A stretch of DNA of 54,198 nucleotides from Burkholderiaceae bacterium. GTDB lineage: Bacteria > Pseudomonadota > Gammaproteobacteria > Burkholderiales > Burkholderiaceae. A program made the translations under genes and the position numbers. Shown here piece after piece: positions 1 to 54,198 of this stretch. Location: positions 1 through 54,198 of the forward strand of contig CANGNV010000016.1 in assembly GCA_947455485.1 (NCBI GenBank), in the 5' to 3' direction. The notes below the pieces were generated by a model. That model ran no database searches. It saw only the letters and a program-made list of their open reading frames with translations, and was not told the origin of the DNA. The stretch's first letter is position 1; every line of letters starts with the position of its first letter.

Positions 1-3000
1 AGCAGCGGCAGTTGAAGTTGTAACCGCCGTGGCGCAACCTAAGCAAGAGTCATCTAAAAGGATGTAGCCAGGAACGGTAATGGCTGGTACGGAGATGATG
101 GCGCCATTGGTCTTGACTAGGTAGTTGATGGCGGAGGTGGAGGTGCCGGCAGCAACAGTAACTACACCTGTAGCAATCTTAGATGTCTTATCACCTGAAG
201 TCGTATCGTAAATAATATTGGCGATAGCACCGCTAGTATTAATTGCTAAATTTATCGCCCCGCTTTGGTCAATATCATTATTTGATATGAAGCTAATGTT
301 GGTGCCATTACGCCCTGTAATAGTTCCCGTTTGATAGATACCACCAGCAGCACCCGGAATACCTATGACGTTACCGGTCGTCGTAATGCTACCGCCTACT
401 GCAGTGCTATTGATTGTGAATCCGCCAATTTGCAATACCCATACAGGCGCCAGCGTTGTAGTACCAGTAATAGTGATGTTGTTAGCGGTGATGATTGAGG
501 CAACACTGTTATAAACTGCGCGGCCATCTGTTGCGCCGCCATTAAGAATGACATTGCCTGCTGTTGATGTCAGTATGACGGAGTAGTCAATACCCGTATT
601 TGAGGTGGCGCCAGTGACACCATTCACCGTAATGTTGCCACTTGCATATATTGCTGCATTAATAGTTACGCCAACCGATGCAGTAGCCAGACTACCTAGA
701 TTGGCTGTTGTAGTGTTAATAAAACCACTTAATGGAGTACAAGAGACTCCAGTACAACCATAGGTGTTATCTAACATCACATAGCCGGGCAATACCAAAG
801 TGCTTGTACCAATTGCAGCGGGATTGATGGCGGCACCTGCCGTTTTGATGATGTAGTTAATCGCTGAAGTAGAGCCCGCAGGAATACTTAATGCTCCAGC
901 AATAACACTAGAAGCCTTATTTCCTGTGGTGACATCGTAGGTAATGTTGGCAGCTGTACCGCTAGTGTTAGCAACTAGCGTAATACCCCCAAGCTGCTGA
1001 ATATTGTTATTGGAAATAAAGCTGATGTTGGAGCCGCTAGCGCCAGTAATTGTGCCGGTTTGGTAAATACCGCCAAGAGCTCCTGGGGTGGCGATGTAAT
1101 TACCAGTTACGGTGATATTGCCGCCGATAGAACCGCTATTAATAGTCAGCGCACCAATTTGAGAAATCCAAGCTGGGGCTCCAGATGAAGTACCCAGAAT
1201 CGTAATGTTGTTCGCGGTAATGAGCGAGGCCACACTGTTATAAACGCCACGGACTGTTGTTGTCCCGCCATTGAGGGTAACGTTTCCAGCTGTTGAATAC
1301 ATTACAGCTGAGTAGTCAATAGCGTTGCTGGTACTCACTGCATTTACGGTGATATTGCCACTAGCGTAAATCACATTGTTAATAGTTACACCTACCGACG
1401 TTGTCGCTAAACTGGCTAAGTTAGCAGTCGTAGTGTTGATAAAACCAGAAACTGGAGTACATCCAGATCCCGCGCATCCGTAGGTGTTGTCAAACAATAC
1501 ATATCCCGGCAACAATAGAGTGGTACTAGAGCCAATTGCGGCAGGATTGATGGCTGCACCTGCCGTTTTGATGATGTAGTTAATAGCAGATGTAGATCCT
1601 GCCGGAATGGTAAGGGCCCCTGCAATGACACTTGAGGTATTTTTGCCAGTCGTGACATCGTAAGTAATGTTGGCAGCTGTACCGCTAGTGTTGGCTACTA
1701 GCGTGATGGCCCCAAGCTGCTGAATATTATTATTGGAGATAAAGCTGATGTTGGAGCCACTAGCGCCAGTAATAGTGCCAGTTTGATAAATACCCCCAAG
1801 TGCTCCTGGGGTACCAATGTAATTACCTGTCACAGAAATACTGCCGCCGATAGATGCACTGTTAATCGTCAACGTACCAATTTGTGAAATCCAAGCTGGG
1901 GCTCCGGAGGAGGTTCCAAAAATCGTAATGTTATTAGCAGTGATGCTTGAGGCCACACTGTTATAAACGCCACGCACAGTAGTTGTGCCACCACTCAGAA
2001 CGACGTTACCGCCAGTTGAGGTGATCGCCACAGAGTAATCAATAGCGTTATTCGTGCTAACTGCATTAACGGTGATATTGCCACTCGCATAAATAGCGGA
2101 GTTGATTGTTGCTCCAGCAGATGCTGTGGCAAGAGATGCCAAATTGGCAGTAGTGGTATTGATAAATCCGGTTGCTGGCGTGCACCCTACTCCAGAACAT
2201 CCATAGGTGTTATCAAGCAGGACATACCCTGGCAATACCAGAGTGCTTGTGCCAATTGCAGCCGGGTTAATGGCGGCACCGGCAGTTTTAATAATGTAAT
2301 TGATTGGTGAGCTATTTGTACCTGCCGCAATCGTCAGAACGCCAGCGATCACACTAGAGTCCTTAGTGCCACTGGTTGTGTTGTAAGTCACACTCACCGC
2401 AGTAGAAGCAGTATTAGCCACCAAGGAAATTGCACCGCCTTGGTTGATCTTACCGTTAGTAATAAAGCTGATATTTGAACCGGCTGCATTATCGGTGATA
2501 TTGCCTAACTGATAAATACCAGTATCGGTATTCGTGACAACGGTACCAGTTACGTTGAGGTTTGTTCCTCCGGCAACAATGGTTAAAGTATTAAGATATA
2601 CGGCATAGGTACCACCGACTTCAGAGCCAATAATCGTGATGGACTTGGCGCTAATCGAGTTATTCGGGCCTAGCTCAACACCATTACCCGTTGTAGTTGA
2701 GGTTCCGGTAATGTTGACTGCCCCACTATTAGCAATAATTGGACTGATTCCCCAAGCGCTGCCATATAAGTTGCCGACAGCAATACCAGTTGTTGTTAAG
2801 CCATTGATATTGATATTGCCACTAGTAGCAGTTAAACCTCCAGCCAAAGCTACAGACCCACCACCACCGGTAGTACCTCCTGCATTAACACCATTAATGG
2901 TGATCGCTGTACCGCTGAGATTGGCGTTCACCAAAACACCATATCCACCAGTGGTGGCCAGAGTATTCCAACCAACTGTTGCGGTATTGATATAACCTGT

Positions 3001-6000
3001 TGCAGGCGCACATCCAGAGCCCGAGCAACCATACGTATTATCTAAAGTGATGGCTCCCGGCACGGTCACGGCACTAGCGATATTGATTGCCGCTCCAGAA
3101 GCAAGTACTGAGTAATTAATGTTTGATAAGGATCCAGCTGTTACTGTTAATTGGCCAGTGGTAATAGAAGAAAGCTTATTACCCGCTGTTACATCGTAAG
3201 AAACGTTAGATGAGTTGGCGCTGGTATTTGCCGCCAATGTAATTGCGCCGTTCTGACTAATATTGTTATTCGAAATAAAGCTAATATTGGAGCCACTAGC
3301 CCCGGAAATGTTGCCGATCTGATAGATACCTCCTGCTGCACCAGGGATGCCAATGACATTGCCAGTCACAGTAAGGCTGCCACCAACAGCGGCGCTGTTA
3401 ATCGTAAATGCCGCAATTTGGTTTACCCAACTCACTGAAGCAGAAGTCGCTGTGCCGTTAAGCGTTATGTTGTTACCAGTGATTACGTTACCAGCCACAA
3501 CATATATACCAATGGTGCTAACCGTCGCGCCATTCATAACAACGTTGCCATTGGTCGAGGTGATATTTACGGATGTATCAATACCGCGGTTGGTATTGCT
3601 AGCCCCATTAATGGTGATATTGCCTGTTGTATAGATTAAGGCATTAATAGTTGCACCTATAGATGCTGTCGCAAGCGTCGTTAAGTTAGGTGTAGTGGCG
3701 TTAATAAAGCCAGTTACCGGAGTACATCCAGATCCAGAGCAACCAAAAGTGTTATCGATTACAAGATAGCCAGGTAAATTAACCGCACTCGTTCCAATCG
3801 CACCAGGATTAAGACTAGCCCCTGCAGATTTTTCAATAAAATTAATTGCAGAGGTAGATGTACTAGCTGCAATCGTTAGTACGCCACTAACGATTGAGGA
3901 TGTCTTGTCACCTGTCGTCGTATCAAAAGTAATATTAGCAGCGTTACCGCTAGTATTAGCCGCCAAAATCAGAGCGCCACTCTGGCTAATATCATTATTT
4001 GAAATGAAGCTGATATTTGAGCCGCTAGCTCCAGTGATATTACCGATTTGATAAATACCGCCATTAGCCCCAGGAATTCCGATCACGTTTCCAGTTACAA
4101 CTATATTGCCGCCTACTGAGGTGCTATTAATTTTGAGTGCGCCAATTTGTGTCACCCAACTAGGGGCAGCACTCGAAGTACCATTGATCATGATGTTGTT
4201 GGCCGTCACAATATTGGCTGCTGTTACATAGACGCCAATCGTTGCTACAGTTGAGCCATTAAGCGTAACGTCACCATTTTTTGAGGTAATGTCAGCCGAA
4301 GCATCAATTCCGCGGTTGGAATTACTAGCCCCGTTAATCGTAATGGCACCGTTTGCATAAATCACGCCATTAATTAAGACGCCAGACGATGCGCTTGCCT
4401 GAGCAACCAAATTGTTTGCGGTTGCACTGATATAGCCCGTAACAGGAGTGCATCCAGATCCCGTACAGCCATATGTATTGTCAATTAATACATAGCCAGG
4501 CAATGCAACCGAACTAGACCCGATTGCACCCGGATTAATTGCAGATCCAACAGACTTCGCAATGTAATTAATTGCCGAGGAATTAATTCCAGAACCAATT
4601 GTTACTACGCCGCCCGTGATGTTCGAGCCCTTAGTACCTGTAGTAGTGTTGTAAGTGATATTCGCAGCATTAGCTGTTGTATTGGCGAGCAGGTTAATAG
4701 CGCCAACCTGATTAATAATATTGTTCGAGATAAAGGTAATGTTTGTACCAACGGCTGCTGTGATCGTTCCAGCCTGATAAATACCATTACTGGAGTCTGG
4801 CAGGTTAATTACATTGCCTGTCAAAGAAATGCTACCGCCAATTGAAGCGCTATTAATAGTTAGTGCACCTAGATAGACAACCCATGCTGGTGCAGCCGTA
4901 GAGGTTCCGTTAACAATAATATTATTAGCAGTAATTGCTGAGGTACCAGCATAGACACCGTAGTTATTTGTTGTAGAGCCAGTCAGTGTGACATTGCCTG
5001 TATTGGCGATGATCGCCCCACCATAGTTAATTCCTGTTGATCCAATACTCACACCATTAATCACGATGTTGCCAGTTGTGGAAGTAATTCCGGCTAAGGT
5101 ATATACGCCCTGCGCAGCACTACTGACACCATTGATGGTGATGTCATTTTTTGCATATAGAGCATTGCTGGTGGATATTGTGATGCCCGCTGAAGCGGAG
5201 GCAAGAGTGGATGCATTGCTGGAGGTGATATAACCCGATGCTCTTGCGCCAGATGTAGATCCATACGTGTTATCAAGAACTATGTACCCCGGTAGCACCA
5301 CCGAACCCTGACCAATAATGTTTGGATTAATTGCAGAACCAGCAGACTTGGCGATATAGTTAATTGCAGAAGTGCTTGTAGCCGTACCGATCGTTAGCGC
5401 GCCGGAAGTTATGTTCGAACCCTTGGTTCCGCTAGTGGTGTCGTAGACAATGTTAGTAGCGTTACCACTAGTATTGGCCACTAAACTAATTGCGCCAACC
5501 TGATTAATGATGTTGTTTGATGTAAATGTAATGTTAGTACCACTTACACCGGTAATCGCCCCTGCCTGATAAATACCATTACTAGAATCCGGAAGATTCA
5601 CTACATTACCTGTCACGGTAATAGTGCCACCTGTGGCAGCGCTATTAATCGTTAGCGCACCTAAATAGACAACCCAGGTTGGAGCAGCCGATGATGCGCC
5701 ACTGATAACAATGTTATTTGCCGCGATTGAAGCAGTCCCAGCATAAATACCGTAATTACTTGATGTTGTTCCGGTCAGGCTTACTGTATTGGCGCTGGAG
5801 CTAAGCGCTGCCGAGTAATTAATACCCTGCGACCCATAAGAAATTCCGTTAACAGTAATTCCACTAGCAGCACTTAATGCAGCAGATATCGTTACCCCGG
5901 CAGAAGTGGTTGCAAGCGTTGAAAAATTACTAGTAGTGATAAAGCCAGTTGTAGGAGTGCACCCTGCTCCGCTACATCCAAAGGTGTTATCAAGGCTTAC

Positions 6001-8877
6001 CGAGCCCTTTAAATTAATAATGCCCGTACTTGAAATTGCACCACCAGCAGATAAGACCTCCAGGCTAACCTTTGATCCAGCACCTGAAGAGTTATCAGTC
6101 ATTGCAATCAAAGTGATCGCCTGCTTAGAGCCGCTAACGTTACTCAGCGTCAGGGTTGGCGTTAATCCTGCAGTAGCTACATTAAATACTAAGGGAGTAC
6201 TTTGTGTAATTGTTCCGGAAACAGCGATTGAAACGCTTGTCCCGCTATTAATTGCAGCCTGAATATCTGCGACACTGAAATTTGATGTGCTTGCTTGACC
6301 TTGAGCTGCTGCTAAATTTCCACCAGTTGAGGCGGTGGAGCTAATTGTTACGTTCGTCGGGTCAATTAACCACATTCCACCTCTACCCGCATTAATACTT
6401 CCCAGCAAATTGATAGTATTAGCTGAGGTTTCAATCAATCCGCCATTAGCAGAATTATTGGTGGCATATGCGCTCAGGGTGGATTGGGCATCAATGCTCG
6501 TATAAATAGAAAACGGCAATGTGCCATTTTGAGCATCATTGCCGATCAGAATTGCGCCACCTCGGATTAAACCATTTGCTTGAACAACTGAATTTGCCAG
6601 AATGGTTTGATCAAAAGCTGAAATTCCAATGCTTCCGCCACGACCACTTGAGCCGTTAGTCTGAATTACGCTAGTTTGAATATTGAAGTCGCCTTGATTG
6701 GCGATGAGAGTGATGGCGCCGCCATCAGTAGTACCGTTTGCTTGCACAAGCACTTGGTTAAAGTACAAATCATTTGCTGCAGTAACAGCAATTGTGCCTC
6801 CTCTTCCATTACCGCCATTGGCCTGCACAGTAGCACTACCCCATGAAGAGTCATTAGCTGCAATCGTAATCAGGCCGCCTTCATCGCCATTTGCTTCAAT
6901 GAGAGCGCTTTGATTGAGGTTGATGGTGTTGGCACTGAGAGTGATGCCACCCGCTTTAACTCCTACCGCATTGGCAGACAAGCGACCCGAGATATAAATA
7001 GCCTGGGCCAATAAAGCAATCACATTACCTAAAGAGCCTTGATTATTTCCCAGGAGGTAGTTCGTTGTTTGGATAGCGCCAGCACTATAAATTGTCTGAG
7101 CCTGGACAGTTACCTTAGAAGCATTAATTGAGCTACCTACATTTAAGTAAGCAATCGAGGAGTTGATGATCACATCCAAGTTCTGACCGCTAATATTGGC
7201 ATTCAGGGTAAACATGCCGGACGCAGACAGAGTCAAGCTAGTTAGATTAGTCCCGCTCTTCAGAATATCGGCCCCGCTAGCTATCGTCAGATTGCCACTA
7301 CCGTTTTGAGTGCAGCCACCCATGCTTGGGCAGGCAGTGGTATTGGCATTTACTTCAATAATGACGTTGCTATAGGAGAGTGCTGCAGAGATGATGCTGG
7401 CTGCAGCGGTATCAATTGTTAAATCAATCGGGTCCAAGAGCCACGTACCAGACTTGCCATTAGCAGCGCTGGTATTAATTTGAGCTGTTGATGCAAGGCT
7501 AACCTGTCCTTTAGAGCTGGTTTCGATAAAGCCGCCATTGCCAAACGAGGTGCCGCCCATGGATCTAAGGACGCCTGCCACTACGGTCTTCACTTCGGAC
7601 CAAATTGCAATAGACCCACCGTTACCAGACTGGGTAGCTGACGTGTCAATCAGAGCACCCTGCTCTACAGTGACCGTCTTGGCCATTTGCTTGCTATTAG
7701 ATGCTGCCTGGGCATTTGCCTTAATAGCAACTTCGGCCTGAAGATTGGTTTGAGCGCTTGGAGTTTTTGCATTCGCCTGCAAACCGCCAGTTACTTTGGT
7801 ACTTGCCAGGCCGATATTGACCTGGCCGCCACCTTGAGCACCAGTAGCAGTGGTTTTGGAGTTTTGAGCAATGCTGATGTCATTGCCGACGATATTAATC
7901 TGGCCGCCCTGCCCATTTTGGCTATTCGCTGTGACCTTGCCTGCTTGGGTAACGGTATTGGCGACTAGTTCAATCACACCACCGTTATTAACAGCAGAGC
8001 TTGCAGAGATACGGCCTGTATTTTTAATGACACTGGCCATCAGTTGGTTGGCTGATCCTGCCGCAATCACTACCAAACCGCCGTTAACCTCTACAACTCG
8101 CTTGTTTTCAATCAAACCTTTATAAGTGGCGACGTCCACCTTCAGGCTCATAAGGGAATTGCCCTTGAAATCGAGGGTAATCTGCTCACCAGATCCCAAG
8201 GCAACAGTTCCAGCCCCTTTTTTCGCGATGAGGTAACCATCGTTACGAACTTCTGGGGCTAGCAATGCAATGTAACCACCATCGACATTGGTTTTAATTT
8301 TGCCTTCGTTGATAACGGCACCAGTACCGTTACCTTTGTAAGTGGACTTACCTTCCATGAAATCTTTATTCGCAATATCCATGGTGGTGGCAACTACACC
8401 CGCTGCGTTCACTTGCGAACCTTTTGCAAAAGTTACACCGTTTTCATTTACGAACACAACTTGGCCATTTGCTTTGACTGAACCTTCAATTACAGATGCA
8501 TTTCCACCAGTAACGCGATTCAGAGTTACTGCACTTGCGTTTGGTTGATTGAAATTGACCTGGGCATTTTTGCCGACATTAAAGCTGTCCCAATTGATCA
8601 CTGCACGTTGTGAACTTTGGTTCACATTCAGGGTGGCAGAAGTTGCCGTTTGCGACTGAGAAATAGATGCATTACCGGCGACAACTTGACCGTTGCTAGG
8701 AAGTGCAATTTTTGGCAAGAGAGGTACTGCAGGATTTGCAAATGCGCTTGCTGATGCAACACATGCGCCCACGAACAATGCGTGCGAAATTTTGCCTGCG
8801 AAATTAACTCTCGCAAAACAATTTTTCAACGATGTTTTCAGAGAAAGGAGCGACCTTTTCTGATGGGCTTTTTTCAA
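1..8877 (-). CDS. Giant TpsA-type filamentous haemagglutinin-like exoprotein (partial, runs off left edge)
   Basis: A minus-strand frame is open from a stop at 8929-8931 to base 1, so at least 2959 codons; the C-terminus lies outside the window. I found no ATG near the beginning. The best start is TTG at 8877, which gives a basic N-terminus (MKKAHQKRSLLSLK), a hydrophobic signal segment and an ASAFA cleavage-like site. Next comes the haemagglutination/TPS domain (about residues 60-300) with the family motifs VNFNQPN, LNRVTG and VNENGVTF. It is clearly homologous to the shorter exoprotein ending at 39573. From about residue 960 the protein is a tandem array of beta-helix-like repeats of about 240 residues. 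By family knowledge it is exported by Sec, then threaded through a TpsB pore; the likely partner is encoded at 11281-13062. Probable role is adhesion or aggregation (inference). TpsA assignment is firm; start codon and function are not. Confidence 0.88.
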   Translation of the reverse strand, partial: MKKAHQKRSLLSLKTSLKNCFARVNFAGKISHALFVGACVASASAFANPAVPLLPKIALPSNGQVVAGNASISQSQTATSATLNVNQSSQRAVINWDSFNVGKNAQVNFNQPNASAVTLNRVTGGNASVIEGSVKANGQVVFVNENGVTFAKGSQVNAAGVVATTMDIANKDFMEGKSTYKGNGTGAVINEGKIKTNVDGGYIALLAPEVRNDGYLIAKKGAGTVALGSGEQITLDFKGNSLMSLKVDVATYKGLIENKRVVEVNGGLVVIAAGSANQLMASVIKNTGRISASSAVNNGGVIELVANTVTQAGKVTANSQNGQGGQINIVGNDISIAQNSKTTATGAQGGGQVNIGLASTKVTGGLQANAKTPSAQTNLQAEVAIKANAQAASNSKQMAKTVTVEQGALIDTSATQSGNGGSIAIWSEVKTVVAGVLRSMGGTSFGNGGFIETSSKGQVSLASTAQINTSAANGKSGTWLLDPIDLTIDTAAASIISAALSYSNVIIEVNANTTACPSMGGCTQNGSGNLTIASGADILKSGTNLTSLTLSASGMFTLNANISGQNLDVIINSSIAYLNVGSSINASKVTVQAQTIYSAGAIQTTNYLLGNNQGSLGNVIALLAQAIYISGRLSANAVGVKAGGITLSANTINLNQSALIEANGDEGGLITIAANDSSWGSATVQANGGNGRGGTIAVTAANDLYFNQVLVQANGTTDGGAITLIANQGDFNIQTSVIQTNGSSGRGGSIGISAFDQTILANSVVQANGLIRGGAILIGNDAQNGTLPFSIYTSIDAQSTLSAYATNNSANGGLIETSANTINLLGSINAGRGGMWLIDPTNVTISSTASTGGNLAAAQGQASTSNFSVADIQAAINSGTSVSIAVSGTITQSTPLVFNVATAGLTPTLTLSNVSGSKQAITLIAMTDNSSGAGSKVSLEVLSAGGAISSTGIINLKGSVSLDNTFGCSGAGCTPTTGFITTSNFSTLATTSAGVTISAALSAASGITVNGISYGSQGINYSAALSSSANTVSLTGTTSSNYGIYAGTASIAANNIVISGASSAAPTWVVYLGALTINSAATGGTITVTGNVVNLPDSSNGIYQAGAITGVSGTNITFTSNNIINQVGAISLVANTSGNATNIVYDTTSGTKGSNITSGALTIGTATSTSAINYIAKSAGSAINPNIIGQGSVVLPGYIVLDNTYGSTSGARASGYITSSNASTLASASAGITISTSNALYAKNDITINGVSSAAQGVYTLAGITSTTGNIVINGVSIGSTGINYGGAIIANTGNVTLTGSTTNNYGVYAGTSAITANNIIVNGTSTAAPAWVVYLGALTINSASIGGSISLTGNVINLPDSSNGIYQAGTITAAVGTNITFISNNIINQVGAINLLANTTANAANITYNTTTGTKGSNITGGVVTIGSGINSSAINYIAKSVGSAINPGAIGSSSVALPGYVLIDNTYGCTGSGCTPVTGYISATANNLVAQASASSGVLINGVIYANGAITINGASNSNRGIDASADITSKNGDVTLNGSTVATIGVYVTAANIVTANNIMINGTSSAAPSWVTQIGALKINSTSVGGNIVVTGNVIGIPGANGGIYQIGNITGASGSNISFISNNDISQSGALILAANTSGNAANITFDTTTGDKTSSIVSGVLTIAASTSTSAINFIEKSAGASLNPGAIGTSAVNLPGYLVIDNTFGCSGSGCTPVTGFINATTPNLTTLATASIGATINALIYTTGNITINGASNTNRGIDTSVNITSTNGNVVMNGATVSTIGIYVVAGNVITGNNITLNGTATSASVSWVNQIAAFTINSAAVGGSLTVTGNVIGIPGAAGGIYQIGNISGASGSNISFISNNNISQNGAITLAANTSANSSNVSYDVTAGNKLSSITTGQLTVTAGSLSNINYSVLASGAAINIASAVTVPGAITLDNTYGCSGSGCAPATGYINTATVGWNTLATTGGYGVLVNANLSGTAITINGVNAGGTTGGGGSVALAGGLTATSGNININGLTTTGIAVGNLYGSAWGISPIIANSGAVNITGTSTTTGNGVELGPNNSISAKSITIIGSEVGGTYAVYLNTLTIVAGGTNLNVTGTVVTNTDTGIYQLGNITDNAAGSNISFITNGKINQGGAISLVANTASTAVSVTYNTTSGTKDSSVIAGVLTIAAGTNSSPINYIIKTAGAAINPAAIGTSTLVLPGYVLLDNTYGCSGVGCTPATGFINTTTANLASLATASAGATINSAIYASGNITVNAVSTNNAIDYSVAITSTGGNVVLSGGTTTVRGVYNSVASSITANNITIFGTSSGAPAWISQIGTLTINSASIGGSISVTGNYIGTPGALGGIYQTGTITGASGSNISFISNNNIQQLGAITLVANTSGTAANITYDVTTGKNTSSVIAGALTIPAGSTSAINYIIKTAGAAINPAAIGSSTTLLLPGYVLFDNTYGCAGSGCTPVSGFINTTTANLASLATTSVGVTINNVIYASGNITVNAVSTSNAIDYSAVMYSTAGNVTLNGGTTTVRGVYNSVASLITANNITILGTSSGAPAWISQIGALTINSGSIGGNITVTGNYIATPGALGGIYQTGTITGASGSNISFISNNNIQQLGGITLVANTSGTAANITYDVTTGNKASSVIAGALSIPAGSTSAINYIIKTAGAAINPAAIGTSTLVLPGYVMLDNTYGCTGVSCTPLSGFINTTTANLGSLATASVGVTINAAIYASGNITVNGVTGATSNTGIDYSVILTSTAGNVILNGGATDGRAVYNSVASIITANNITITGTTTLAPVWVLQIGGFTINSTAVGGSITTTGNVIGIPGAAGGIYQTGTITGRNGTNISFISNNDIDQSGAINLAINTSGAIANIIYDTTSGDKTSKIATGVVTVAAGTSTSAINYLVKTNGAIISVPAITVPGYILLDDSCLGCATAVTTSTAAA
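54..5994 (-). repeat. Tandem ~720-830 bp coding repeats with cysteine-pair signature
   Basis: Inside the giant exoprotein a landmark encoding (L)DNTYGC-x4-CTP recurs. The Asp codon of the landmark begins at 5991, 5274, 4482, 3756, 3042, 2214, 1491, 771 and 54. The spacings are 717, 792, 726, 714, 828, 723, 720 and 717 bases, all multiples of three (239-276 residues). Each unit also repeats the string GIYQxGxITG, an SNNxIxQxGA element and an INYI/K-A-A-INP element. Seven copies keep the C-x4-C pair (GCTGVSCTP, GCSGSGCTP and similar). The 5274 copy has lost both cysteines and the 54 copy is reduced to CLGC. Copies are diverged, not identical, so this is an old expansion. Array length outside the window is unknown. 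Confidence 0.9.
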
Positions 8878-9087
8878 TACAAACTCTAGGATTTTTTCCG
8901 GAAGCAGAATTTTCCCAAAGCCCTTTATCTATTGATATTAGCCCCTGGGATAACATGCTTAAACCCTTGTATTTAGGGCAAATTTTTACCCCCAAAAAGT
9001 GTCAGGAATACAAAAAACTGCAATATCTAAAAATTGGGCTTACTTAGGAAGATTTTTAGCGTTTTTGATCGATGCTAATTTGAGGTG

Positions 9088-9116
9088 GTTTTTGAGTGCT
9101 GATTTGACTCAAAAAC
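9088..9116 (-). promoter_or_regulatory. Perfect 10-bp inverted repeat between 196-aa gene and giant exoprotein gene
   Basis: The arms GTTTTTGAGT (9088-9097) and ACTCAAAAAC (9107-9116) are perfectly complementary around a 9-base loop. The repeat lies 16 bases past the stop of the 196-aa gene and about 210 bases before the exoprotein start. No T-run follows on the minus strand, so it is not a textbook terminator. It could be a processing hairpin or an operator for the exoprotein gene. Confidence 0.5.
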
Positions 9117-9131
9117 GAGCGCATAGATTAC

Positions 9132-9722
9132 TTAATGAATCGAAATATTTTGATTGGTTTTTATCTCTAGAGATTGCTCTTCATCAGGCGTATTTTTGAT
9201 TTGCAAAATGGCTTCGCCCCACCCTGCTTGCTGTCGTAATTGATCAAGCAATACGCACATTGCTTGGAGCAAATTTACAGCTAATTTGAGGTTCAAATTT
9301 GCACCTCCAGGAAGCATAAAATCCAGTGATAAAACATCATCAATTTCACCCTCATTTACATCTTCAATTTTTGCAATTTTTTCACCATTTTTTGTCAAGG
9401 CACAAGTCACATCCAAAACCAAAATAGGATCAAATCCAAGTGGAAAATTAAGACCGGTTTCATAGGCTTGAGATTGGGAATCTTCACTCTTTACTACCTC
9501 AAGAATGGCTACTTTTTCAAACTCATTCATCGCTTTCGCTGCGTCTGGTGAATGTGTTTGCTCTAACTTTTTTGCCAGCAAATGTGATGTTGCCGCAAGA
9601 ATAAATAGTGTCACACGACGCGTAAACCAGAAACGATATTCCTCTTGATTCTGTGTATTAAAGCGAAACAAAATGCGATCTTCATTCGCCAAATAGGAAG
9701 CATTAAATTGCCTGATACTCAT
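9132..9722 (-). CDS. Uncharacterised 196-aa protein in the tps locus
   Basis: I do not recognise the family. The ATG start at 9722 lies 20 bases after the stop of the IalB-like gene, so it is probably co-transcribed. There is no signal peptide. A hydrophobic stretch around residues 37-50 (VTLFILAATSHLLA) could be a buried helix. The middle part is acidic (DVNEGEIDDVLSLDF) and a second hydrophobic helix follows (LKLAVNLLQAMCVLL). The sequence looks like a soluble cytoplasmic protein. Its position between secreted-protein genes and the giant exoprotein gene suggests an accessory or regulatory role in exoprotein expression, but nothing in the sequence proves this. The coding call is supported by full-length openness and normal composition. 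Confidence 0.75.
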   Translation of the reverse strand: MSIRQFNASYLANEDRILFRFNTQNQEEYRFWFTRRVTLFILAATSHLLAKKLEQTHSPDAAKAMNEFEKVAILEVVKSEDSQSQAYETGLNFPLGFDPILVLDVTCALTKNGEKIAKIEDVNEGEIDDVLSLDFMLPGGANLNLKLAVNLLQAMCVLLDQLRQQAGWGEAILQIKNTPDEEQSLEIKTNQNISIH

Positions 9723-9742
9723 GTCTTATTTCAATCGTTTTC

Positions 9743-10351
9743 TTAGGTGGAGATGTCTTTTGAACCCGGTTTTTGAGGCTGATTTGGTCTGACATTTGGG
9801 GCTGTATTTTGAGGTGTCTGAGGCACGATTTGCACCGGTGGAACGATGAGGATTTGTGGTGATGAGGGGACTGGAATTGGCTTTTGTTCCCGCTTTTTGC
9901 TATTGGCTGCCTCTGTTAAAACACGCTCAATTGCCTGTTTTGCCCCAGCCAAACTAAACCGAGTAACGCCAAATGCTCCAGATTGGAGCGCTACCGCAAA
10001 GCCGATACCATCTCCCCCTTGGGTGGCCTGTAACACTGTATTAAACGGAGTCAGAATCTGAAATACATTGCCATTAATTAAAGTGCATTCCATGCTCAGT
10101 GCAGTAGAAACGCCGGGGCTATTCATGAGCACCGAGTATTTGGTGCCTGGGCTGCAATTCAGGCCTTGACGCAAGTAAAACAGGCATTGCTCATGGGAGC
10201 AAAAAAGTCCAAGGGACGAGTTGGCATCCGCAGCTGTATAGGCCTCATTGGTATTACCGTTTAGTTCAGCCGTCCAGCTTTGATAGACTATCTTTTCTCC
10301 CGCTACAGCTAGGCCAGATACCAGTAGGAGCGAGAGAAGGATGACTCTCAT
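9743..10351 (-). CDS. Secreted IalB-like protein with proline-rich tail
   Basis: A 202-aa protein with a clear Sec signal peptide (MRVILLSLLLVSGLAVAG, cleavage about residue 18). The body has a YQSW start, paired cysteines (LFCSHEQCLFYLRQ and NCSPG) and a mixed beta pattern resembling the invasion-associated locus B (IalB) fold. The last 50 residues or so are a Pro/Gln-rich tail (PVPSSPQILIVPPVQIVP) that looks disordered and may reach the peptidoglycan or outer membrane. The start ATG overlaps the stop of the upstream foldase gene (ATGA), which points to translational coupling. It is probably periplasmic or surface-associated and belongs to the tps locus. The IalB assignment is by eye and only moderately sure; secretion is well supported. 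Confidence 0.6.
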   Translation of the reverse strand: MRVILLSLLLVSGLAVAGEKIVYQSWTAELNGNTNEAYTAADANSSLGLFCSHEQCLFYLRQGLNCSPGTKYSVLMNSPGVSTALSMECTLINGNVFQILTPFNTVLQATQGGDGIGFAVALQSGAFGVTRFSLAGAKQAIERVLTEAANSKKREQKPIPVPSSPQILIVPPVQIVPQTPQNTAPNVRPNQPQKPGSKDIST

Positions 10352-11157
10352 TGAATGATCTTCGCGGATTCACGCAAGCGCTTCACTGTGTCGCCCAAAT
10401 ACTGCTGAATGATGGCCTGTTTTAGCTGATTTTGTGAGGCTTCGAAGCTTGGTATTTTGGATGAACGGGTGTCGTCTACGCGAACCACTACCCAAGCATC
10501 CCCAATCCTGATGGGCAACTTGGTGAAACTGCCTTTACTCATATTCGCTACGACATTAGCTACAGGTGGAGCCAATTGTTGAGCAGAAACCCATCCCAAA
10601 ACACCGCCTTGAGATTTAGTAGCTCCATCCAATGAAGCCTCCTTGGCCACTTTGGCAAAAGAATCCCCTGCTTGCAATCGGCCGATGACCGCAATCGCTT
10701 CAGGCTCTGACTTAAGAACGATCTGGCTAATCTTAAATTGCGTAGCTGAATCACTGCCATTACCTAGATACTGTTTTTGCTTGTTGTACTCTTCACGCAA
10801 CTGCTCATTGCTAATAGGATTCTTTTTGAAATGATTCTCTAGAAACACTTGTAAATACAGATTTTGTTTGAGCTGTGTAATTTGATCTTGTAAATCAATC
10901 TCTTTTTCAAGGCCTTGCTTCAATACTTCTTGAACAATCAGCTGGCGATTAATGAGTTCATTCTTAATGGCATCACGCAATTGGGGGCTATCCTTTTGCC
11001 CTTGCGCCAAAGCTGCTTGTAAGTTGAGATCAAATAAACCTTTAGTAATAGCAGTGCCGTTAACTGTGGCGATGAATTCAAAATCGGATGAGGCTGCAAG
11101 CGCACTAATAGATAAACAGCAGAGAAAAGCAGCAAGAATTGCACAGCAAAATTTCAT
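10348..11157 (-). CDS. Periplasmic PpiC/SurA-type peptidyl-prolyl isomerase chaperone
   Basis: The ATG at 11157 is chosen because AAGGA stands six bases upstream; a TTG at 11169 is less likely. The signal peptide (CCAILAAFLCCLSISALAA) is followed by a SurA-N-like helical chaperone region (about 30-130, with VNGTAITKGLFDLNL and LINRQLIVQEVL). A parvulin domain covers about 135-235 (FKISQIVLKSEPEA, GDSFAKVAKEAS, GGVLGWVSAQQLAPP). A C-terminal helix follows. It would act in the periplasm as a foldase for unfolded secretion substrates. In Bordetella the parvulin-like Par27 assists FHA secretion, so a parvulin between tpsB and tpsA fits a dedicated exoprotein chaperone (inference). It overlaps the next gene by four bases. 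Confidence 0.9.
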   Translation of the reverse strand: MKFCCAILAAFLCCLSISALAASSDFEFIATVNGTAITKGLFDLNLQAALAQGQKDSPQLRDAIKNELINRQLIVQEVLKQGLEKEIDLQDQITQLKQNLYLQVFLENHFKKNPISNEQLREEYNKQKQYLGNGSDSATQFKISQIVLKSEPEAIAVIGRLQAGDSFAKVAKEASLDGATKSQGGVLGWVSAQQLAPPVANVVANMSKGSFTKLPIRIGDAWVVVRVDDTRSSKIPSFEASQNQLKQAIIQQYLGDTVKRLRESAKIIQ

Positions 11158-11280
11158 GGGATCCTTCAAGGATTGCTAAAAATTACAACTCATACAGCGT
11201 CTCATCAATTGCACAAAAATATCGAGTGGCACGCCCCTGAAGCAAAAGAACATGCAACTCAGCACATGCCTTGATTCAAA

Positions 11281-13062
11281 TTAGAAGTTATAGCTTGCAG
11301 TAACCCAACCTCTTGGTTGCGTAGTAGTTCCATCGGTATTTACTGGCTGACCTGTTTGACTGTAAAGCGGGTTCTGACCAATCTTCCAAGCGACCATTGC
11401 ACCGATGTTCCAGCCCTCGTAATCCCACTTCAGCCCTAAACCTGCCCCCATAAGGGAATAGGTATTGTTGGCATTTGTATTTGGTGAGCCTGTTCCCTGC
11501 CAACTAGGATACATAAATTTGTATTGCTGAACCACACCAGCGTCAAAGAATGCGGTTGCCATTAGTTTTGGCTGTAAGTGCTGCCGTAATTCAACTGAGA
11601 AAAGCCCACCTTGAGAGCCGCCGGATTGCGCAACTGGATAGGCACGTACGCCGTAAGGACCGCCTAAATAAAACTGTTCCGCAGAGTTCAGGTTGGTCGA
11701 GGCAAACTGGCCAGATAGCGAGGTATATAAAGTAGTTTCACCACCTTCAGTCAATTGCTGATTACGATTTCCGGAGAGTGTCAGCTTGCTGAAGGTGCTG
11801 GGTGTAATGGGCTGATATACCGTAGGCGTAGTGTTTGGAACAGCATACATACTGTAGTTGGCCATGCTGGTTCCCAAAAGATTGAGATAGCCAAAAACTG
11901 CAGTCACTGATCCACTAGAGACTGCACCATAACCTAAGCCGTCAACCATGTTTCCCGACATTCCAACCGAGATATTGTTAATGTTGTACGCGCTAATCGT
12001 GCTGCTAGTGATCGTATTACGGTTGTTGTAACTCTTAATGTCGTAGTTGAGGCTGGTATTCAAATTGGCGCCTTGTGAACGAAGCAAAGGGTAGGCAGCG
12101 CTTAACCCTGTAGTCCAAGCATCGCCTGCACCACCAGTCGAGGCGTAGTTACTGACGTTTTTATATTGCAAGTAGGTCCCAGCCAAACCCAGTCTTAAGC
12201 CATTCTCCGAACCGGGAACCGAGATTGCACCTTGCACGTACTGCGATCCCTCAGAAAAGATACCGTTCACGGATGCCGCATCACCAATACCCAATGGGCC
12301 GTTGAGATTTAAGGCAAACACGCCTTGGTTAGCACCAGTGGTTCGGCTTCCATAGTTATTTGCCTCAACCCTACCCTGCACTAAATTTGGTTGCGTTAAC
12401 TGAACGCGCACATTGGTTTCGCCATCCTTATCACCCGGCTCTAACTGGCTAGAAACCATGACGCCTGGGGTTTCATTCAAAATCACAATAGCGCGCTCAA
12501 GCTTGTCCATATTCAATGGATCGCCCTGACTATTGGCATAAGTAATGTATTGAGCCGCGCGCTCTTTACTGAAGCGTGTTGGCCCTTGCGGATTTTCTAC
12601 AACGACCTTCCCAAGCTTAGCTTCAGTTACTAAAATTTTCACTACACCATCAGCAATTTTTTGCGGTGGCAAAATAGCTTGGACTGTATAACCCTTGCTG
12701 CGATACAAATTCTGAATGGCGTCACATGCTCTTTGTAAGTCATCAAAGCTTACTGGCACTCCAACCCATGAGCGAATCGCAAGTTGCACTTCGGCCTCGG
12801 GAAGAATGTTTACACCCTCAATGGCAAAAGATTTCACCGTAAAGCGTAACTCACCCTCTTTTGGCTGGGAGGGCTGAACAGGTGCAGCTCTACCTGGCTC
12901 TGGCAATGCTAACGGAGAAGGTAATGGCAGCTGTTGCTCCAACCCCTGCTGCAATGCGCCCGCATCAACCTGCGCATAAACCTGTCCAGCAGAAAAGATA
13001 CCTATTGCCGCAAGGGCGAATAAGGATTTATGAAAATGATTTGAAGGAGTGCTGTATTTCAA
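11281..13062 (-). CDS. TpsB outer-membrane transporter (FhaC/ShlB/HecB family)
   Basis: A 593-aa protein with signal peptide (FALAAIGIFSAGQVYAQ, cleavage about residue 30) and a Pro/Gln linker. A POTRA_2 domain covers about 72-150 (FTVKSFAIEGVNILPE, LYRSKGYTVQAILPPQ, GVVKILVTEAKLG), then a second POTRA-like part with LNETPGV, then a 16-strand ShlB barrel ending in the aromatic residue of ASYNF. The loop-6 signature appears as GGPYGVRAYP; VRAY replaces the usual VRGY. By family it sits in the outer membrane and exports TpsA proteins. It is the only TpsB in the window, while there are two TpsA genes, so it may serve both. A 123-base gap separates it from the foldase gene downstream. Confidence 0.95.
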   Translation of the reverse strand: MKYSTPSNHFHKSLFALAAIGIFSAGQVYAQVDAGALQQGLEQQLPLPSPLALPEPGRAAPVQPSQPKEGELRFTVKSFAIEGVNILPEAEVQLAIRSWVGVPVSFDDLQRACDAIQNLYRSKGYTVQAILPPQKIADGVVKILVTEAKLGKVVVENPQGPTRFSKERAAQYITYANSQGDPLNMDKLERAIVILNETPGVMVSSQLEPGDKDGETNVRVQLTQPNLVQGRVEANNYGSRTTGANQGVFALNLNGPLGIGDAASVNGIFSEGSQYVQGAISVPGSENGLRLGLAGTYLQYKNVSNYASTGGAGDAWTTGLSAAYPLLRSQGANLNTSLNYDIKSYNNRNTITSSTISAYNINNISVGMSGNMVDGLGYGAVSSGSVTAVFGYLNLLGTSMANYSMYAVPNTTPTVYQPITPSTFSKLTLSGNRNQQLTEGGETTLYTSLSGQFASTNLNSAEQFYLGGPYGVRAYPVAQSGGSQGGLFSVELRQHLQPKLMATAFFDAGVVQQYKFMYPSWQGTGSPNTNANNTYSLMGAGLGLKWDYEGWNIGAMVAWKIGQNPLYSQTGQPVNTDGTTTQPRGWVTASYNF

Positions 13063-13088
13063 AATAAATAATCCAATATAAAAGCAAA

Positions 13089-13107
13089 ATCAGGCTAAGT
13101 GCCTGAT
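13089..13107 (-). terminator. Probable intrinsic terminator after the histidine kinase gene
   Basis: On the minus strand ATCAGGC, a five-base loop and GCCTGAT are followed by TTTTGCTTTT. The stem is 7 bp and perfect. It lies about 80 bases beyond the kinase stop and 27 bases before the tpsB start, so it may end kinase transcription or act as an attenuator in the tpsB leader. Confidence 0.5.
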
Positions 13108-13188
13108 AAATAATGGATAAATTATATTCTCAATAAAGAGAATTCCCATTAGCCCTAAGGCGTACATGACGGAAAGTTAGACCGCTAC

Positions 13189-14610
13189 TTATCTCTGAAG
13201 AGGCAGCCTGACTTTAAATGTGGCGCCTTGATTGGCGGAATCCTCATGCCATATAGTGCCGTCATATCTAGTAACAATGTGCTTGCACAGCCAGAGTCCT
13301 AAGCCCATGCCCGACTGCTTGGTAGTGTTGAGCAACTCAAATAGATTTTGCTTAAACTGGGCCGGCACTCCTGCCCCATTATCTGAAATGCTGAAATTAA
13401 CTAAGTCTCTATCTGCAAATGCTTCAATCTGGATGACGCCATCAGATGTAGCTGAGCTTGCTATCGACTGAATTGCATTGTTCACCAAATTTAAGATCAC
13501 TTGCTCAATTTCGCTGGCGCTCACCTTGATGATGAGGTCGGATTCCACTCTTAATTGAATTTGAATCTGCTTAGCCTTCAACTCTGGCTTAATAATATCT
13601 AAGACCTTGGCGATCAAATTCCCCAGCCCATACTCTTGGGTCTGCAAGTCGGCTTCAGTAAAGATGGATCTTAGGGATTGCACAATTGTTGCTGCTCTAT
13701 TGTTATCAAACTCAAGTGCGTCTAAAACCTCTTTACCGATATCTGCACTAAGCAAACCTTTGTCTAACTTCATTCTCAAAAATTGAATATTGAGATTAGA
13801 TGCGCCAAGCGGTTGACTTAACTCATGGGCAATTGAGGCCGATAAAGCGCCAGTGGCTGCAGTCTTATTCGCTTTCAACAGATTGGCAATTAAAGACTCG
13901 CGCTCTAAAAGTAAGTCGCGAACACGTATGTTGTCTTCTATGTTTTTGGCGTTTTCATTGCTTAGGGTTTCAGCCCAGAATCCTAAAATAGAAACATAGG
14001 ATAAGACGGTAAAGGAGACTCCGAACCATCTTACCAAGGTGCTGACGAAGGGTTCTTCATACAAATTAATATTGCCCGTTGTGGTTACCGAAAGAACCAT
14101 CCAGAGACGAATTAATCCAAGCACCAACTCAGCAAAGGTGGTGAACATTAAAAAATCAAGTTGAATGTGACGACTTTTTTTACGAGCCATGAATAACTCA
14201 ATCAAGATCCATACTAGACAGGCTATCAATACACAAACTACAAATAGAACCCTAGCTTGAAATGTGCCGTAACGTCGCAAATATTCAAATACAAAAGCAA
14301 AGACAATAAAAAGGATTGGCGATAGCCGGATCAATCTCTTAGTCGATCCGGCATTAATCGATCGGCTAAATAATGCGAGAAAAAAGTACGCAGCGAAGAA
14401 AAACGTATTTGCGAGTGTCAGGAGGAACGGCGAAATAGTGGAGGCAGATGCAAAACATAAGAACGCAATAATATTGAGCCCAAGGGCAATCAACCAAAGA
14501 TTATTGAAGTTGCTTAGCTTGCTCTTACGAAAGTAAGGGATAGAGGAAATAAACAAGCCGCTGAGCAGGAGTGAAAAAACTAGAAAGAGGGCTTCGTTTG
14601 CATATTTCAT
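13189..14610 (-). CDS. Membrane sensor histidine kinase, orphan
   Basis: The N-terminal half (about residues 5-215) is a run of seven or so hydrophobic segments with short loops, a membrane sensor with no recognisable periplasmic domain. A coiled coil leads to the HisKA dimerisation domain with ASIAHELSQPL (phospho-acceptor His about residue 262 from this start). The HATPase domain shows the N box (NLVNNAIQSI), the G1 box (ISDNGAGVP) and the G2 box (GMGLGLWLCKHIV). No response regulator is adjacent, so its partner must lie elsewhere. I chose ATG 14610; the frame also opens at TTG 14691, which would overlap the divergent nadA promoter. It is transcribed toward tpsB, which makes regulation of the tps locus a reasonable but unproven guess. 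Confidence 0.88.
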   Translation of the reverse strand: MKYANEALFLVFSLLLSGLFISSIPYFRKSKLSNFNNLWLIALGLNIIAFLCFASASTISPFLLTLANTFFFAAYFFLALFSRSINAGSTKRLIRLSPILFIVFAFVFEYLRRYGTFQARVLFVVCVLIACLVWILIELFMARKKSRHIQLDFLMFTTFAELVLGLIRLWMVLSVTTTGNINLYEEPFVSTLVRWFGVSFTVLSYVSILGFWAETLSNENAKNIEDNIRVRDLLLERESLIANLLKANKTAATGALSASIAHELSQPLGASNLNIQFLRMKLDKGLLSADIGKEVLDALEFDNNRAATIVQSLRSIFTEADLQTQEYGLGNLIAKVLDIIKPELKAKQIQIQLRVESDLIIKVSASEIEQVILNLVNNAIQSIASSATSDGVIQIEAFADRDLVNFSISDNGAGVPAQFKQNLFELLNTTKQSGMGLGLWLCKHIVTRYDGTIWHEDSANQGATFKVRLPLQR

Positions 14611-14703
14611 GGGTATAGATGCTACTACCTTTTTTAATGCGTCATATTGAATCCAGAGGCCTTGGCGCCTGAAGAAAGGTGGCCTAACCAACCCTCACAA
14701 GAT

Positions 14704-14723
14704 TAGCGTTGCTACGCTAAAAT
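14704..14723 (+). promoter_or_regulatory. Possible nadA promoter element with short inverted repeat
   Basis: TAAAAT at 14718-14723 matches a -10 box and ends five bases before the nadA ATG; I see no good -35. An inverted repeat TAGCG-TTGCTA-CGCTA (14704-14719) overlaps it. If the -10 is used, nadA would have almost no leader. Confidence 0.3.
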
Positions 14724-14728
14724 TAGAT

Positions 14729-15847
14729 ATGACTTCAACGCCCATCGCCTTTGACTATCCCCAGCAAGATGCTGCTGGAACTACTTGCACCGCCCAAGCC
14801 TGGGCCAAAACACCTCCACAACTGCATGGAGCTGAAAAAGCCGCTGTTATTGCCCGCATCAAGCAATTACTCGTTGAGAAAGATGCTGCATTAGTAGCTC
14901 ACTACTATGTAGATGGTGATATTCAGGATTTGGCTTTATCAACTGGTGGATTTGTAGCCGACTCTTTGGAGATGGCTCGCTTTGGGAAAAATCACTCTGC
15001 CAAGAATTTAATCGTTGCTGGCGTGCGCTTTATGGGGGAGTCTGCCAAGATTCTGAGCCCTGAGAAACGCGTCTTTATGCCAGACTTGGATGCAACCTGC
15101 TCTTTAGATTTAGGTTGTGATGCTACTGACTTTGCGGCATTTAGAGCTTTGCATCCTGATCGCGTTGTAGTTGTCTACGCTAATACCAGCGCAGCTGTTA
15201 AAGCACAAGCTGATTGGATGGTAACGAGCTCTTGCGCCTTAGCTATCGTTCATCAACTCAAAGTTGAGGGTAAGAAAATTCTGTGGGCACCTGATCGCCA
15301 TTTAGGTCGATACATTCAAGAGCAGACTGGTGCTGATATGTTGTTATGGAATGGTGCTTGCATTGTTCATGATGAATTCAAGGCAATTGAACTGGAGATG
15401 CTTAAAGCTGCGCACCCTAATGCCATGATTTTGGTTCACCCAGAATCGCCGCAAGCAGTGGTGGATTTAGCAGATGTAGTTGGCTCTACATCAGCAATGA
15501 TTAAAGCTGTGGTTGAAGGCTCTGCCACTGAATATATCGTGGCAACTGACAATGGCATCTTGCATCGCATGCGCCAACTGGCACCCAATAAGGTATTGAT
15601 TGAAGCCCCTACCGCTGGTAACAGCGCTACCTGCAAGAGCTGCGCGCACTGCCCTTGGATGGCTATGAATGGCCTGCAAGGGATCTTAGATTGTCTTGAG
15701 AATGCCTCTGGTGAAATCTTCATTGAGGAAGATGTTCGGGTTAAGGCGCTAGGCTGCGTAGAGCGCATGCTGGACTTCACCCAGAATCATCCTGACCTAC
15801 TTGCCAAAGCACAGCATGGCTTTGTCAAGAATATTGGTGCGGCTTAA
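14729..15847 (+). CDS. nadA: Quinolinate synthase NadA
   Basis: A 372-aa cytosolic enzyme that condenses iminoaspartate (from NadB) with dihydroxyacetone phosphate to give quinolinate in de novo NAD synthesis. Visible family features are the substrate-binding [14 protein letters not shown], the [12 protein letters not shown] stretch, and the three 4Fe-4S cysteines in [10 protein letters not shown], the [18 protein letters not shown] region and [11 protein letters not shown]. Length is normal for the family. It starts with ATG at 14729, divergent from the histidine kinase, and is followed 48 bases later by nadC in the same direction. Assignment is secure; which cysteine of each cluster is the ligand is taken from family knowledge. 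Confidence 0.97.
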
Positions 15848-15895
15848 TTGCTTATTTTGTCTTTTGATTTTTTCTTAATTTAGATCGATTCATTC

Positions 15896-16750
15896 ATGTT
15901 TGAGTACAACGAGACTTTAGAACAAGCCCGTCAACGCAATATTGCCGATGCGCTAATGGAAGATATTGGTAAGTGCGATTGGACTGCGCAATTAGTTCCT
16001 AGCAAACCCGTTCATGCCCAATTAATTGTTCGTGAGCAGGCTGTTCTGTGTGGAGTGGATTGGTTTGAGGGCACTCTCAAGAAATTAGATCCTGCAGCAA
16101 AAGTGACTTGGCACTATCTAGAGGGCGACTTGATGAAGCCCGATACCAAAGTTTGCGATATTGAAGCCAATTCTCGCGCCTTGCTCTCTGCTGAGCGTCC
16201 TTGCATTAACTTCCTGCAAACGCTCTCATGGACTGCCAGCATTGCGCGTCAGCATGTCGATGCAATTGCAGGTGTCAGCCCAAATCCTAAGGGCTGTGCA
16301 GTGCTCGATACTCGCAAAACGATTCCTGGCTTACGTCAGGCGCAGAAATACGCAGTACGTGTGGGTGGCGGTCAAAACCAACGTCTTGCACTATGGCATG
16401 GCATCTTAATTAAAGAGAATCACATTGCAGCTGCAGGTGGCGTTGCTGCTGCAGTCAAAGCAGCCCAGGCATTGAATTCTGGGGTGGATATTCAGGTTGA
16501 GGTAGAAAACCTTGCTGAATTAAAAGAAGCCTTGGATGCTGGAGCAAAAAGTATTTTGATTGATAACTTCACCACCGAACAAATGAAAGAAGCTGTTGTC
16601 TTTACGAATGGTCGCGCTTTATTAGAAGCCTCTGGTGGTATCGACTTAGATCAGATGCGTGCGATTGCCGCTACTGGCGTTGATCGCATCTCTCTTGGAA
16701 AGCTAACTAAAGATATTAAAGCTGTGGATTTCTCAATGAGAATTTTATAA
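15896..16750 (+). CDS. nadC: Nicotinate-nucleotide pyrophosphorylase NadC
   Basis: A 284-aa enzyme that converts quinolinate and PRPP to nicotinate mononucleotide, the step after NadA. Family motifs include DVTxx-like start EDIGKCDWTAQLV, TRKTIPGLR, the KYAVRVGGGQNQRLALWHGILIKENH stretch in part (RVGGGQNQRL, IKENHI), the VEVENLAELKEAL element and the LLEASGGI and ISLGKLT phosphate-binding ends. It sits 48 bases after nadA, and probably shares its transcript. No clear Shine-Dalgarno is seen before the ATG. Length and ends agree with the family. Confidence 0.97.
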   Translation: MFEYNETLEQARQRNIADALMEDIGKCDWTAQLVPSKPVHAQLIVREQAVLCGVDWFEGTLKKLDPAAKVTWHYLEGDLMKPDTKVCDIEANSRALLSAERPCINFLQTLSWTASIARQHVDAIAGVSPNPKGCAVLDTRKTIPGLRQAQKYAVRVGGGQNQRLALWHGILIKENHIAAAGGVAAAVKAAQALNSGVDIQVEVENLAELKEALDAGAKSILIDNFTTEQMKEAVVFTNGRALLEASGGIDLDQMRAIAATGVDRISLGKLTKDIKAVDFSMRIL

Positions 16751-16790
16751 GTCTTTCACCCTATTTCCCGGTCAACATCAAGCCCATTCT

Positions 16791-16819
16791 TTGACTTAGT
16801 GTATCCTATTGGATACAGT
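16791..16819 (+). promoter_or_regulatory. Toxin-antitoxin promoter with operator palindrome, possibly leaderless
   Basis: TTGACT (16791-16796) and TACAGT (16814-16819) form a -35/-10 pair with a 17-base spacer. The spacer holds the perfect palindrome GTATCC-TATT-GGATAC (16801-16816). The toxin ATG is at 16825, where transcription should start, so the mRNA may be leaderless. The position is ideal for autorepression by the antitoxin. Confidence 0.7.
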
Positions 16820-16824
16820 AATGC

Positions 16825-17115
16825 ATGATCGAAATTAGAAAAACGGAAGAATTTATAGTCTGGCTAGATAACTTATTTGATTTAACAGCAAGAGCGAAGA
16901 TACAAGCAAGAATCAAAAGGTTGTCCGAAGGAAATCCAGGTAACACCAAATCAGTGGGTGAAAAAGTATTTGAGATGAAGATTGATTTTGGCCCCGGGTA
17001 CCGGGTGTACTACACCAAACATGGCCAGAAAATTACCATTCTTTTATTGGGTGGCGATAAAAAATCACAAAATCAAGATATCAAACTAGCGCAACGTTTA
17101 GCGAGAAATCTATAA
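16825..17115 (+). CDS. RelE/ParE-superfamily (HigB-like) toxin
   Basis: A 96-aa protein of the addiction-module killer family (PF05973 type). It shows ARAKIQARIKRLSEGNPG, the VFEMKIDFGPGYRVYYTKHG core and the closing ILLLGGDKKSQNQDI helix typical of these mRNA interferase-fold toxins. The HTH antitoxin gene follows after nine bases, giving the toxin-first order of HigBA-type modules. Family members cleave mRNA at the ribosome and slow growth. The pair lies between nadC and the convergent nadB, an accessory insertion into an NAD locus. The toxin is full length with no sign of decay. Exact activity cannot be read from sequence. Confidence 0.9.
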   Translation: MIEIRKTEEFIVWLDNLFDLTARAKIQARIKRLSEGNPGNTKSVGEKVFEMKIDFGPGYRVYYTKHGQKITILLLGGDKKSQNQDIKLAQRLARNL

Positions 17116-17124
17116 AAGACTATT

Positions 17125-17427
17125 ATGAAAAAAACAATCACAACCCCATACGATGTAGCTGAACATCTACGTACACCAAAAGAAATGGCCGCTTACCTAG
17201 AAGCTTGCATAGAAGAAGCAAATGGAGATGCTGCATTTATTGCAAAGGCACTAGGGGATATTGCAAGAGCCAAAGGGATGACTCAAGTTGCTAAAGATTC
17301 AGGGCTTACTAGAGAGAGTTTATATAAATCCCTCTCAGGCGAAAGAAGCCCAGGTTTCGATACCATACTTAAAGTCATTGCTGCATTAGGCTTAAGCCTT
17401 CATGCTGAACCTGCCATCAAGAAATGA
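17125..17427 (+). CDS. HTH antitoxin (addiction module antidote, HigA-like)
   Basis: A 100-aa protein starting MKKTITTPYDVAEHLRTPKE, with an N-terminal toxin-binding segment and a helix-turn-helix (about 52-80; AKGMTQVAKDSGLTRESLYK, then LSGERSPGFDTILKV). It belongs to the putative addiction module antidote family. It should neutralise the toxin at 16825 and repress the promoter through the palindrome at 16801-16816 (inference from family and position). Its stop is one base from that of convergent nadB, with no room for a terminator between them. Confidence 0.9.
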   Translation: MKKTITTPYDVAEHLRTPKEMAAYLEACIEEANGDAAFIAKALGDIARAKGMTQVAKDSGLTRESLYKSLSGERSPGFDTILKVIAALGLSLHAEPAIKK

Positions 17428-17428
17428 T

Positions 17429-19090
17429 TTAAGTCTCAGAATTTTCCGATGTACCTTCAGCCTGAGGCGTCAGAATAGTTGGATACGACACTGCCCAAGT
17501 GCCAGGGTAATCGCGACTGTAATGCAATCCCCTACTCTCTCTGCGCATCAAAGCTGATCTCACAATCAACTCTGCGCACTCGAGCAGGTTGCGCAACTCA
17601 ATGAGGTCGCGCGTCACTTTAAAGTTGGCGTAATACTCTTGCACTTCGTATCGGAGGAGTTTGATGCGGTGTAATGCACGCTCCAGCCTTCGATTGGTTC
17701 TCACAATACCAACGTAATTCCACATCAATGAACGCAGCTCATCCCAGTTATGGGCAATCACCACTTGCTCATCTGCATCCTCAACCTGACTCTCATCCCA
17801 TAAAGGCAAATTGGGCATAACGGGAGTCTTGAGTGATGAGATATCTTCAGCAGCTGCTTTACCAATGACTACGCACTCCAGCAATGAATTACTAGCCAAG
17901 CGATTAGCACCATGCAAGCCGGTATAAGTTGCTTCACCTACGGCATAGAGGCCTGGCAAGTCAGTTTTTCCTTTGAGGTCTGTCACCACACCGCCACAGG
18001 TGTAATGCGCTGCTGGTACTACCGGAATGGGCTCTTTGGTGATATCCAGACCTAAACTCATACAACGCGCATAGATCATTGGGAAATGCTCTTTAATAAA
18101 TGCCTCGCCTAAATGGGTAGCATCTAAGTGCACGTAATCTAAGCCGTGCTTTTTCATCTCAAAGTCGATTGCCCTAGCAACAATGTCACGAGGAGCCAAC
18201 TCATTACGCTCATCATGCTCTGGCATAAAGCGAGTGCCGTTTGGTAACTTGAGTAAACCACCTTCACCGCGCATCGCCTCGGTAATGAGGAAAGTGCGAT
18301 CACTTGGGTGATACAAGCACGTCGGATGAAACTGAATAAATTCCATATTGCCGACGCGGCAACCTGCACGCCATGCCATGGCAATACCATCGCCTGTAGC
18401 AGTGTCTGGGTTGCTGGTATATCGGTAGACCTTACCTACACCGCCAGTAGCCAATACCACTGACTTTGCTTCAATTGTCTCTACGCGATTATTTTTAATA
18501 TCGAGGGCATATACGCCATAGCAACGATTTGGCTTGGTGCGCTGCGTCTTGGTGTCTAAGTGACGATTGGTAATGAGATCTAGGGCAATCCAATGCTCTA
18601 GCAGTTGGATATTTTTATGGGCTCGCGCTTTATCCAATAAAACTTCATGAATGGCTTTGCCAGTAGCATCAGCAACGTGCGCAATACGGCGTTGACTATG
18701 ACCACCTTCACGCGTGAGATGCAAACCCATTGGGCCAGTCTCATCAGCAGTAAACGGAACGCCCTGCTCAACCAGCCAACGAATGGCTTCTGCACTTTCT
18801 TCAGCGATATATCGAGCGGTAGATTCCACCACGAGGCCTGCGCCTGCATCTAAGGTGTCAGCAACATGAGAATCCACACTATCATGCTCTTTATCCACCA
18901 CCCCAACAATGCCACCCTGGGCCCAAGCAGTTGCGGCCTCACCTAGACCGCGCTTAGCCATCACGATGACTGGCTGTGTCTCGGCCATATGCAAAGCTAC
19001 AGTTAGACCCGCAAGACCCGCTCCAATAATGAGGACGGGTAATTCTGCTTTGGGATTAGCTGCTGAAGCTTGAGGTTTTGAACTGGCCAT
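17429..19090 (-). CDS. nadB: L-aspartate oxidase NadB
   Basis: A 553-aa flavoenzyme that oxidises L-aspartate to iminoaspartate, the substrate of NadA. The FAD-binding Rossmann motif is at about residues 19-32 (VLIIGAGLAGLTVALHMA). Other features are the active-site stretch EGGHSQRRIAHVADATG, QFHPTCLYHP, the AAHYTCGGVVTDLKG motif, GLHGANRLASNSLLE and a C-terminal succinate-dehydrogenase-like helical domain. The N-terminus carries a short Ala/Ser-rich extension (MASSKPQASAANPK). It is convergent with nadA-nadC and separated from them by the toxin-antitoxin pair. Assignment is secure. Confidence 0.97.
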   Translation of the reverse strand: MASSKPQASAANPKAELPVLIIGAGLAGLTVALHMAETQPVIVMAKRGLGEAATAWAQGGIVGVVDKEHDSVDSHVADTLDAGAGLVVESTARYIAEESAEAIRWLVEQGVPFTADETGPMGLHLTREGGHSQRRIAHVADATGKAIHEVLLDKARAHKNIQLLEHWIALDLITNRHLDTKTQRTKPNRCYGVYALDIKNNRVETIEAKSVVLATGGVGKVYRYTSNPDTATGDGIAMAWRAGCRVGNMEFIQFHPTCLYHPSDRTFLITEAMRGEGGLLKLPNGTRFMPEHDERNELAPRDIVARAIDFEMKKHGLDYVHLDATHLGEAFIKEHFPMIYARCMSLGLDITKEPIPVVPAAHYTCGGVVTDLKGKTDLPGLYAVGEATYTGLHGANRLASNSLLECVVIGKAAAEDISSLKTPVMPNLPLWDESQVEDADEQVVIAHNWDELRSLMWNYVGIVRTNRRLERALHRIKLLRYEVQEYYANFKVTRDLIELRNLLECAELIVRSALMRRESRGLHYSRDYPGTWAVSYPTILTPQAEGTSENSET

Positions 19091-19135
19091 ACTGCATTCT
19101 AAAGGGCAATCTGAATCTTAGCGCAGTGATTAGCC

Positions 19136-19354
19136 CTAAGATTTGGTTCTGGGTTTAAATGAGGAAAATTGCCCCAACTTTGATTCCTCAAGGGCTTCCA
19201 AGCACCCGGCGACAAATGGCGTTGGCAACTCAGGGTTATCCATGCAGGCCTTGCCAAACCTTGCCCAATAATTAATTTGCTCGCTAACAGAGCGAGAATT
19301 TCTCGCGCCCTCGAGTTGAGCTTGGAAATATAAAACTTTATTAATCTTGATCAT
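19136..19354 (-). CDS. ParD-like antitoxin, orphan
   Basis: A 72-aa protein with the pattern of the ParD_like family (PF11903): MIKINKVLYFQAQLEGARNS, then RSVSEQINYWARFGKACMDN, then a C-terminal helix VAGCLEALEESKL. The RSxxEQIxYWxxxGK segment is the ribbon-helix-helix-like part. No toxin gene is adjacent; nadB lies 45 bases downstream and the formate dehydrogenase operon lies upstream. It could be a free-standing regulator or the remains of a lost module. Confidence 0.7.
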   Translation of the reverse strand: MIKINKVLYFQAQLEGARNSRSVSEQINYWARFGKACMDNPELPTPFVAGCLEALEESKLGQFSSFKPRTKS

Positions 19355-19402
19355 AAATACCCAATATAGCCACTCATTTAAACATGATGAAGACTGGCAA
19401 AT

Positions 19403-19431
19403 AAAAACCCCACCATATAGGTGGGGTTTTT
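19403..19431. terminator. Bidirectional intrinsic terminator after formate dehydrogenase genes
   Basis: A perfect 12-bp stem (AAAAACCCCACC at 19403-19414 with GGTGGGGTTTTT at 19420-19431) and a five-base loop. Both strands end in a T-run. It lies 19 bases past the stop of the minus-strand fdsA gene and ends that operon. Confidence 0.9.
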
Positions 19432-19449
19432 ATGAAACGATGTGTGACG

Positions 19450-22341
19450 TTAAACAGCTACAACCTTCTGCCGTTTCGGATCATTAGTGCCATAACCCAT
19501 TACTGGGGCAGCCTGACCGCCTTTAGCAAGCTTGACGGCGCAGTACTTAAACTCCGGAATCTTGCCAAATGGATCTAAGGCAGAGTTAGTGATTAAGTTG
19601 GCCGCAGCCTCATAGTAAGCAAACGGAATAAAGATCACACCACGTGGTGTGCCATCATCTCTACGGACATGGATACCTACTTCGCCACGACGTGATTGAA
19701 CGGTGATGACATCGCCAGCAGAAACACCTAGCTGAGTCATGTCTTCACCATGCATAGACACAGTAGCCATCGGCTCAATCGCATCCAAAACAGTTGCACG
19801 GCGGGTCATACTGCCAGTATGCCAATGCTCTAGCTGGCGACCTGTAATCAATACAAATGGATACTCTGCATCTGGACGCTCATTCGCAGGAATGATATCG
19901 GCAGGAACCAATTTGACCTTGCCATCTGGAGTAGCAAAGTTGTCATCAAATACGATTGGACGACCTGGATCTTCCGCCGATAAACATGGGTATGTGACAC
20001 TAGATTCTCTTTCTAATCGATCCCATGTAATACCGTTGATGGCTGCATGCATTGCTTGACGCATTTCGTCATAGACCGCTGCCACACCATCATCTGGACC
20101 TTGGTAGTTCCAGTTCAAGCCCATGCGTTTCGCAATTTGCTGAATGATCCACAGATCAGGCTTAGCATCCCCAGGAGGATTAATCGCCTTCTTACCCATC
20201 TGCACCATACGGTCAGTATTGCTTGCAGTACCAACCTTCTCTGGCCATGCACTTGCCGGCAATACTACATCTGCTAGGAGTGCAGTCTCAGTCATGAAAA
20301 TATCTTGCACAACTAAGAGATCCAAAGAGGCCAATGCGTGACGAGCATGATTCAAATCAGGGTCGCTCATCGCTGGGTTCTCACCCTCAACATACATACC
20401 GCGAATTTTGTCTGGATCGCTATCTGGCGCAGTGATCTTATGCATGATCTCTACTACGGTGTAGCCAGGCTTCTTATCTAATGGGGTGTCCCAGAACTTC
20501 TCAAACCACGCATGTGCTTCTGGATTATCTACACGTTGGTAGTTCGGGAACATCATCGGGATCAAGCCGGCATCACTCGCACCCTGCACATTATTTTGTC
20601 CGCGCAGTGGATGCAAGCCAGAACCAGGCTTACCAATTTGACCAGTAATACTGACTAAGGCAATTAAGCAGCGCGCATTGTCAGTACCGTGAACGTGCTG
20701 GCTGACGCCCATGCCCCACAAAATCATTGCTGACTTAGTGGTAGCAAACTCTCTGGCTACTTCACGCAATGTCTCAGCCGGGATCCCGCAGATTGGCGCC
20801 ATGGCTTCAGGGCTGTAGCCCTTGATATTTTCTTTAAGCGCTTCGAAATTATTGGAGCGGTTCTGAATGAAGTCTTTATCAACCAGGCCCTCTTCAATGA
20901 CTGTATAAATCATGGCATTGAGCATGGCAACGTCAGTATCTGGCTTGAACTGCATGGTACGCCAGGCATGCTTACTAATATCTGTCGCACGTGGGTCGCA
21001 CAACACAATTTTTGCACCACGTTTAGCAGCATTTTTAAACCAGGTTGCAGCAACAGGATGATTGGCGGTTGGGTTAGATCCAATTAAGAAAATCATGCTC
21101 GAATGCTCAACGTCATTCACTTGATTACTTACGGCACCAGAACCAACACCCTCTAACAGCGCAGCAACCGATGATGCATGGCAAAGACGGGTGCAATGGT
21201 CAACGTTATTGCTACCAAAACCAGTACGTACCAGTTTTTGGAATAGGTAAGCCTCTTCGTTACTACCTTTTGCAGAACCAAATCCAGCCAATACTTTATT
21301 GCCGTATTGATCTTTGAGTTTTTTGAGGCCGCCACCGGCAACTTCAAGCGCCTCTTCCCAAGTTGCTTCACGGAAGATATCTGACCAATCTTGCTTGCCT
21401 TCAAGCAAGGCTTCATCTTTAGCAACGCCCGCTTTGCGAATCAGTGGCTTGGTTAAGCGCTGTGGATTATGGATGTAGTCCATACCAAAGCGGCCCTTAA
21501 CGCAAAGACGGTTGTGATTAGCTGGGCCATCACGACCTTCGACGCTAACAATCTTTTCATCTTTAACGTTGTAAGTGATTTGACAGCCGACACCGCAGAA
21601 AGGACATACTGAATCTACTTTGCGATCCACAGTTTGTGAGCCAACTAAACCTTTAGGCATTAATGCGCCGGTTGGGCAAGCTTGAACGCACTCACCACAA
21701 GCAACGCAAGTACTGTCGCCCATTGGATCATTCAGATCAAATACGATCTCGCTATGTGCGCCACGCATTGCGTAGCCGATCACATCGTTAACCTGCTCTT
21801 CACGGCAAGCACGTACGCAACGATTACATTGGATACAGGCATCCAAGTTCACCGCCATTGCTGGATGAGAAATGTCATTACTGACTTTGTCGCGGCGTAA
21901 TGCTTTGAGCTCTGGTCGAACTGTCACATCCATGCGTGCTGCCCAGGTGCTTAATTCGCCATGTTGATTTTTTTGCTCTTCTTCCTTGCTGTCTCCTACC
22001 CACTTAAAGCCCTCGTCCGGCATGTCTGATAACAACATCTCCAGCACGAGCTTTTGACTCTTCAATGCGCGTTCACTATTGGCCTTCACTTCCATACCGG
22101 GCGTAGCGCTTCTACAGCAACTAGGCGCCAGAGTACGTTCACCGTTAATTTCTACTACGCAAGCACGGCAATTACCATCAGGGCGATAGCCACCTTTGAA
22201 ACACAGATGCGGAATATCGATGCCATGTCGTTTAGCAGCTTTAAGAATCGTCTCACCTTCGTAAGACACGATGGTTTGCCCGTCTAGCTTGAACTCAACG
22301 GTTTGTAATTCAAGTTCTTTAGGATTTACTGGTGCGTTCAT
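19450..22341 (-). CDS. fdsA: NAD-dependent formate dehydrogenase alpha subunit (molybdo/tungsto-bis-MGD)
   Basis: A 963-aa catalytic subunit that oxidises formate to CO2 in the cytoplasm. In order: an N-terminal NuoG-like 2Fe-2S domain (HLCFKGGYRPDGNCRACVVE region, SCCRS), a His/Cys-type cluster region, two 4Fe-4S motifs (CIQCNRCVRAC and CVACGECVQACPTG), then the catalytic domain's own 4Fe-4S motif (CPFCGVGC with RLCVKGRFG). The metal-ligand cysteine is in HCTRLCHASSV; it is Cys, not selenocysteine. The C-terminal molybdopterin-binding domain includes VLITGRQLEHWHTGSMTRR. A 37-base gap separates it from the fused electron-transfer subunit upstream. Metal identity (Mo or W) cannot be told from sequence. 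Confidence 0.95.
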   Translation of the reverse strand: MNAPVNPKELELQTVEFKLDGQTIVSYEGETILKAAKRHGIDIPHLCFKGGYRPDGNCRACVVEINGERTLAPSCCRSATPGMEVKANSERALKSQKLVLEMLLSDMPDEGFKWVGDSKEEEQKNQHGELSTWAARMDVTVRPELKALRRDKVSNDISHPAMAVNLDACIQCNRCVRACREEQVNDVIGYAMRGAHSEIVFDLNDPMGDSTCVACGECVQACPTGALMPKGLVGSQTVDRKVDSVCPFCGVGCQITYNVKDEKIVSVEGRDGPANHNRLCVKGRFGMDYIHNPQRLTKPLIRKAGVAKDEALLEGKQDWSDIFREATWEEALEVAGGGLKKLKDQYGNKVLAGFGSAKGSNEEAYLFQKLVRTGFGSNNVDHCTRLCHASSVAALLEGVGSGAVSNQVNDVEHSSMIFLIGSNPTANHPVAATWFKNAAKRGAKIVLCDPRATDISKHAWRTMQFKPDTDVAMLNAMIYTVIEEGLVDKDFIQNRSNNFEALKENIKGYSPEAMAPICGIPAETLREVAREFATTKSAMILWGMGVSQHVHGTDNARCLIALVSITGQIGKPGSGLHPLRGQNNVQGASDAGLIPMMFPNYQRVDNPEAHAWFEKFWDTPLDKKPGYTVVEIMHKITAPDSDPDKIRGMYVEGENPAMSDPDLNHARHALASLDLLVVQDIFMTETALLADVVLPASAWPEKVGTASNTDRMVQMGKKAINPPGDAKPDLWIIQQIAKRMGLNWNYQGPDDGVAAVYDEMRQAMHAAINGITWDRLERESSVTYPCLSAEDPGRPIVFDDNFATPDGKVKLVPADIIPANERPDAEYPFVLITGRQLEHWHTGSMTRRATVLDAIEPMATVSMHGEDMTQLGVSAGDVITVQSRRGEVGIHVRRDDGTPRGVIFIPFAYYEAAANLITNSALDPFGKIPEFKYCAVKLAKGGQAAPVMGYGTNDPKRQKVVAV

Positions 22342-22378
22342 ATTTGTCTCGTTTTTCCCTTAGTTTTTCTGTTGCTGA

Positions 22379-24181
22379 TTAAGCAACCTCTTCCGGGAAA
22401 TATTTAGCAATACAGCGAATGGGGTTTGGTGCTGCTTGACCTAGACCACAAATAGAAGCATCAACCATCACAGTTGCTAGATCTTCTAGTGTTTCTTGAT
22501 CCCAAGACTTGGATTGCATCAGCTTGGCGGCCTTGCTGGTACCAACACGGCACGGCGTACATTGTCCGCAACTCTCATGCTCAAAGAAGTGCATTACATT
22601 GAGCGCCATATCGCGCGCTTTGTCTTTATCGCCAAACACCATGACTGCAGCAGAACCAATGAAACAGCCATAGGGCTGCAATGTGTCGAAGTCGAGTGGA
22701 ATGTCATTCATCGTCGCTGGCAAGATGCCACCGGATGCGCCACCAGGCAGGTAGCCATAGAACTTGTGGCCATCTTGCATACCGCCGCAGTACTCGTCTA
22801 TTAATTCCTGAATAGTGATACCGGCTGGAGCCAATTTCACACCAGGATTCTTAACTCGGCCACTAACGCTGTAGCTACGTAAGCCTTTGCGATCATGACG
22901 ACCAAAAGAGCTAAACCACTCTGGACCACGCTGAACAATATCGCGTACCCAGTACAGGGTTTCAAAGTTGTGCTCTAGTGTTGGACGACCAAACAATCCT
23001 ACTTGAGCAATATAAGGAGGACGCATACGCGGTTCGCCGCGCTTGCCTTCGATACTTTCAATCATGGCGGACTCTTCACCACAAATGTAAGCACCAGCAC
23101 CACGACGCAACTCGATCGATGGCAATTTAAATGGGGGATTTGCTTTGAGCTTAGCTAATTCAACTTCGAGCAATTCACGGCAACCGTGGTACTCATCGCG
23201 CAAGTAGATATAGCAAGCATCAATACCCACAACACTAGCTGCAATCAATAAACCTTCTAAGAAGCGATGTGGATCACGCTCCAAGTAAGTGCGATCTTTA
23301 AATGTACCTGGCTCACCTTCGTCAATGTTCACTGCCATCAACTTCGGCGCAACTTGATCTCTCACAATGCGCCACTTACGTCCTGCTGGGAAGCCTGCGC
23401 CACCTAGACCGCGAAGACCTGAGCTCTCCATAATCTTGACGATACTCTCGCCATCTTTTTTGCCTTCAAAAATTTCTTTAGCTAAGGCATAACCACCTTG
23501 TGCGCGATAAGACTCGTAACCCACATAGTCTGGAGACAGCGCTTGATTTTCACCTTGAGGAGATACACCCTTTTCTGCCAATGCGGCAGGATCAAAATTG
23601 GCGCTGTCCTTAGCCATGGGCTGAGTAGTCAAATTATTTTTGACAGCAGCGCTCACCTTGTCGGTAGTCGCAAACAGTACTGGGTACTGATGTACCACTG
23701 CTACTGGAGCTTGCTCACAACGACCTACGCAGGGTGCGGCCACAACTTTGACCTTGGGGTTGCCCAAAATTGCTGGCAACTTTGCCAAGAGGTTTTGCGC
23801 GCCTGCTAATTCACAAGCAATACCATCGCATACGCGCACAGTGATATCAGCAACAGGATCATTGCCACGCACCACTTCAAAGTGATGATAGAAAGTAGCA
23901 ACTTCATAGACTTCAGCCATCGGCAAATTCATTTCCTTTGCGAGGGCAACTAAATGACGATCATGCAAAGCACGGTATTCATCATTGAGCTTGTGTAAAT
24001 TTTCAATCAGCAAATCACGGCGATGCGGGGCGGCGCCGATTAACTGGCGAACTTCTGCCAACGACACATCATCTGCTTGACGCCCTTTGAGCTTGCTCTT
24101 GCGACGAATGGTTTCCCTTAAATCATCCGCAGTTGCCACAGCAACGGCCTTGATCTCTCCAGAGGGTTTTGGGTGATTCAT
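22379..24181 (-). CDS. fdsB: Formate dehydrogenase electron-transfer subunit, NuoE-NuoF (FdsG-FdsB) fusion
   Basis: A 600-aa protein that fuses two subunits separate in Cupriavidus-type enzymes. Residues about 20-190 are a NuoE/FdsG thioredoxin-like domain with 2Fe-2S cysteines (VCDGIACELAGA and APCVGRCEQAP). Residues about 220-600 are a NuoF/FdsB domain with the NADH/FMN site (GLRGLGGAGFPAGRKW, GAGAYICGEESAMIES) and the 4Fe-4S motif (ESCGQCTPCRVGTSK, later SICGLGQ). It passes electrons from FdsA to NAD. The fused layout resembles the two-subunit FDH1 of Methylobacterium. It is the first gene of the operon. No fdsC/fdhD or fdsD gene is present next to it. Confidence 0.95.
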   Translation of the reverse strand: MNHPKPSGEIKAVAVATADDLRETIRRKSKLKGRQADDVSLAEVRQLIGAAPHRRDLLIENLHKLNDEYRALHDRHLVALAKEMNLPMAEVYEVATFYHHFEVVRGNDPVADITVRVCDGIACELAGAQNLLAKLPAILGNPKVKVVAAPCVGRCEQAPVAVVHQYPVLFATTDKVSAAVKNNLTTQPMAKDSANFDPAALAEKGVSPQGENQALSPDYVGYESYRAQGGYALAKEIFEGKKDGESIVKIMESSGLRGLGGAGFPAGRKWRIVRDQVAPKLMAVNIDEGEPGTFKDRTYLERDPHRFLEGLLIAASVVGIDACYIYLRDEYHGCRELLEVELAKLKANPPFKLPSIELRRGAGAYICGEESAMIESIEGKRGEPRMRPPYIAQVGLFGRPTLEHNFETLYWVRDIVQRGPEWFSSFGRHDRKGLRSYSVSGRVKNPGVKLAPAGITIQELIDEYCGGMQDGHKFYGYLPGGASGGILPATMNDIPLDFDTLQPYGCFIGSAAVMVFGDKDKARDMALNVMHFFEHESCGQCTPCRVGTSKAAKLMQSKSWDQETLEDLATVMVDASICGLGQAAPNPIRCIAKYFPEEVA

Positions 24182-24297
24182 AGTGTTTGTCTCTAATTTC
24201 TAGTCGCAATAATGATGCTGTTTTTGTGTACTTAAAATCTTGCTCAGGAACGTCCGAACTAACGAGAATCGATTTGTCTCGCTATATATAGGAAATT

Positions 24298-24321
24298 CCC
24301 AAAATCACGATCGATTTTGGG
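24298..24321. promoter_or_regulatory. Perfect 9-bp inverted repeat upstream of the formate dehydrogenase operon
   Basis: CCCAAAATC (24298-24306) and GATTTTGGG (24313-24321) flank ACGATC. It is 117 bases before the fdsGB start and 62 bases past the lipoprotein stop. With no clear T-run on the minus strand it fits an operator better than a terminator, though either is possible. A smaller repeat, CGAGA-N9-TCTCG, lies at 24263-24281, nearer the operon. Confidence 0.45.
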
Positions 24322-24382
24322 TTATTTCTGCACTCAAGTCCTTGACGGAGCTCAAGTGAATTTATTAAGGGTAAACCCTAAA

Positions 24383-24607
24383 TTAGATTACGGATGGGGA
24401 TGGCTTGTCGCCGGGCGGGAGGGAGTAATCCAACTTACGTTCATACACACGCGCCTTAAAGCAGTCGTTATAGCCTTTACTACCAATCTGCCAGCCAATG
24501 GAGGTGCAATCATCCTGGGCTGCTGACTCTATGGAGCCACATCCAGTCAGGCTAATTGCAGTAATCGGTACAAGAATGGCAAGGGAGCGAAATGTAGTTG
24601 AATTCAT
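24383..24607 (-). CDS. Small lipoprotein
   Basis: A 74-aa protein with a lipoprotein signal (AILVPITAISLTGCG; lipobox LTGC, Cys about residue 23). The mature part is about 50 residues with two further cysteines (DDCTSIGW and YNDCFKARVYERKLDY) and a short charged tail. The IGWQIGSKGYNDCF pattern is seen in small Gram-negative lipoproteins of unknown role. It begins nine bases after the large DUF748 gene, so it is probably co-transcribed and acts in the same envelope compartment. Function unknown. Confidence 0.75.
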   Translation of the reverse strand: MNSTTFRSLAILVPITAISLTGCGSIESAAQDDCTSIGWQIGSKGYNDCFKARVYERKLDYSLPPGDKPSPSVI

Positions 24608-24616
24608 GCCTCAAGT

Positions 24617-27028
24617 CTACTTGATTCTGACTTCAACTTCGAGGGGAACCCCCTCTTTACCGGCGCCGACAGTTTTGACGTCGCCCACACTAATTCGCTC
24701 CTGGAGACCCGGATTACCTTTCACCATAAAGCTCTGAGCTAGCTTAGCTCGATTCTTGGCCAAGTTCCTCAAATCCTCCTCTGCCACTGGAATGCTAGCA
24801 ATGAGCTCTGCGTGAAGCTGCTCGTTGCGTTCTGCACCCTCTGGCAGAGTAATTAGGCGTTGGCCTAATTTAATTCGGCCAACGTATTGAGCGTATGCCG
24901 ACTTCAAGCCAGACTGCATTTTCGGATCAGAAAAGTCTGGCGCAGGAATGGGGTCATTTGGTAGAACATTGATCCCCGTAGCCCTCAAAATGGCAAGGTC
25001 GGCAGTCGCCCGTGCCAAAGCTGCTTTATCCGCTTCAGGATCATAAGTTCCCGCAAGCTCTAAAGTTGCATTGGGCTTCTTAGCCAGAAAATCACCAAAC
25101 CTTTCTAAGCGATCTTGATCTGGCGGCAAATACACTGCCTCACCTAGAACCGCATTAACACCATCATTGGCACCCATTCCTAGGAGCGCGCCCAAGGCCC
25201 TAAATGGTGCAGTTGCTACATTGGTAAGTACGTTGCTGATTGCCTGCCACACCAAACCACTTGCACTGAACTCTGGCGAGTCGACATTGCCAGCAATATT
25301 GATCGTGACATCAATCGTATCGTCAGAATCTTCGAGCAAAGCAATCGCCAAACCCAGAGGTAATTTTTTACCTTGAAAATCTGGCACTTCATCGCCAAGC
25401 TCGATCTTCCTGATGACAATTTGATTGCTACCCTTTAGCTCGCCGTCCTTGGCACTGTAATGCAGATTTAAATTAACTCTGCCACTAGCAATCTGATAAC
25501 CAGCAAAGGTCATTACCGCAGGATTAAATGCATTAAGTGGAACATTTTTAAAGTTCAGCGTGACATCGTTATTGCGACGCGGGTCATCGAATGCAATCTG
25601 ACCATTGCCCCGTACAGACCCAGATTCAGCCAAGATCCCATCCAAAGTCATCACCGCTAAATGGCCAGGAAGATTGCTGACATTCATAAAACCAGCATTG
25701 AAGTTTCTTAATTTGACCTTGAAATTGGGCTTCATAGCCAGATCAGCAAATTGCATCTCGCCATCACGAAGCTTCAGGGCCTTGATATCTAGAATAAAAG
25801 ATGATTTATGTTTTGCTGTTGGCGGCAGCTTCTCCACATCAGAAGCGTCTGAACCTGGCTTTGAAAATAAGCGTCGGAAATTAGAGAAGCCTTTGTCATC
25901 AATTTCAAACTGGAGGGCCGGCTGATGAACAGATATTTCATTCGCAATAAAGCTTGATCCAGACTGCCTTGAGCTCCGATAGATAAATTGATTCAAATCT
26001 GCTGACTTCCACTTCAGGAGGGAGTGTTCTTGCCCTTGCTCATGCAAATCTAGATCCAGCAGATGGAGGTCTCCAGATATGGTTAAGTCACCACCCTTTA
26101 GGCCAACATCTACAGTAGATTGAATAACCCCGCCTTTAGCTTGCAACTCTTTATTGGCAGGAAGCAATCCGACAAGAGGCGCAATTGAAATATTTTCTAC
26201 CTGAACCTTACCTGTGATGGATTTATCAGACTTCAAATCCCAATGTGAGCTGATGCGGCCATCATCAACCTCCAGATCAAGCTGAGCGCCGATAGCATCT
26301 GGCGCAGGATTATCTAGTCCGCCCTTAATAGCAAGATGTTTAAAAGAGATCTTTTTATTCAGACCCGGCAAAGTAAAGTGCAGCGCACCCAAATTGAATC
26401 CATACTGACCTCGAACCCCATTTACATTGCCTTGTTTATCGTAGTTGGCAATATTGAGCAGCTCAATAGAAAGTGATTTCAGTTGCTCATTCAATTTGTT
26501 GGTGGGATCCGATATCTCTAAAGCGGCATTCGCAACCCTGAATTCATCTACTGAAATTTTGATATTCTTTTTTGGCGCAGCCGGATCAGGCGGAGGCAAA
26601 TTGCGCGTAATCGCGGCAATCAATTCCTGCCAATTCCACTCCCCTGTTTTACCTGCGGCAGCATGCTTTTCTAGCTTAACGCTAGGTTCATCAAAAAGAA
26701 TCTCGTCGAAGCCCACTTCACCAATCATGAGACGAGACCATTTCAGCATCACCACTGATTTCTTTAGCTCAAGCAACTTCCCTTGCTGTCTGTCGATCAA
26801 TCGCAAACCATCAATCTCAACCCGCAATCGCAAAGGGGAAATCCTAAGATCTTGATAGGCAATCTCATAACCAATCTTTGTGCCATAAGTCTCTACAGCA
26901 TTCTTGATGGCACCAGGAACCCAAAGATGACAAGCGCCCCAAAATAATGAGATCAAAGCAGCAAATGCCACAAGTATCCGAATCAGCCAAAGTCGGAGGT
27001 ATGCGGTCTTAAACAAGATGGATTGCAT
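24617..27028 (-). CDS. DUF748/AsmA-like inner-membrane-anchored envelope protein
   Basis: I chose ATG 27028 because AGGAG stands ten bases upstream on the minus strand; a longer frame opens at 27076 but would run into the upstream gene. The protein is about 803 aa. An N-terminal membrane helix (residues about 14-35, IRILVAFAALISLFWGACHL) is followed by a long periplasmic beta-rich part with repeated LxxLxLxDG-like strands (DLRISPLRLRVEIDGLRL, VSVDEFRVANAALEI-type), as in AsmA/DUF748 bridge-like proteins. Near the C-terminus an OmpA-like segment (LERFGDFLAKKPNATLEL) precedes a coiled helical end. Family members are thought to work in outer-membrane lipid or envelope homeostasis. Assignment is good; the exact job is unknown. 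Confidence 0.88.
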   Translation of the reverse strand: MQSILFKTAYLRLWLIRILVAFAALISLFWGACHLWVPGAIKNAVETYGTKIGYEIAYQDLRISPLRLRVEIDGLRLIDRQQGKLLELKKSVVMLKWSRLMIGEVGFDEILFDEPSVKLEKHAAAGKTGEWNWQELIAAITRNLPPPDPAAPKKNIKISVDEFRVANAALEISDPTNKLNEQLKSLSIELLNIANYDKQGNVNGVRGQYGFNLGALHFTLPGLNKKISFKHLAIKGGLDNPAPDAIGAQLDLEVDDGRISSHWDLKSDKSITGKVQVENISIAPLVGLLPANKELQAKGGVIQSTVDVGLKGGDLTISGDLHLLDLDLHEQGQEHSLLKWKSADLNQFIYRSSRQSGSSFIANEISVHQPALQFEIDDKGFSNFRRLFSKPGSDASDVEKLPPTAKHKSSFILDIKALKLRDGEMQFADLAMKPNFKVKLRNFNAGFMNVSNLPGHLAVMTLDGILAESGSVRGNGQIAFDDPRRNNDVTLNFKNVPLNAFNPAVMTFAGYQIASGRVNLNLHYSAKDGELKGSNQIVIRKIELGDEVPDFQGKKLPLGLAIALLEDSDDTIDVTINIAGNVDSPEFSASGLVWQAISNVLTNVATAPFRALGALLGMGANDGVNAVLGEAVYLPPDQDRLERFGDFLAKKPNATLELAGTYDPEADKAALARATADLAILRATGINVLPNDPIPAPDFSDPKMQSGLKSAYAQYVGRIKLGQRLITLPEGAERNEQLHAELIASIPVAEEDLRNLAKNRAKLAQSFMVKGNPGLQERISVGDVKTVGAGKEGVPLEVEVRIK

Positions 27029-27041
27029 CAACTTGGAGCTC

Positions 27042-27389
27042 CTAGACAAATATTTCGTATCTATCTGCGCAGACAATTGGGCGCAAAGCTCTAGCGTGCT
27101 TTTGCATCTTTACTATCCCATAGTTGGACATTGTCTTGAGGGTTCGAGAAAGATTGCCCTGCTTTCGCCCAGTTAATTCGGCTAACTCAGAAATAGAGAT
27201 CGGCTTTGATTCCCGAATAACGTTGAGCAGCGCACGATTTTCATCGCTTAGAACTTGAGCCAAAGAGCGCATGGAAGTAAACCATATCTTGGGATCACTC
27301 GGTTGAACTCGAAGTTGACCCTTGGCTATCATCAGAACACGCTGACGCATTTGTTGCTGTGACGCAATTCCTATCTTTATAACTTTCAT
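27042..27389 (-). CDS. Winged-HTH antitoxin, TumA-like (HVO_A0114 type)
   Basis: A 115-aa protein with an N-terminal helical extension and a MarR/ArsR-like winged helix-turn-helix (about 55-100; PISISELAELTGRKQGNLSR, TLKTMSNYGIV). It resembles the HVO_A0114-type DNA-binding proteins that accompany TumE toxins. It overlaps the preceding TumE-like gene by four bases (ATGA), the usual toxin-first coupling. It should neutralise the partner and bind the palindrome at 27747-27767 (inference). Confidence 0.82.
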   Translation of the reverse strand: MKVIKIGIASQQQMRQRVLMIAKGQLRVQPSDPKIWFTSMRSLAQVLSDENRALLNVIRESKPISISELAELTGRKQGNLSRTLKTMSNYGIVKMQKHARALRPIVCADRYEIFV

Positions 27390-27739
27390 TTATCCCTCGC
27401 CAAACTTAACGTCTTGTCAACATCCTCAAAAAAATCCTTTAACAATTGGTAGGCATCAACAAACTGATAGCTTATCCCCGGATCTGTAGCGCATCGATGC
27501 TTATGATCGTAAGGAAGTTTACGATTTGTAAAACCCGAAAACTTTGGCGAATGGGCGTTGTCATAGCCCAGTATTCGAACACCCCGAGGGTTGTGCAAAG
27601 TTAAAGAGTATCGAATCCCATGAGGTACAGAGGCGGTCGTTTGAACTTCCCACGCTTCTATCTTGATCCAATAGCCGCCCTCCTGATCTAAGATCTGCTC
27701 GTGCAGGTCCAATAAAATATGCGTGCCTAGTAATTTCAT
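27386..27739 (-). CDS. TumE-like toxin (DUF6516)
   Basis: A 117-aa protein with features recalled for the DUF6516/TumE family: IRYSLTLHNPRGVRILGYDN, a basic middle with YDHKHRC, and YQFVDAYQLLKDFFEDVDK at the C-terminus. It is the first gene of a two-gene operon with the winged-HTH gene, coupled through a four-base overlap. Little is known of the mechanism of TumE. A 21-base inverted repeat lies just upstream of its ATG. Full length, no decay seen. Confidence 0.82.
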   Translation of the reverse strand: MKLLGTHILLDLHEQILDQEGGYWIKIEAWEVQTTASVPHGIRYSLTLHNPRGVRILGYDNAHSPKFSGFTNRKLPYDHKHRCATDPGISYQFVDAYQLLKDFFEDVDKTLSLARDK

Positions 27740-27746
27740 TACCTAA

Positions 27747-27767
27747 ATATATCAACTAATGATATAT
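27747..27767 (-). promoter_or_regulatory. Operator-like inverted repeat before tumE-tumA
   Basis: ATATATC (27747-27753) and GATATAT (27761-27767) are perfect inverted arms with a seven-base spacer. They end eight bases upstream of the tumE-like ATG, where the promoter should be. Such a site is the expected binding target of the antitoxin for autoregulation. Confidence 0.6.
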
Positions 27768-27819
27768 CAAAAGTAACAACCCTACTAGGGTTCAGGGTGC
27801 TTCGTACTAATCAAGACCT

Positions 27820-28122
27820 CTATGCAGAGGGAAATCCTACCTTTTGCTGCCAGCTATTGTTAAACACATGAATAACCGGCTTCTCATAGACGCCCGCCTT
27901 AGTGAATGGCTCCTCTGCTAACCAAGCCTCAACATCCGCCTTGCTTGGGAAATCCATCACCAACAAGCTACCCACCGTTGTCTTGCCATCTTCCGATGTC
28001 AGAGGGCCAGCAAAAGCCATCTTATCCGCGAGCTTACCCAAATAGGCGCGATGCTCTGGTCGTACTTGAATGCGTAGTTCTGCAGTACCGGGACGGTCCA
28101 TTAAAAGGATTGCAAAGATCAT
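27820..28122 (-). CDS. YciI-like (YCII-related) protein
   Basis: The ATG at 28122 is chosen for its strong Shine-Dalgarno (AGGAGAGAAC just upstream). The product is about 100 aa with the ferredoxin-like YCII fold: MIFAILLMDRPGTAELR, RPEHRAYLGKL with the conserved His, then DGKTTVGSLLVMDFPSKADVEAWLAEEPF and the FTKAGVYEKPVIHVF close. Family members are small cytoplasmic enzymes or ligand-binding proteins of mostly unknown reaction. It lies alone between the TumE module and the phasin terminator. Confidence 0.88.
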   Translation of the reverse strand: MIFAILLMDRPGTAELRIQVRPEHRAYLGKLADKMAFAGPLTSEDGKTTVGSLLVMDFPSKADVEAWLAEEPFTKAGVYEKPVIHVFNNSWQQKVGFPSA

Positions 28123-28175
28123 GTTCTCTCCTAGCTGACTCTTAAACATCCATCTTACGACAAGCAGAAAAAGAA

Positions 28176-28195
28176 AAACCGCCCGAAGGCGGTTT
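28176..28195 (-). terminator. Intrinsic terminator of the phasin gene
   Basis: AAACCGCC-CGAA... hairpin: on the minus strand AAACCGCC, a TTCG loop and GGCGGTTT are followed by TTCTTTTTC. It stands 25 bases past the phasin stop. The UUCG-type tetraloop makes it a strong terminator. Confidence 0.88.
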
Positions 28196-28219
28196 ATCGT
28201 GCAAAGCTTTTAAAACGAA

Positions 28220-28792
28220 TTAAGCAGCTTTACGGCTTTTTGCAGCTGGCTTAGCTACTGCGTATTGGCCTTGAATGTTAGCCAATGCAGCGTCAACACT
28301 TTTCTCAAAGTTTGCGAAAGCGTCAGTTGCTGAAGCGCGAACTTGGTCAAACTGTTGGAGTGAAGTTTCGAATGCAGTTTTGAATGCAGATACAAATGCC
28401 TCAGAACCAGCAGGAGCTGTCTTAGTAGCTTCTTTAACAAACTTAACCATATCAGCACGTGCGTCATCAATAGAAGCCTCAACTACTTGAGCAACTTCTT
28501 TGTTACCGTTACGTACAACTTTATTTACTTTAGCTTGGTAAGCAGCAGCGTACTTAGCAGCTTCTTGAGCTGTTTCTGGCTGAGCCAATTTTGCCAACTG
28601 TTGTGCATCTTTAATTGCCAACAATTGTGCGCTTGTATCTTGAGCAGCAACTAAAGCATCTTTAGCAGCAGCTTGGTTGATTTCAGCTAATTCTTTTGCA
28701 CTTTCAACAGCTACTTGAGCCAAGTACTTAGCGTTTTCAACAGCTTTAGCTTGAGCTTGTGAGATTTGGTCGTTTAATTGATTCTGGAACAT
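28220..28792 (-). CDS. Phasin (PHB granule-associated protein)
   Basis: The ATG at 28792 gives MFQNQLNDQISQAQAKAVEN and has TTAGGA eight bases upstream. The product is 190 aa, Ala/Lys/Gln-rich and nearly all amphipathic helix, as in the phasin_2 family (AEINQAAAKDALVAAQDTSAQ, then AAYQAKVNKVVRNGNKEVAQ). A basic Lys/Ala tail (AKPAAKSRKAA) closes it. Phasins coat polyhydroxybutyrate granules in the cytoplasm and limit their size. The gene is monocistronic, with its own promoter, three PHB-regulator-like sites upstream and a strong terminator. Presence implies PHB storage elsewhere in the genome. Confidence 0.93.
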   Translation of the reverse strand: MFQNQLNDQISQAQAKAVENAKYLAQVAVESAKELAEINQAAAKDALVAAQDTSAQLLAIKDAQQLAKLAQPETAQEAAKYAAAYQAKVNKVVRNGNKEVAQVVEASIDDARADMVKFVKEATKTAPAGSEAFVSAFKTAFETSLQQFDQVRASATDAFANFEKSVDAALANIQGQYAVAKPAAKSRKAA

Positions 28793-28826
28793 GATTTTTC
28801 CTAACTTTTTAAATTGATAAAATTTA

Positions 28827-28890
28827 TTGCGATGCACCATTGTAAAAAGTTTTTTATTGCACTGCAAGAATTATTTGCGGCGATGCAACA
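28827..28890 (-). promoter_or_regulatory. Phasin promoter overlapped by three PhaR/PhbF-like sites
   Basis: On the minus strand TTGCAG (28862-28867) and TACAAT (28839-28844) form a promoter with an exact 17-base spacer. Three TGC-centred sites overlap it. TGGTGCATCGCAA (28827-28839), at the predicted start site, matches the TG-N-TGC-N3-GCAA pattern I recall for the PHB regulator PhbF. The second, TTGCAGTGCAA (28857-28867), is a palindrome over the -35. The third, TGTTGCATCGCC (28879-28890), is partial. The layout fits repression released when PHB forms. Confidence 0.65.
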
Positions 28891-28996
28891 AAAATATCAA
28901 AAACCCCATTTTTTGATTAAAAACAGGGGGTTAAGAGGCTAAATAAATTCGTGACCAGGGCTGATTTAGGGGAAAAATCAGGCAAAAACAATGAAA

Positions 28997-29016
28997 AAAC
29001 CACCCGAAGGTGGTTT
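28997..29016 (-). terminator. Intrinsic terminator after tRNA-Ser
   Basis: On the minus strand AAACCACC, TTCG and GGTGGTTT are followed by TTTTCATTG. It lies nine bases past the tRNA 3' end and is nearly the same hairpin as the phasin terminator (C-G pairs changed to A-T pairs). Confidence 0.85.
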
Positions 29017-29024
29017 CAAACTAC

Positions 29025-29115
29025 TGGCGGAAGAGGCGGGATTCGAACCCGCGGTAGGCTATTAACCTACGCACGCTTTCCAGGCGTGTGACTTAAACCG
29101 CTCATCCACCCTTCC
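29025..29115 (-). tRNA. tRNA-Ser (anticodon GGA)
   Basis: A class II tRNA on the minus strand. The acceptor GGAAGGG pairs with CTCTTCC, discriminator G, and CCA is encoded (29025-29027). The anticodon arm reads GCCTGGAAAGC, giving GGA for UCC/UCU. The long variable arm is GTAGGTTAATAGCCTAC, and the T arm GCGGGTTCGAATCCCGC. It starts about 60 bases past the acs stop and may be co-transcribed with it. Confidence 0.97.
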
Positions 29116-29175
29116 GTACAGCCATTGATTATACGTTTGCCGGAAGGGTTTGCCTTTAAAAGCGTTCTTAGCAAC

Positions 29176-31149
29176 TTATACGGACTCTTTGAGCTGCTCC
29201 AAAATCGCTGGATTCTCGAGGGTTGAAGTGTCTTGGGTAACCTCTTCGCCTTTCGCAATCACGCGCAGCAAGCGGCGCATGATCTTGCCAGAACGAGTCT
29301 TAGGTAAGTTATCACCAAAGCGTACATCCTTCGGCTTAGCAATTGGGCCAATCTCTTTACCTACCCAGTTACGCAACTCAGTAGCAACTTTCTTGGCCTC
29401 GTCGCCTGTTGGGCGACCACCTTTAAGAACTACGAATACACAAATAGCTTCACCAGTCAGTTCATCTGGACGACCAACTACTGCAGCCTCAGCAACTAAA
29501 GGATTGGCTACCAAGCAAGATTCGATCTCCATCGTGCCCATGCGGTGACCAGAAACGTTCAACACGTCATCAATACGGCCAGTGATGGTGAAGTAGCCAG
29601 TTTCTTTGTTACGGATTGCGCCGTCACCAGCTAGATATAAAGTACCGCCCAACTCTTCTGGGAAATAAGACTTCACGAAACGATCAGGATCATTCCAGAT
29701 CGTACGAATCATAGAAGGCCATGGGCGTTTTACAACCAAGATACCGCCTTGACCATTTGGAACATCTACACCCGCTTCATCCACAATCGCTGCCTGAATA
29801 CCTGGCAATGGCAATGTGCATGAACCTGGAATCATTGGTGTTGCACCTGGCAATGGTGAAATCATATGACCACCAGTTTCTGTTTGCCAGAACGTATCTG
29901 CAATTGGGCAACGTGAACCACCGACATTCTCGTAGTACCACATCCAAGCTTCTGGATTAATTGGCTCGCCTACAGAACCTAAGAGACGCAATGAAGATAA
30001 GTCATAGCTCTTTGGATGCACTGCTTGATCATTGCTGGATGCTTTGATCAATGAACGAATCGCTGTTGGAGCTGTGTAGAAAATCGTTGCCTTGTGTTTC
30101 TGGATCATGTCCCAGAAACGACCAGCATTTGGATAAGTTGGAACACCTTCAAACACGATCTCAGTAGCGCCCACTGCGAGTGGCCCGTAAGTAATATATG
30201 AGTGGCCTGTTACCCAGCCGATGTCAGCTGTACACCAGAATACATCGTTAGGCTTGATATCAAACGTCCACTTCATTGTGAGAATTGCCCACAAGAGGTA
30301 ACCGCCAGTAGAGTGTTGGACACCCTTAGGCTTGCCTGTTGAGCCGGATGTATAAAGAATAAACAATGGGTGCTCAGCACTTACCCACTCTGGCTCGCAA
30401 GTAGTAGCTTCATTCGCTACGATCTCTTGCATCCAAACATCGCGACCGGCTGTCATAGCTACATCAGTACCAGTACGCTTGCTCACGATCACATGTTTTA
30501 CATTACCGCATTCGCCAGTTGAAAGGGCTTCATCACAAATGGCTTTTAAAGGCAAAGATTTGCCGCCGCGGAATTGGCCATCAGCAGTAATTACTGCAAC
30601 AGCACCCACGTCAACGATACGATCACGCAGAGCTTGTGCAGAGAACCCACCAAACACGACAGAATGAATTGCGCCGATACGGGCACATGCTTGCATTGCA
30701 ACGATGCCGTCAATCGTCATCGCCATATAAATAATGACGCGATCGCCTGACTTGATACCCATCTTGCGAAGTGCATTTGCCATCTTACAAACGCGCTCAA
30801 GCATTTCTTGGTAAGTCACATTGGTAACGGTACCGTCATCTGCTTCAAAAATAATCGCAGTCTTTTTACCAAGACCGTTTTCAACCTGGCGATCTAAGCA
30901 GTTGTATGAAGCATTGGTTGTGCCATCTTCAAACCATTTATAGAAAGGCGCCTTGGATTCATCTAGAACTTTAGTGAAAGGCTTTTTCCAGAAGATGTTT
31001 TCTTTTGCAAGACGACCCCAAAAACCGTCATAATCTTTTTCAGCTTCAGCACAAAGCTTGTTGTAAGCTTCCATTCCAGGAATGGCAGCAGCTTTAACAA
31101 AGTCTGCTGGTGGGTTAAATACGCGGTTTTCTTGCATCAATGGTTCCAT
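29176..31149 (-). CDS. acs: Acetyl-CoA synthetase
   Basis: A 657-aa AMP-forming ligase that activates acetate to acetyl-CoA in the cytoplasm. The adenylate core appears as [15 protein letters not shown] (P-loop-like A3), [33 protein letters not shown] and [10 protein letters not shown]. The catalytic lysine, which is the usual acetylation site, is in [13 protein letters not shown]. Length is typical. It is divergent from the fumarase gene with 167 bases between them, and a Shine-Dalgarno-like GAAGGG precedes the ATG. Acetate activation next to phasin and fumarase genes fits a carbon-storage and acetate-use neighbourhood. Confidence 0.97.
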
Positions 31150-31316
31150 GCTTCACAGCCCTTCTATTCAATAATCAGTCGTCTTTTTCCGCAAAAATAG
31201 CGCAGAGTTAGGGAAACGCATCCCCAAGAGCTAATAAGATAAGTGAAAACACGCTAGATTTGCTCTATGGCAAACCCTTAAAATAGAACAAACCTTACAT
31301 AAACAAGCCTAAATCC

Positions 31317-32840
31317 ATGACAAATATCAAACAAAACGACCTCATTCAAAGCGTTGCAGACGCATTCCAGTTCATTTCTTACTACCACCCAAAGGACTTC
31401 ATCTCCGCCATGGGCAAGGCTTATGAGCTTGAGCAAGGTGCTGCAGCTAAGGATGCGATCGCTCAGATCTTGACCAATAGCCGTATGTGCGCAGAAGGCC
31501 ACCGCCCTATGTGTCAAGACACCGGTATTGCAGTCGTTTTCCTCAAAATTGGTATGAATGTCCAATGGGGCGATGCCACTATGAGCGTCACTGAGATGGT
31601 GAACGAAGGCGTTCGTCGGGCTTACATGAACCCAGACAACCCACTTCGCGCTTCAGTTTTGACTGATCCAGCGGGTAAACGCAAAAATACAGGCGACAAC
31701 ACCCCTGCCGTCGTGCATTACGAAATCGTCCCAGGCGATGACGTGGAAGTGATTTGTGCTGCCAAAGGCGGTGGCTCTGAGAACAAGGCCAAGATGGTCA
31801 TGCTCAACCCATCCGACTCCATCGTTGACTGGGTACTCAAGACTGTCCCAACCATGGGTGCAGGCTGGTGCCCTCCCGGCATCCTAGGTATTGGTATTGG
31901 CGGAACCCCAGAAAAAGCCATGTTGATGGCCAAAGAGTCCTTGATGGGCCCTGTAGACATTCAAGAACTAATCGCACGCGGCGCGAAGACTCGTGCTGAA
32001 GAGTTGCGCTTAGAGCTATACGAGAAGGTGAATAAGCTCGGTATTGGGGCACAAGGCCTCGGTGGCTTGGCAACCGTTCTAGACATCAAAATCATGGAAT
32101 ACCCAACGCATGCGGCTTCATTGCCAGTAGCGATGATTCCAAACTGTGCCGCAACCCGTCACGTGCATTTCCACTTGCATGGCGATGGCCCAGCGATATT
32201 AGAAAAGCCATCCTTATCTGATTGGCCAGACGTGACTTGGACTCCGGATACCAAGAAATCGAAGCGCGTGAACCTCGATACTTTGACTGCTGAAGAAGTA
32301 GCCGGCTGGAAAGAAGGTGAAACACTACTTCTCAACGGAAAAATTCTGACTGGTCGTGATGCCGCTCACAAGCGCATTCAGGATATGCTCGCCAAGGGTG
32401 AAGAATTGCCAGTGAGCTTTAAGAACCGCGTGATCTATTACGTTGGCCCAGTGGATCCAGTGGGCGGTGAAGCAGTTGGCCCAGCAGGACCAACTACCTC
32501 AACCCGTATGGATAAATTCACGGAGATGATGCTGGCTCAAACTGGCTTGATCTCGATGATTGGTAAAGCAGAGCGTGGCCCCACTGCAATTGAGGCGATC
32601 AAGAAACACAAGTCTGCTTACCTCATGGCTGTTGGTGGCGCTGCGTACTTAGTCTCCAAAGCAATTCAGACAGCGAAAGTAGTTGGCTTTGCTGACCTAG
32701 GCATGGAAGCGATTTATGAATTCGATGTCAAAGATATGCCAGTAACAGTAGCAGTCAGTTCTGCAGGTATTTCAATGCACGAGACTGGTCCAAAAGAATG
32801 GCAAGCAAAGATTGCTGGTATTCCAGTCAAGATTGTTTAA
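31317..32840 (+). CDS. Class I (4Fe-4S) fumarate hydratase
   Basis: A 507-aa oxygen-sensitive fumarase of the FumA/FumB type. It converts fumarate to malate in the TCA cycle. The N-terminal alpha part has the cluster cysteine in RPMCQDTGIAV, GDNTPAVVHYEIVPGD, and APTMGAGWCPPGI-like VPTMGAGWCPPGILGIGIGG with another cysteine; IPNCAATRHVHF follows with the third. The beta part (about 330-507) carries YYVGPVDPVGGEAVGPAGPT and the STRMDKFTEMML and GKAERGP motifs. All family landmarks are present and full length. It is monocistronic or read into murI, 40 bases downstream. Confidence 0.95.
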   Translation: MTNIKQNDLIQSVADAFQFISYYHPKDFISAMGKAYELEQGAAAKDAIAQILTNSRMCAEGHRPMCQDTGIAVVFLKIGMNVQWGDATMSVTEMVNEGVRRAYMNPDNPLRASVLTDPAGKRKNTGDNTPAVVHYEIVPGDDVEVICAAKGGGSENKAKMVMLNPSDSIVDWVLKTVPTMGAGWCPPGILGIGIGGTPEKAMLMAKESLMGPVDIQELIARGAKTRAEELRLELYEKVNKLGIGAQGLGGLATVLDIKIMEYPTHAASLPVAMIPNCAATRHVHFHLHGDGPAILEKPSLSDWPDVTWTPDTKKSKRVNLDTLTAEEVAGWKEGETLLLNGKILTGRDAAHKRIQDMLAKGEELPVSFKNRVIYYVGPVDPVGGEAVGPAGPTTSTRMDKFTEMMLAQTGLISMIGKAERGPTAIEAIKKHKSAYLMAVGGAAYLVSKAIQTAKVVGFADLGMEAIYEFDVKDMPVTVAVSSAGISMHETGPKEWQAKIAGIPVKIV

Positions 32841-32880
32841 GACAACCGTCAATAGCAATACATAGTTAAGCGACCTTTAC

Positions 32881-33687
32881 TTGGCACTCATCGGGGTATT
32901 TGATTCTGGCGTTGGAGGCTTATCCATTTTGGACGAGGCTCTACGTCAGCTGCCCGAGCATGACTATATTTATTTGGCCGACTCCATCAATGCACCTTAT
33001 GGAGAAAAGTCTAGCGAGTGGATAGCTTCGCGCAGCATGGAGCTATGCCAATACCTAGCAGCGCAAGGATGTGATGCGATCATGGTTGCCTGCAACACCG
33101 CTACCGCAGAAGCGATTGCCCAGATTCGTAATCAGCTCAGCAACATTCCGATCATTGGCGTAGAGCCGGGCATTAAGCCTGCGGCAATGCAGTCCATGAA
33201 TGGCATTGTCGGTGTACTCGCAACCGAGGCCACACTGAAGAGCGATAAATTCACCGCCCTACTAGCAACCCTTCCCAACTGTCAATTTATTAAACAAGCT
33301 GGGGCTGGCCTTGTTCCCTTGATTGAAGCAGGCCAAGCTAATGGCGAAGAAACCTTAGAGTTACTTGCAGAGCACCTTGAACCCATTCAGGATGCTGGAG
33401 CAGACACCTTGGTCTTAGGTTGTACGCACTACCCTTTCTTGCGCAAAGCTATTCGTAAATTACTTGGGGACTCAATCAATCTTATTGATACCAGCGATGC
33501 AGTTGTGCGCCAACTCAAAAGAAAACTCGAGGCGCAAGGTAAAGATTTAGATGAAGGCACATGTGGCTCGATTAAATTCATCAGCAGCAAGGATGCAGGG
33601 ACACTACATCAAATGGCTCAAGAGCTCATGCAATCGGATCTAGATGAGCACAGCATTGAATCTCAGCTGGTAGGTACTTTTAAATGA
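32881..33687 (+). CDS. murI: Glutamate racemase
   Basis: A 268-aa cofactor-free racemase making D-glutamate for peptidoglycan. The start is TTG at 32881, reading MALIGVFDSGVGGLSILDEA, the family N-terminus. The two catalytic cysteines are Cys71 in VACNTATAEA and Cys181 in LGCTHYPFL. The first Asp is in FDSGVGG. The stop overlaps the tonB-like start by four bases (ATGA), so the racemase gene heads an operon with an energy-transducing TonB-ExbB-ExbD set, an unusual partnership. Confidence 0.95.
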   Translation: MALIGVFDSGVGGLSILDEALRQLPEHDYIYLADSINAPYGEKSSEWIASRSMELCQYLAAQGCDAIMVACNTATAEAIAQIRNQLSNIPIIGVEPGIKPAAMQSMNGIVGVLATEATLKSDKFTALLATLPNCQFIKQAGAGLVPLIEAGQANGEETLELLAEHLEPIQDAGADTLVLGCTHYPFLRKAIRKLLGDSINLIDTSDAVVRQLKRKLEAQGKDLDEGTCGSIKFISSKDAGTLHQMAQELMQSDLDEHSIESQLVGTFK

Positions 33688-34379
33688 GTGCCTTCTTGAG
33701 CCAATTAAATACCCGCCTGCCATTCGATAAAACCGAACGCATCATCATTGGTATTGTTATTGCCCTGCATCTACTATTTTTAATAGGTTTCCAAAGCAGC
33801 ATGAAGCCTGATAACGATAACAATATGGATGATGCGCGAGTCATGGCCAACCTCGTGAGTCCTGAGGCCGCCAAACAACCTCAAGCAGCTCCAGCTGCGC
33901 CTCCACCAAAACCCAAACAAGAGCAGAAGAAGAAAACTGTGGATGAGAAATCCACGCAGGCACCAACTCCACCGCAAACTCAGCAACAGGCTGCCACCCC
34001 ACCAACACCCCAGCAATCCAAAAGTGAATCGCAAGCCCCAAATGCTACGGTTGCGCCCGCAACCACCTCTGGGGCGAGCGGCACACCGATTCAGACTGAC
34101 ATTGGTAAACTGGTCGTCGTCTATCAGCCCGATGCAGACGCTTACTACCCCTCTTTCTCGAAGAGATCGGGAGAGCAAGGTGAAGTGGTGGTGCGATTGA
34201 TTATTGATGAAACCGGTAGTGTTGAGGATGTTGCCCTATTACGTTCGAGCTCATTCCCAAGATTAGATCGAGCAGCAACAGAGATTGGTCGTCGTTATCG
34301 CTTTAAACCATTCTTAGTGAATGGTTCACCCCAAAGAATTTCTACCAACCTTTTAATTAAATTTAATTTAAAGAATTAA
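33684..34379 (+). CDS. tonB: TonB-family energy transducer
   Basis: A 231-aa protein with the TonB layout: a short cytoplasmic start, one membrane anchor (about 20-37, IIIGIVIALHLLFLIGFQSS), a Pro/Gln/Lys-rich periplasmic linker (about 60-135, with PAAPPPKPKQEQKKK) and a C-terminal TonB domain (about 150-231; GEQGEVVVRLIIDETGSVED, RYRFKPFLVNGSPQ). It should transmit proton-motive force from ExbB-ExbD to outer-membrane receptors. Genes for both partners follow at once. No TonB-dependent receptor is in the window. Confidence 0.9.
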   Translation: MSAFLSQLNTRLPFDKTERIIIGIVIALHLLFLIGFQSSMKPDNDNNMDDARVMANLVSPEAAKQPQAAPAAPPPKPKQEQKKKTVDEKSTQAPTPPQTQQQAATPPTPQQSKSESQAPNATVAPATTSGASGTPIQTDIGKLVVVYQPDADAYYPSFSKRSGEQGEVVVRLIIDETGSVEDVALLRSSSFPRLDRAATEIGRRYRFKPFLVNGSPQRISTNLLIKFNLKN

Positions 34380-34384
34380 ACATT

Positions 34385-35077
34385 ATGAATACACCATTTG
34401 GCTTAGCAAATTTATGGCTTGAGGGCGATGCTATTACTCGCTTTGTGGCACTCGCACTTCTCACTTGCTCGATTGTGACCTGGGTAATTTTGTTATCCCG
34501 CTTTTGGGACTTACGCAATCTGCGCAAACTGAAACCTGAGCTCGATCAATTTTGGCGCGCGACTTCATACGACCAAGGCCTGAACGCATTTACTAGTCAT
34601 GCTAGCAATCCTTATTACCAAATTGCTAAGGCTGCGAGTGGTGCCTCTACCCATCATCAAAGTCAATCGACAAATCATCGCGAACTCTTGCAGACACTGA
34701 ACTACTCTGAGTGGATGGCAAGAAGCCTTAAGAACAGCATTGATGGCGTTGCTGCACAACTCCAAAAAGGCCTCACCTTCCTAGGCTCAACCGGCGCAAC
34801 TGCACCGTTTATTGGTTTGTTTGGAACTGTTTGGGGTATCTATCACGCCTTGATTGCAATCAGCAGCTCCGGTAGCGCGCAGATTGATCAAGTCGCTGGC
34901 CCTATTGGTGAGGCCCTCATCATGACTGCTTTGGGCTTAGCCGTAGCCATTCCAGCGGTGCTAGGCTTTAATGCGATCAACCGCGCCAATAAATTATTAC
35001 TCGCTGATCTCAATCGTTTTGGCAATGACCTCCTCGCTTACTTTGTAACTGGCGCCCGCGTGAAGTCCGGAGAATAA
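34385..35077 (+). CDS. exbB: ExbB/TolQ-family proton channel protein
   Basis: A 230-aa inner-membrane protein with three helices: about 17-37 (FVALALLTCSIVTWVILLSR), 128-155 (FLGSTGATAPFIGLFGTVWG) and 175-200 (LIMTALGLAVAIPAVLGFNA). The GLFGTVWGI and EALIMTALGLAVAIPA motifs are diagnostic of MotA/TolQ/ExbB channels. It lies five bases after the tonB gene and two bases before the exbD gene. It forms the proton-conducting motor of the TonB complex; a TolQ reading is less likely because a TonB gene precedes it. Confidence 0.93.
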   Translation: MNTPFGLANLWLEGDAITRFVALALLTCSIVTWVILLSRFWDLRNLRKLKPELDQFWRATSYDQGLNAFTSHASNPYYQIAKAASGASTHHQSQSTNHRELLQTLNYSEWMARSLKNSIDGVAAQLQKGLTFLGSTGATAPFIGLFGTVWGIYHALIAISSSGSAQIDQVAGPIGEALIMTALGLAVAIPAVLGFNAINRANKLLLADLNRFGNDLLAYFVTGARVKSGE

Positions 35078-35079
35078 GC

Positions 35080-35493
35080 ATGTCTTTCAATCTTCAGAAC
35101 GATCAGGAAGAAAGCGGCATCATGGCCGAAATCAACATGACTCCGATGGTGGATGTCATGTTGGTACTTCTCATTATCTTCATCATCACCCTGCCCGTGA
35201 TTCAGCAGGCGGTGAAGGTTGAGCTTCCAAAAGCCAATAGCGTACGCAATGAAGTGAAGCCTGAGTCCGTTCAACTCTCGATTGATGCTCAAGGTCAAAT
35301 ATTTTGGAATAGCACACCAATCGATTTAAAAACTTTTGATGGCTATGCAGAAAAAGCTGCTCAAAAAGAGCCGCAACCAGAAATCAATTTGCGCGCTGAT
35401 AAGTCTGTGAAATATGAATATGTTGCTCAAGTATTAGCCGCATCCCGCCGCGCTGGCCTCACGAAGCTTGGGTTTGTAACTGAACCTAACTAA
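35080..35493 (+). CDS. exbD: ExbD/TolR-family protein
   Basis: A 137-aa protein with one membrane helix (about 22-42, MVDVMLVLLIIFIITLPVIQ). The channel-lining Asp is in MTPMVDVMLV, as in all ExbD proteins. The periplasmic domain (about 50-137; LPKANSVRNEVKPESVQLSI, LRADKSVKYEYVAQVL) is of family length. Its stop overlaps that of the convergent small secreted gene at 35490 by four bases, leaving no terminator between. Confidence 0.93.
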   Translation: MSFNLQNDQEESGIMAEINMTPMVDVMLVLLIIFIITLPVIQQAVKVELPKANSVRNEVKPESVQLSIDAQGQIFWNSTPIDLKTFDGYAEKAAQKEPQPEINLRADKSVKYEYVAQVLAASRRAGLTKLGFVTEPN

Positions 35494-35942
35494 GGTTTTG
35501 TAGCAACGCATTGCTCTTGGTAGGTCTTCGTACCCTCACCAAGGGTGGCAGAGAGAATCCCGCCTTTAATGGTCTCAGCTTTTCTCAGTTGACCAGTCGA
35601 GCGATTGATGGTGATCACCGTGCTTACTAAACCAGGCCCATACTGAATACCATCAAAACTCTCAGGCGGAAAATTAGCCTCCATTGAGATCAGGACTGTC
35701 GATTCGTTAATGAGGACATTCTTAACAGCCTGCCTACCCAACTCATCGGATTGATCTAAATCCCGATCATCCACATAGACTTTTGCCTTCTGATTTTTTG
35801 AGGCTGGGCTAACTTTTAAATCGTAGGTTTCGGTGTAATTATTCTCTGAACGAGTGCAATTAAATTCAAGGATGTCTAGGCCCCATGCCACGGAAGACAT
35901 AAAAAGCATACTGAGGCAACATGCTAGTTTTGATGAATTCAA
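35490..35942 (-). CDS. Small secreted protein of unknown function, end of exoprotein/binding-protein run
   Basis: A 150-aa protein with a signal peptide (LACCLSMLFMSSVAWG, cleavage about residue 21). Mature part is beta-rich: DILEFNCTRSENNYTETYDL, SVLISMEANFPPE-type STVLISMEANFPPESFDG, and STVITINRSTGQL, with one Cys near each end (NCTRS and EQCVATKP), possibly a disulfide. The STVITINRSTGQL strand is common in small betaproteobacterial periplasmic proteins of unknown role. It is the last of six same-strand genes, 14 bases after the TAXI gene. Function not recognised. Confidence 0.75.
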   Translation of the reverse strand: MNSSKLACCLSMLFMSSVAWGLDILEFNCTRSENNYTETYDLKVSPASKNQKAKVYVDDRDLDQSDELGRQAVKNVLINESTVLISMEANFPPESFDGIQYGPGLVSTVITINRSTGQLRKAETIKGGILSATLGEGTKTYQEQCVATKP

Positions 35943-35956
35943 AGCTAATGCGAGAG

Positions 35957-37138
35957 CTATTCTAGTTTGGAGATGTTGCTTGTAATGCTATTGAATTGAT
36001 CGGCAATACTGGGAGCGTCATCATCGCCGCCCTTATTCTTAGGCTCCTCATCATCCTTTGGTGCTTTAAACCATTTGAAGACCACCAGAGCTATGGATAA
36101 CAAAGACATAACTAAACCAAAAATTACCTTAATCTGATCTATAAATTGCGCCGTCATGAAAGGCTGCTTACTGGAAATGTATAACTCCGTTCCATCGGAA
36201 ATTGGAAAGCCAGACGGGGTCAATATATTCTCTTCAGAAATAGGAAAGCTGAATCGAGAGCTTATCTGTGGGCTATACAAAACGGGCAACAAGGCCGATA
36301 TAGCACGTGAATCAACATTTTTATTGGCCAAAAGATTCAGATTAACTCCGACCACTCGAATATCTGTGGCGGGTACTGGTGGCGAGATTTGATACATGTA
36401 CGCCAGAATCTTTGTGTCTGCAACCCAGCCCATACGCATTGCCAAGGATGGTGGAAAAGACATTTCTAATAATTGATAGCCGCGCTTTTGCACTAAAAAA
36501 TCTACCGTAGCCGAAGGAGCATAAGATACCTGAACAATGACATCGGGCAACCAAACTGGCTTCATGCTCAAGAGCTGTTCGTCGCTAAAGTTAGTCTCCA
36601 CATAATCCACTTCAGGGACTAAACCTGAAAAACGCAATATTTGATTGGAGACAATGCTGGGACCACCATTTTTCTCACCCAGATTGACGGTCTTGCCGCG
36701 AATGTCATGAATCGTCTTGACATCGCCCTTTACTAAAAAATGGATTAACTGTGGCGCAATTGAGGCAACCTGCCTAACGTCGTCGTAGCCAACGGGATCA
36801 ATGCCACCCTGCACGAAGGCCAGGTCTAAGGTGCCATCATTTAAGTTGTTTAGAGCCTCAAATGAACCTGCTGTTGGCTCAATCGTTAAAGAGATGTTTC
36901 GTCGAGCCGCCTCTTCTTGCAATACTTTGGCCAAGTGATGGCTTTTGGTGAGCATCCCACCGCCACTGATGCTTAATTTGTAGTGCCGCGGAAATAGATC
37001 ATAGGCAAATTTGCAGGCGAGTCCAAGCAAGATGGCAATAGCAATTAGGGCCAAGCCTTTTCGAATATGGTGCTTACTTCTCAGCCAATCTAAGGCTGAA
37101 AATAAATACTGTTCAACTTCATTAGTCGGATTACCCAT
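35957..37138 (-). CDS. Membrane-anchored TAXI-family solute-binding protein
   Basis: A 393-aa protein. The central part (about 50-320) is a TAXI/NMT1-like periplasmic binding fold: SISGGGMLTKSHHLAKVLQE, GTLDLAFVQGGIDPVGYDDV, IRGKTVNLGEKNGGPS. The protein has an N-terminal helix about 26-47 (GLALIAIAILLGLACKFAYD) that is more like an anchor than a cleaved signal, since about 25 residues precede it. It also has a second helix about 335-357 (VIFGLVMSLLSIALVVFKWF) followed by a cytoplasmic acidic tail (KNKGGDDDAPS). TAXI proteins normally feed TRAP permeases; none is here. It starts 11 bases after the PstS-like gene upstream. Confidence 0.88.
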   Translation of the reverse strand: MGNPTNEVEQYLFSALDWLRSKHHIRKGLALIAIAILLGLACKFAYDLFPRHYKLSISGGGMLTKSHHLAKVLQEEAARRNISLTIEPTAGSFEALNNLNDGTLDLAFVQGGIDPVGYDDVRQVASIAPQLIHFLVKGDVKTIHDIRGKTVNLGEKNGGPSIVSNQILRFSGLVPEVDYVETNFSDEQLLSMKPVWLPDVIVQVSYAPSATVDFLVQKRGYQLLEMSFPPSLAMRMGWVADTKILAYMYQISPPVPATDIRVVGVNLNLLANKNVDSRAISALLPVLYSPQISSRFSFPISEENILTPSGFPISDGTELYISSKQPFMTAQFIDQIKVIFGLVMSLLSIALVVFKWFKAPKDDEEPKNKGGDDDAPSIADQFNSITSNISKLE

Positions 37139-37149
37139 GAGCTAAGGCC

Positions 37150-37986
37150 TTACAGAGAAACTTGGGTTAAGCCATGCTTGGCAAATATATCTTGTCCAGC
37201 CGCACTCAAACTAAAACGAACAAAATCTCTTGTAGCTTGATTCGCTGATTTTTTATTAACTAAGAACATATCCCTGGACAGAGGGTAAAGCTTAAGTAAA
37301 AGCGTTTTGTCATTAATCTCAAATCCATTAATGGCAACCGCCTTTACCTTATCGCTAAGATTTTTATTCGTAAGATAACCAATTCCGTACGGATCTTGCG
37401 CAATTAAATTTAATACATCGATAGCACTATCAGACATTTTTGCATCTCGTGCAAATTTAGAACCTCTCAACACGACATCTTCTACGAAAGCACGCGTACT
37501 GGAGCCTTCATTTCTATTGTAAAAATGAATCCTCTTGTTGGGACCACCCAATGCATTCCAGTTATTAATTGAACCGTCGAAAATACCATCCAATTGCTCA
37601 AGGGAGATGCTCTTCATATTCATACTGGGGTGCACCACAATTGCTATACCTTCTATACCAATGAGGTTGCTATGTAAGTCGAGGTTAAATTCATCAAAAT
37701 TCAGATCTCTAGACATCATCGCTAAATCGATCCCACCGTTATCCAATGCCACTAGACCGGCAAAGGATCCGCCTCCTTGAATAGCCACTTTGACGTGGGG
37801 ATGTTTTTCGATAAACGGGGCAATTAATAAGCTTACAAAGCGTGTTACCGCCACCGATCCAGAGATCATTAATTCTTTTTGCACTCTTGCAATAATGTAC
37901 GGATAAGCAATCAATCCAGTTAGAGCCGCGCCCCCAAGGCCAGCAGCAATACCTATATTTCGAAGTAACTGACGACGATTCATCAT
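37150..37986 (-). CDS. PstS-like substrate-binding protein with Tat-like signal
   Basis: A 278-aa protein of the phosphate-binding PBP_like fold. The N-terminus MMNRRQLLRNIGIAAGLGGA has a twin-arginine-like motif followed by a hydrophobic helix. Core features are ISGSVAVTRFVSLLIAPFIE, VAIQGGGSFAGLVALDNGG, IDLAMMSRDL, LDGIFDGSINNWNALGG and NRNEGSSTRAFVE, the anion-loop segment seen in PstS-type proteins. It starts within the stop of the previous gene (TAATG), so it is coupled to it. No pstCAB genes are near. The ligand may be phosphate or another oxyanion; this is not proven. Confidence 0.88.
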   Translation of the reverse strand: MMNRRQLLRNIGIAAGLGGAALTGLIAYPYIIARVQKELMISGSVAVTRFVSLLIAPFIEKHPHVKVAIQGGGSFAGLVALDNGGIDLAMMSRDLNFDEFNLDLHSNLIGIEGIAIVVHPSMNMKSISLEQLDGIFDGSINNWNALGGPNKRIHFYNRNEGSSTRAFVEDVVLRGSKFARDAKMSDSAIDVLNLIAQDPYGIGYLTNKNLSDKVKAVAINGFEINDKTLLLKLYPLSRDMFLVNKKSANQATRDFVRFSLSAAGQDIFAKHGLTQVSL

Positions 37987-38774
37987 TACTCGCCCACCAC
38001 AGGAATTAAGCCTGCACCTTTGATGATGGCCTGCCCTTTGTTTGGATCAAGGCAAAAAGCAATGAAGTCCTTTTCCTCTTTAGTGGCAGTTGGCTTTATC
38101 AGTAATTGCAAGTTATTGCGTATGGGGTAGCGAAGCTGCTTAATATTTAGATAAGTGGGCAATATGCCATTGATTGCTAAAGGCTTCACTTTTTCCTTGT
38201 TCAAAAAAGTCGTGCCGACATACCCTATTGCAAAAGGATCGGAGGTAATAGCATTCATTAATGAATTTAAATCGGAGACTACTTTTGCCCTCAAACTAAT
38301 ATGCTCTTTACCGGCCACCTGTCTTTTCCAGGGCTCATAGGTCCCCAGTTTCGGATCATGACTGACAACATTAATCGGCCCTAAGTATTTACCTAAGGAG
38401 CTCCAGTTATTTATCGCTCCCGTGAATACGTCATGCAACTGCTCGAGCGTTAAGTCATTAATTGGGTTGGCTGGATTAACAATGGCCACCAAGCCATCGG
38501 TAGCAATGGTGACTTCCTCAATTTCAAGCTTATTTTTGTGGGCCCACAACTGAATATTAGGGGGAATCTGTCCAGAAGCCATGCCGATATTAGCGGTTCC
38601 ATCAAAAGCAGCCTTATAGCCCATCGCAGTACCGCCGCCAAGCAACGGTAGGCGAATATTTGGGAATTCATCCATATATTGCATGCCAATCTGCTGCATT
38701 AACTTCATGACTGTTGTTGAGCCGCGAAGTTGTAAAAAATGCATATCAGTTTGATCGATGGATTTATTGGGCAT
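37986..38774 (-). CDS. PstS-like substrate-binding protein without export signal
   Basis: The ATG at 38774 is preferred; the frame also opens at TTG 38780, giving the ATGA-like coupling to the DUF4239 gene. About 262 aa. The binding-fold core appears almost at once (LQLRGSTTVMKLMQQIGMQY), then RLPLLGGGTAMGYKAAFDGT, ANIGMASGQIPPN, LEQLHDVFTGAINNWSSLG and PFAIGYVGTTFLNKEKVKPL. It is a paralogue of the next gene. No signal peptide precedes the core, and the upstream frame is closed by a stop 19 codons before the TTG. So it is either cytosolic, or has lost its signal. This is odd for the fold. Confidence 0.85.
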   Translation of the reverse strand: MPNKSIDQTDMHFLQLRGSTTVMKLMQQIGMQYMDEFPNIRLPLLGGGTAMGYKAAFDGTANIGMASGQIPPNIQLWAHKNKLEIEEVTIATDGLVAIVNPANPINDLTLEQLHDVFTGAINNWSSLGKYLGPINVVSHDPKLGTYEPWKRQVAGKEHISLRAKVVSDLNSLMNAITSDPFAIGYVGTTFLNKEKVKPLAINGILPTYLNIKQLRYPIRNNLQLLIKPTATKEEKDFIAFCLDPNKGQAIIKGAGLIPVVGE

Positions 38775-38776
38775 TA

Positions 38777-39550
38777 TCAAGACCCCAAAGACGGCAGAAT
38801 GTGCACTATAGCGCCAGGGGTTACTCGACTCTCACCCACAAATAGACTCTCTAAAGCAATCACCAAGGTAAACAGCACTGCAATGCCTATCGTTACACCC
38901 CCTACATAAGCAACCATTTTTGGCAAAGGATTTTGCAACCAACCAAAGATCACAAGCAATGCAACAGAAATAGCTAAAGCATCAGACAAATAGGTGGGCA
39001 ACTGAAGTCTTGCAGCAGATAAGCGCGCCTCCCTTACATCAGATAGCTGATTTAAGGTTGTCACAATTTCAGCTCTTGCCATTTGCTGCACAGGATTTTT
39101 TGGATCTAGAAGTCGAATACCCTGCGTCAAGTCTGTTAATACATTAGTCGCCTCTTCGCTTCTTTCATTCTTGGCCATGAGAGGCCATTCATCATCAACT
39201 ACTGCATCGGCATAGTTTTTTAAATCTCCCTGCAGCTCAACTGAATGTGAACCACCAAAAGCGGCCAGAGATCGATTTAACTTAAACATCAGAGCGGCTT
39301 CGCGCGAGACTAGATCTTCGACGTTACGATGATCGCCCTGAACACGTACTAAAGCAAACGCAATTAAAAGCAAGGTAATAGAGGTGAATAATTTAAAGCC
39401 CTCTTCAGCACCTTTAGCAAGATGCTCATCTGGATTTAATTTGTACTTCCAGCGAATATATAAAGGAAGGGCTGTAGATATCAGCAATCCCATACACGTT
39501 ATGAAAACCCCGATGACAATATTAGGGAGTGTATGTAAATAGTTAATCAT
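38777..39550 (-). CDS. DUF4239 (bestrophin-like) membrane protein
   Basis: A 257-aa integral membrane protein. The N-terminus has two helices (about 8-30, IVIGVFITCMGLLISTALPL, and 50-68, GFKLFTSITLLLIAFALVRV). A soluble central domain (about 70-180) follows with EDLVSREAALMFKLNRSLAA. Two C-terminal helices close it (about 190-210, DALAISVALLVIFGWLQN, and 215-240, VAYVGGVTIGIAVLFTLVIA). The VSREAALMFKLNR pattern is typical of DUF4239. Related bestrophins are anion channels, but no channel activity is shown here. It lies 22 bases after the exoprotein gene. Confidence 0.88.
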   Translation of the reverse strand: MINYLHTLPNIVIGVFITCMGLLISTALPLYIRWKYKLNPDEHLAKGAEEGFKLFTSITLLLIAFALVRVQGDHRNVEDLVSREAALMFKLNRSLAAFGGSHSVELQGDLKNYADAVVDDEWPLMAKNERSEEATNVLTDLTQGIRLLDPKNPVQQMARAEIVTTLNQLSDVREARLSAARLQLPTYLSDALAISVALLVIFGWLQNPLPKMVAYVGGVTIGIAVLFTLVIALESLFVGESRVTPGAIVHILPSLGS

Positions 39551-39572
39551 GTATTACAAATCCTTGTGCCAA

Positions 39573-42500
39573 TTAATGGAGAATAAATAAACTCAAAGTA
39601 GACATGAGATTTACTGATTCAAGACTCTCATAATAATTCTCCGTACTCCGGGAGCGGCCTGCATTTACTGGACCGGAATTACGTATTGATGGTACATCAT
39701 CATAAGATTGCGCCAGGCTATCACCCCCTCTAAGAACAACTGGTGCAGCGACTAAATTTGGGGCAACCTGCGGGAATGGTAAAACGTTCCCGGCAAATGG
39801 ATTTTTTGCCATAGCGGCAATCACAGCTGGATTATTGGTCATCGCATTAATGCGACTGCTGTACTTTCCTTCTCGTGGAGAATTGGGTTTTGTACCAGCC
39901 ACAGTTTTAGTGCTGCCTTCTTTCGGTGCAGGCTTGTCGCCGTTGCGGAAGCCATTAGCGTACTTACTAACGTATTTTGATGTCCCATTACTAGATCTAA
40001 CTGGACGATCCCTAACGTCTAATTTTTCCGTTCCATTCTTAGAAATTCGGCCTTCTCTCGACTCCGCATTATTAGAGCGCTCCCTATTTTGGGCTACACG
40101 GGCACTTGGTGGTGGCGGCTGTGTTGCTGGAGGTGGGGATGCTGAAGGTGGGGGCGGTGCAGCAGGTGGCGTGAGCTGAATGCTCCCGTCAGCCATCACC
40201 ACTAAAGGTGGGGTCCTAGCAGTCGCTGGTGCAGAAGTATCTTCCCTCGTGGCGACAGGAGGAGGCGCACTTGCTACAACAGGAGGTGGCAGTGCAGGTG
40301 GAGGAGGTGCTGGCGATAGTAAAGATGGTGGTAGCGGTGGTGGCGGTGCGGGAGCTGCGACTGGAGCAGGTGCTGGTGCGGGTGCTGCAATAGGTTGGGC
40401 TGAGGTAATCGTGAGGGCCGTAGGTACTGATGCCAACATGAAATGGCCTGAGTCTGCCCCAGCGAGCGTCAAGCCTTTGACCGTCAAGCTTGCATAACTG
40501 CCACTGCCCAAAGTACCCGCAATAGCAGCCGTATTGCTGTAGTAGCTAGGTGTACCGCTAATTGAAAGATTTGCATAGCTACCAGTGCCGAGGTTAACAA
40601 TAGTGCCAGAGGCATCCACAATCTCGTAACCCAAGTTCGGCGATCCCGCTGCTGCAGACAGTGCTGCCACTCTGATGAAAAGAATACTGCCCAAATCAAT
40701 ACCGCCGCTTGATGCCCCTGCAACCATGGCTGTATTAGCCATTAGAGATGAGATACCAGACACTTGTGCATTAATGACGCCACTCAAACCAGTCCCACCA
40801 TTGGCCTTGATAAGACGACTTTGTAAATCTAAAACGCCGGCATTGGCAATCAAATTAATGGAGCCACCATGAGTTGATCCTCCTGCATTTAACTCTCCAG
40901 CAATTTCTATGTCATTAGCATTAATTCCAATCATGCCGCCAGAACCAGCAGTTCCAATTGCTTGTAGCAAACTGCCAGCCCTAGTGTAGACATATGTACC
41001 CCTCAGATAGACTGACGCACCGTTAGTCCCGCTAGCCAGAACCTGAGCTGTGCCCTCCAAACCAACTACTGCGGCACTAGCTGGATCAATTTGGCTTGCC
41101 GTCAAGTAAATAACATTGCTTGCAGCTTGCGTCACAGAAGTAACGGTCAGTATTGAGGGATCGTTTGCCGCCGTACTAGAGTAAATTTTATTTAGGCCCT
41201 GATTTGCATTTTGAAGATTCAAATCAAGAGCGCTTGCCATTGCTACTGGCACCAAAGGAACGCCCGCATTTAGCCTTAGGGTGCCCGATATAAAAATAGA
41301 TTGCGCCAAAAGCTCAATGGCATTGCCCAATGTTCCGGCGCCACTACCAAACAAATAATAGTTACTTGTTTGAATCGTGCCATAGCTGAAGATTGTCTGC
41401 GCTTGGATAGTCACCTTAGAGGCATTAATTGATGCACCCACCCCGAGGTATGCGATTGAAGACTGGATAACCACATCCAAATTTTGCCCAGTGATGCTGC
41501 CATCAAGGCGAAAGTTGCCTGCAGCACTGAGAGTCAAAGTAGTGTAATTAGTGCCCGCCTTAAGAATATTAGCCCCGCTATCAATGACCATTAATCCTGT
41601 GCCATTCAAAATACAGGTGCCTAATGTACATGCGCTTGTATTTGCCGTTACGGCAATCGTCACGTTGCTATTGGTCAAAGCCTCTGAAATTACTGCGGCA
41701 GTTGAACTATTAATAAACAAATCAACTGGATCTAATAACCAAGTTCCTGCTTTGCCATTTGCACTCTTGGCGCGGGTATCAATTTGAGTGGTGGGCGCAA
41801 TACTTACTTGGCCCTTGGAACTAGTCTCGATAAAACCGCCATTGCCAGCTAGTACACCACCCATCGACTTAAGAAGGCCAGCAACTGTAGTTTGCACTTT
41901 GGACCAAACGGCAATTGCACCACCATTACCGACTTGAGTAGCCGAAGTATCAATTAAAGCATTCTCTTGTATGGTGACTGAGCTAGCAAGTTGATTGTTT
42001 TTCTCTGCTTGGTTTGCGTTGGCTAGAATTGCCTCCTGGGTTGGAGTGCTCACCTGAGTGCCACCACTGACCTGGGTATTGGCAAGACCAATATTCACTT
42101 GACCACCAGCAGTTGCACCCGTTGCCGTTGTCTTGGAGTTGGCTGCTACGGTAATGTCATTACCTACCAAGTTAATCTGACCGCCCTCTTGGTTTTGACT
42201 ATTGGCACTAATCTTGCCAGCCTGCGTAATGTTATTCGCTACCAGCTCGATTACACCGCCGTTGTTCACTAAGCTGTTAGCTGAAATCTTGCCAGTGTTT
42301 CTGATAACGCTAGCCATGAGTTGATTGGCTGACCCTGCGGCAATTACAACTAGACCGCCGTTGACTTCAATGACCCGCTTGTTTTCTATTAAGGCGTTGT
42401 AGGCTGACTTATCTACCTTTAGGGAGATTAAGGAGCCACCTTTAAAGTCCAAGGTGATCTGCTCACCAGCTCCCAAGGCCACTGTACCGGCTCCCTTTTT

Positions 42501-43133
42501 TGCTAGGAGGTAACCATCATTGCGTACTTCAGGGGCTAGTAAGGCAATGTAGCCATTGTCTGTATTGGTTCTAATCTTGCCTTCGTTAACTACTTGACCA
42601 GTGCCATTACCTTGGTAAGTAGACTTACCATCCATAAAATCTTTATCGGCGATGTTCATGGTGGAAGCGACTACACCTGCCGCATTAATGTCGGCACCTT
42701 TGCCAAAAGTAACGCCATTCGGATTTACAAAAATAACTTGGCCATTCGCTTTGACTGCACCATCAATCATCGAAGCTGTTGCCCCTGTTACGCGGTTCAG
42801 CGTTACTGAATTTGAATTGGGTTGATTAAAGTTGACAGCAGCATTTTTACCAACGTTAAAAGCATCCCAATTAATCACCGCTCTTTGGGAAGTTTGGTTG
42901 ATATTCATCACTGCATTGTTGGCAGTCGTTGATGAATTAAGAGTGGCATTACCTGCAACTACTTGACCGCCAGTTGGGAGGGTATTTTGCGCGGGGACTG
43001 CGGGGGCAGCATGAAGAGTGCTCGCCGAAAATGACAGGAAAAAAGAAAGTGAAAATACCTTCCTTATCTCCTTAGATAAAGATTTGGTAGTGCAAAAAGG
43101 AATAGTGGAAGAAAGTCTTCCTTTGCGATTCAC
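39573..43133 (-). CDS. Second TpsA-type exoprotein (haemagglutination domain, proline-rich tail)
   Basis: The first plausible starts are TTG 43136 and GTG 43133; I prefer GTG (MNRKGRLSST), but no clear Shine-Dalgarno is seen. About 1186 aa. A long basic signal region leads to the cleavage-like HAAPA, then the TPS/haemagglutination domain with VNFNQPN and VNPNGVTFGKGA. About residues 470-620 hold a Cys pair (SACTLGTC) also present in the giant exoprotein. Beta-helix strands follow, then an SGHFMLASVPTALTIT segment recalling MBG/YDG-type domains, and an unusual Ala/Pro-rich linker (PAPAPAPVAAPAPPPP). The C-terminal 250 residues are basic, low-complexity and not recognised. It heads the run of binding-protein genes. 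No own TpsB is nearby; the one at 11281 is a candidate. Confidence 0.88.
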   Translation of the reverse strand: MNRKGRLSSTIPFCTTKSLSKEIRKVFSLSFFLSFSASTLHAAPAVPAQNTLPTGGQVVAGNATLNSSTTANNAVMNINQTSQRAVINWDAFNVGKNAAVNFNQPNSNSVTLNRVTGATASMIDGAVKANGQVIFVNPNGVTFGKGADINAAGVVASTMNIADKDFMDGKSTYQGNGTGQVVNEGKIRTNTDNGYIALLAPEVRNDGYLLAKKGAGTVALGAGEQITLDFKGGSLISLKVDKSAYNALIENKRVIEVNGGLVVIAAGSANQLMASVIRNTGKISANSLVNNGGVIELVANNITQAGKISANSQNQEGGQINLVGNDITVAANSKTTATGATAGGQVNIGLANTQVSGGTQVSTPTQEAILANANQAEKNNQLASSVTIQENALIDTSATQVGNGGAIAVWSKVQTTVAGLLKSMGGVLAGNGGFIETSSKGQVSIAPTTQIDTRAKSANGKAGTWLLDPVDLFINSSTAAVISEALTNSNVTIAVTANTSACTLGTCILNGTGLMVIDSGANILKAGTNYTTLTLSAAGNFRLDGSITGQNLDVVIQSSIAYLGVGASINASKVTIQAQTIFSYGTIQTSNYYLFGSGAGTLGNAIELLAQSIFISGTLRLNAGVPLVPVAMASALDLNLQNANQGLNKIYSSTAANDPSILTVTSVTQAASNVIYLTASQIDPASAAVVGLEGTAQVLASGTNGASVYLRGTYVYTRAGSLLQAIGTAGSGGMIGINANDIEIAGELNAGGSTHGGSINLIANAGVLDLQSRLIKANGGTGLSGVINAQVSGISSLMANTAMVAGASSGGIDLGSILFIRVAALSAAAGSPNLGYEIVDASGTIVNLGTGSYANLSISGTPSYYSNTAAIAGTLGSGSYASLTVKGLTLAGADSGHFMLASVPTALTITSAQPIAAPAPAPAPVAAPAPPPPLPPSLLSPAPPPPALPPPVVASAPPPVATREDTSAPATARTPPLVVMADGSIQLTPPAAPPPPSASPPPATQPPPPSARVAQNRERSNNAESREGRISKNGTEKLDVRDRPVRSSNGTSKYVSKYANGFRNGDKPAPKEGSTKTVAGTKPNSPREGKYSSRINAMTNNPAVIAAMAKNPFAGNVLPFPQVAPNLVAAPVVLRGGDSLAQSYDDVPSIRNSGPVNAGRSRSTENYYESLESVNLMSTLSLFILH

Positions 43134-43256
43134 CAAATACTTTGTAAAAAATAGTAACGACTTGATTTTACAAGAGTTTTTCCTGAAATGAACCTTCCCA
43201 ATCAGGGGAAAAGTGTCATTTAAAGCCTGGAAATGCAGTTTTTACAAAATATCGAT

Positions 43257-43345
43257 TGGTGCCCGAGGCCGGAATCGAACCGGCACGACTTTTTTGAGTC
43301 GGCAGATTTTAAATCTGCTGTGTCTACCGATTTCACCACTCGGGC
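43257..43345 (-). tRNA. tRNA-Leu (anticodon UAA)
   Basis: A class II tRNA on the minus strand. Acceptor GCCCGAG pairs with CTCGGGC, discriminator A, CCA encoded (43257-43259). The anticodon arm is CAGATTTAAAATCTG with UAA. The long variable arm is CCGACTCAAAAAAGTCG and the T arm GCCGGTTCGATTCCGGC. It stands alone between the exoprotein and the penicillin-acylase gene. Confidence 0.97.
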
Positions 43346-43478
43346 TCGCACGAGCAATAAAGCCGTACTAAATAAATCAAGACAAGCAAAATTTTAGCAT
43401 GTGAGACCGTTTAGAGACTCGAAGCCTGTTTTCATCTCGCTCGGGCTCAAGTTATGGCAAACCTACTAAACTATTCCC

Positions 43479-45944
43479 ATGAAAATTCCTACGCCGAGCT
43501 CAGGTCTTAAAACCCTATTTAAAGCCATCTTTTGGCTTGGTTCTGTGGCCTTGGTATTAATCATTGCAGCTGGAGTCTTCTACTTAATCTCAGCCCAAAC
43601 CAATCCTTCCGGCAAGCGGATTATCAAATCCCTAGGAGATTCGGTGGCCATCACCTTTGATGAGAGCGATATTCCTCATATTCAGGCAAAGAGCTCTTCT
43701 GATGCGCTATTTGCTTTGGGCTATTTACATGCTAGCGAGCGTTCCTGGCAAATGGAAATCAATCGCCGTCTATCTAGCGGTCGACTCTCTGAAATTCTTG
43801 GTAAAGAAACTGTAGCCATTGATCGCTTTATTCGCACCTTAGGCATTAAGCATGCTGCTGAAAAGCAGTTCGATCGCTACCCTATCGCCACCAAACGATT
43901 ACTGCAATCCTATGCGGATGGAGTGAATGCTGGCAATGCTCACTTAGGTTGGGCCTTACCAGTTGAATATTTTTTAACCGGCTCCAAACCAGGTCATTGG
44001 TCACCTACGGATAGCGTGGCATGGATGTTAATGATGGCGCTGGATCTTGGAGGTAACTGGCATAAAGAATTGCAACGTCTCGAACTCTCGCAGTTTTTAA
44101 CAACGAAGGAAGTATGGGAAGTCATGCCGGCATACACGCCGGGCGAACCAGTAAGTAATGTTGACTTTGCCAAAATGTATCGCGATATCAATGTCTTTAA
44201 TCCAAATCCACTCGCTCGAGATCAAAAGTCGAAGAAGTTGCCTGCAACCGAGTTGGCCATCAATGAAGTGCCGGGCGGCAAAGACGGTATTGGATCCAAT
44301 AATTGGGCGCTCAGCGGGAAACTGACAAGCTCTGGCAAGCCCTTGTTGGCCAACGACCCACATCTTGGTTTATCAGCGCCAGCGATTTGGTATATGGCTC
44401 ACCTGGAAGCTCCGGGCATCAACGTCATTGGAGCAACTCTTCCCGGCATTCCGGCGGTAGTTCTAGGTAGAACCGATAAATTTGCTTGGAGCTTTACGAA
44501 CACCGGCCCTGACGTACAAGATTTATATATTGAACAGCTTGATCCTAAAAATCCTGGTGTCTATCGCGGACCAGATGGTCCGCTTGCCTTCAAAGTACGT
44601 CAAGAAATCATTGATATCAAAGGTGAACCTCCCCTGCGCTTCTTAGTCAAAGAGACTCGGCATGGTCCAGTGATCTCCGAATCCTACGCACGAGCAAAAC
44701 GCGCAATTGATACTGATCGCTTTGTCTTAGCATTGCGCTGGACTGCATTGGATGTTGAGAATCAATCCGTTGCTGGTTTGCTCGATATGAATCACGCCAA
44801 AGATTTGGATACATTCAAGCAAGCACTACGCAAAAACTACGCGCCAATGCAAAACGTCGTGATGGCAGACGTAGATGGAAATATTTCGTTTCAGGCGGCC
44901 GGTGTTGCTCCTAAGCGCACCTTACATCAAGGGCTCTATGGGGTAGCACCAGCACTCGGCTGGGAGAAGCAATATGACTGGACTAGCTATGTTCCTTTTG
45001 ATCAACTACCCAATAGCACCAACCCCGATGCAAACTGGATTGCCACAGCAAACCAAAAAATATTGGCCAACAATGATCCAAACCCATTGACTGGCGACTG
45101 GGATCTACCAACCCGCTACGACCGTATTGTGGATCTCATTAAAGGCAAGTCAGTACACGATCTTGCCTCCATGAAATCCATGCAGGCTGACACCCTCTCC
45201 TTGGGTGCCACACCATTACTAGAACTATTTAAGTCCGCCCAGTCAAAACATCCTCTCGCGCAGCAAGCTATCGAGCTCAGCAGAAACTTTGATGGCGATA
45301 TGAAAATCGACAGCACTGGCGCTCTCATATTTAATGCCTGGGCCGACCAGCTATCACGCAAACTTTTTGCGCGTTTAGGGTATTTGTTCACAGAAAATTA
45401 TGGTGCACGTAACTTTAGACAGTCTTTGATATTGCAATTACAAAATCCTAATAGTCCTTGGTGCAACGACCCCTTAACCGAACAAAACGAGAGTTGTGCT
45501 GAAGCCTCAAATGCGGCATTTGATAAGGCACTAGAGCAACTGAGCGCGCAGTTTGGTAATAATCCTAAAAATTGGGTTTGGGGTAATGCCCATATTGCCG
45601 TCTCTGAACATCGTCCTTTAAGCAAGGTTCCATTCCTTGGAAGCCTATTTAATTTGACGCAGCCTTTTCCTGGGGATAGCTTTAGCATCAACGTGGGACG
45701 CCTCGAACTTCTCAGGGCCGACAATCCTTTTGAAACTAAACAGGCCCCCAGTCTGCGGGCGCTCTATGACCTCTCTGATTTAGAGCAGTCACTCTTTATT
45801 TACCAAACTGGGCAATCTGGCTGGGTACAAAATAAGCTTTACCGAAACATGAGTGCACTCTGGGCTCGCAACGAATACCTCCCCTTGCAAATGAAACCCC
45901 AAAAGATTGGCCGGCAACTGGATCTGAATATTAAGGAAAAATAA
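43479..45944 (+). CDS. Penicillin acylase family (Ntn-hydrolase) protein
   Basis: An 821-aa Ntn hydrolase. An N-terminal signal or anchor (about 17-40, IFWLGSVALVLIIAAGVFYL) sends it to the periplasm. The alpha chain (about 55-260) has VAITFDESDIPHIQAKS and the GYLHASERSWQMEINRR motif. The nucleophile Ser is at about residue 273 in GIGSNNWALSG; the preceding Gly is the autocleavage point. The beta chain shows LLANDPHLGLSAPAIWYM, LPGIPAVVLGRTDKFAWSFT and NPANNW-like DANWIATANQK. Related enzymes cut penicillins, cephalosporins or acyl-homoserine lactones; the true substrate cannot be told. It lies alone after tRNA-Leu. Confidence 0.93.
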   Translation: MKIPTPSSGLKTLFKAIFWLGSVALVLIIAAGVFYLISAQTNPSGKRIIKSLGDSVAITFDESDIPHIQAKSSSDALFALGYLHASERSWQMEINRRLSSGRLSEILGKETVAIDRFIRTLGIKHAAEKQFDRYPIATKRLLQSYADGVNAGNAHLGWALPVEYFLTGSKPGHWSPTDSVAWMLMMALDLGGNWHKELQRLELSQFLTTKEVWEVMPAYTPGEPVSNVDFAKMYRDINVFNPNPLARDQKSKKLPATELAINEVPGGKDGIGSNNWALSGKLTSSGKPLLANDPHLGLSAPAIWYMAHLEAPGINVIGATLPGIPAVVLGRTDKFAWSFTNTGPDVQDLYIEQLDPKNPGVYRGPDGPLAFKVRQEIIDIKGEPPLRFLVKETRHGPVISESYARAKRAIDTDRFVLALRWTALDVENQSVAGLLDMNHAKDLDTFKQALRKNYAPMQNVVMADVDGNISFQAAGVAPKRTLHQGLYGVAPALGWEKQYDWTSYVPFDQLPNSTNPDANWIATANQKILANNDPNPLTGDWDLPTRYDRIVDLIKGKSVHDLASMKSMQADTLSLGATPLLELFKSAQSKHPLAQQAIELSRNFDGDMKIDSTGALIFNAWADQLSRKLFARLGYLFTENYGARNFRQSLILQLQNPNSPWCNDPLTEQNESCAEASNAAFDKALEQLSAQFGNNPKNWVWGNAHIAVSEHRPLSKVPFLGSLFNLTQPFPGDSFSINVGRLELLRADNPFETKQAPSLRALYDLSDLEQSLFIYQTGQSGWVQNKLYRNMSALWARNEYLPLQMKPQKIGRQLDLNIKEK

Positions 45945-46015
45945 GCCAGGGAGTTTAGAATGATAGTTACAGACCCTGATTGGGTTTAATCCATTTAATG
46001 ACAACGTTACCGATT

Positions 46016-46423
46016 ATGAAAAAAATATCTGCACTTGCCCTTTTGATCTCCCTCTTCACTCTTCCAGTAACTCACAGCCTTGCCGCGTGGCAAGATTTGG
46101 GTGGTCCCGAATTATTTACCGTCTATGCTGATCCAGATACATTGAGTATTAATGGCGATAAAGTGCAGATCATGTCTATGCTCGACTTCAAAAAGCCAGG
46201 CGTTAACCCAAAGACTAAGGCGGCCGTAAATTCCATTGTTGGCTTAAATGAATACGACTGCGCTACCGCTAAATACCGCCCAATTGAATTCAAAGAATTC
46301 GCCGGAAACAAGGGCTCTGGCAAGCTTGTATCAGATAACAAAACACCGGATAGCCCTTTTGAAGATATTGCTAATGGCTCGTGGGCCGCAGGCGTCTTTA
46401 ATGTGGCTTGCAAACGCAATTAA
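46016..46423 (+). CDS. Surface-adhesin E-like secreted protein
   Basis: The ATG at 46016 gives MKKISALALLISLFTLPVTH, a clean signal peptide (cleavage about residue 25 after SLA); a longer frame from 45980 would spoil it. The mature part has WQDLGGPELFTVYADPDTLS, NGDKVQIMSMLDFKKPG, the ECAT-like YDCATAKYRPI and GSWAAGVFNVACKRN, close to the surface-adhesin protein E (PF16747) pattern with two cysteines. About 135 aa. It is exported; the adhesin name is inherited from Haemophilus and may not describe its role here. Confidence 0.82.
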   Translation: MKKISALALLISLFTLPVTHSLAAWQDLGGPELFTVYADPDTLSINGDKVQIMSMLDFKKPGVNPKTKAAVNSIVGLNEYDCATAKYRPIEFKEFAGNKGSGKLVSDNKTPDSPFEDIANGSWAAGVFNVACKRN

Positions 46424-46432
46424 TTACCATTG

Positions 46433-46816
46433 ATGGCTATATCGGGCAGACCAAATTTTTTAGTTTGGCCTGCTTTTTTCTTTTTTGGCCTAAGCACCCT
46501 CTGCCTCAATTTAACTGGATGTGCAGCACCCTTAATGGCCTTGGGAAGTTCTGCCACCACTGTAGCTAGTTCGGCTGGAACTGCTGCCGTATCCGTTGCG
46601 GTAGCCAACCCTTCTACGGCAGCTAGCGCGATTTCCACGGTAACTACCGGAAAATCCCCGCTTGAGCACGCGGCTTCAGCAGCAACTAAGCAAGATTGCA
46701 ATTTCCTGAATGCCCTAGGGCCAAAGCCTATTTGCTCGGATATTCCCGTTCCCACAATCAAGGATATGAGCGAGCCATATCCAGGGCTAGCAGATAGCAT
46801 CCCCGCTTCTAAATAA
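46433..46816 (+). CDS. Ala/Ser-rich putative lipoprotein
   Basis: I chose ATG 46433; a TTG lies one codon earlier. A hydrophobic signal (FLVWPAFFFFGLSTLCLNLTG) ends in a lipobox-like LTGC (Cys about residue 30). An Ala/Ser/Val-rich low-complexity stretch follows (ATTVASSAGTAAVSVAVANP), then a short C-terminal part with two cysteines (KQDCNFLNALGPKPICSDIP). About 127 aa. A convincing domain is absent; it looks like a small outer-membrane lipoprotein. It follows the adhesin-E-like gene after nine bases, so the two are probably co-expressed. An antisense reading frame covers the same stretch and is rejected. Confidence 0.75.
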   Translation: MAISGRPNFLVWPAFFFFGLSTLCLNLTGCAAPLMALGSSATTVASSAGTAAVSVAVANPSTAASAISTVTTGKSPLEHAASAATKQDCNFLNALGPKPICSDIPVPTIKDMSEPYPGLADSIPASK

Positions 46817-46864
46817 GCAGTCTAAAATTACCTTTATTAAGCAATCCTTTTTCCTATTGAAGCC

Positions 46865-47719
46865 ATGACTACAGAAAATTACTACCTCACACTGACCTGC
46901 CCTAATCGACCAGGCATTGTTGCCGCTGTTTCAACCTACATCTTTGAATTGGGTGGGGACATTGAAGAAGCTCAGCAATTCGATGACAAAGCTTCTAAAC
47001 GCTTCTTCATGCGTGTGAGCTTTAGCTGCGGTGCCGATAGTAAAACTTTGAGAGCTGGCTTTGTAGAAATCGCCAAACGCTTTGACCTCACTTGGGACTT
47101 GCGTGCTGTAAAAGATTTAAAACGTGTATTGATCATGGCCTCCAAGCTGGATCATTGCCTCGTAGATTTGCTCTATCGCTGGCGCATCGGTGAATTGCCA
47201 ATGATCATTTGCGGAATCGTTTCTAACCATCCGCGTGAGGTTTACTCCAGCATTGATTTTGCAGATATTCCTTTCTATCACCTCCCGGTAACGGCAGAGA
47301 CCAAACCAGCTCAAGAAGCAAAGCTCTTGGAAATTGTTGCTGATTCAAAAGTAGACATGGTGATCTTGGCACGCTACATGCAGATTCTGTCCGATGATTT
47401 ATCTACCAAGTTATCTGGCCGCTGCATTAACGTTCACCATTCATTCTTACCAAGCTTTAAAGGTGCGAAGCCTTACCATCAAGCCCATGCCCGCGGCATT
47501 AAATTGATTGGTGCAACAGCACACTTTGTGACCAGCGATTTGGATGAAGGTCCGATCATTGAGCAAGACGTCACGCGCGTTACCCATGGCGACACTCCTG
47601 AAGACTTGGTTCGTAAAGGCCGAGATTTAGAGCGTACCGTGCTGTCACGCGCCCTTCGCTACTACTTGCATGACCGTGTTTTGATTAACGGCGCAACTTC
47701 TGTAGTCTTCTCAGACTAA
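46865..47719 (+). CDS. purU: Formyltetrahydrofolate deformylase
   Basis: A 284-aa enzyme that hydrolyses 10-formyltetrahydrofolate to formate and tetrahydrofolate in the cytoplasm. An N-terminal ACT domain (about 5-85; [33 protein letters not shown]) joins a formyltransferase domain (about 88-284). The catalytic Asn/His/Asp set appears as [20 protein letters not shown] and [13 protein letters not shown]. Length is typical. The released formate could feed the formate dehydrogenase encoded at 19450-24181 (inference). Confidence 0.96.
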
Positions 47720-47727
47720 GCTGCACC

Positions 47728-48513
47728 TTAAGGGCGGACCCCTGGAGTTTCCAGGGGCATTCCTCTTGCCCTCCACATCAGGAACAACTCTAACTGAGCC
47801 ATTTCTAGTGAGCCATATTCAAACTGCTTGGCACGCACCCCACTCATGCAGTTACGCAGACGTCTCTGCAAAGATCCCATGGTCTGCCATTCGATGCGAT
47901 AAATTGGGTAAGCGTTTGGATGCCCCTGAGGAATAAGACTTCCCCCCAACTTCAATCCAGCGCGATCTTGGTGGCATTGAGCGCAAGATAAATTTAGCTG
48001 ACCCATTCTTTCATTAAAGAACAGACGACCTTGTTGCAGATCTTTTTTATTCTGAGAGGTTTCTTGAATTGCAATCGGCAAACCTTTAGATTGGGTTGCT
48101 ACAAATGTCGTTAAGGCCAGAAGCTCCTTGCTCTCATAGGCGAGTGCGGGAGCTTCCTGCTTTGATGTGCGACATTGATTGATTTGCCCCTCTAAAGTCT
48201 GCAACTTTCCCTTTTGTACTTTAGGAAACTGGACCGCCGCTCCAGTCATCTTCTGACCACTATCGCCGTGACAGGATGCGCAAGACACATTCTGTTTGCC
48301 AGCTTTTTCTTTCCAGAGGCTATGACCATCCATCACCCAAAACATAGCAGGGTTGAGATTGGGATCATCTTGCATTGCTTGATTCTCTCGGGTCATCAAC
48401 TGGTAGCTGGATTGCCGAACATCCTTGGAGGGTTCAAGCGCCAGACTGGAATCGACTCCAATCAGGATTGCCAATACCGGCAATAAACGACAGAAAAAAA
48501 ACAGAAGTCTCAC
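47728..48513 (-). CDS. soxA: Sulfur-oxidation dihaem cytochrome c SoxA
   Basis: A 261-aa periplasmic cytochrome. The start is GTG 48513, overlapping the soxZ remnant stop (GTGA). Signal peptide: LLFFFCRLLPVLAILIGVDS, cleavage before EPSKD. Two haem sites are visible: CASCH (Cys78, Cys81, His82) and CAQCH (Cys177, Cys180, His181). The third hallmark, the active-site cysteine, is in RNCMSG (Cys222). SoxAX joins thiosulfate to the SoxYZ carrier. All catalytic residues are intact, yet soxX, soxB, soxY and soxCD are absent from the window and the neighbouring soxZ is truncated. So the gene may be a relic or may work with genes elsewhere. Confidence 0.93.
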   Translation of the reverse strand: MRLLFFFCRLLPVLAILIGVDSSLALEPSKDVRQSSYQLMTRENQAMQDDPNLNPAMFWVMDGHSLWKEKAGKQNVSCASCHGDSGQKMTGAAVQFPKVQKGKLQTLEGQINQCRTSKQEAPALAYESKELLALTTFVATQSKGLPIAIQETSQNKKDLQQGRLFFNERMGQLNLSCAQCHQDRAGLKLGGSLIPQGHPNAYPIYRIEWQTMGSLQRRLRNCMSGVRAKQFEYGSLEMAQLELFLMWRARGMPLETPGVRP

Positions 48514-48695
48514 GAGACGGTAATTTGCGCTTGATTTACGGCTTCATACCCATCGTCCCCCACCCATTTGAAATCGAGTGTTCCTGAGGCTACTGCCACG
48601 GTTGTAAAGATGATCAGAGGGTTGGCACCAATGCCAGGATAAAAATCCGCCCTAAACACTTCCTCACCAATATTTTGTAATGAAGTCTTACCCAT
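48510..48695 (-). pseudogene. soxZ: Truncated SoxZ (C-terminal part only)
   Basis: The 61-aa frame matches the C-terminal part of SoxZ (GEEVFRADFYPGIGANPLII, then SGTLDFKWVGDDGYEA). SoxZ is normally about 100 residues, so the N-terminal 40 or so are missing. The upstream sequence up to the lrgA start at 48787 does not contain the rest on any frame I could find. The ATG at 48695 may still allow translation of the fragment, coupled to soxA. This marks a deletion junction in a former sox cluster. Confidence 0.75.
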
Positions 48696-48786
48696 CGGAT
48701 AAAGACCCTGCTTTTATTGTGTTTATCTTAACCAAGAAATAACTTATTGCTTTGCAACATATATTGCGGAGCAGTAAGATCAGACC

Positions 48787-49140
48787 ATGATCTCCGGCCT
48801 CGTCCAAATCCTCTTATTCCAAAGTCTGGGTGAGCTTGTCTCCAAGTTCGCTCTACCCACCCTTCCGGGCCCTGTTATTGGCTTAGTGCTGCTGATTATT
48901 TGGCTGGTACTGCGCAAGGGAATTAATCATGAGCTTGCCATGGTGGCAGATGGCTTTAGCCAGTATCTTGGGCTTTTATTCGTGCCGGCAGCCGTGGGGG
49001 TGGTGCTATTTCTGCCCCAACTCAAGGCAAATGCCTTAGCCATTGTGAGTGCCTTGGTCGCCAGTGTGATTTTGACGATTGCTACTAGTGCAGTAGTCGT
49101 GCGCTTTTTGAGCGCAAAGCCTAAAGAGGCTGAGCAATGA
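48787..49140 (+). CDS. CidA/LrgA-family holin-like protein
   Basis: A 117-aa membrane protein with four hydrophobic helices. The family pattern shows in FQSLGELVSKFALPTLPGPVIG and then LLIIWLVLRKGINHELAMVADGF, with LFVPAAVGVVLFLPQLKANA in the third part. LrgA/CidA proteins act with LrgB/CidB as holin-like pores or as small-metabolite carriers. The stop overlaps the next gene by four bases (ATGA). It is divergent from the soxZ fragment with 91 bases between. Confidence 0.92.
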   Translation: MISGLVQILLFQSLGELVSKFALPTLPGPVIGLVLLIIWLVLRKGINHELAMVADGFSQYLGLLFVPAAVGVVLFLPQLKANALAIVSALVASVILTIATSAVVVRFLSAKPKEAEQ

Positions 49141-49862
49141 ACGAAAAGCATTCGATTGTGGAGATTTGGGTTTACCTGTCGGGTAGCCCCCTATTTGCCC
49201 TATTTATTACTTTGGCCGCCTATCAAATTGGCCTTTCTATTTATAAAGCCACCAAACAAAATCCTCTAGCTAACCCCGTGGCGATCGCCATCATCCTGGT
49301 GGCTAGCATCATTCAATTTATTGAAATGCCCTACTCCACCTACTTTGAAGGTGCGCAATTTATTCACTTCTTATTAGGTTCGGCAACCGTCTCCTTGGCT
49401 ATACCTATATATAGAGGCTTAAGCAGCTTGAAGGGTCGATCCCTTCCTTTGTTAGCCTCTTTGCTTGCAGGTGGCTTGGTATCGATTATTAGCGCTGTAA
49501 ACATTGCCAAATTGTTCGGGGCGGACTCCAGTATTACCGGTGCTATGTACCCGAAATCCGTTACCGCACCAATCGCTATGGGTATTGCTGAGCGCATTAG
49601 CGTATCCCCAACCTTGACCGCCATCTTTGCTGTCACTACCGGAATACTGGGGGCTATTTTGGCGCCGTTTATTCTCAATGCACTAGGAATGAAAGCCTGG
49701 TGGCAGCGTGGCTTTGCAATCGGTATTGGGGCCCACGGTATTGGCACCTCACGTGCATTTAGCATCCACCCAGAGGCGGGCACCTATGCCAGCCTTGCTA
49801 TGGGTATGAATGGTGTTATCAGCGCAGTAGCGATTCCGATTCTGTATCACGTATTTAATTAG
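49137..49862 (+). CDS. LrgB/CidB-family membrane protein
   Basis: A 241-aa protein with about seven hydrophobic helices. LrgB signatures are present: NPVAIAIILVAS, FIHFLLGSATVSLAIPIYRG, PKSVTAPIAMGIAERI, and GIGAHGIGTSRAFSIHPEAG near the end. It is coupled to the LrgA-like gene through a four-base overlap. The pair is of normal length. In other bacteria such pairs affect autolysis or export of glycolate and pyruvate; which applies here is open. Confidence 0.93.
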   Translation: MNEKHSIVEIWVYLSGSPLFALFITLAAYQIGLSIYKATKQNPLANPVAIAIILVASIIQFIEMPYSTYFEGAQFIHFLLGSATVSLAIPIYRGLSSLKGRSLPLLASLLAGGLVSIISAVNIAKLFGADSSITGAMYPKSVTAPIAMGIAERISVSPTLTAIFAVTTGILGAILAPFILNALGMKAWWQRGFAIGIGAHGIGTSRAFSIHPEAGTYASLAMGMNGVISAVAIPILYHVFN

Positions 49863-50018
49863 AAAAGCTAATGCAACTTTATAGGGATATAGGTGGGCGC
49901 AGTGCACCAAGAAGGCTCATCTGCCCCCTTATTAGCCCCATGACTTAGACCAAAAACACGAGCTTGCTTTAAGCTAACTTTATTAGCACCCCTTTACCCA
50001 ACACCTAAGAACACTGAC

Positions 50019-51011
50019 ATGAAAACAATTCAATACCGACTTGGCCAAATCCTAATAGGAGCACTCCTGGCAACTGGTGTCTGCACTTCAATAGTGGCTG
50101 CATCAGATGCTGATTGGCCTAAGAAACCCATCGTAGCCATTCTGCCTTTTCCTGCCGGTGGCTCTACAGATGTGTTTGCAAGATCAATTGGCGTTCCTCT
50201 TGGTGAGGCCCTAGGTCAAGCAGTAGTTATTGACAACAAGCCTGGTGCAGGGGGAATGATTGCGCTAGGTGCGGCGGCTAAGGCTTCGCCCGATGGCTAT
50301 ACCCTGCTCTTTAGTGCGCTGACCAATCAATCGATCTCTTATTCACTCTTTAAAAATCCTCCAGCAGATTTAACTAAAGACCTTGTACCTGTTGCATTGG
50401 TGGGAAGCATCCCGCACCTCATTGTGGTTAACCCATCGGTACCAGCAAAAAATTTACCGGAACTCATTGCGTTTATTAAATCCAAGAAGGGTGATTTCAA
50501 TTACGCCTCTCAGGGTAACGGCAGCCTCTCTCACCTAGAGGCAACTCTATTCATGCAACGCATTGGCGCAACTGGAACACACGTCCCATACAAAGGCAGC
50601 TCTTTTGCGCTACCCGATTTAATTGCAGGCAACACACTCATGATGTTTGATAGTGTTACTGCATCCCTGCCACACATTCAAAGTGGTAAGTTGCGCCCGA
50701 TTGCAATTGCTGCGCCAGAGCGCTCACCATTAATGCCAAATGTTCCAACTTTAGGTCAAGATGGCATGAAACAGTTTGATGTTGAAAACCTCTATGCTAT
50801 CTATGCTCCCAAAGGAACTTCCCCCGCAATTGTGGCGAGACTAGAAAGAGAAATTCGGAAGATTTTGACTAATCCAGACTTTAAGACACGCTTAGCTAAC
50901 CAGGGGATCCACCCACAGTTTGCTAACTCTGAGCAGCTAGCCATCATCACCCAAAACGAGCAAGACAAATGGGCAAAGATCGTCAAATCTGCAAACGTTA
51001 AAATCGACTGA
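50019..51011 (+). CDS. Tripartite tricarboxylate transporter (Bug/TctC) substrate-binding protein
   Basis: A 330-aa periplasmic binding protein. The signal peptide (LIGALLATGVCTSIVAAS, cleavage about residue 27) leads to WPKKPIVAILPFPAGGSTDV, the classic Bug motif, then GGMIALGAAAKASPDGYTL and the FMQRIGATGTHVPYKGSS loop. C-terminal IYAPKGTSPAIVARLEREIR is also typical. Bug proteins are numerous in Burkholderiales and often have no linked permease, as here. It lies 47 bases before the gamma-glutamyltransferase gene, so the two could be co-expressed. Ligand unknown. Confidence 0.95.
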   Translation: MKTIQYRLGQILIGALLATGVCTSIVAASDADWPKKPIVAILPFPAGGSTDVFARSIGVPLGEALGQAVVIDNKPGAGGMIALGAAAKASPDGYTLLFSALTNQSISYSLFKNPPADLTKDLVPVALVGSIPHLIVVNPSVPAKNLPELIAFIKSKKGDFNYASQGNGSLSHLEATLFMQRIGATGTHVPYKGSSFALPDLIAGNTLMMFDSVTASLPHIQSGKLRPIAIAAPERSPLMPNVPTLGQDGMKQFDVENLYAIYAPKGTSPAIVARLEREIRKILTNPDFKTRLANQGIHPQFANSEQLAIITQNEQDKWAKIVKSANVKID

Positions 51012-51058
51012 CAACACATTAGTCCCGCACACATACTTTCATTGAATAGATTAAATCC

Positions 51059-52648
51059 ATGTTGATTTCCCCACCCTTTGGCGGCGGTCGCGCCCCAGTC
51101 TTAGCCAAGAATGCCGTTGCTAGTTCTCAACCTTTAGCCACTCAAGCCGGTATTGAGGTTTTGCAAAATGGTGGCAATGCGGTTGATGCAGCTTTAGCTA
51201 CCGCAATCACACTAACCGTGGTCGAGCCCACTATGAATGGCCTTGGTGGTGATGGCTTTGCACTCATCTGGGATGGCAAGAAACTCCATGGCATGAACGC
51301 CTCCGGTCGTGCTCCAGCCGCCTGGACTCCAGAGTATTTTTCTGGCAAAGCGGCCATGGATTTAATTGGCTGGAATACCGTGACTGTGCCGGGTATGGTT
51401 TCAGGATGGATTGAGTTATCTCGCAAGTTTGGCAAGCTGCCATTTGCGCAACTCTTTAAGCGCGCAATTGACTATGCGGAAAATGGCTTTCCAGTCTCAC
51501 CCGTCATTGCCCGCCAATGGCGTGAAGCGATTCCAATTCTGAAAAATCAACCGGGATTTACGGATTCATTTTTAATAGATGGCAAGGCTCCTACTGCCGG
51601 ACAAATTTGGCGTTATCCAGCGCAAGCTAAAACGCTTCGCGAAATCGCTGACACAGAAGGTGAATCTTTCTACACTGGCAAGCTAGCTCAAAGCATGGTT
51701 GACTTTGCTCAAAGCACTGGCGGCTGTTTCACCATGGCTGACTTTGCCAATAATCAAACCGAATGGGTTGAGCCTTTAGCTTTTGATTATGGTGACTACA
51801 CTCTCCATGAAATTCCCCCCAACGGTTCTGGCATCGTCGCACAAATGGCGCTCGGTATTTTGCAAGCTGCCAATGTCAAACAATACCCAGCCAACTCGGC
51901 GCAGCGTATTCATCTGCAAGTAGAAGCCATGCGTATTGCTTTTGCTGATGCCCATGCCCACGTATCCGATGCCAGTTCGATGAAGGTGCCTACTAGCGCA
52001 TTGCTAGATAGAGATTATTTGGCTAGTCGTGCTGCGCTCATTAATCACAATCAAGCGGGAACGTATGGCGCAGGAGATCCACATGCTGGTGGCACCGTAT
52101 ATCTTTGCGCCGCAGATGAATCCGGCATGATGATTTCTTACATTCAGTCCAACTTCAAAGGCTTTGGTTCAGGCGTTGTTGCCTCTGGTGGCATTGCATT
52201 CCATAACCGCGGCATGAGCTTTAGCTTGGTGGATGGTCACCCTAATCAAGTTGCACCAGGTAAGCGCCCTTTTCACACCATCATTCCGGCATTCCTTACC
52301 AAAGGAACTCAACCGGCCATGGCATTTGGTGTGATGGGTGGCAATATGCAACCTCAAGGACATATTCAGTTTGTGATGCGCTTTGTGGATGAGTATCTCA
52401 ATCCACAGGCTTGCTCAGACGCACCGCGCTGGAGAATCGATGATGTGGGCAAACTCACTGTAGAGGCTTCCATGCCAACTGCAGTAGTTGAAGGGCTTAA
52501 AGCCATGGGTCATGAAGTGACTGTGATGCCAGCCAACAGTTTGGACTTTGGTAGCGCTCAAGCTATTTCGCTACTGGGCGAAGAAACTAAAGATGCCTAT
52601 ATTGCTGGTAGTGATCATCGCCGCGATGGACTTGCGGCAGGTTTCTAA
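51059..52648 (+). CDS. Gamma-glutamyltransferase family protein
   Basis: A 529-aa Ntn hydrolase. The N-terminal part has VASSQPLATQAGIEVLQNGG and NAVDAALATAITLTVVEPTM, and the autocleavage nucleophile is Thr346 in DPHAGGTVYL. The small subunit shows FGSGVVASGGIAFHNRGMSF and GGNMQPQGHIQF. No signal peptide is seen, so it is cytosolic by prediction, unlike the periplasmic Ggt of E. coli. It may be a cephalosporin-acylase-like or peptide hydrolase of the same family. It follows the Bug protein gene. Confidence 0.93.
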   Translation: MLISPPFGGGRAPVLAKNAVASSQPLATQAGIEVLQNGGNAVDAALATAITLTVVEPTMNGLGGDGFALIWDGKKLHGMNASGRAPAAWTPEYFSGKAAMDLIGWNTVTVPGMVSGWIELSRKFGKLPFAQLFKRAIDYAENGFPVSPVIARQWREAIPILKNQPGFTDSFLIDGKAPTAGQIWRYPAQAKTLREIADTEGESFYTGKLAQSMVDFAQSTGGCFTMADFANNQTEWVEPLAFDYGDYTLHEIPPNGSGIVAQMALGILQAANVKQYPANSAQRIHLQVEAMRIAFADAHAHVSDASSMKVPTSALLDRDYLASRAALINHNQAGTYGAGDPHAGGTVYLCAADESGMMISYIQSNFKGFGSGVVASGGIAFHNRGMSFSLVDGHPNQVAPGKRPFHTIIPAFLTKGTQPAMAFGVMGGNMQPQGHIQFVMRFVDEYLNPQACSDAPRWRIDDVGKLTVEASMPTAVVEGLKAMGHEVTVMPANSLDFGSAQAISLLGEETKDAYIAGSDHRRDGLAAGF

Positions 52649-52653
52649 AAAGC

Positions 52654-52845
52654 TCACCACTCTAGCTCTTGATCCTCTAGATTCAGGAAATCACCTAAAC
52701 GTAAATAGTCGTCGCCGTCCCTGGTGATCGCTTTTGAACTTTCGCTCCAACCCACTCTAGGCACCACCCTCTCCGAAGGAAGTGTCTTTGAAATGCCGCG
52801 CCTTGGGTCAAGGAGTTCATCATGGCCGGTAAGATCTTTTTTCAT
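52654..52845 (-). CDS. Small protein resembling the C-terminus of a MazE/AbrB-type antitoxin
   Basis: A 63-aa frame, convergent with the glutamyltransferase gene five bases away. The last 30 residues, GWSESSKAITRDGDDYLRLG then DFLNLEDQELEW, resemble the toxin-binding tails of MazE-like antitoxins. The N-terminal DNA-binding part is absent; instead it has MKKDLTGHDELLDPRRGISK. No Shine-Dalgarno is evident. It may be a real small gene or a degraded antitoxin. Low to moderate confidence. Confidence 0.4.
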   Translation of the reverse strand: MKKDLTGHDELLDPRRGISKTLPSERVVPRVGWSESSKAITRDGDDYLRLGDFLNLEDQELEW

Positions 52846-52984
52846 ATTAATAGAACAGAATGAGCAACCCGAGAAATTTTAATGGGGCACAACCGCTCAA
52901 CCCCTCCTGAATAAATCCCACTCTTTCAATCATGGGTTAATCAACCCAAGCACTTTTGTAATTTCTCTATTTGATAAGATTTGT

Positions 52985-53002
52985 ATCAATCAATCAATCA
53001 AT
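52985..53002. repeat. Short tetranucleotide (ATCA) repeat
   Basis: About four and a half copies of ATCA lie 70 bases upstream of the ribbon-helix-helix-like gene at 53074. A small inverted repeat, GGGTT-AATC-AACCC (52934-52947), is close by. Both are in a 228-base gap that otherwise shows no gene. Confidence 0.6.
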
Positions 53003-53073
53003 AACAACACCTTACTAAAAGTGTCATTTCCGTGAAAGTGGCGAAATATTAAAACTCAAGAGCGAGGAAAGCG

Positions 53074-53418
53074 ATGATCGCAAAAAGCAAGAAGGTAAAA
53101 ATAGAAAATTCTGCGGAGGCCTGGGAAAGTGGTCAGCTAGGTTGTGACATCAAGCATGCGAGAGCTGTTGATAAAAAAATCGGCACTCAAATTGATGAGG
53201 CGCTGGGGCTACAAATGATCTCCATCAGACTGGAGCAGGACTTGATTGAATCTTTTAAGCTCTTAGGCACCAAATACGATATGGGCTACCAACCTCTTAT
53301 GCGTGAGGCCTTAAAACGATTCGTAGAGGGTGAATTTAAGCTGATTGCCAGCGAAGCACTGGAAAAGCAGCGAGCTGAAAAACAAAAGAGTGGCAAGAAA
53401 ATGGCAAAGGCAGCTTAA
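53074..53418 (+). CDS. CopG/ribbon-helix-helix-like antitoxin-type protein
   Basis: A 114-aa protein preceded by GCGAGGAAAGCG, a good ribosome site. The middle, LQMISIRLEQDLIESFKLLG then YDMGYQPLMREALKRFVEGE, is the strand-helix-helix of CopG/BrnA-like antitoxins (the phrase SIRLxxxLIExxKxLxxxxxxGYQPLMR is typical). The N-terminus (ENSAEAWESGQLGCDIKHAR) and the Lys/Ala-rich tail look flexible. No toxin gene adjoins it on either side. Stop overlaps that of the convergent helicase gene by three bases. Confidence 0.75.
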   Translation: MIAKSKKVKIENSAEAWESGQLGCDIKHARAVDKKIGTQIDEALGLQMISIRLEQDLIESFKLLGTKYDMGYQPLMREALKRFVEGEFKLIASEALEKQRAEKQKSGKKMAKAA

Positions 53419-54198
53419 CTAGGCAAACAGTTGAGATAGAAACGCTTCACCTCTTGATCACAGCTCACATCCTTGGGCTGGATTGGACGCTCAAGGGTGA
53501 TGCCTTCAATCGAGGTGCAGCGGCTTAGTGCGACATAGACCTGCCCTGAAGCAAACGCTCCTGAAGATAAATCGACTTTGATCTTATCGAGGGTCTTGCC
53601 CTGACTCTTATGAATAGTTACCGCCCAAGCTAGCATGAGCGGGATCTGCACAAAGGTACCAATAATATTTGGCGAGATCTTTCCAGACATCATGTCATGG
53701 TCGTAGCGATAAGATTCCCACTGATGCCCTTTGACTTCAACCGTATTGGAGTATGACCCGTTCTGAACCATCACCTTCACAGTATTTGGAAGTAGTTCAC
53801 GCACCACCCCGATAGTGCCATTCACCCAACGCTTAGGAAAGTTGCTGTCGGTTGCCGTAAACATCACCTTAGCGCCAACCTTCAGGGTTAAATGATTGGG
53901 CGATGGCAAATTGCGATCATCTACATTGAACTTACCGGTGCTATTACCAGTGTAGACCTTGGATTCAGTTGTTAATGCTCTAAGACCTGCACCATTAATT
54001 TGATCTGCGCGTGCGTTAGTTGTTGTTAAGGTGATAGTTTGCTCATCCACCTCTTTTTTGGTTTCATAACAAACAGCATTTAAGGTATCAAGCGCTTCAT
54101 CAATATCTTGATTGATACGGATTTGATTGAGTAGGCCTGCAAAATGCGCATCTTTTTGGCGGAAGATCTTGGATAACTCCACCATGGTCACATCTTTA
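53415..54198 (-). CDS. Pif1/RecD-like helicase, C-terminal part (runs off right edge)
   Basis: The frame stays open to base 54198 with no start seen, so only the C-terminal 261 residues are here. Motifs of SF1B (Pif1/RecD2-like) helicases are visible: ELSKIFRQKD, ITLTTTNARADQING (motif IV-like), a UvrD_C_2-type AWAVTIHKSQGKTLDKIKVDL (motif V) and GQVYVALSRCTSIEGI (motif VI with the arginine). The N-terminal ATPase domain with the Walker motifs must lie beyond the window. Role: 5'-3' DNA unwinding. It ends against the antitoxin-like gene. Confidence 0.88.
   Translation of the reverse strand, partial: KDVTMVELSKIFRQKDAHFAGLLNQIRINQDIDEALDTLNAVCYETKKEVDEQTITLTTTNARADQINGAGLRALTTESKVYTGNSTGKFNVDDRNLPSPNHLTLKVGAKVMFTATDSNFPKRWVNGTIGVVRELLPNTVKVMVQNGSYSNTVEVKGHQWESYRYDHDMMSGKISPNIIGTFVQIPLMLAWAVTIHKSQGKTLDKIKVDLSSGAFASGQVYVALSRCTSIEGITLERPIQPKDVSCDQEVKRFYLNCLPS

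Follow-up and report, generated by a model that had tools for sequence, protein, structure and literature searches.

Some freshwater Polynucleobacter are hosts of a five-gene cassette in which a predicted two-partner-secretion (TPS) exoprotein and a bestrophin-like membrane protein are accompanied by three members of binding-protein families. In the window, the 54,198-nucleotide stretch of DNA that we analyzed, the five genes lie on the minus strand at positions 35957–43136. They may constitute a single inherited cassette, a tentative view that we hold, at less than an even chance, jointly with an explanation based on anion sensing and channel gating. TpsA (39573–43136, 1187 amino acids, TTG start with a GTG at 43133 also possible) carries the N-terminal TPS domain of such exoproteins (PF05860, E 9e-39). 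It is followed by DUF4239, a PF14023 bestrophin-like membrane protein (38777–39550, 257 amino acids, 5.6e-32); PstS1, a PBP_like_2 protein without a signal peptide (37986–38774, 262 amino acids, PF12849 1.1e-23); PstS2, a PBP_like_2 protein with a Tat-type N terminus, NRRQLLRN (37150–37986, PF12849 5.6e-31, motifs tabulated across relatives); and a TAXI-like binding domain flanked by two hydrophobic segments (35957–37138, 393 amino acids, PF16868 2.7e-12). A preliminary description had joined these genes to a small secreted protein (35490–35942, minus strand) as a unit of six. Its coordinates for the six minus-strand open reading frames were confirmed, as were the TAATG junction (37988–37984), the gaps of 22, 11, and 14 nt, and the claimed families (TPS domain, DUF4239, two PstS-type proteins, and one TAXI-like protein), all of which were matched by Pfam profiles. 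The TTG/ATG overlap that it placed at 38774–38780 stands in part: an overlapping start is also present in L042, L044, and L045, but the overlap depends on the start chosen and is absent in seven other relatives, where the sole PstS1 start is non-overlapping, lies 0–4 nt past the DUF4239 stop, and is equivalent to the ATG at 38774.

The small secreted protein had to be removed from the unit. It is an exbD-site gene outside the cassette that 93 of the 151 genus genomes carry; it is also found without the cassette, and in genome G016 it lies ~600 kb from the five genes. A six-gene operon was rejected because the small gene belongs to the site. The left border of that site is a tRNA-Leu(taa) gene (43257–43345, minus strand, ARAGORN). 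At 12 of 14 comparison sites fetched, tRNA-Leu(taa) is followed directly by the small gene, and the cassette is shown to be present or absent at one tRNA-Leu site. The corresponding site in G016 (L112) is empty, and the same five genes adjoin serS/tRNA-Ser instead. An exbD/exbB/tonB set adjoins the cassette site and is also present at sites without the cassette. Integration via a duplicated tRNA 3′ end was rejected, as no such repeat was found at the right border. A 17-nt stretch of tRNA-Leu is perfectly complementary to PstS1 but was discarded, as the complementarity is not kept in distant relatives. Base composition (GC of 45.3% for the cassette versus 46.2% for the window) is no help on foreign origin. 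Between tRNA-Leu and TpsA (43137–43256, minus strand), the only feature seen by eye to be shared among eight aligned upstream regions is a conserved −10-like stretch, GTAAAATCA; scans for promoters and terminators gave fewer matches than in shuffles and were uninformative.

The same five-gene order is found in 10 of the 151 genus genomes, those that hold a TAXI orthologue, and PstS1 occurs in exactly the same 10. Genus TAXI matches at 19–28% identity, in frames mostly near 450 amino acids, were excluded as paralogues. Identity across the cassette relatives falls to 51% for PstS1 and 45% for PstS2, and dS is below 1 for cassette genes only in the comparison with L007; the conservation of gene order is far beyond chance. 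The order is kept across species of Polynucleobacter, so that the outcome named as refuting the preliminary description, an order confined to one strain, does not apply. Its statement that ABC and TRAP families are missing was likewise borne out by Pfam profiles for the six proteins and the runs of the relatives, neither of which contains a TRAP membrane component; nor does pstCAB stand beside pstS in the run or in those of the relatives. A class-level search of 369 genomes at E ≤ 1e-60 returned the own genome only, and the TAXI protein had no match in plasmids.

TpsA is best conserved at its C-terminal end and in residues 401–450, and its likely outer-membrane partner is encoded in the same window by a POTRA-containing TpsB of the ShlB/FhaC type (11281–13062, minus strand, PF03865 3.7e-21, POTRA_2 4.2e-15). 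This TpsB is 68% identical to that of G016, which overlaps the TAXI stop by one base at the end of the same run, and three genomes (G033, G026, and G016) each have a single TPS-domain protein and a single TpsB. G133 gave no TPS-domain match because its TpsA is cut by a contig end. In G113, two TpsB copies on contig C5 are 37–38% identical to the window protein, the copy on the cassette contig (C2) having been left out of that alignment. TpsB is present in all 10 cassette genomes compared with 66 of 151 overall (hypergeometric 1.7e-4, kinship ignored), PstS1 is absent from 56 of those 66, and in 9 of the 10 TpsB lies ~20 kb or more from the run.

The structural model of DUF4239 adopts a predicted bestrophin fold. 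Its likeness to the bestrophins (KpBest 4wd7/6jlf, VCCN1, and BEST1/2) lies in this predicted fold, with an identity of 12%, and its alignment profile gave no sequence-level match to the solved structures. The earlier claim of a run without a permease therefore holds for ABC and TRAP genes, but the PF14023 protein, if modeled correctly, is a possible conduit. Five PF14023 proteins are encoded in the own genome, and DUF4239 is therefore not specific to the cassette; wherever the run occurs in the genus (10 genomes), it is placed between TpsA and PstS1. As the Klebsiella pneumoniae bestrophin is a Na+ channel (excerpt of PMC8496536), the ion of the bestrophin-like DUF4239 need not be an anion.

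PstS1 shows no signal peptide by hydropathy and motif, on which all signal calls rest. A hydrophobic N terminus is missing from the window protein and from 63 of 71 homologues, those with a readable start; the other eight comprise seven that lack the motif end and P0310, a longer protein (35% identity) with a hydrophobic stretch before the motif, which counts against the signal-less rule. All 11 Polynucleobacter rows and G1051, a genome of another class, have a twin arginine on PstS2, and PstS1 has no signal in any of these. The single non-Tat case is G353, from another family of the same order, in which PstS1 carries a Sec-type signal and the N terminus of PstS2 is not of the Tat type. With TatC in 12 of 12 genomes, a signal-less protein adjoining a Tat-signal partner is the arrangement of a hitch-hiker pair, for which an excerpt of PMC4273604 offers precedent. 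Known hitch-hikers (HybOC and PaoABC) share the adjacent or overlapping genes, but these are redox enzymes, whereas the present pair has binding-protein folds and its co-export is putative.

The two proteins also differ in their sites. PstS2 keeps S-R in every one of the 11 Polynucleobacter rows and GS(S/T)TR in 10, with SSTTR in G016, whereas PstS1 has neither S-R nor GSGTR in any of the 11; we take these residues to contact phosphate in PstS-type proteins. PstS1 has lost the phosphate-type Arg and the GSGTR motif. The fold family is shared with the PstS phosphate-binding proteins (PBP_like_2; PDB 4gd5, 4q8r, and 1twy), although the cassette run has no pstCAB and both proteins score below the NCBIfam PstS cut-off. 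The third binding fold has hydrophobic segments at residues 28–46 and 336–354 by hydropathy, and its AF2 model (pLDDT 79) matches VcGluP (8s4j, Foldseek E 1e-18). It passes PF16868 and, at 50.1 bits against a cut-off of 84.35, is below NCBI's curated threshold for TIGR02122. In a comparison with the glutamate-site Tyr and Gln of VcGluP, Gln-110 is nearly invariant and aligns with a Gln of solved TAXI proteins; the three alignments start only at profile positions 71–82 and do not place the Tyr. Like TAXI-GltS of Bordetella pertussis (BP0403/BP0402), it would be a TAXI-fold protein at the membrane without a TRAP permease, but here no gltS is adjacent, fused, or otherwise present in the run, two hydrophobic segments replace the lipid anchor, and there are two PstS-type companions.

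The PstS1-PstS2-TAXI trio is found in the same gene order in G353 and in G1051, where TAXI is 46% identical, and in both PstS1 and PstS2 overlap by 4 nt. Phosphate-type motifs are kept in neither PstS protein of these genomes. A search of the family of G353 returned G353 only, of 6. Both runs have the trio without DUF4239 or a TPS gene, and bestrophin gating is therefore not its ancestral role; the G353 genome has no TPS-domain match and one ShlB match. The divergent next-door gene is a NarK-like MFS pair in G353 and SulP-like in G1051, so that, counting the bestrophin-like gene, all three lineages have an anion-type membrane protein next to the trio, a different one in each and on the opposite strand in two. 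The presence of secondary transporters at both outside loci weakens the idea that the trio lacks any conduit, and these divergent permeases could indicate assisted uptake instead of sensing.

We propose that the trio is a recurring binding-fold module assembled as a membrane-anchored periplasmic complex at the inner membrane. PstS1 would fold with PstS2 in the cytoplasm and be exported through Tat on the PstS2 signal, and the pair would dock onto the periplasmic TAXI domain. Binding of a ligand, for which we suggest an oxyanion on PstS2 because S-R and mostly GS(S/T)TR are kept, would then change the state of the bestrophin-like protein, and the exoprotein would leave via the TpsB encoded at 11281–13062. 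Here, the folds of DUF4239 and TAXI are model predictions, whereas gene content, gene order, site occupancy, the recurrence of the trio, the signals of PstS1 and PstS2, and the two hydrophobic segments of TAXI were computed. A cassette that combines a TPS exoprotein with a bestrophin-like channel and a trio that senses a small anion and gates the channel, and does not import, is possible but falls short of being probable. Doubtful is the broader proposal that the trio is a Tat-assembled receptor of three binding-protein folds, which occurs in at least two classes of a single phylum and plugs onto differing anion-conducting membrane proteins (bestrophin-like here, NarK-like and SulP-like elsewhere). 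In Polynucleobacter, on this proposal, it would have been built into a mobile TPS cassette, there to gate a channel of the bestrophin type and so to couple anion sensing to the display of the exoprotein at the surface.

PstS2 and TAXI might instead capture an anion and pass it to the membrane protein next to them, in this case the bestrophin-like DUF4239, which would let it enter the cell. Channels do not concentrate solutes, and the neighbor differs per lineage and is on the other strand in two of three, with no support from fusion or co-export; nevertheless, the fixed place of DUF4239 in the 10 genus genomes, its bestrophin model, and the transporters divergently beside the trio in G353 and G1051 fit such uptake, and BP0403-GltS indicates that a TAXI protein may have a non-TRAP partner (excerpt of PMC12344293). 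We consider it unlikely. Were the three binding folds periplasmic chaperones or quality control for TpsA en route to TpsB, with DUF4239 a bystander or membrane anchor, the TpsB overlap in G016 and a linkage to TpsA that is tight across the 10 genus genomes would be accounted for, and accessory genes are known from TPS loci, hmw1C and bcpO among them (excerpt of PMC5422565). Such an escort is nonetheless improbable given the trio runs without a TPS gene outside the genus, the 56 TpsB-bearing genomes without PstS1, and the ligand-type motifs kept in PstS2.

The missing N-terminal signal of PstS1 and the 0–4 nt spacing to DUF4239 would suit a cytoplasmic PstS1 that acts as an intracellular sensor touching the cytosolic part of DUF4239, with PstS2 and TAXI outside. 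The Sec-type signal on the G353 counterpart speaks against this, as does the Tat-type signal on PstS2 where PstS1 has none, as co-export predicts; we consider it decidedly unlikely. Orphan binding proteins do exist (excerpt of PMC12344293), yet that these are ordinary ones, serving ABC or TRAP permeases elsewhere and co-traveling by chance, is very unlikely, since the order of the three folds is held at the levels of genus, family, and class, the whole block is at a second site in G016, and a TAXI protein with two hydrophobic segments and a signal-less PstS1 are unlike ordinary soluble binding proteins.

The notion of an undescribed envelope system requires narrowing, as the frame is a TPS locus with a likely TpsB 23 kb off in the same window. 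Like the type Vb loci with accessory genes (hmw1abc, hxuABC, the bcp loci with bcpO, and Pseudomonas aeruginosa pdtA-phdA-pdtB), the cassette has a TpsA with a TPS domain, a TpsB in the genome, and extra genes in the run, but its accessory genes encode a bestrophin-like protein in addition to the three binding folds. An excerpt of PMC7035377 lists pdtA-phdA-pdtB beside exbB2-exbD2-tonB4, with pdtA dependent on PhoB; here the exbB/exbD/tonB genes are site neighbors that also occur without the cassette. The trio design, with its order kept over classes and a signal-less protein adjoining one of the Tat type, was not found in the open-licence literature searched, where two papers name PF14023, once each.

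The cassette illustrates how a TPS exoprotein can be carried at differing tRNA sites with an accessory module beside it and its TpsB encoded elsewhere. Solute-binding folds are nearly always taken as parts of transport, and a trio without ABC or TRAP genes in the run departs from that. Should uptake prove to be its role, the result would be a new conduit dependent on binding proteins, akin to TAXI-GltS; the trio would also give PF14023 (DUF4239) a testable partner.

By sequence, the window belongs to Polynucleobacter: three named records of this genus match its TAXI protein at 99, 97 and 82% identity. The source is contig C16 of a 39-contig, 1.65-Mb assembly that is 85% complete. In order of transcription, all on the minus strand, the run encodes a TPS-domain exoprotein (TpsA, 39573-43136), a PF14023 protein (DUF4239, 38777-39550), two PBP_like_2 proteins (PstS1, 37986-38774, and PstS2, 37150-37986), a TAXI-like protein (35957-37138) and, last, a small protein of 150 aa (35490-35942), for which a family search of the window proteins gave no match. 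Neighbouring genes are those that we take to be acsA, fumA, murI, tonB, exbB, exbD and purU, and one labelled pvdQ is a penicillin amidase. Five PF14023 bestrophin-like proteins are present in the same 1.65-Mb genome, on contigs C1, C3, C4, C16 and C23 (stretches L001-L005), and none was found in 14 control genomes.

A search with the TAXI protein revealed orthologues (65% identity or more; other genus matches, at 19-28%, were treated as paralogues) in 10 of 151 genomes of the genus, its own included, and PstS1 is distributed over exactly the same 10. The order TpsA-DUF4239-PstS1-PstS2-TAXI is kept in all of these cassette genomes, with the TpsA gene leaving the contig in G133 and the fetched stretch in G113, and it is also present in L007, from a named strain outside the 151-genome set. 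With start codons picked by homology, the junctions measure 22-51 nt (TpsA-DUF4239), 0-4 nt (DUF4239-PstS1) and -4 to +12 nt (both PstS1-PstS2 and PstS2-TAXI). The overlap of DUF4239 and PstS1 given in the preliminary description holds in part: an overlapping upstream PstS1 start exists in the window and in three further stretches (L042, L044 and L045), but not in the other seven rows. Only against L007 does dS stay below 1, and in that comparison DUF4239, PstS1, PstS2 and TAXI gave dN/dS values of 0.03-0.09.

The small gene had been counted as the sixth member of the unit, but it is present in 93 of the 151 genomes. We compared 14 of these 93 sites, 13 from cassette-free genomes together with that of the cassette genome G016. 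The small gene directly follows tRNA-Leu(taa) at 12 of them, including G018, where another gene lies between it and exbD; two unrelated genes separate it from the tRNA in G002, and tRNA-Leu was not found within the stretch fetched from G077. The cassette sits at this tRNA site: its right flank is small-exbD in 9 of the 10 genomes that carry it, and the tRNA to its left is visible in the window and five other cassette genomes; in the remaining ones the contig or the fetched stretch ends too soon. G016 has no cassette at tRNA-Leu (L112); there the five genes come after serS and tRNA-Ser(cga), and a 595-aa TpsB of the ShlB/FhaC type is next, overlapping them by one base. Given these site comparisons and the G016 arrangement, we regard the five genes as a single unit and the sixth as a bystander. 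Because unrelated genes also occur at or near the tRNA-Leu(taa)-small-exbD site (L113 from G002, 2570-5930; L106 from G018, 10526-11164; L110 from G077), it looks like an insertion hotspot. Separately, 17 nt of the PstS1 mRNA (38201-38217) are perfectly complementary to tRNA-Leu (43281-43297); distant relatives lack this match, and we therefore rejected it as probably due to chance.

A TpsB gene in the window itself (11281-13062) probably encodes the secretion partner of the cassette exoprotein. Next to it are a gene of PpiC/SurA type and one for a second TpsA, which is very large (at least 2959 aa) and leaves the window at its start; with two small uncharacterised proteins, these make up a separate TPS locus (1-8877 and 9132-13062). 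One TpsB can serve more than one TpsA (PMC5422565). TpsB is present in 10/10 cassette genomes versus 66/151 overall (hypergeometric 1.7e-4, kinship ignored). The window protein is 68% identical to TpsB of G016 and 63-75% identical to those of seven of the eight remaining cassette genomes, in alignments that leave out the C2 copy of G113. G033, G026 and G016 have one TPS-domain match and one TpsB each, and the remaining cassette genomes have more than one TPS-domain protein, TpsB or both; G133 stands apart, its TPS domain lying beyond the contig end. A histidine kinase (13189-14691), its N-terminal half hydrophobic by eye, adjoins TpsB on the same strand and possibly regulates the TPS locus.

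Our favoured reading is that PstS1, PstS2 and TAXI constitute a membrane-anchored sensor acting on the bestrophin-like protein, with TpsA as surface output. The PstS1-PstS2 pair would leave jointly via Tat and dock on the periplasmic TAXI domain, the trio would, in the cassette, act on DUF4239, and the exoprotein would be the output at the cell surface. What the comparisons show is the gene order, the linkage, the recurrence of the trio and the pattern of signals; that the proteins form a complex, bind a ligand, gate DUF4239 or have a link with TpsA is what we infer. Export signals were read by eye and from hydropathy. A hydrophobic N-terminus is absent from PstS1 of the window and from all homologues with a readable start (63 of 71, counting P0311, an odd partial sequence), and a hydrophobic stretch is present in P0310 (35% identity). 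The N-terminus of PstS2 is of the twin-arginine type in 11/11 Polynucleobacter rows (L007 and the 10 genomes) and likewise in G1051, a genome of another class of the phylum; in G353, of another family of the order, PstS2 carries an ordinary hydrophobic anchor, and PstS1 a Sec-type signal. TatC is present in 12/12 genomes. A signal-less PstS1 beside a Tat-type PstS2 is the pattern predicted by Tat hitch-hiking, for which PaoABC and HybOC are precedents (PMC4273604); that PstS1 instead acts in the cytosol is a less likely alternative. As to the ligand, the S-R found in solved phosphate-binding relatives is retained by PstS2 in 11/11 Polynucleobacter rows, and GS(S/T)TR in 10/11 (SSTTR in G016); A-(S/A)-G and GTY(E/D) replace these motifs in PstS1, and both proteins have drifted there in G353 and G1051. 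A kept Gln of TAXI aligns with a Gln of solved TAXI proteins.

The trio recurs in the same gene order in G353 (28, 32 and 34% identity) and G1051 (31, 28 and 46%), with PstS1 and PstS2 overlapping by 4 nt in both. Neither run contains a TPS or DUF4239 gene, and the whole G353 genome has no TPS-domain match and one ShlB match; that the trio escorts TpsA is a less likely alternative to the sensor reading. Divergent transporter genes adjoin the trio in both genomes: two NarK-like MFS genes in G353 (L049, 4488-7578, minus), of which one exceeds NCBI's NarK cut-off, and in G1051 a SulP-like gene (L119, 5525-7723, minus) whose product also has a cyclic-nucleotide domain, under NCBI cut-offs and above Pfam's. 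They count against the strictly permease-free reading of the preliminary description, and uptake via the adjoining membrane protein is likewise a less likely alternative. With the bestrophin-like gene of the cassette, an anion-type membrane protein adjoins the trio in 3/3 lineages; with so few cases, and a different gene in each, we treat this neighbour as a lead. A TPR and GT41 glycosyltransferase gene directly follows the trio in G353 (L049, 10555-12960); GT41 is the family of HMW1C, glycosylator of a TPS adhesin. Facing the trio in G1051, on the opposite strand, is a phosphonate-binding domain fused to a histidine kinase (L119, 11667-13436). TAXI relatives were detected in 5/399 genomes of the order (single-protein search, E <= 1e-30), 1/369 of the class and 4/398 of the phylum (alignment searches, E <= 1e-60), its own included each time, so the family is rare in genomes; 54 of the 120 homologues listed have 38-57% identity.

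TPS loci carrying accessory genes are already known (PMC5422565), and the Pseudomonas aeruginosa pdtA-phdA-pdtB genes are listed beside exbB2-exbD2-tonB4, with pdtA PhoB-dependent (PMC7035377). TAXI proteins without TRAP are likewise known, as TAXI-GltS (PMC12344293; see also the VcGluP paper, PMC11574862). Literature searches of an open-licence library combining TPS with TAXI, or a Polynucleobacter island with filamentous hemagglutinin, found nothing; those pairing a periplasmic binding protein with a bestrophin or with TPS gave no title or abstract on a system like this one, and DUF4239 occurred once in each of two papers. We therefore rate the cassette as a TPS locus of known kind with a new accessory module, though the trio might prove to be a separate kind.
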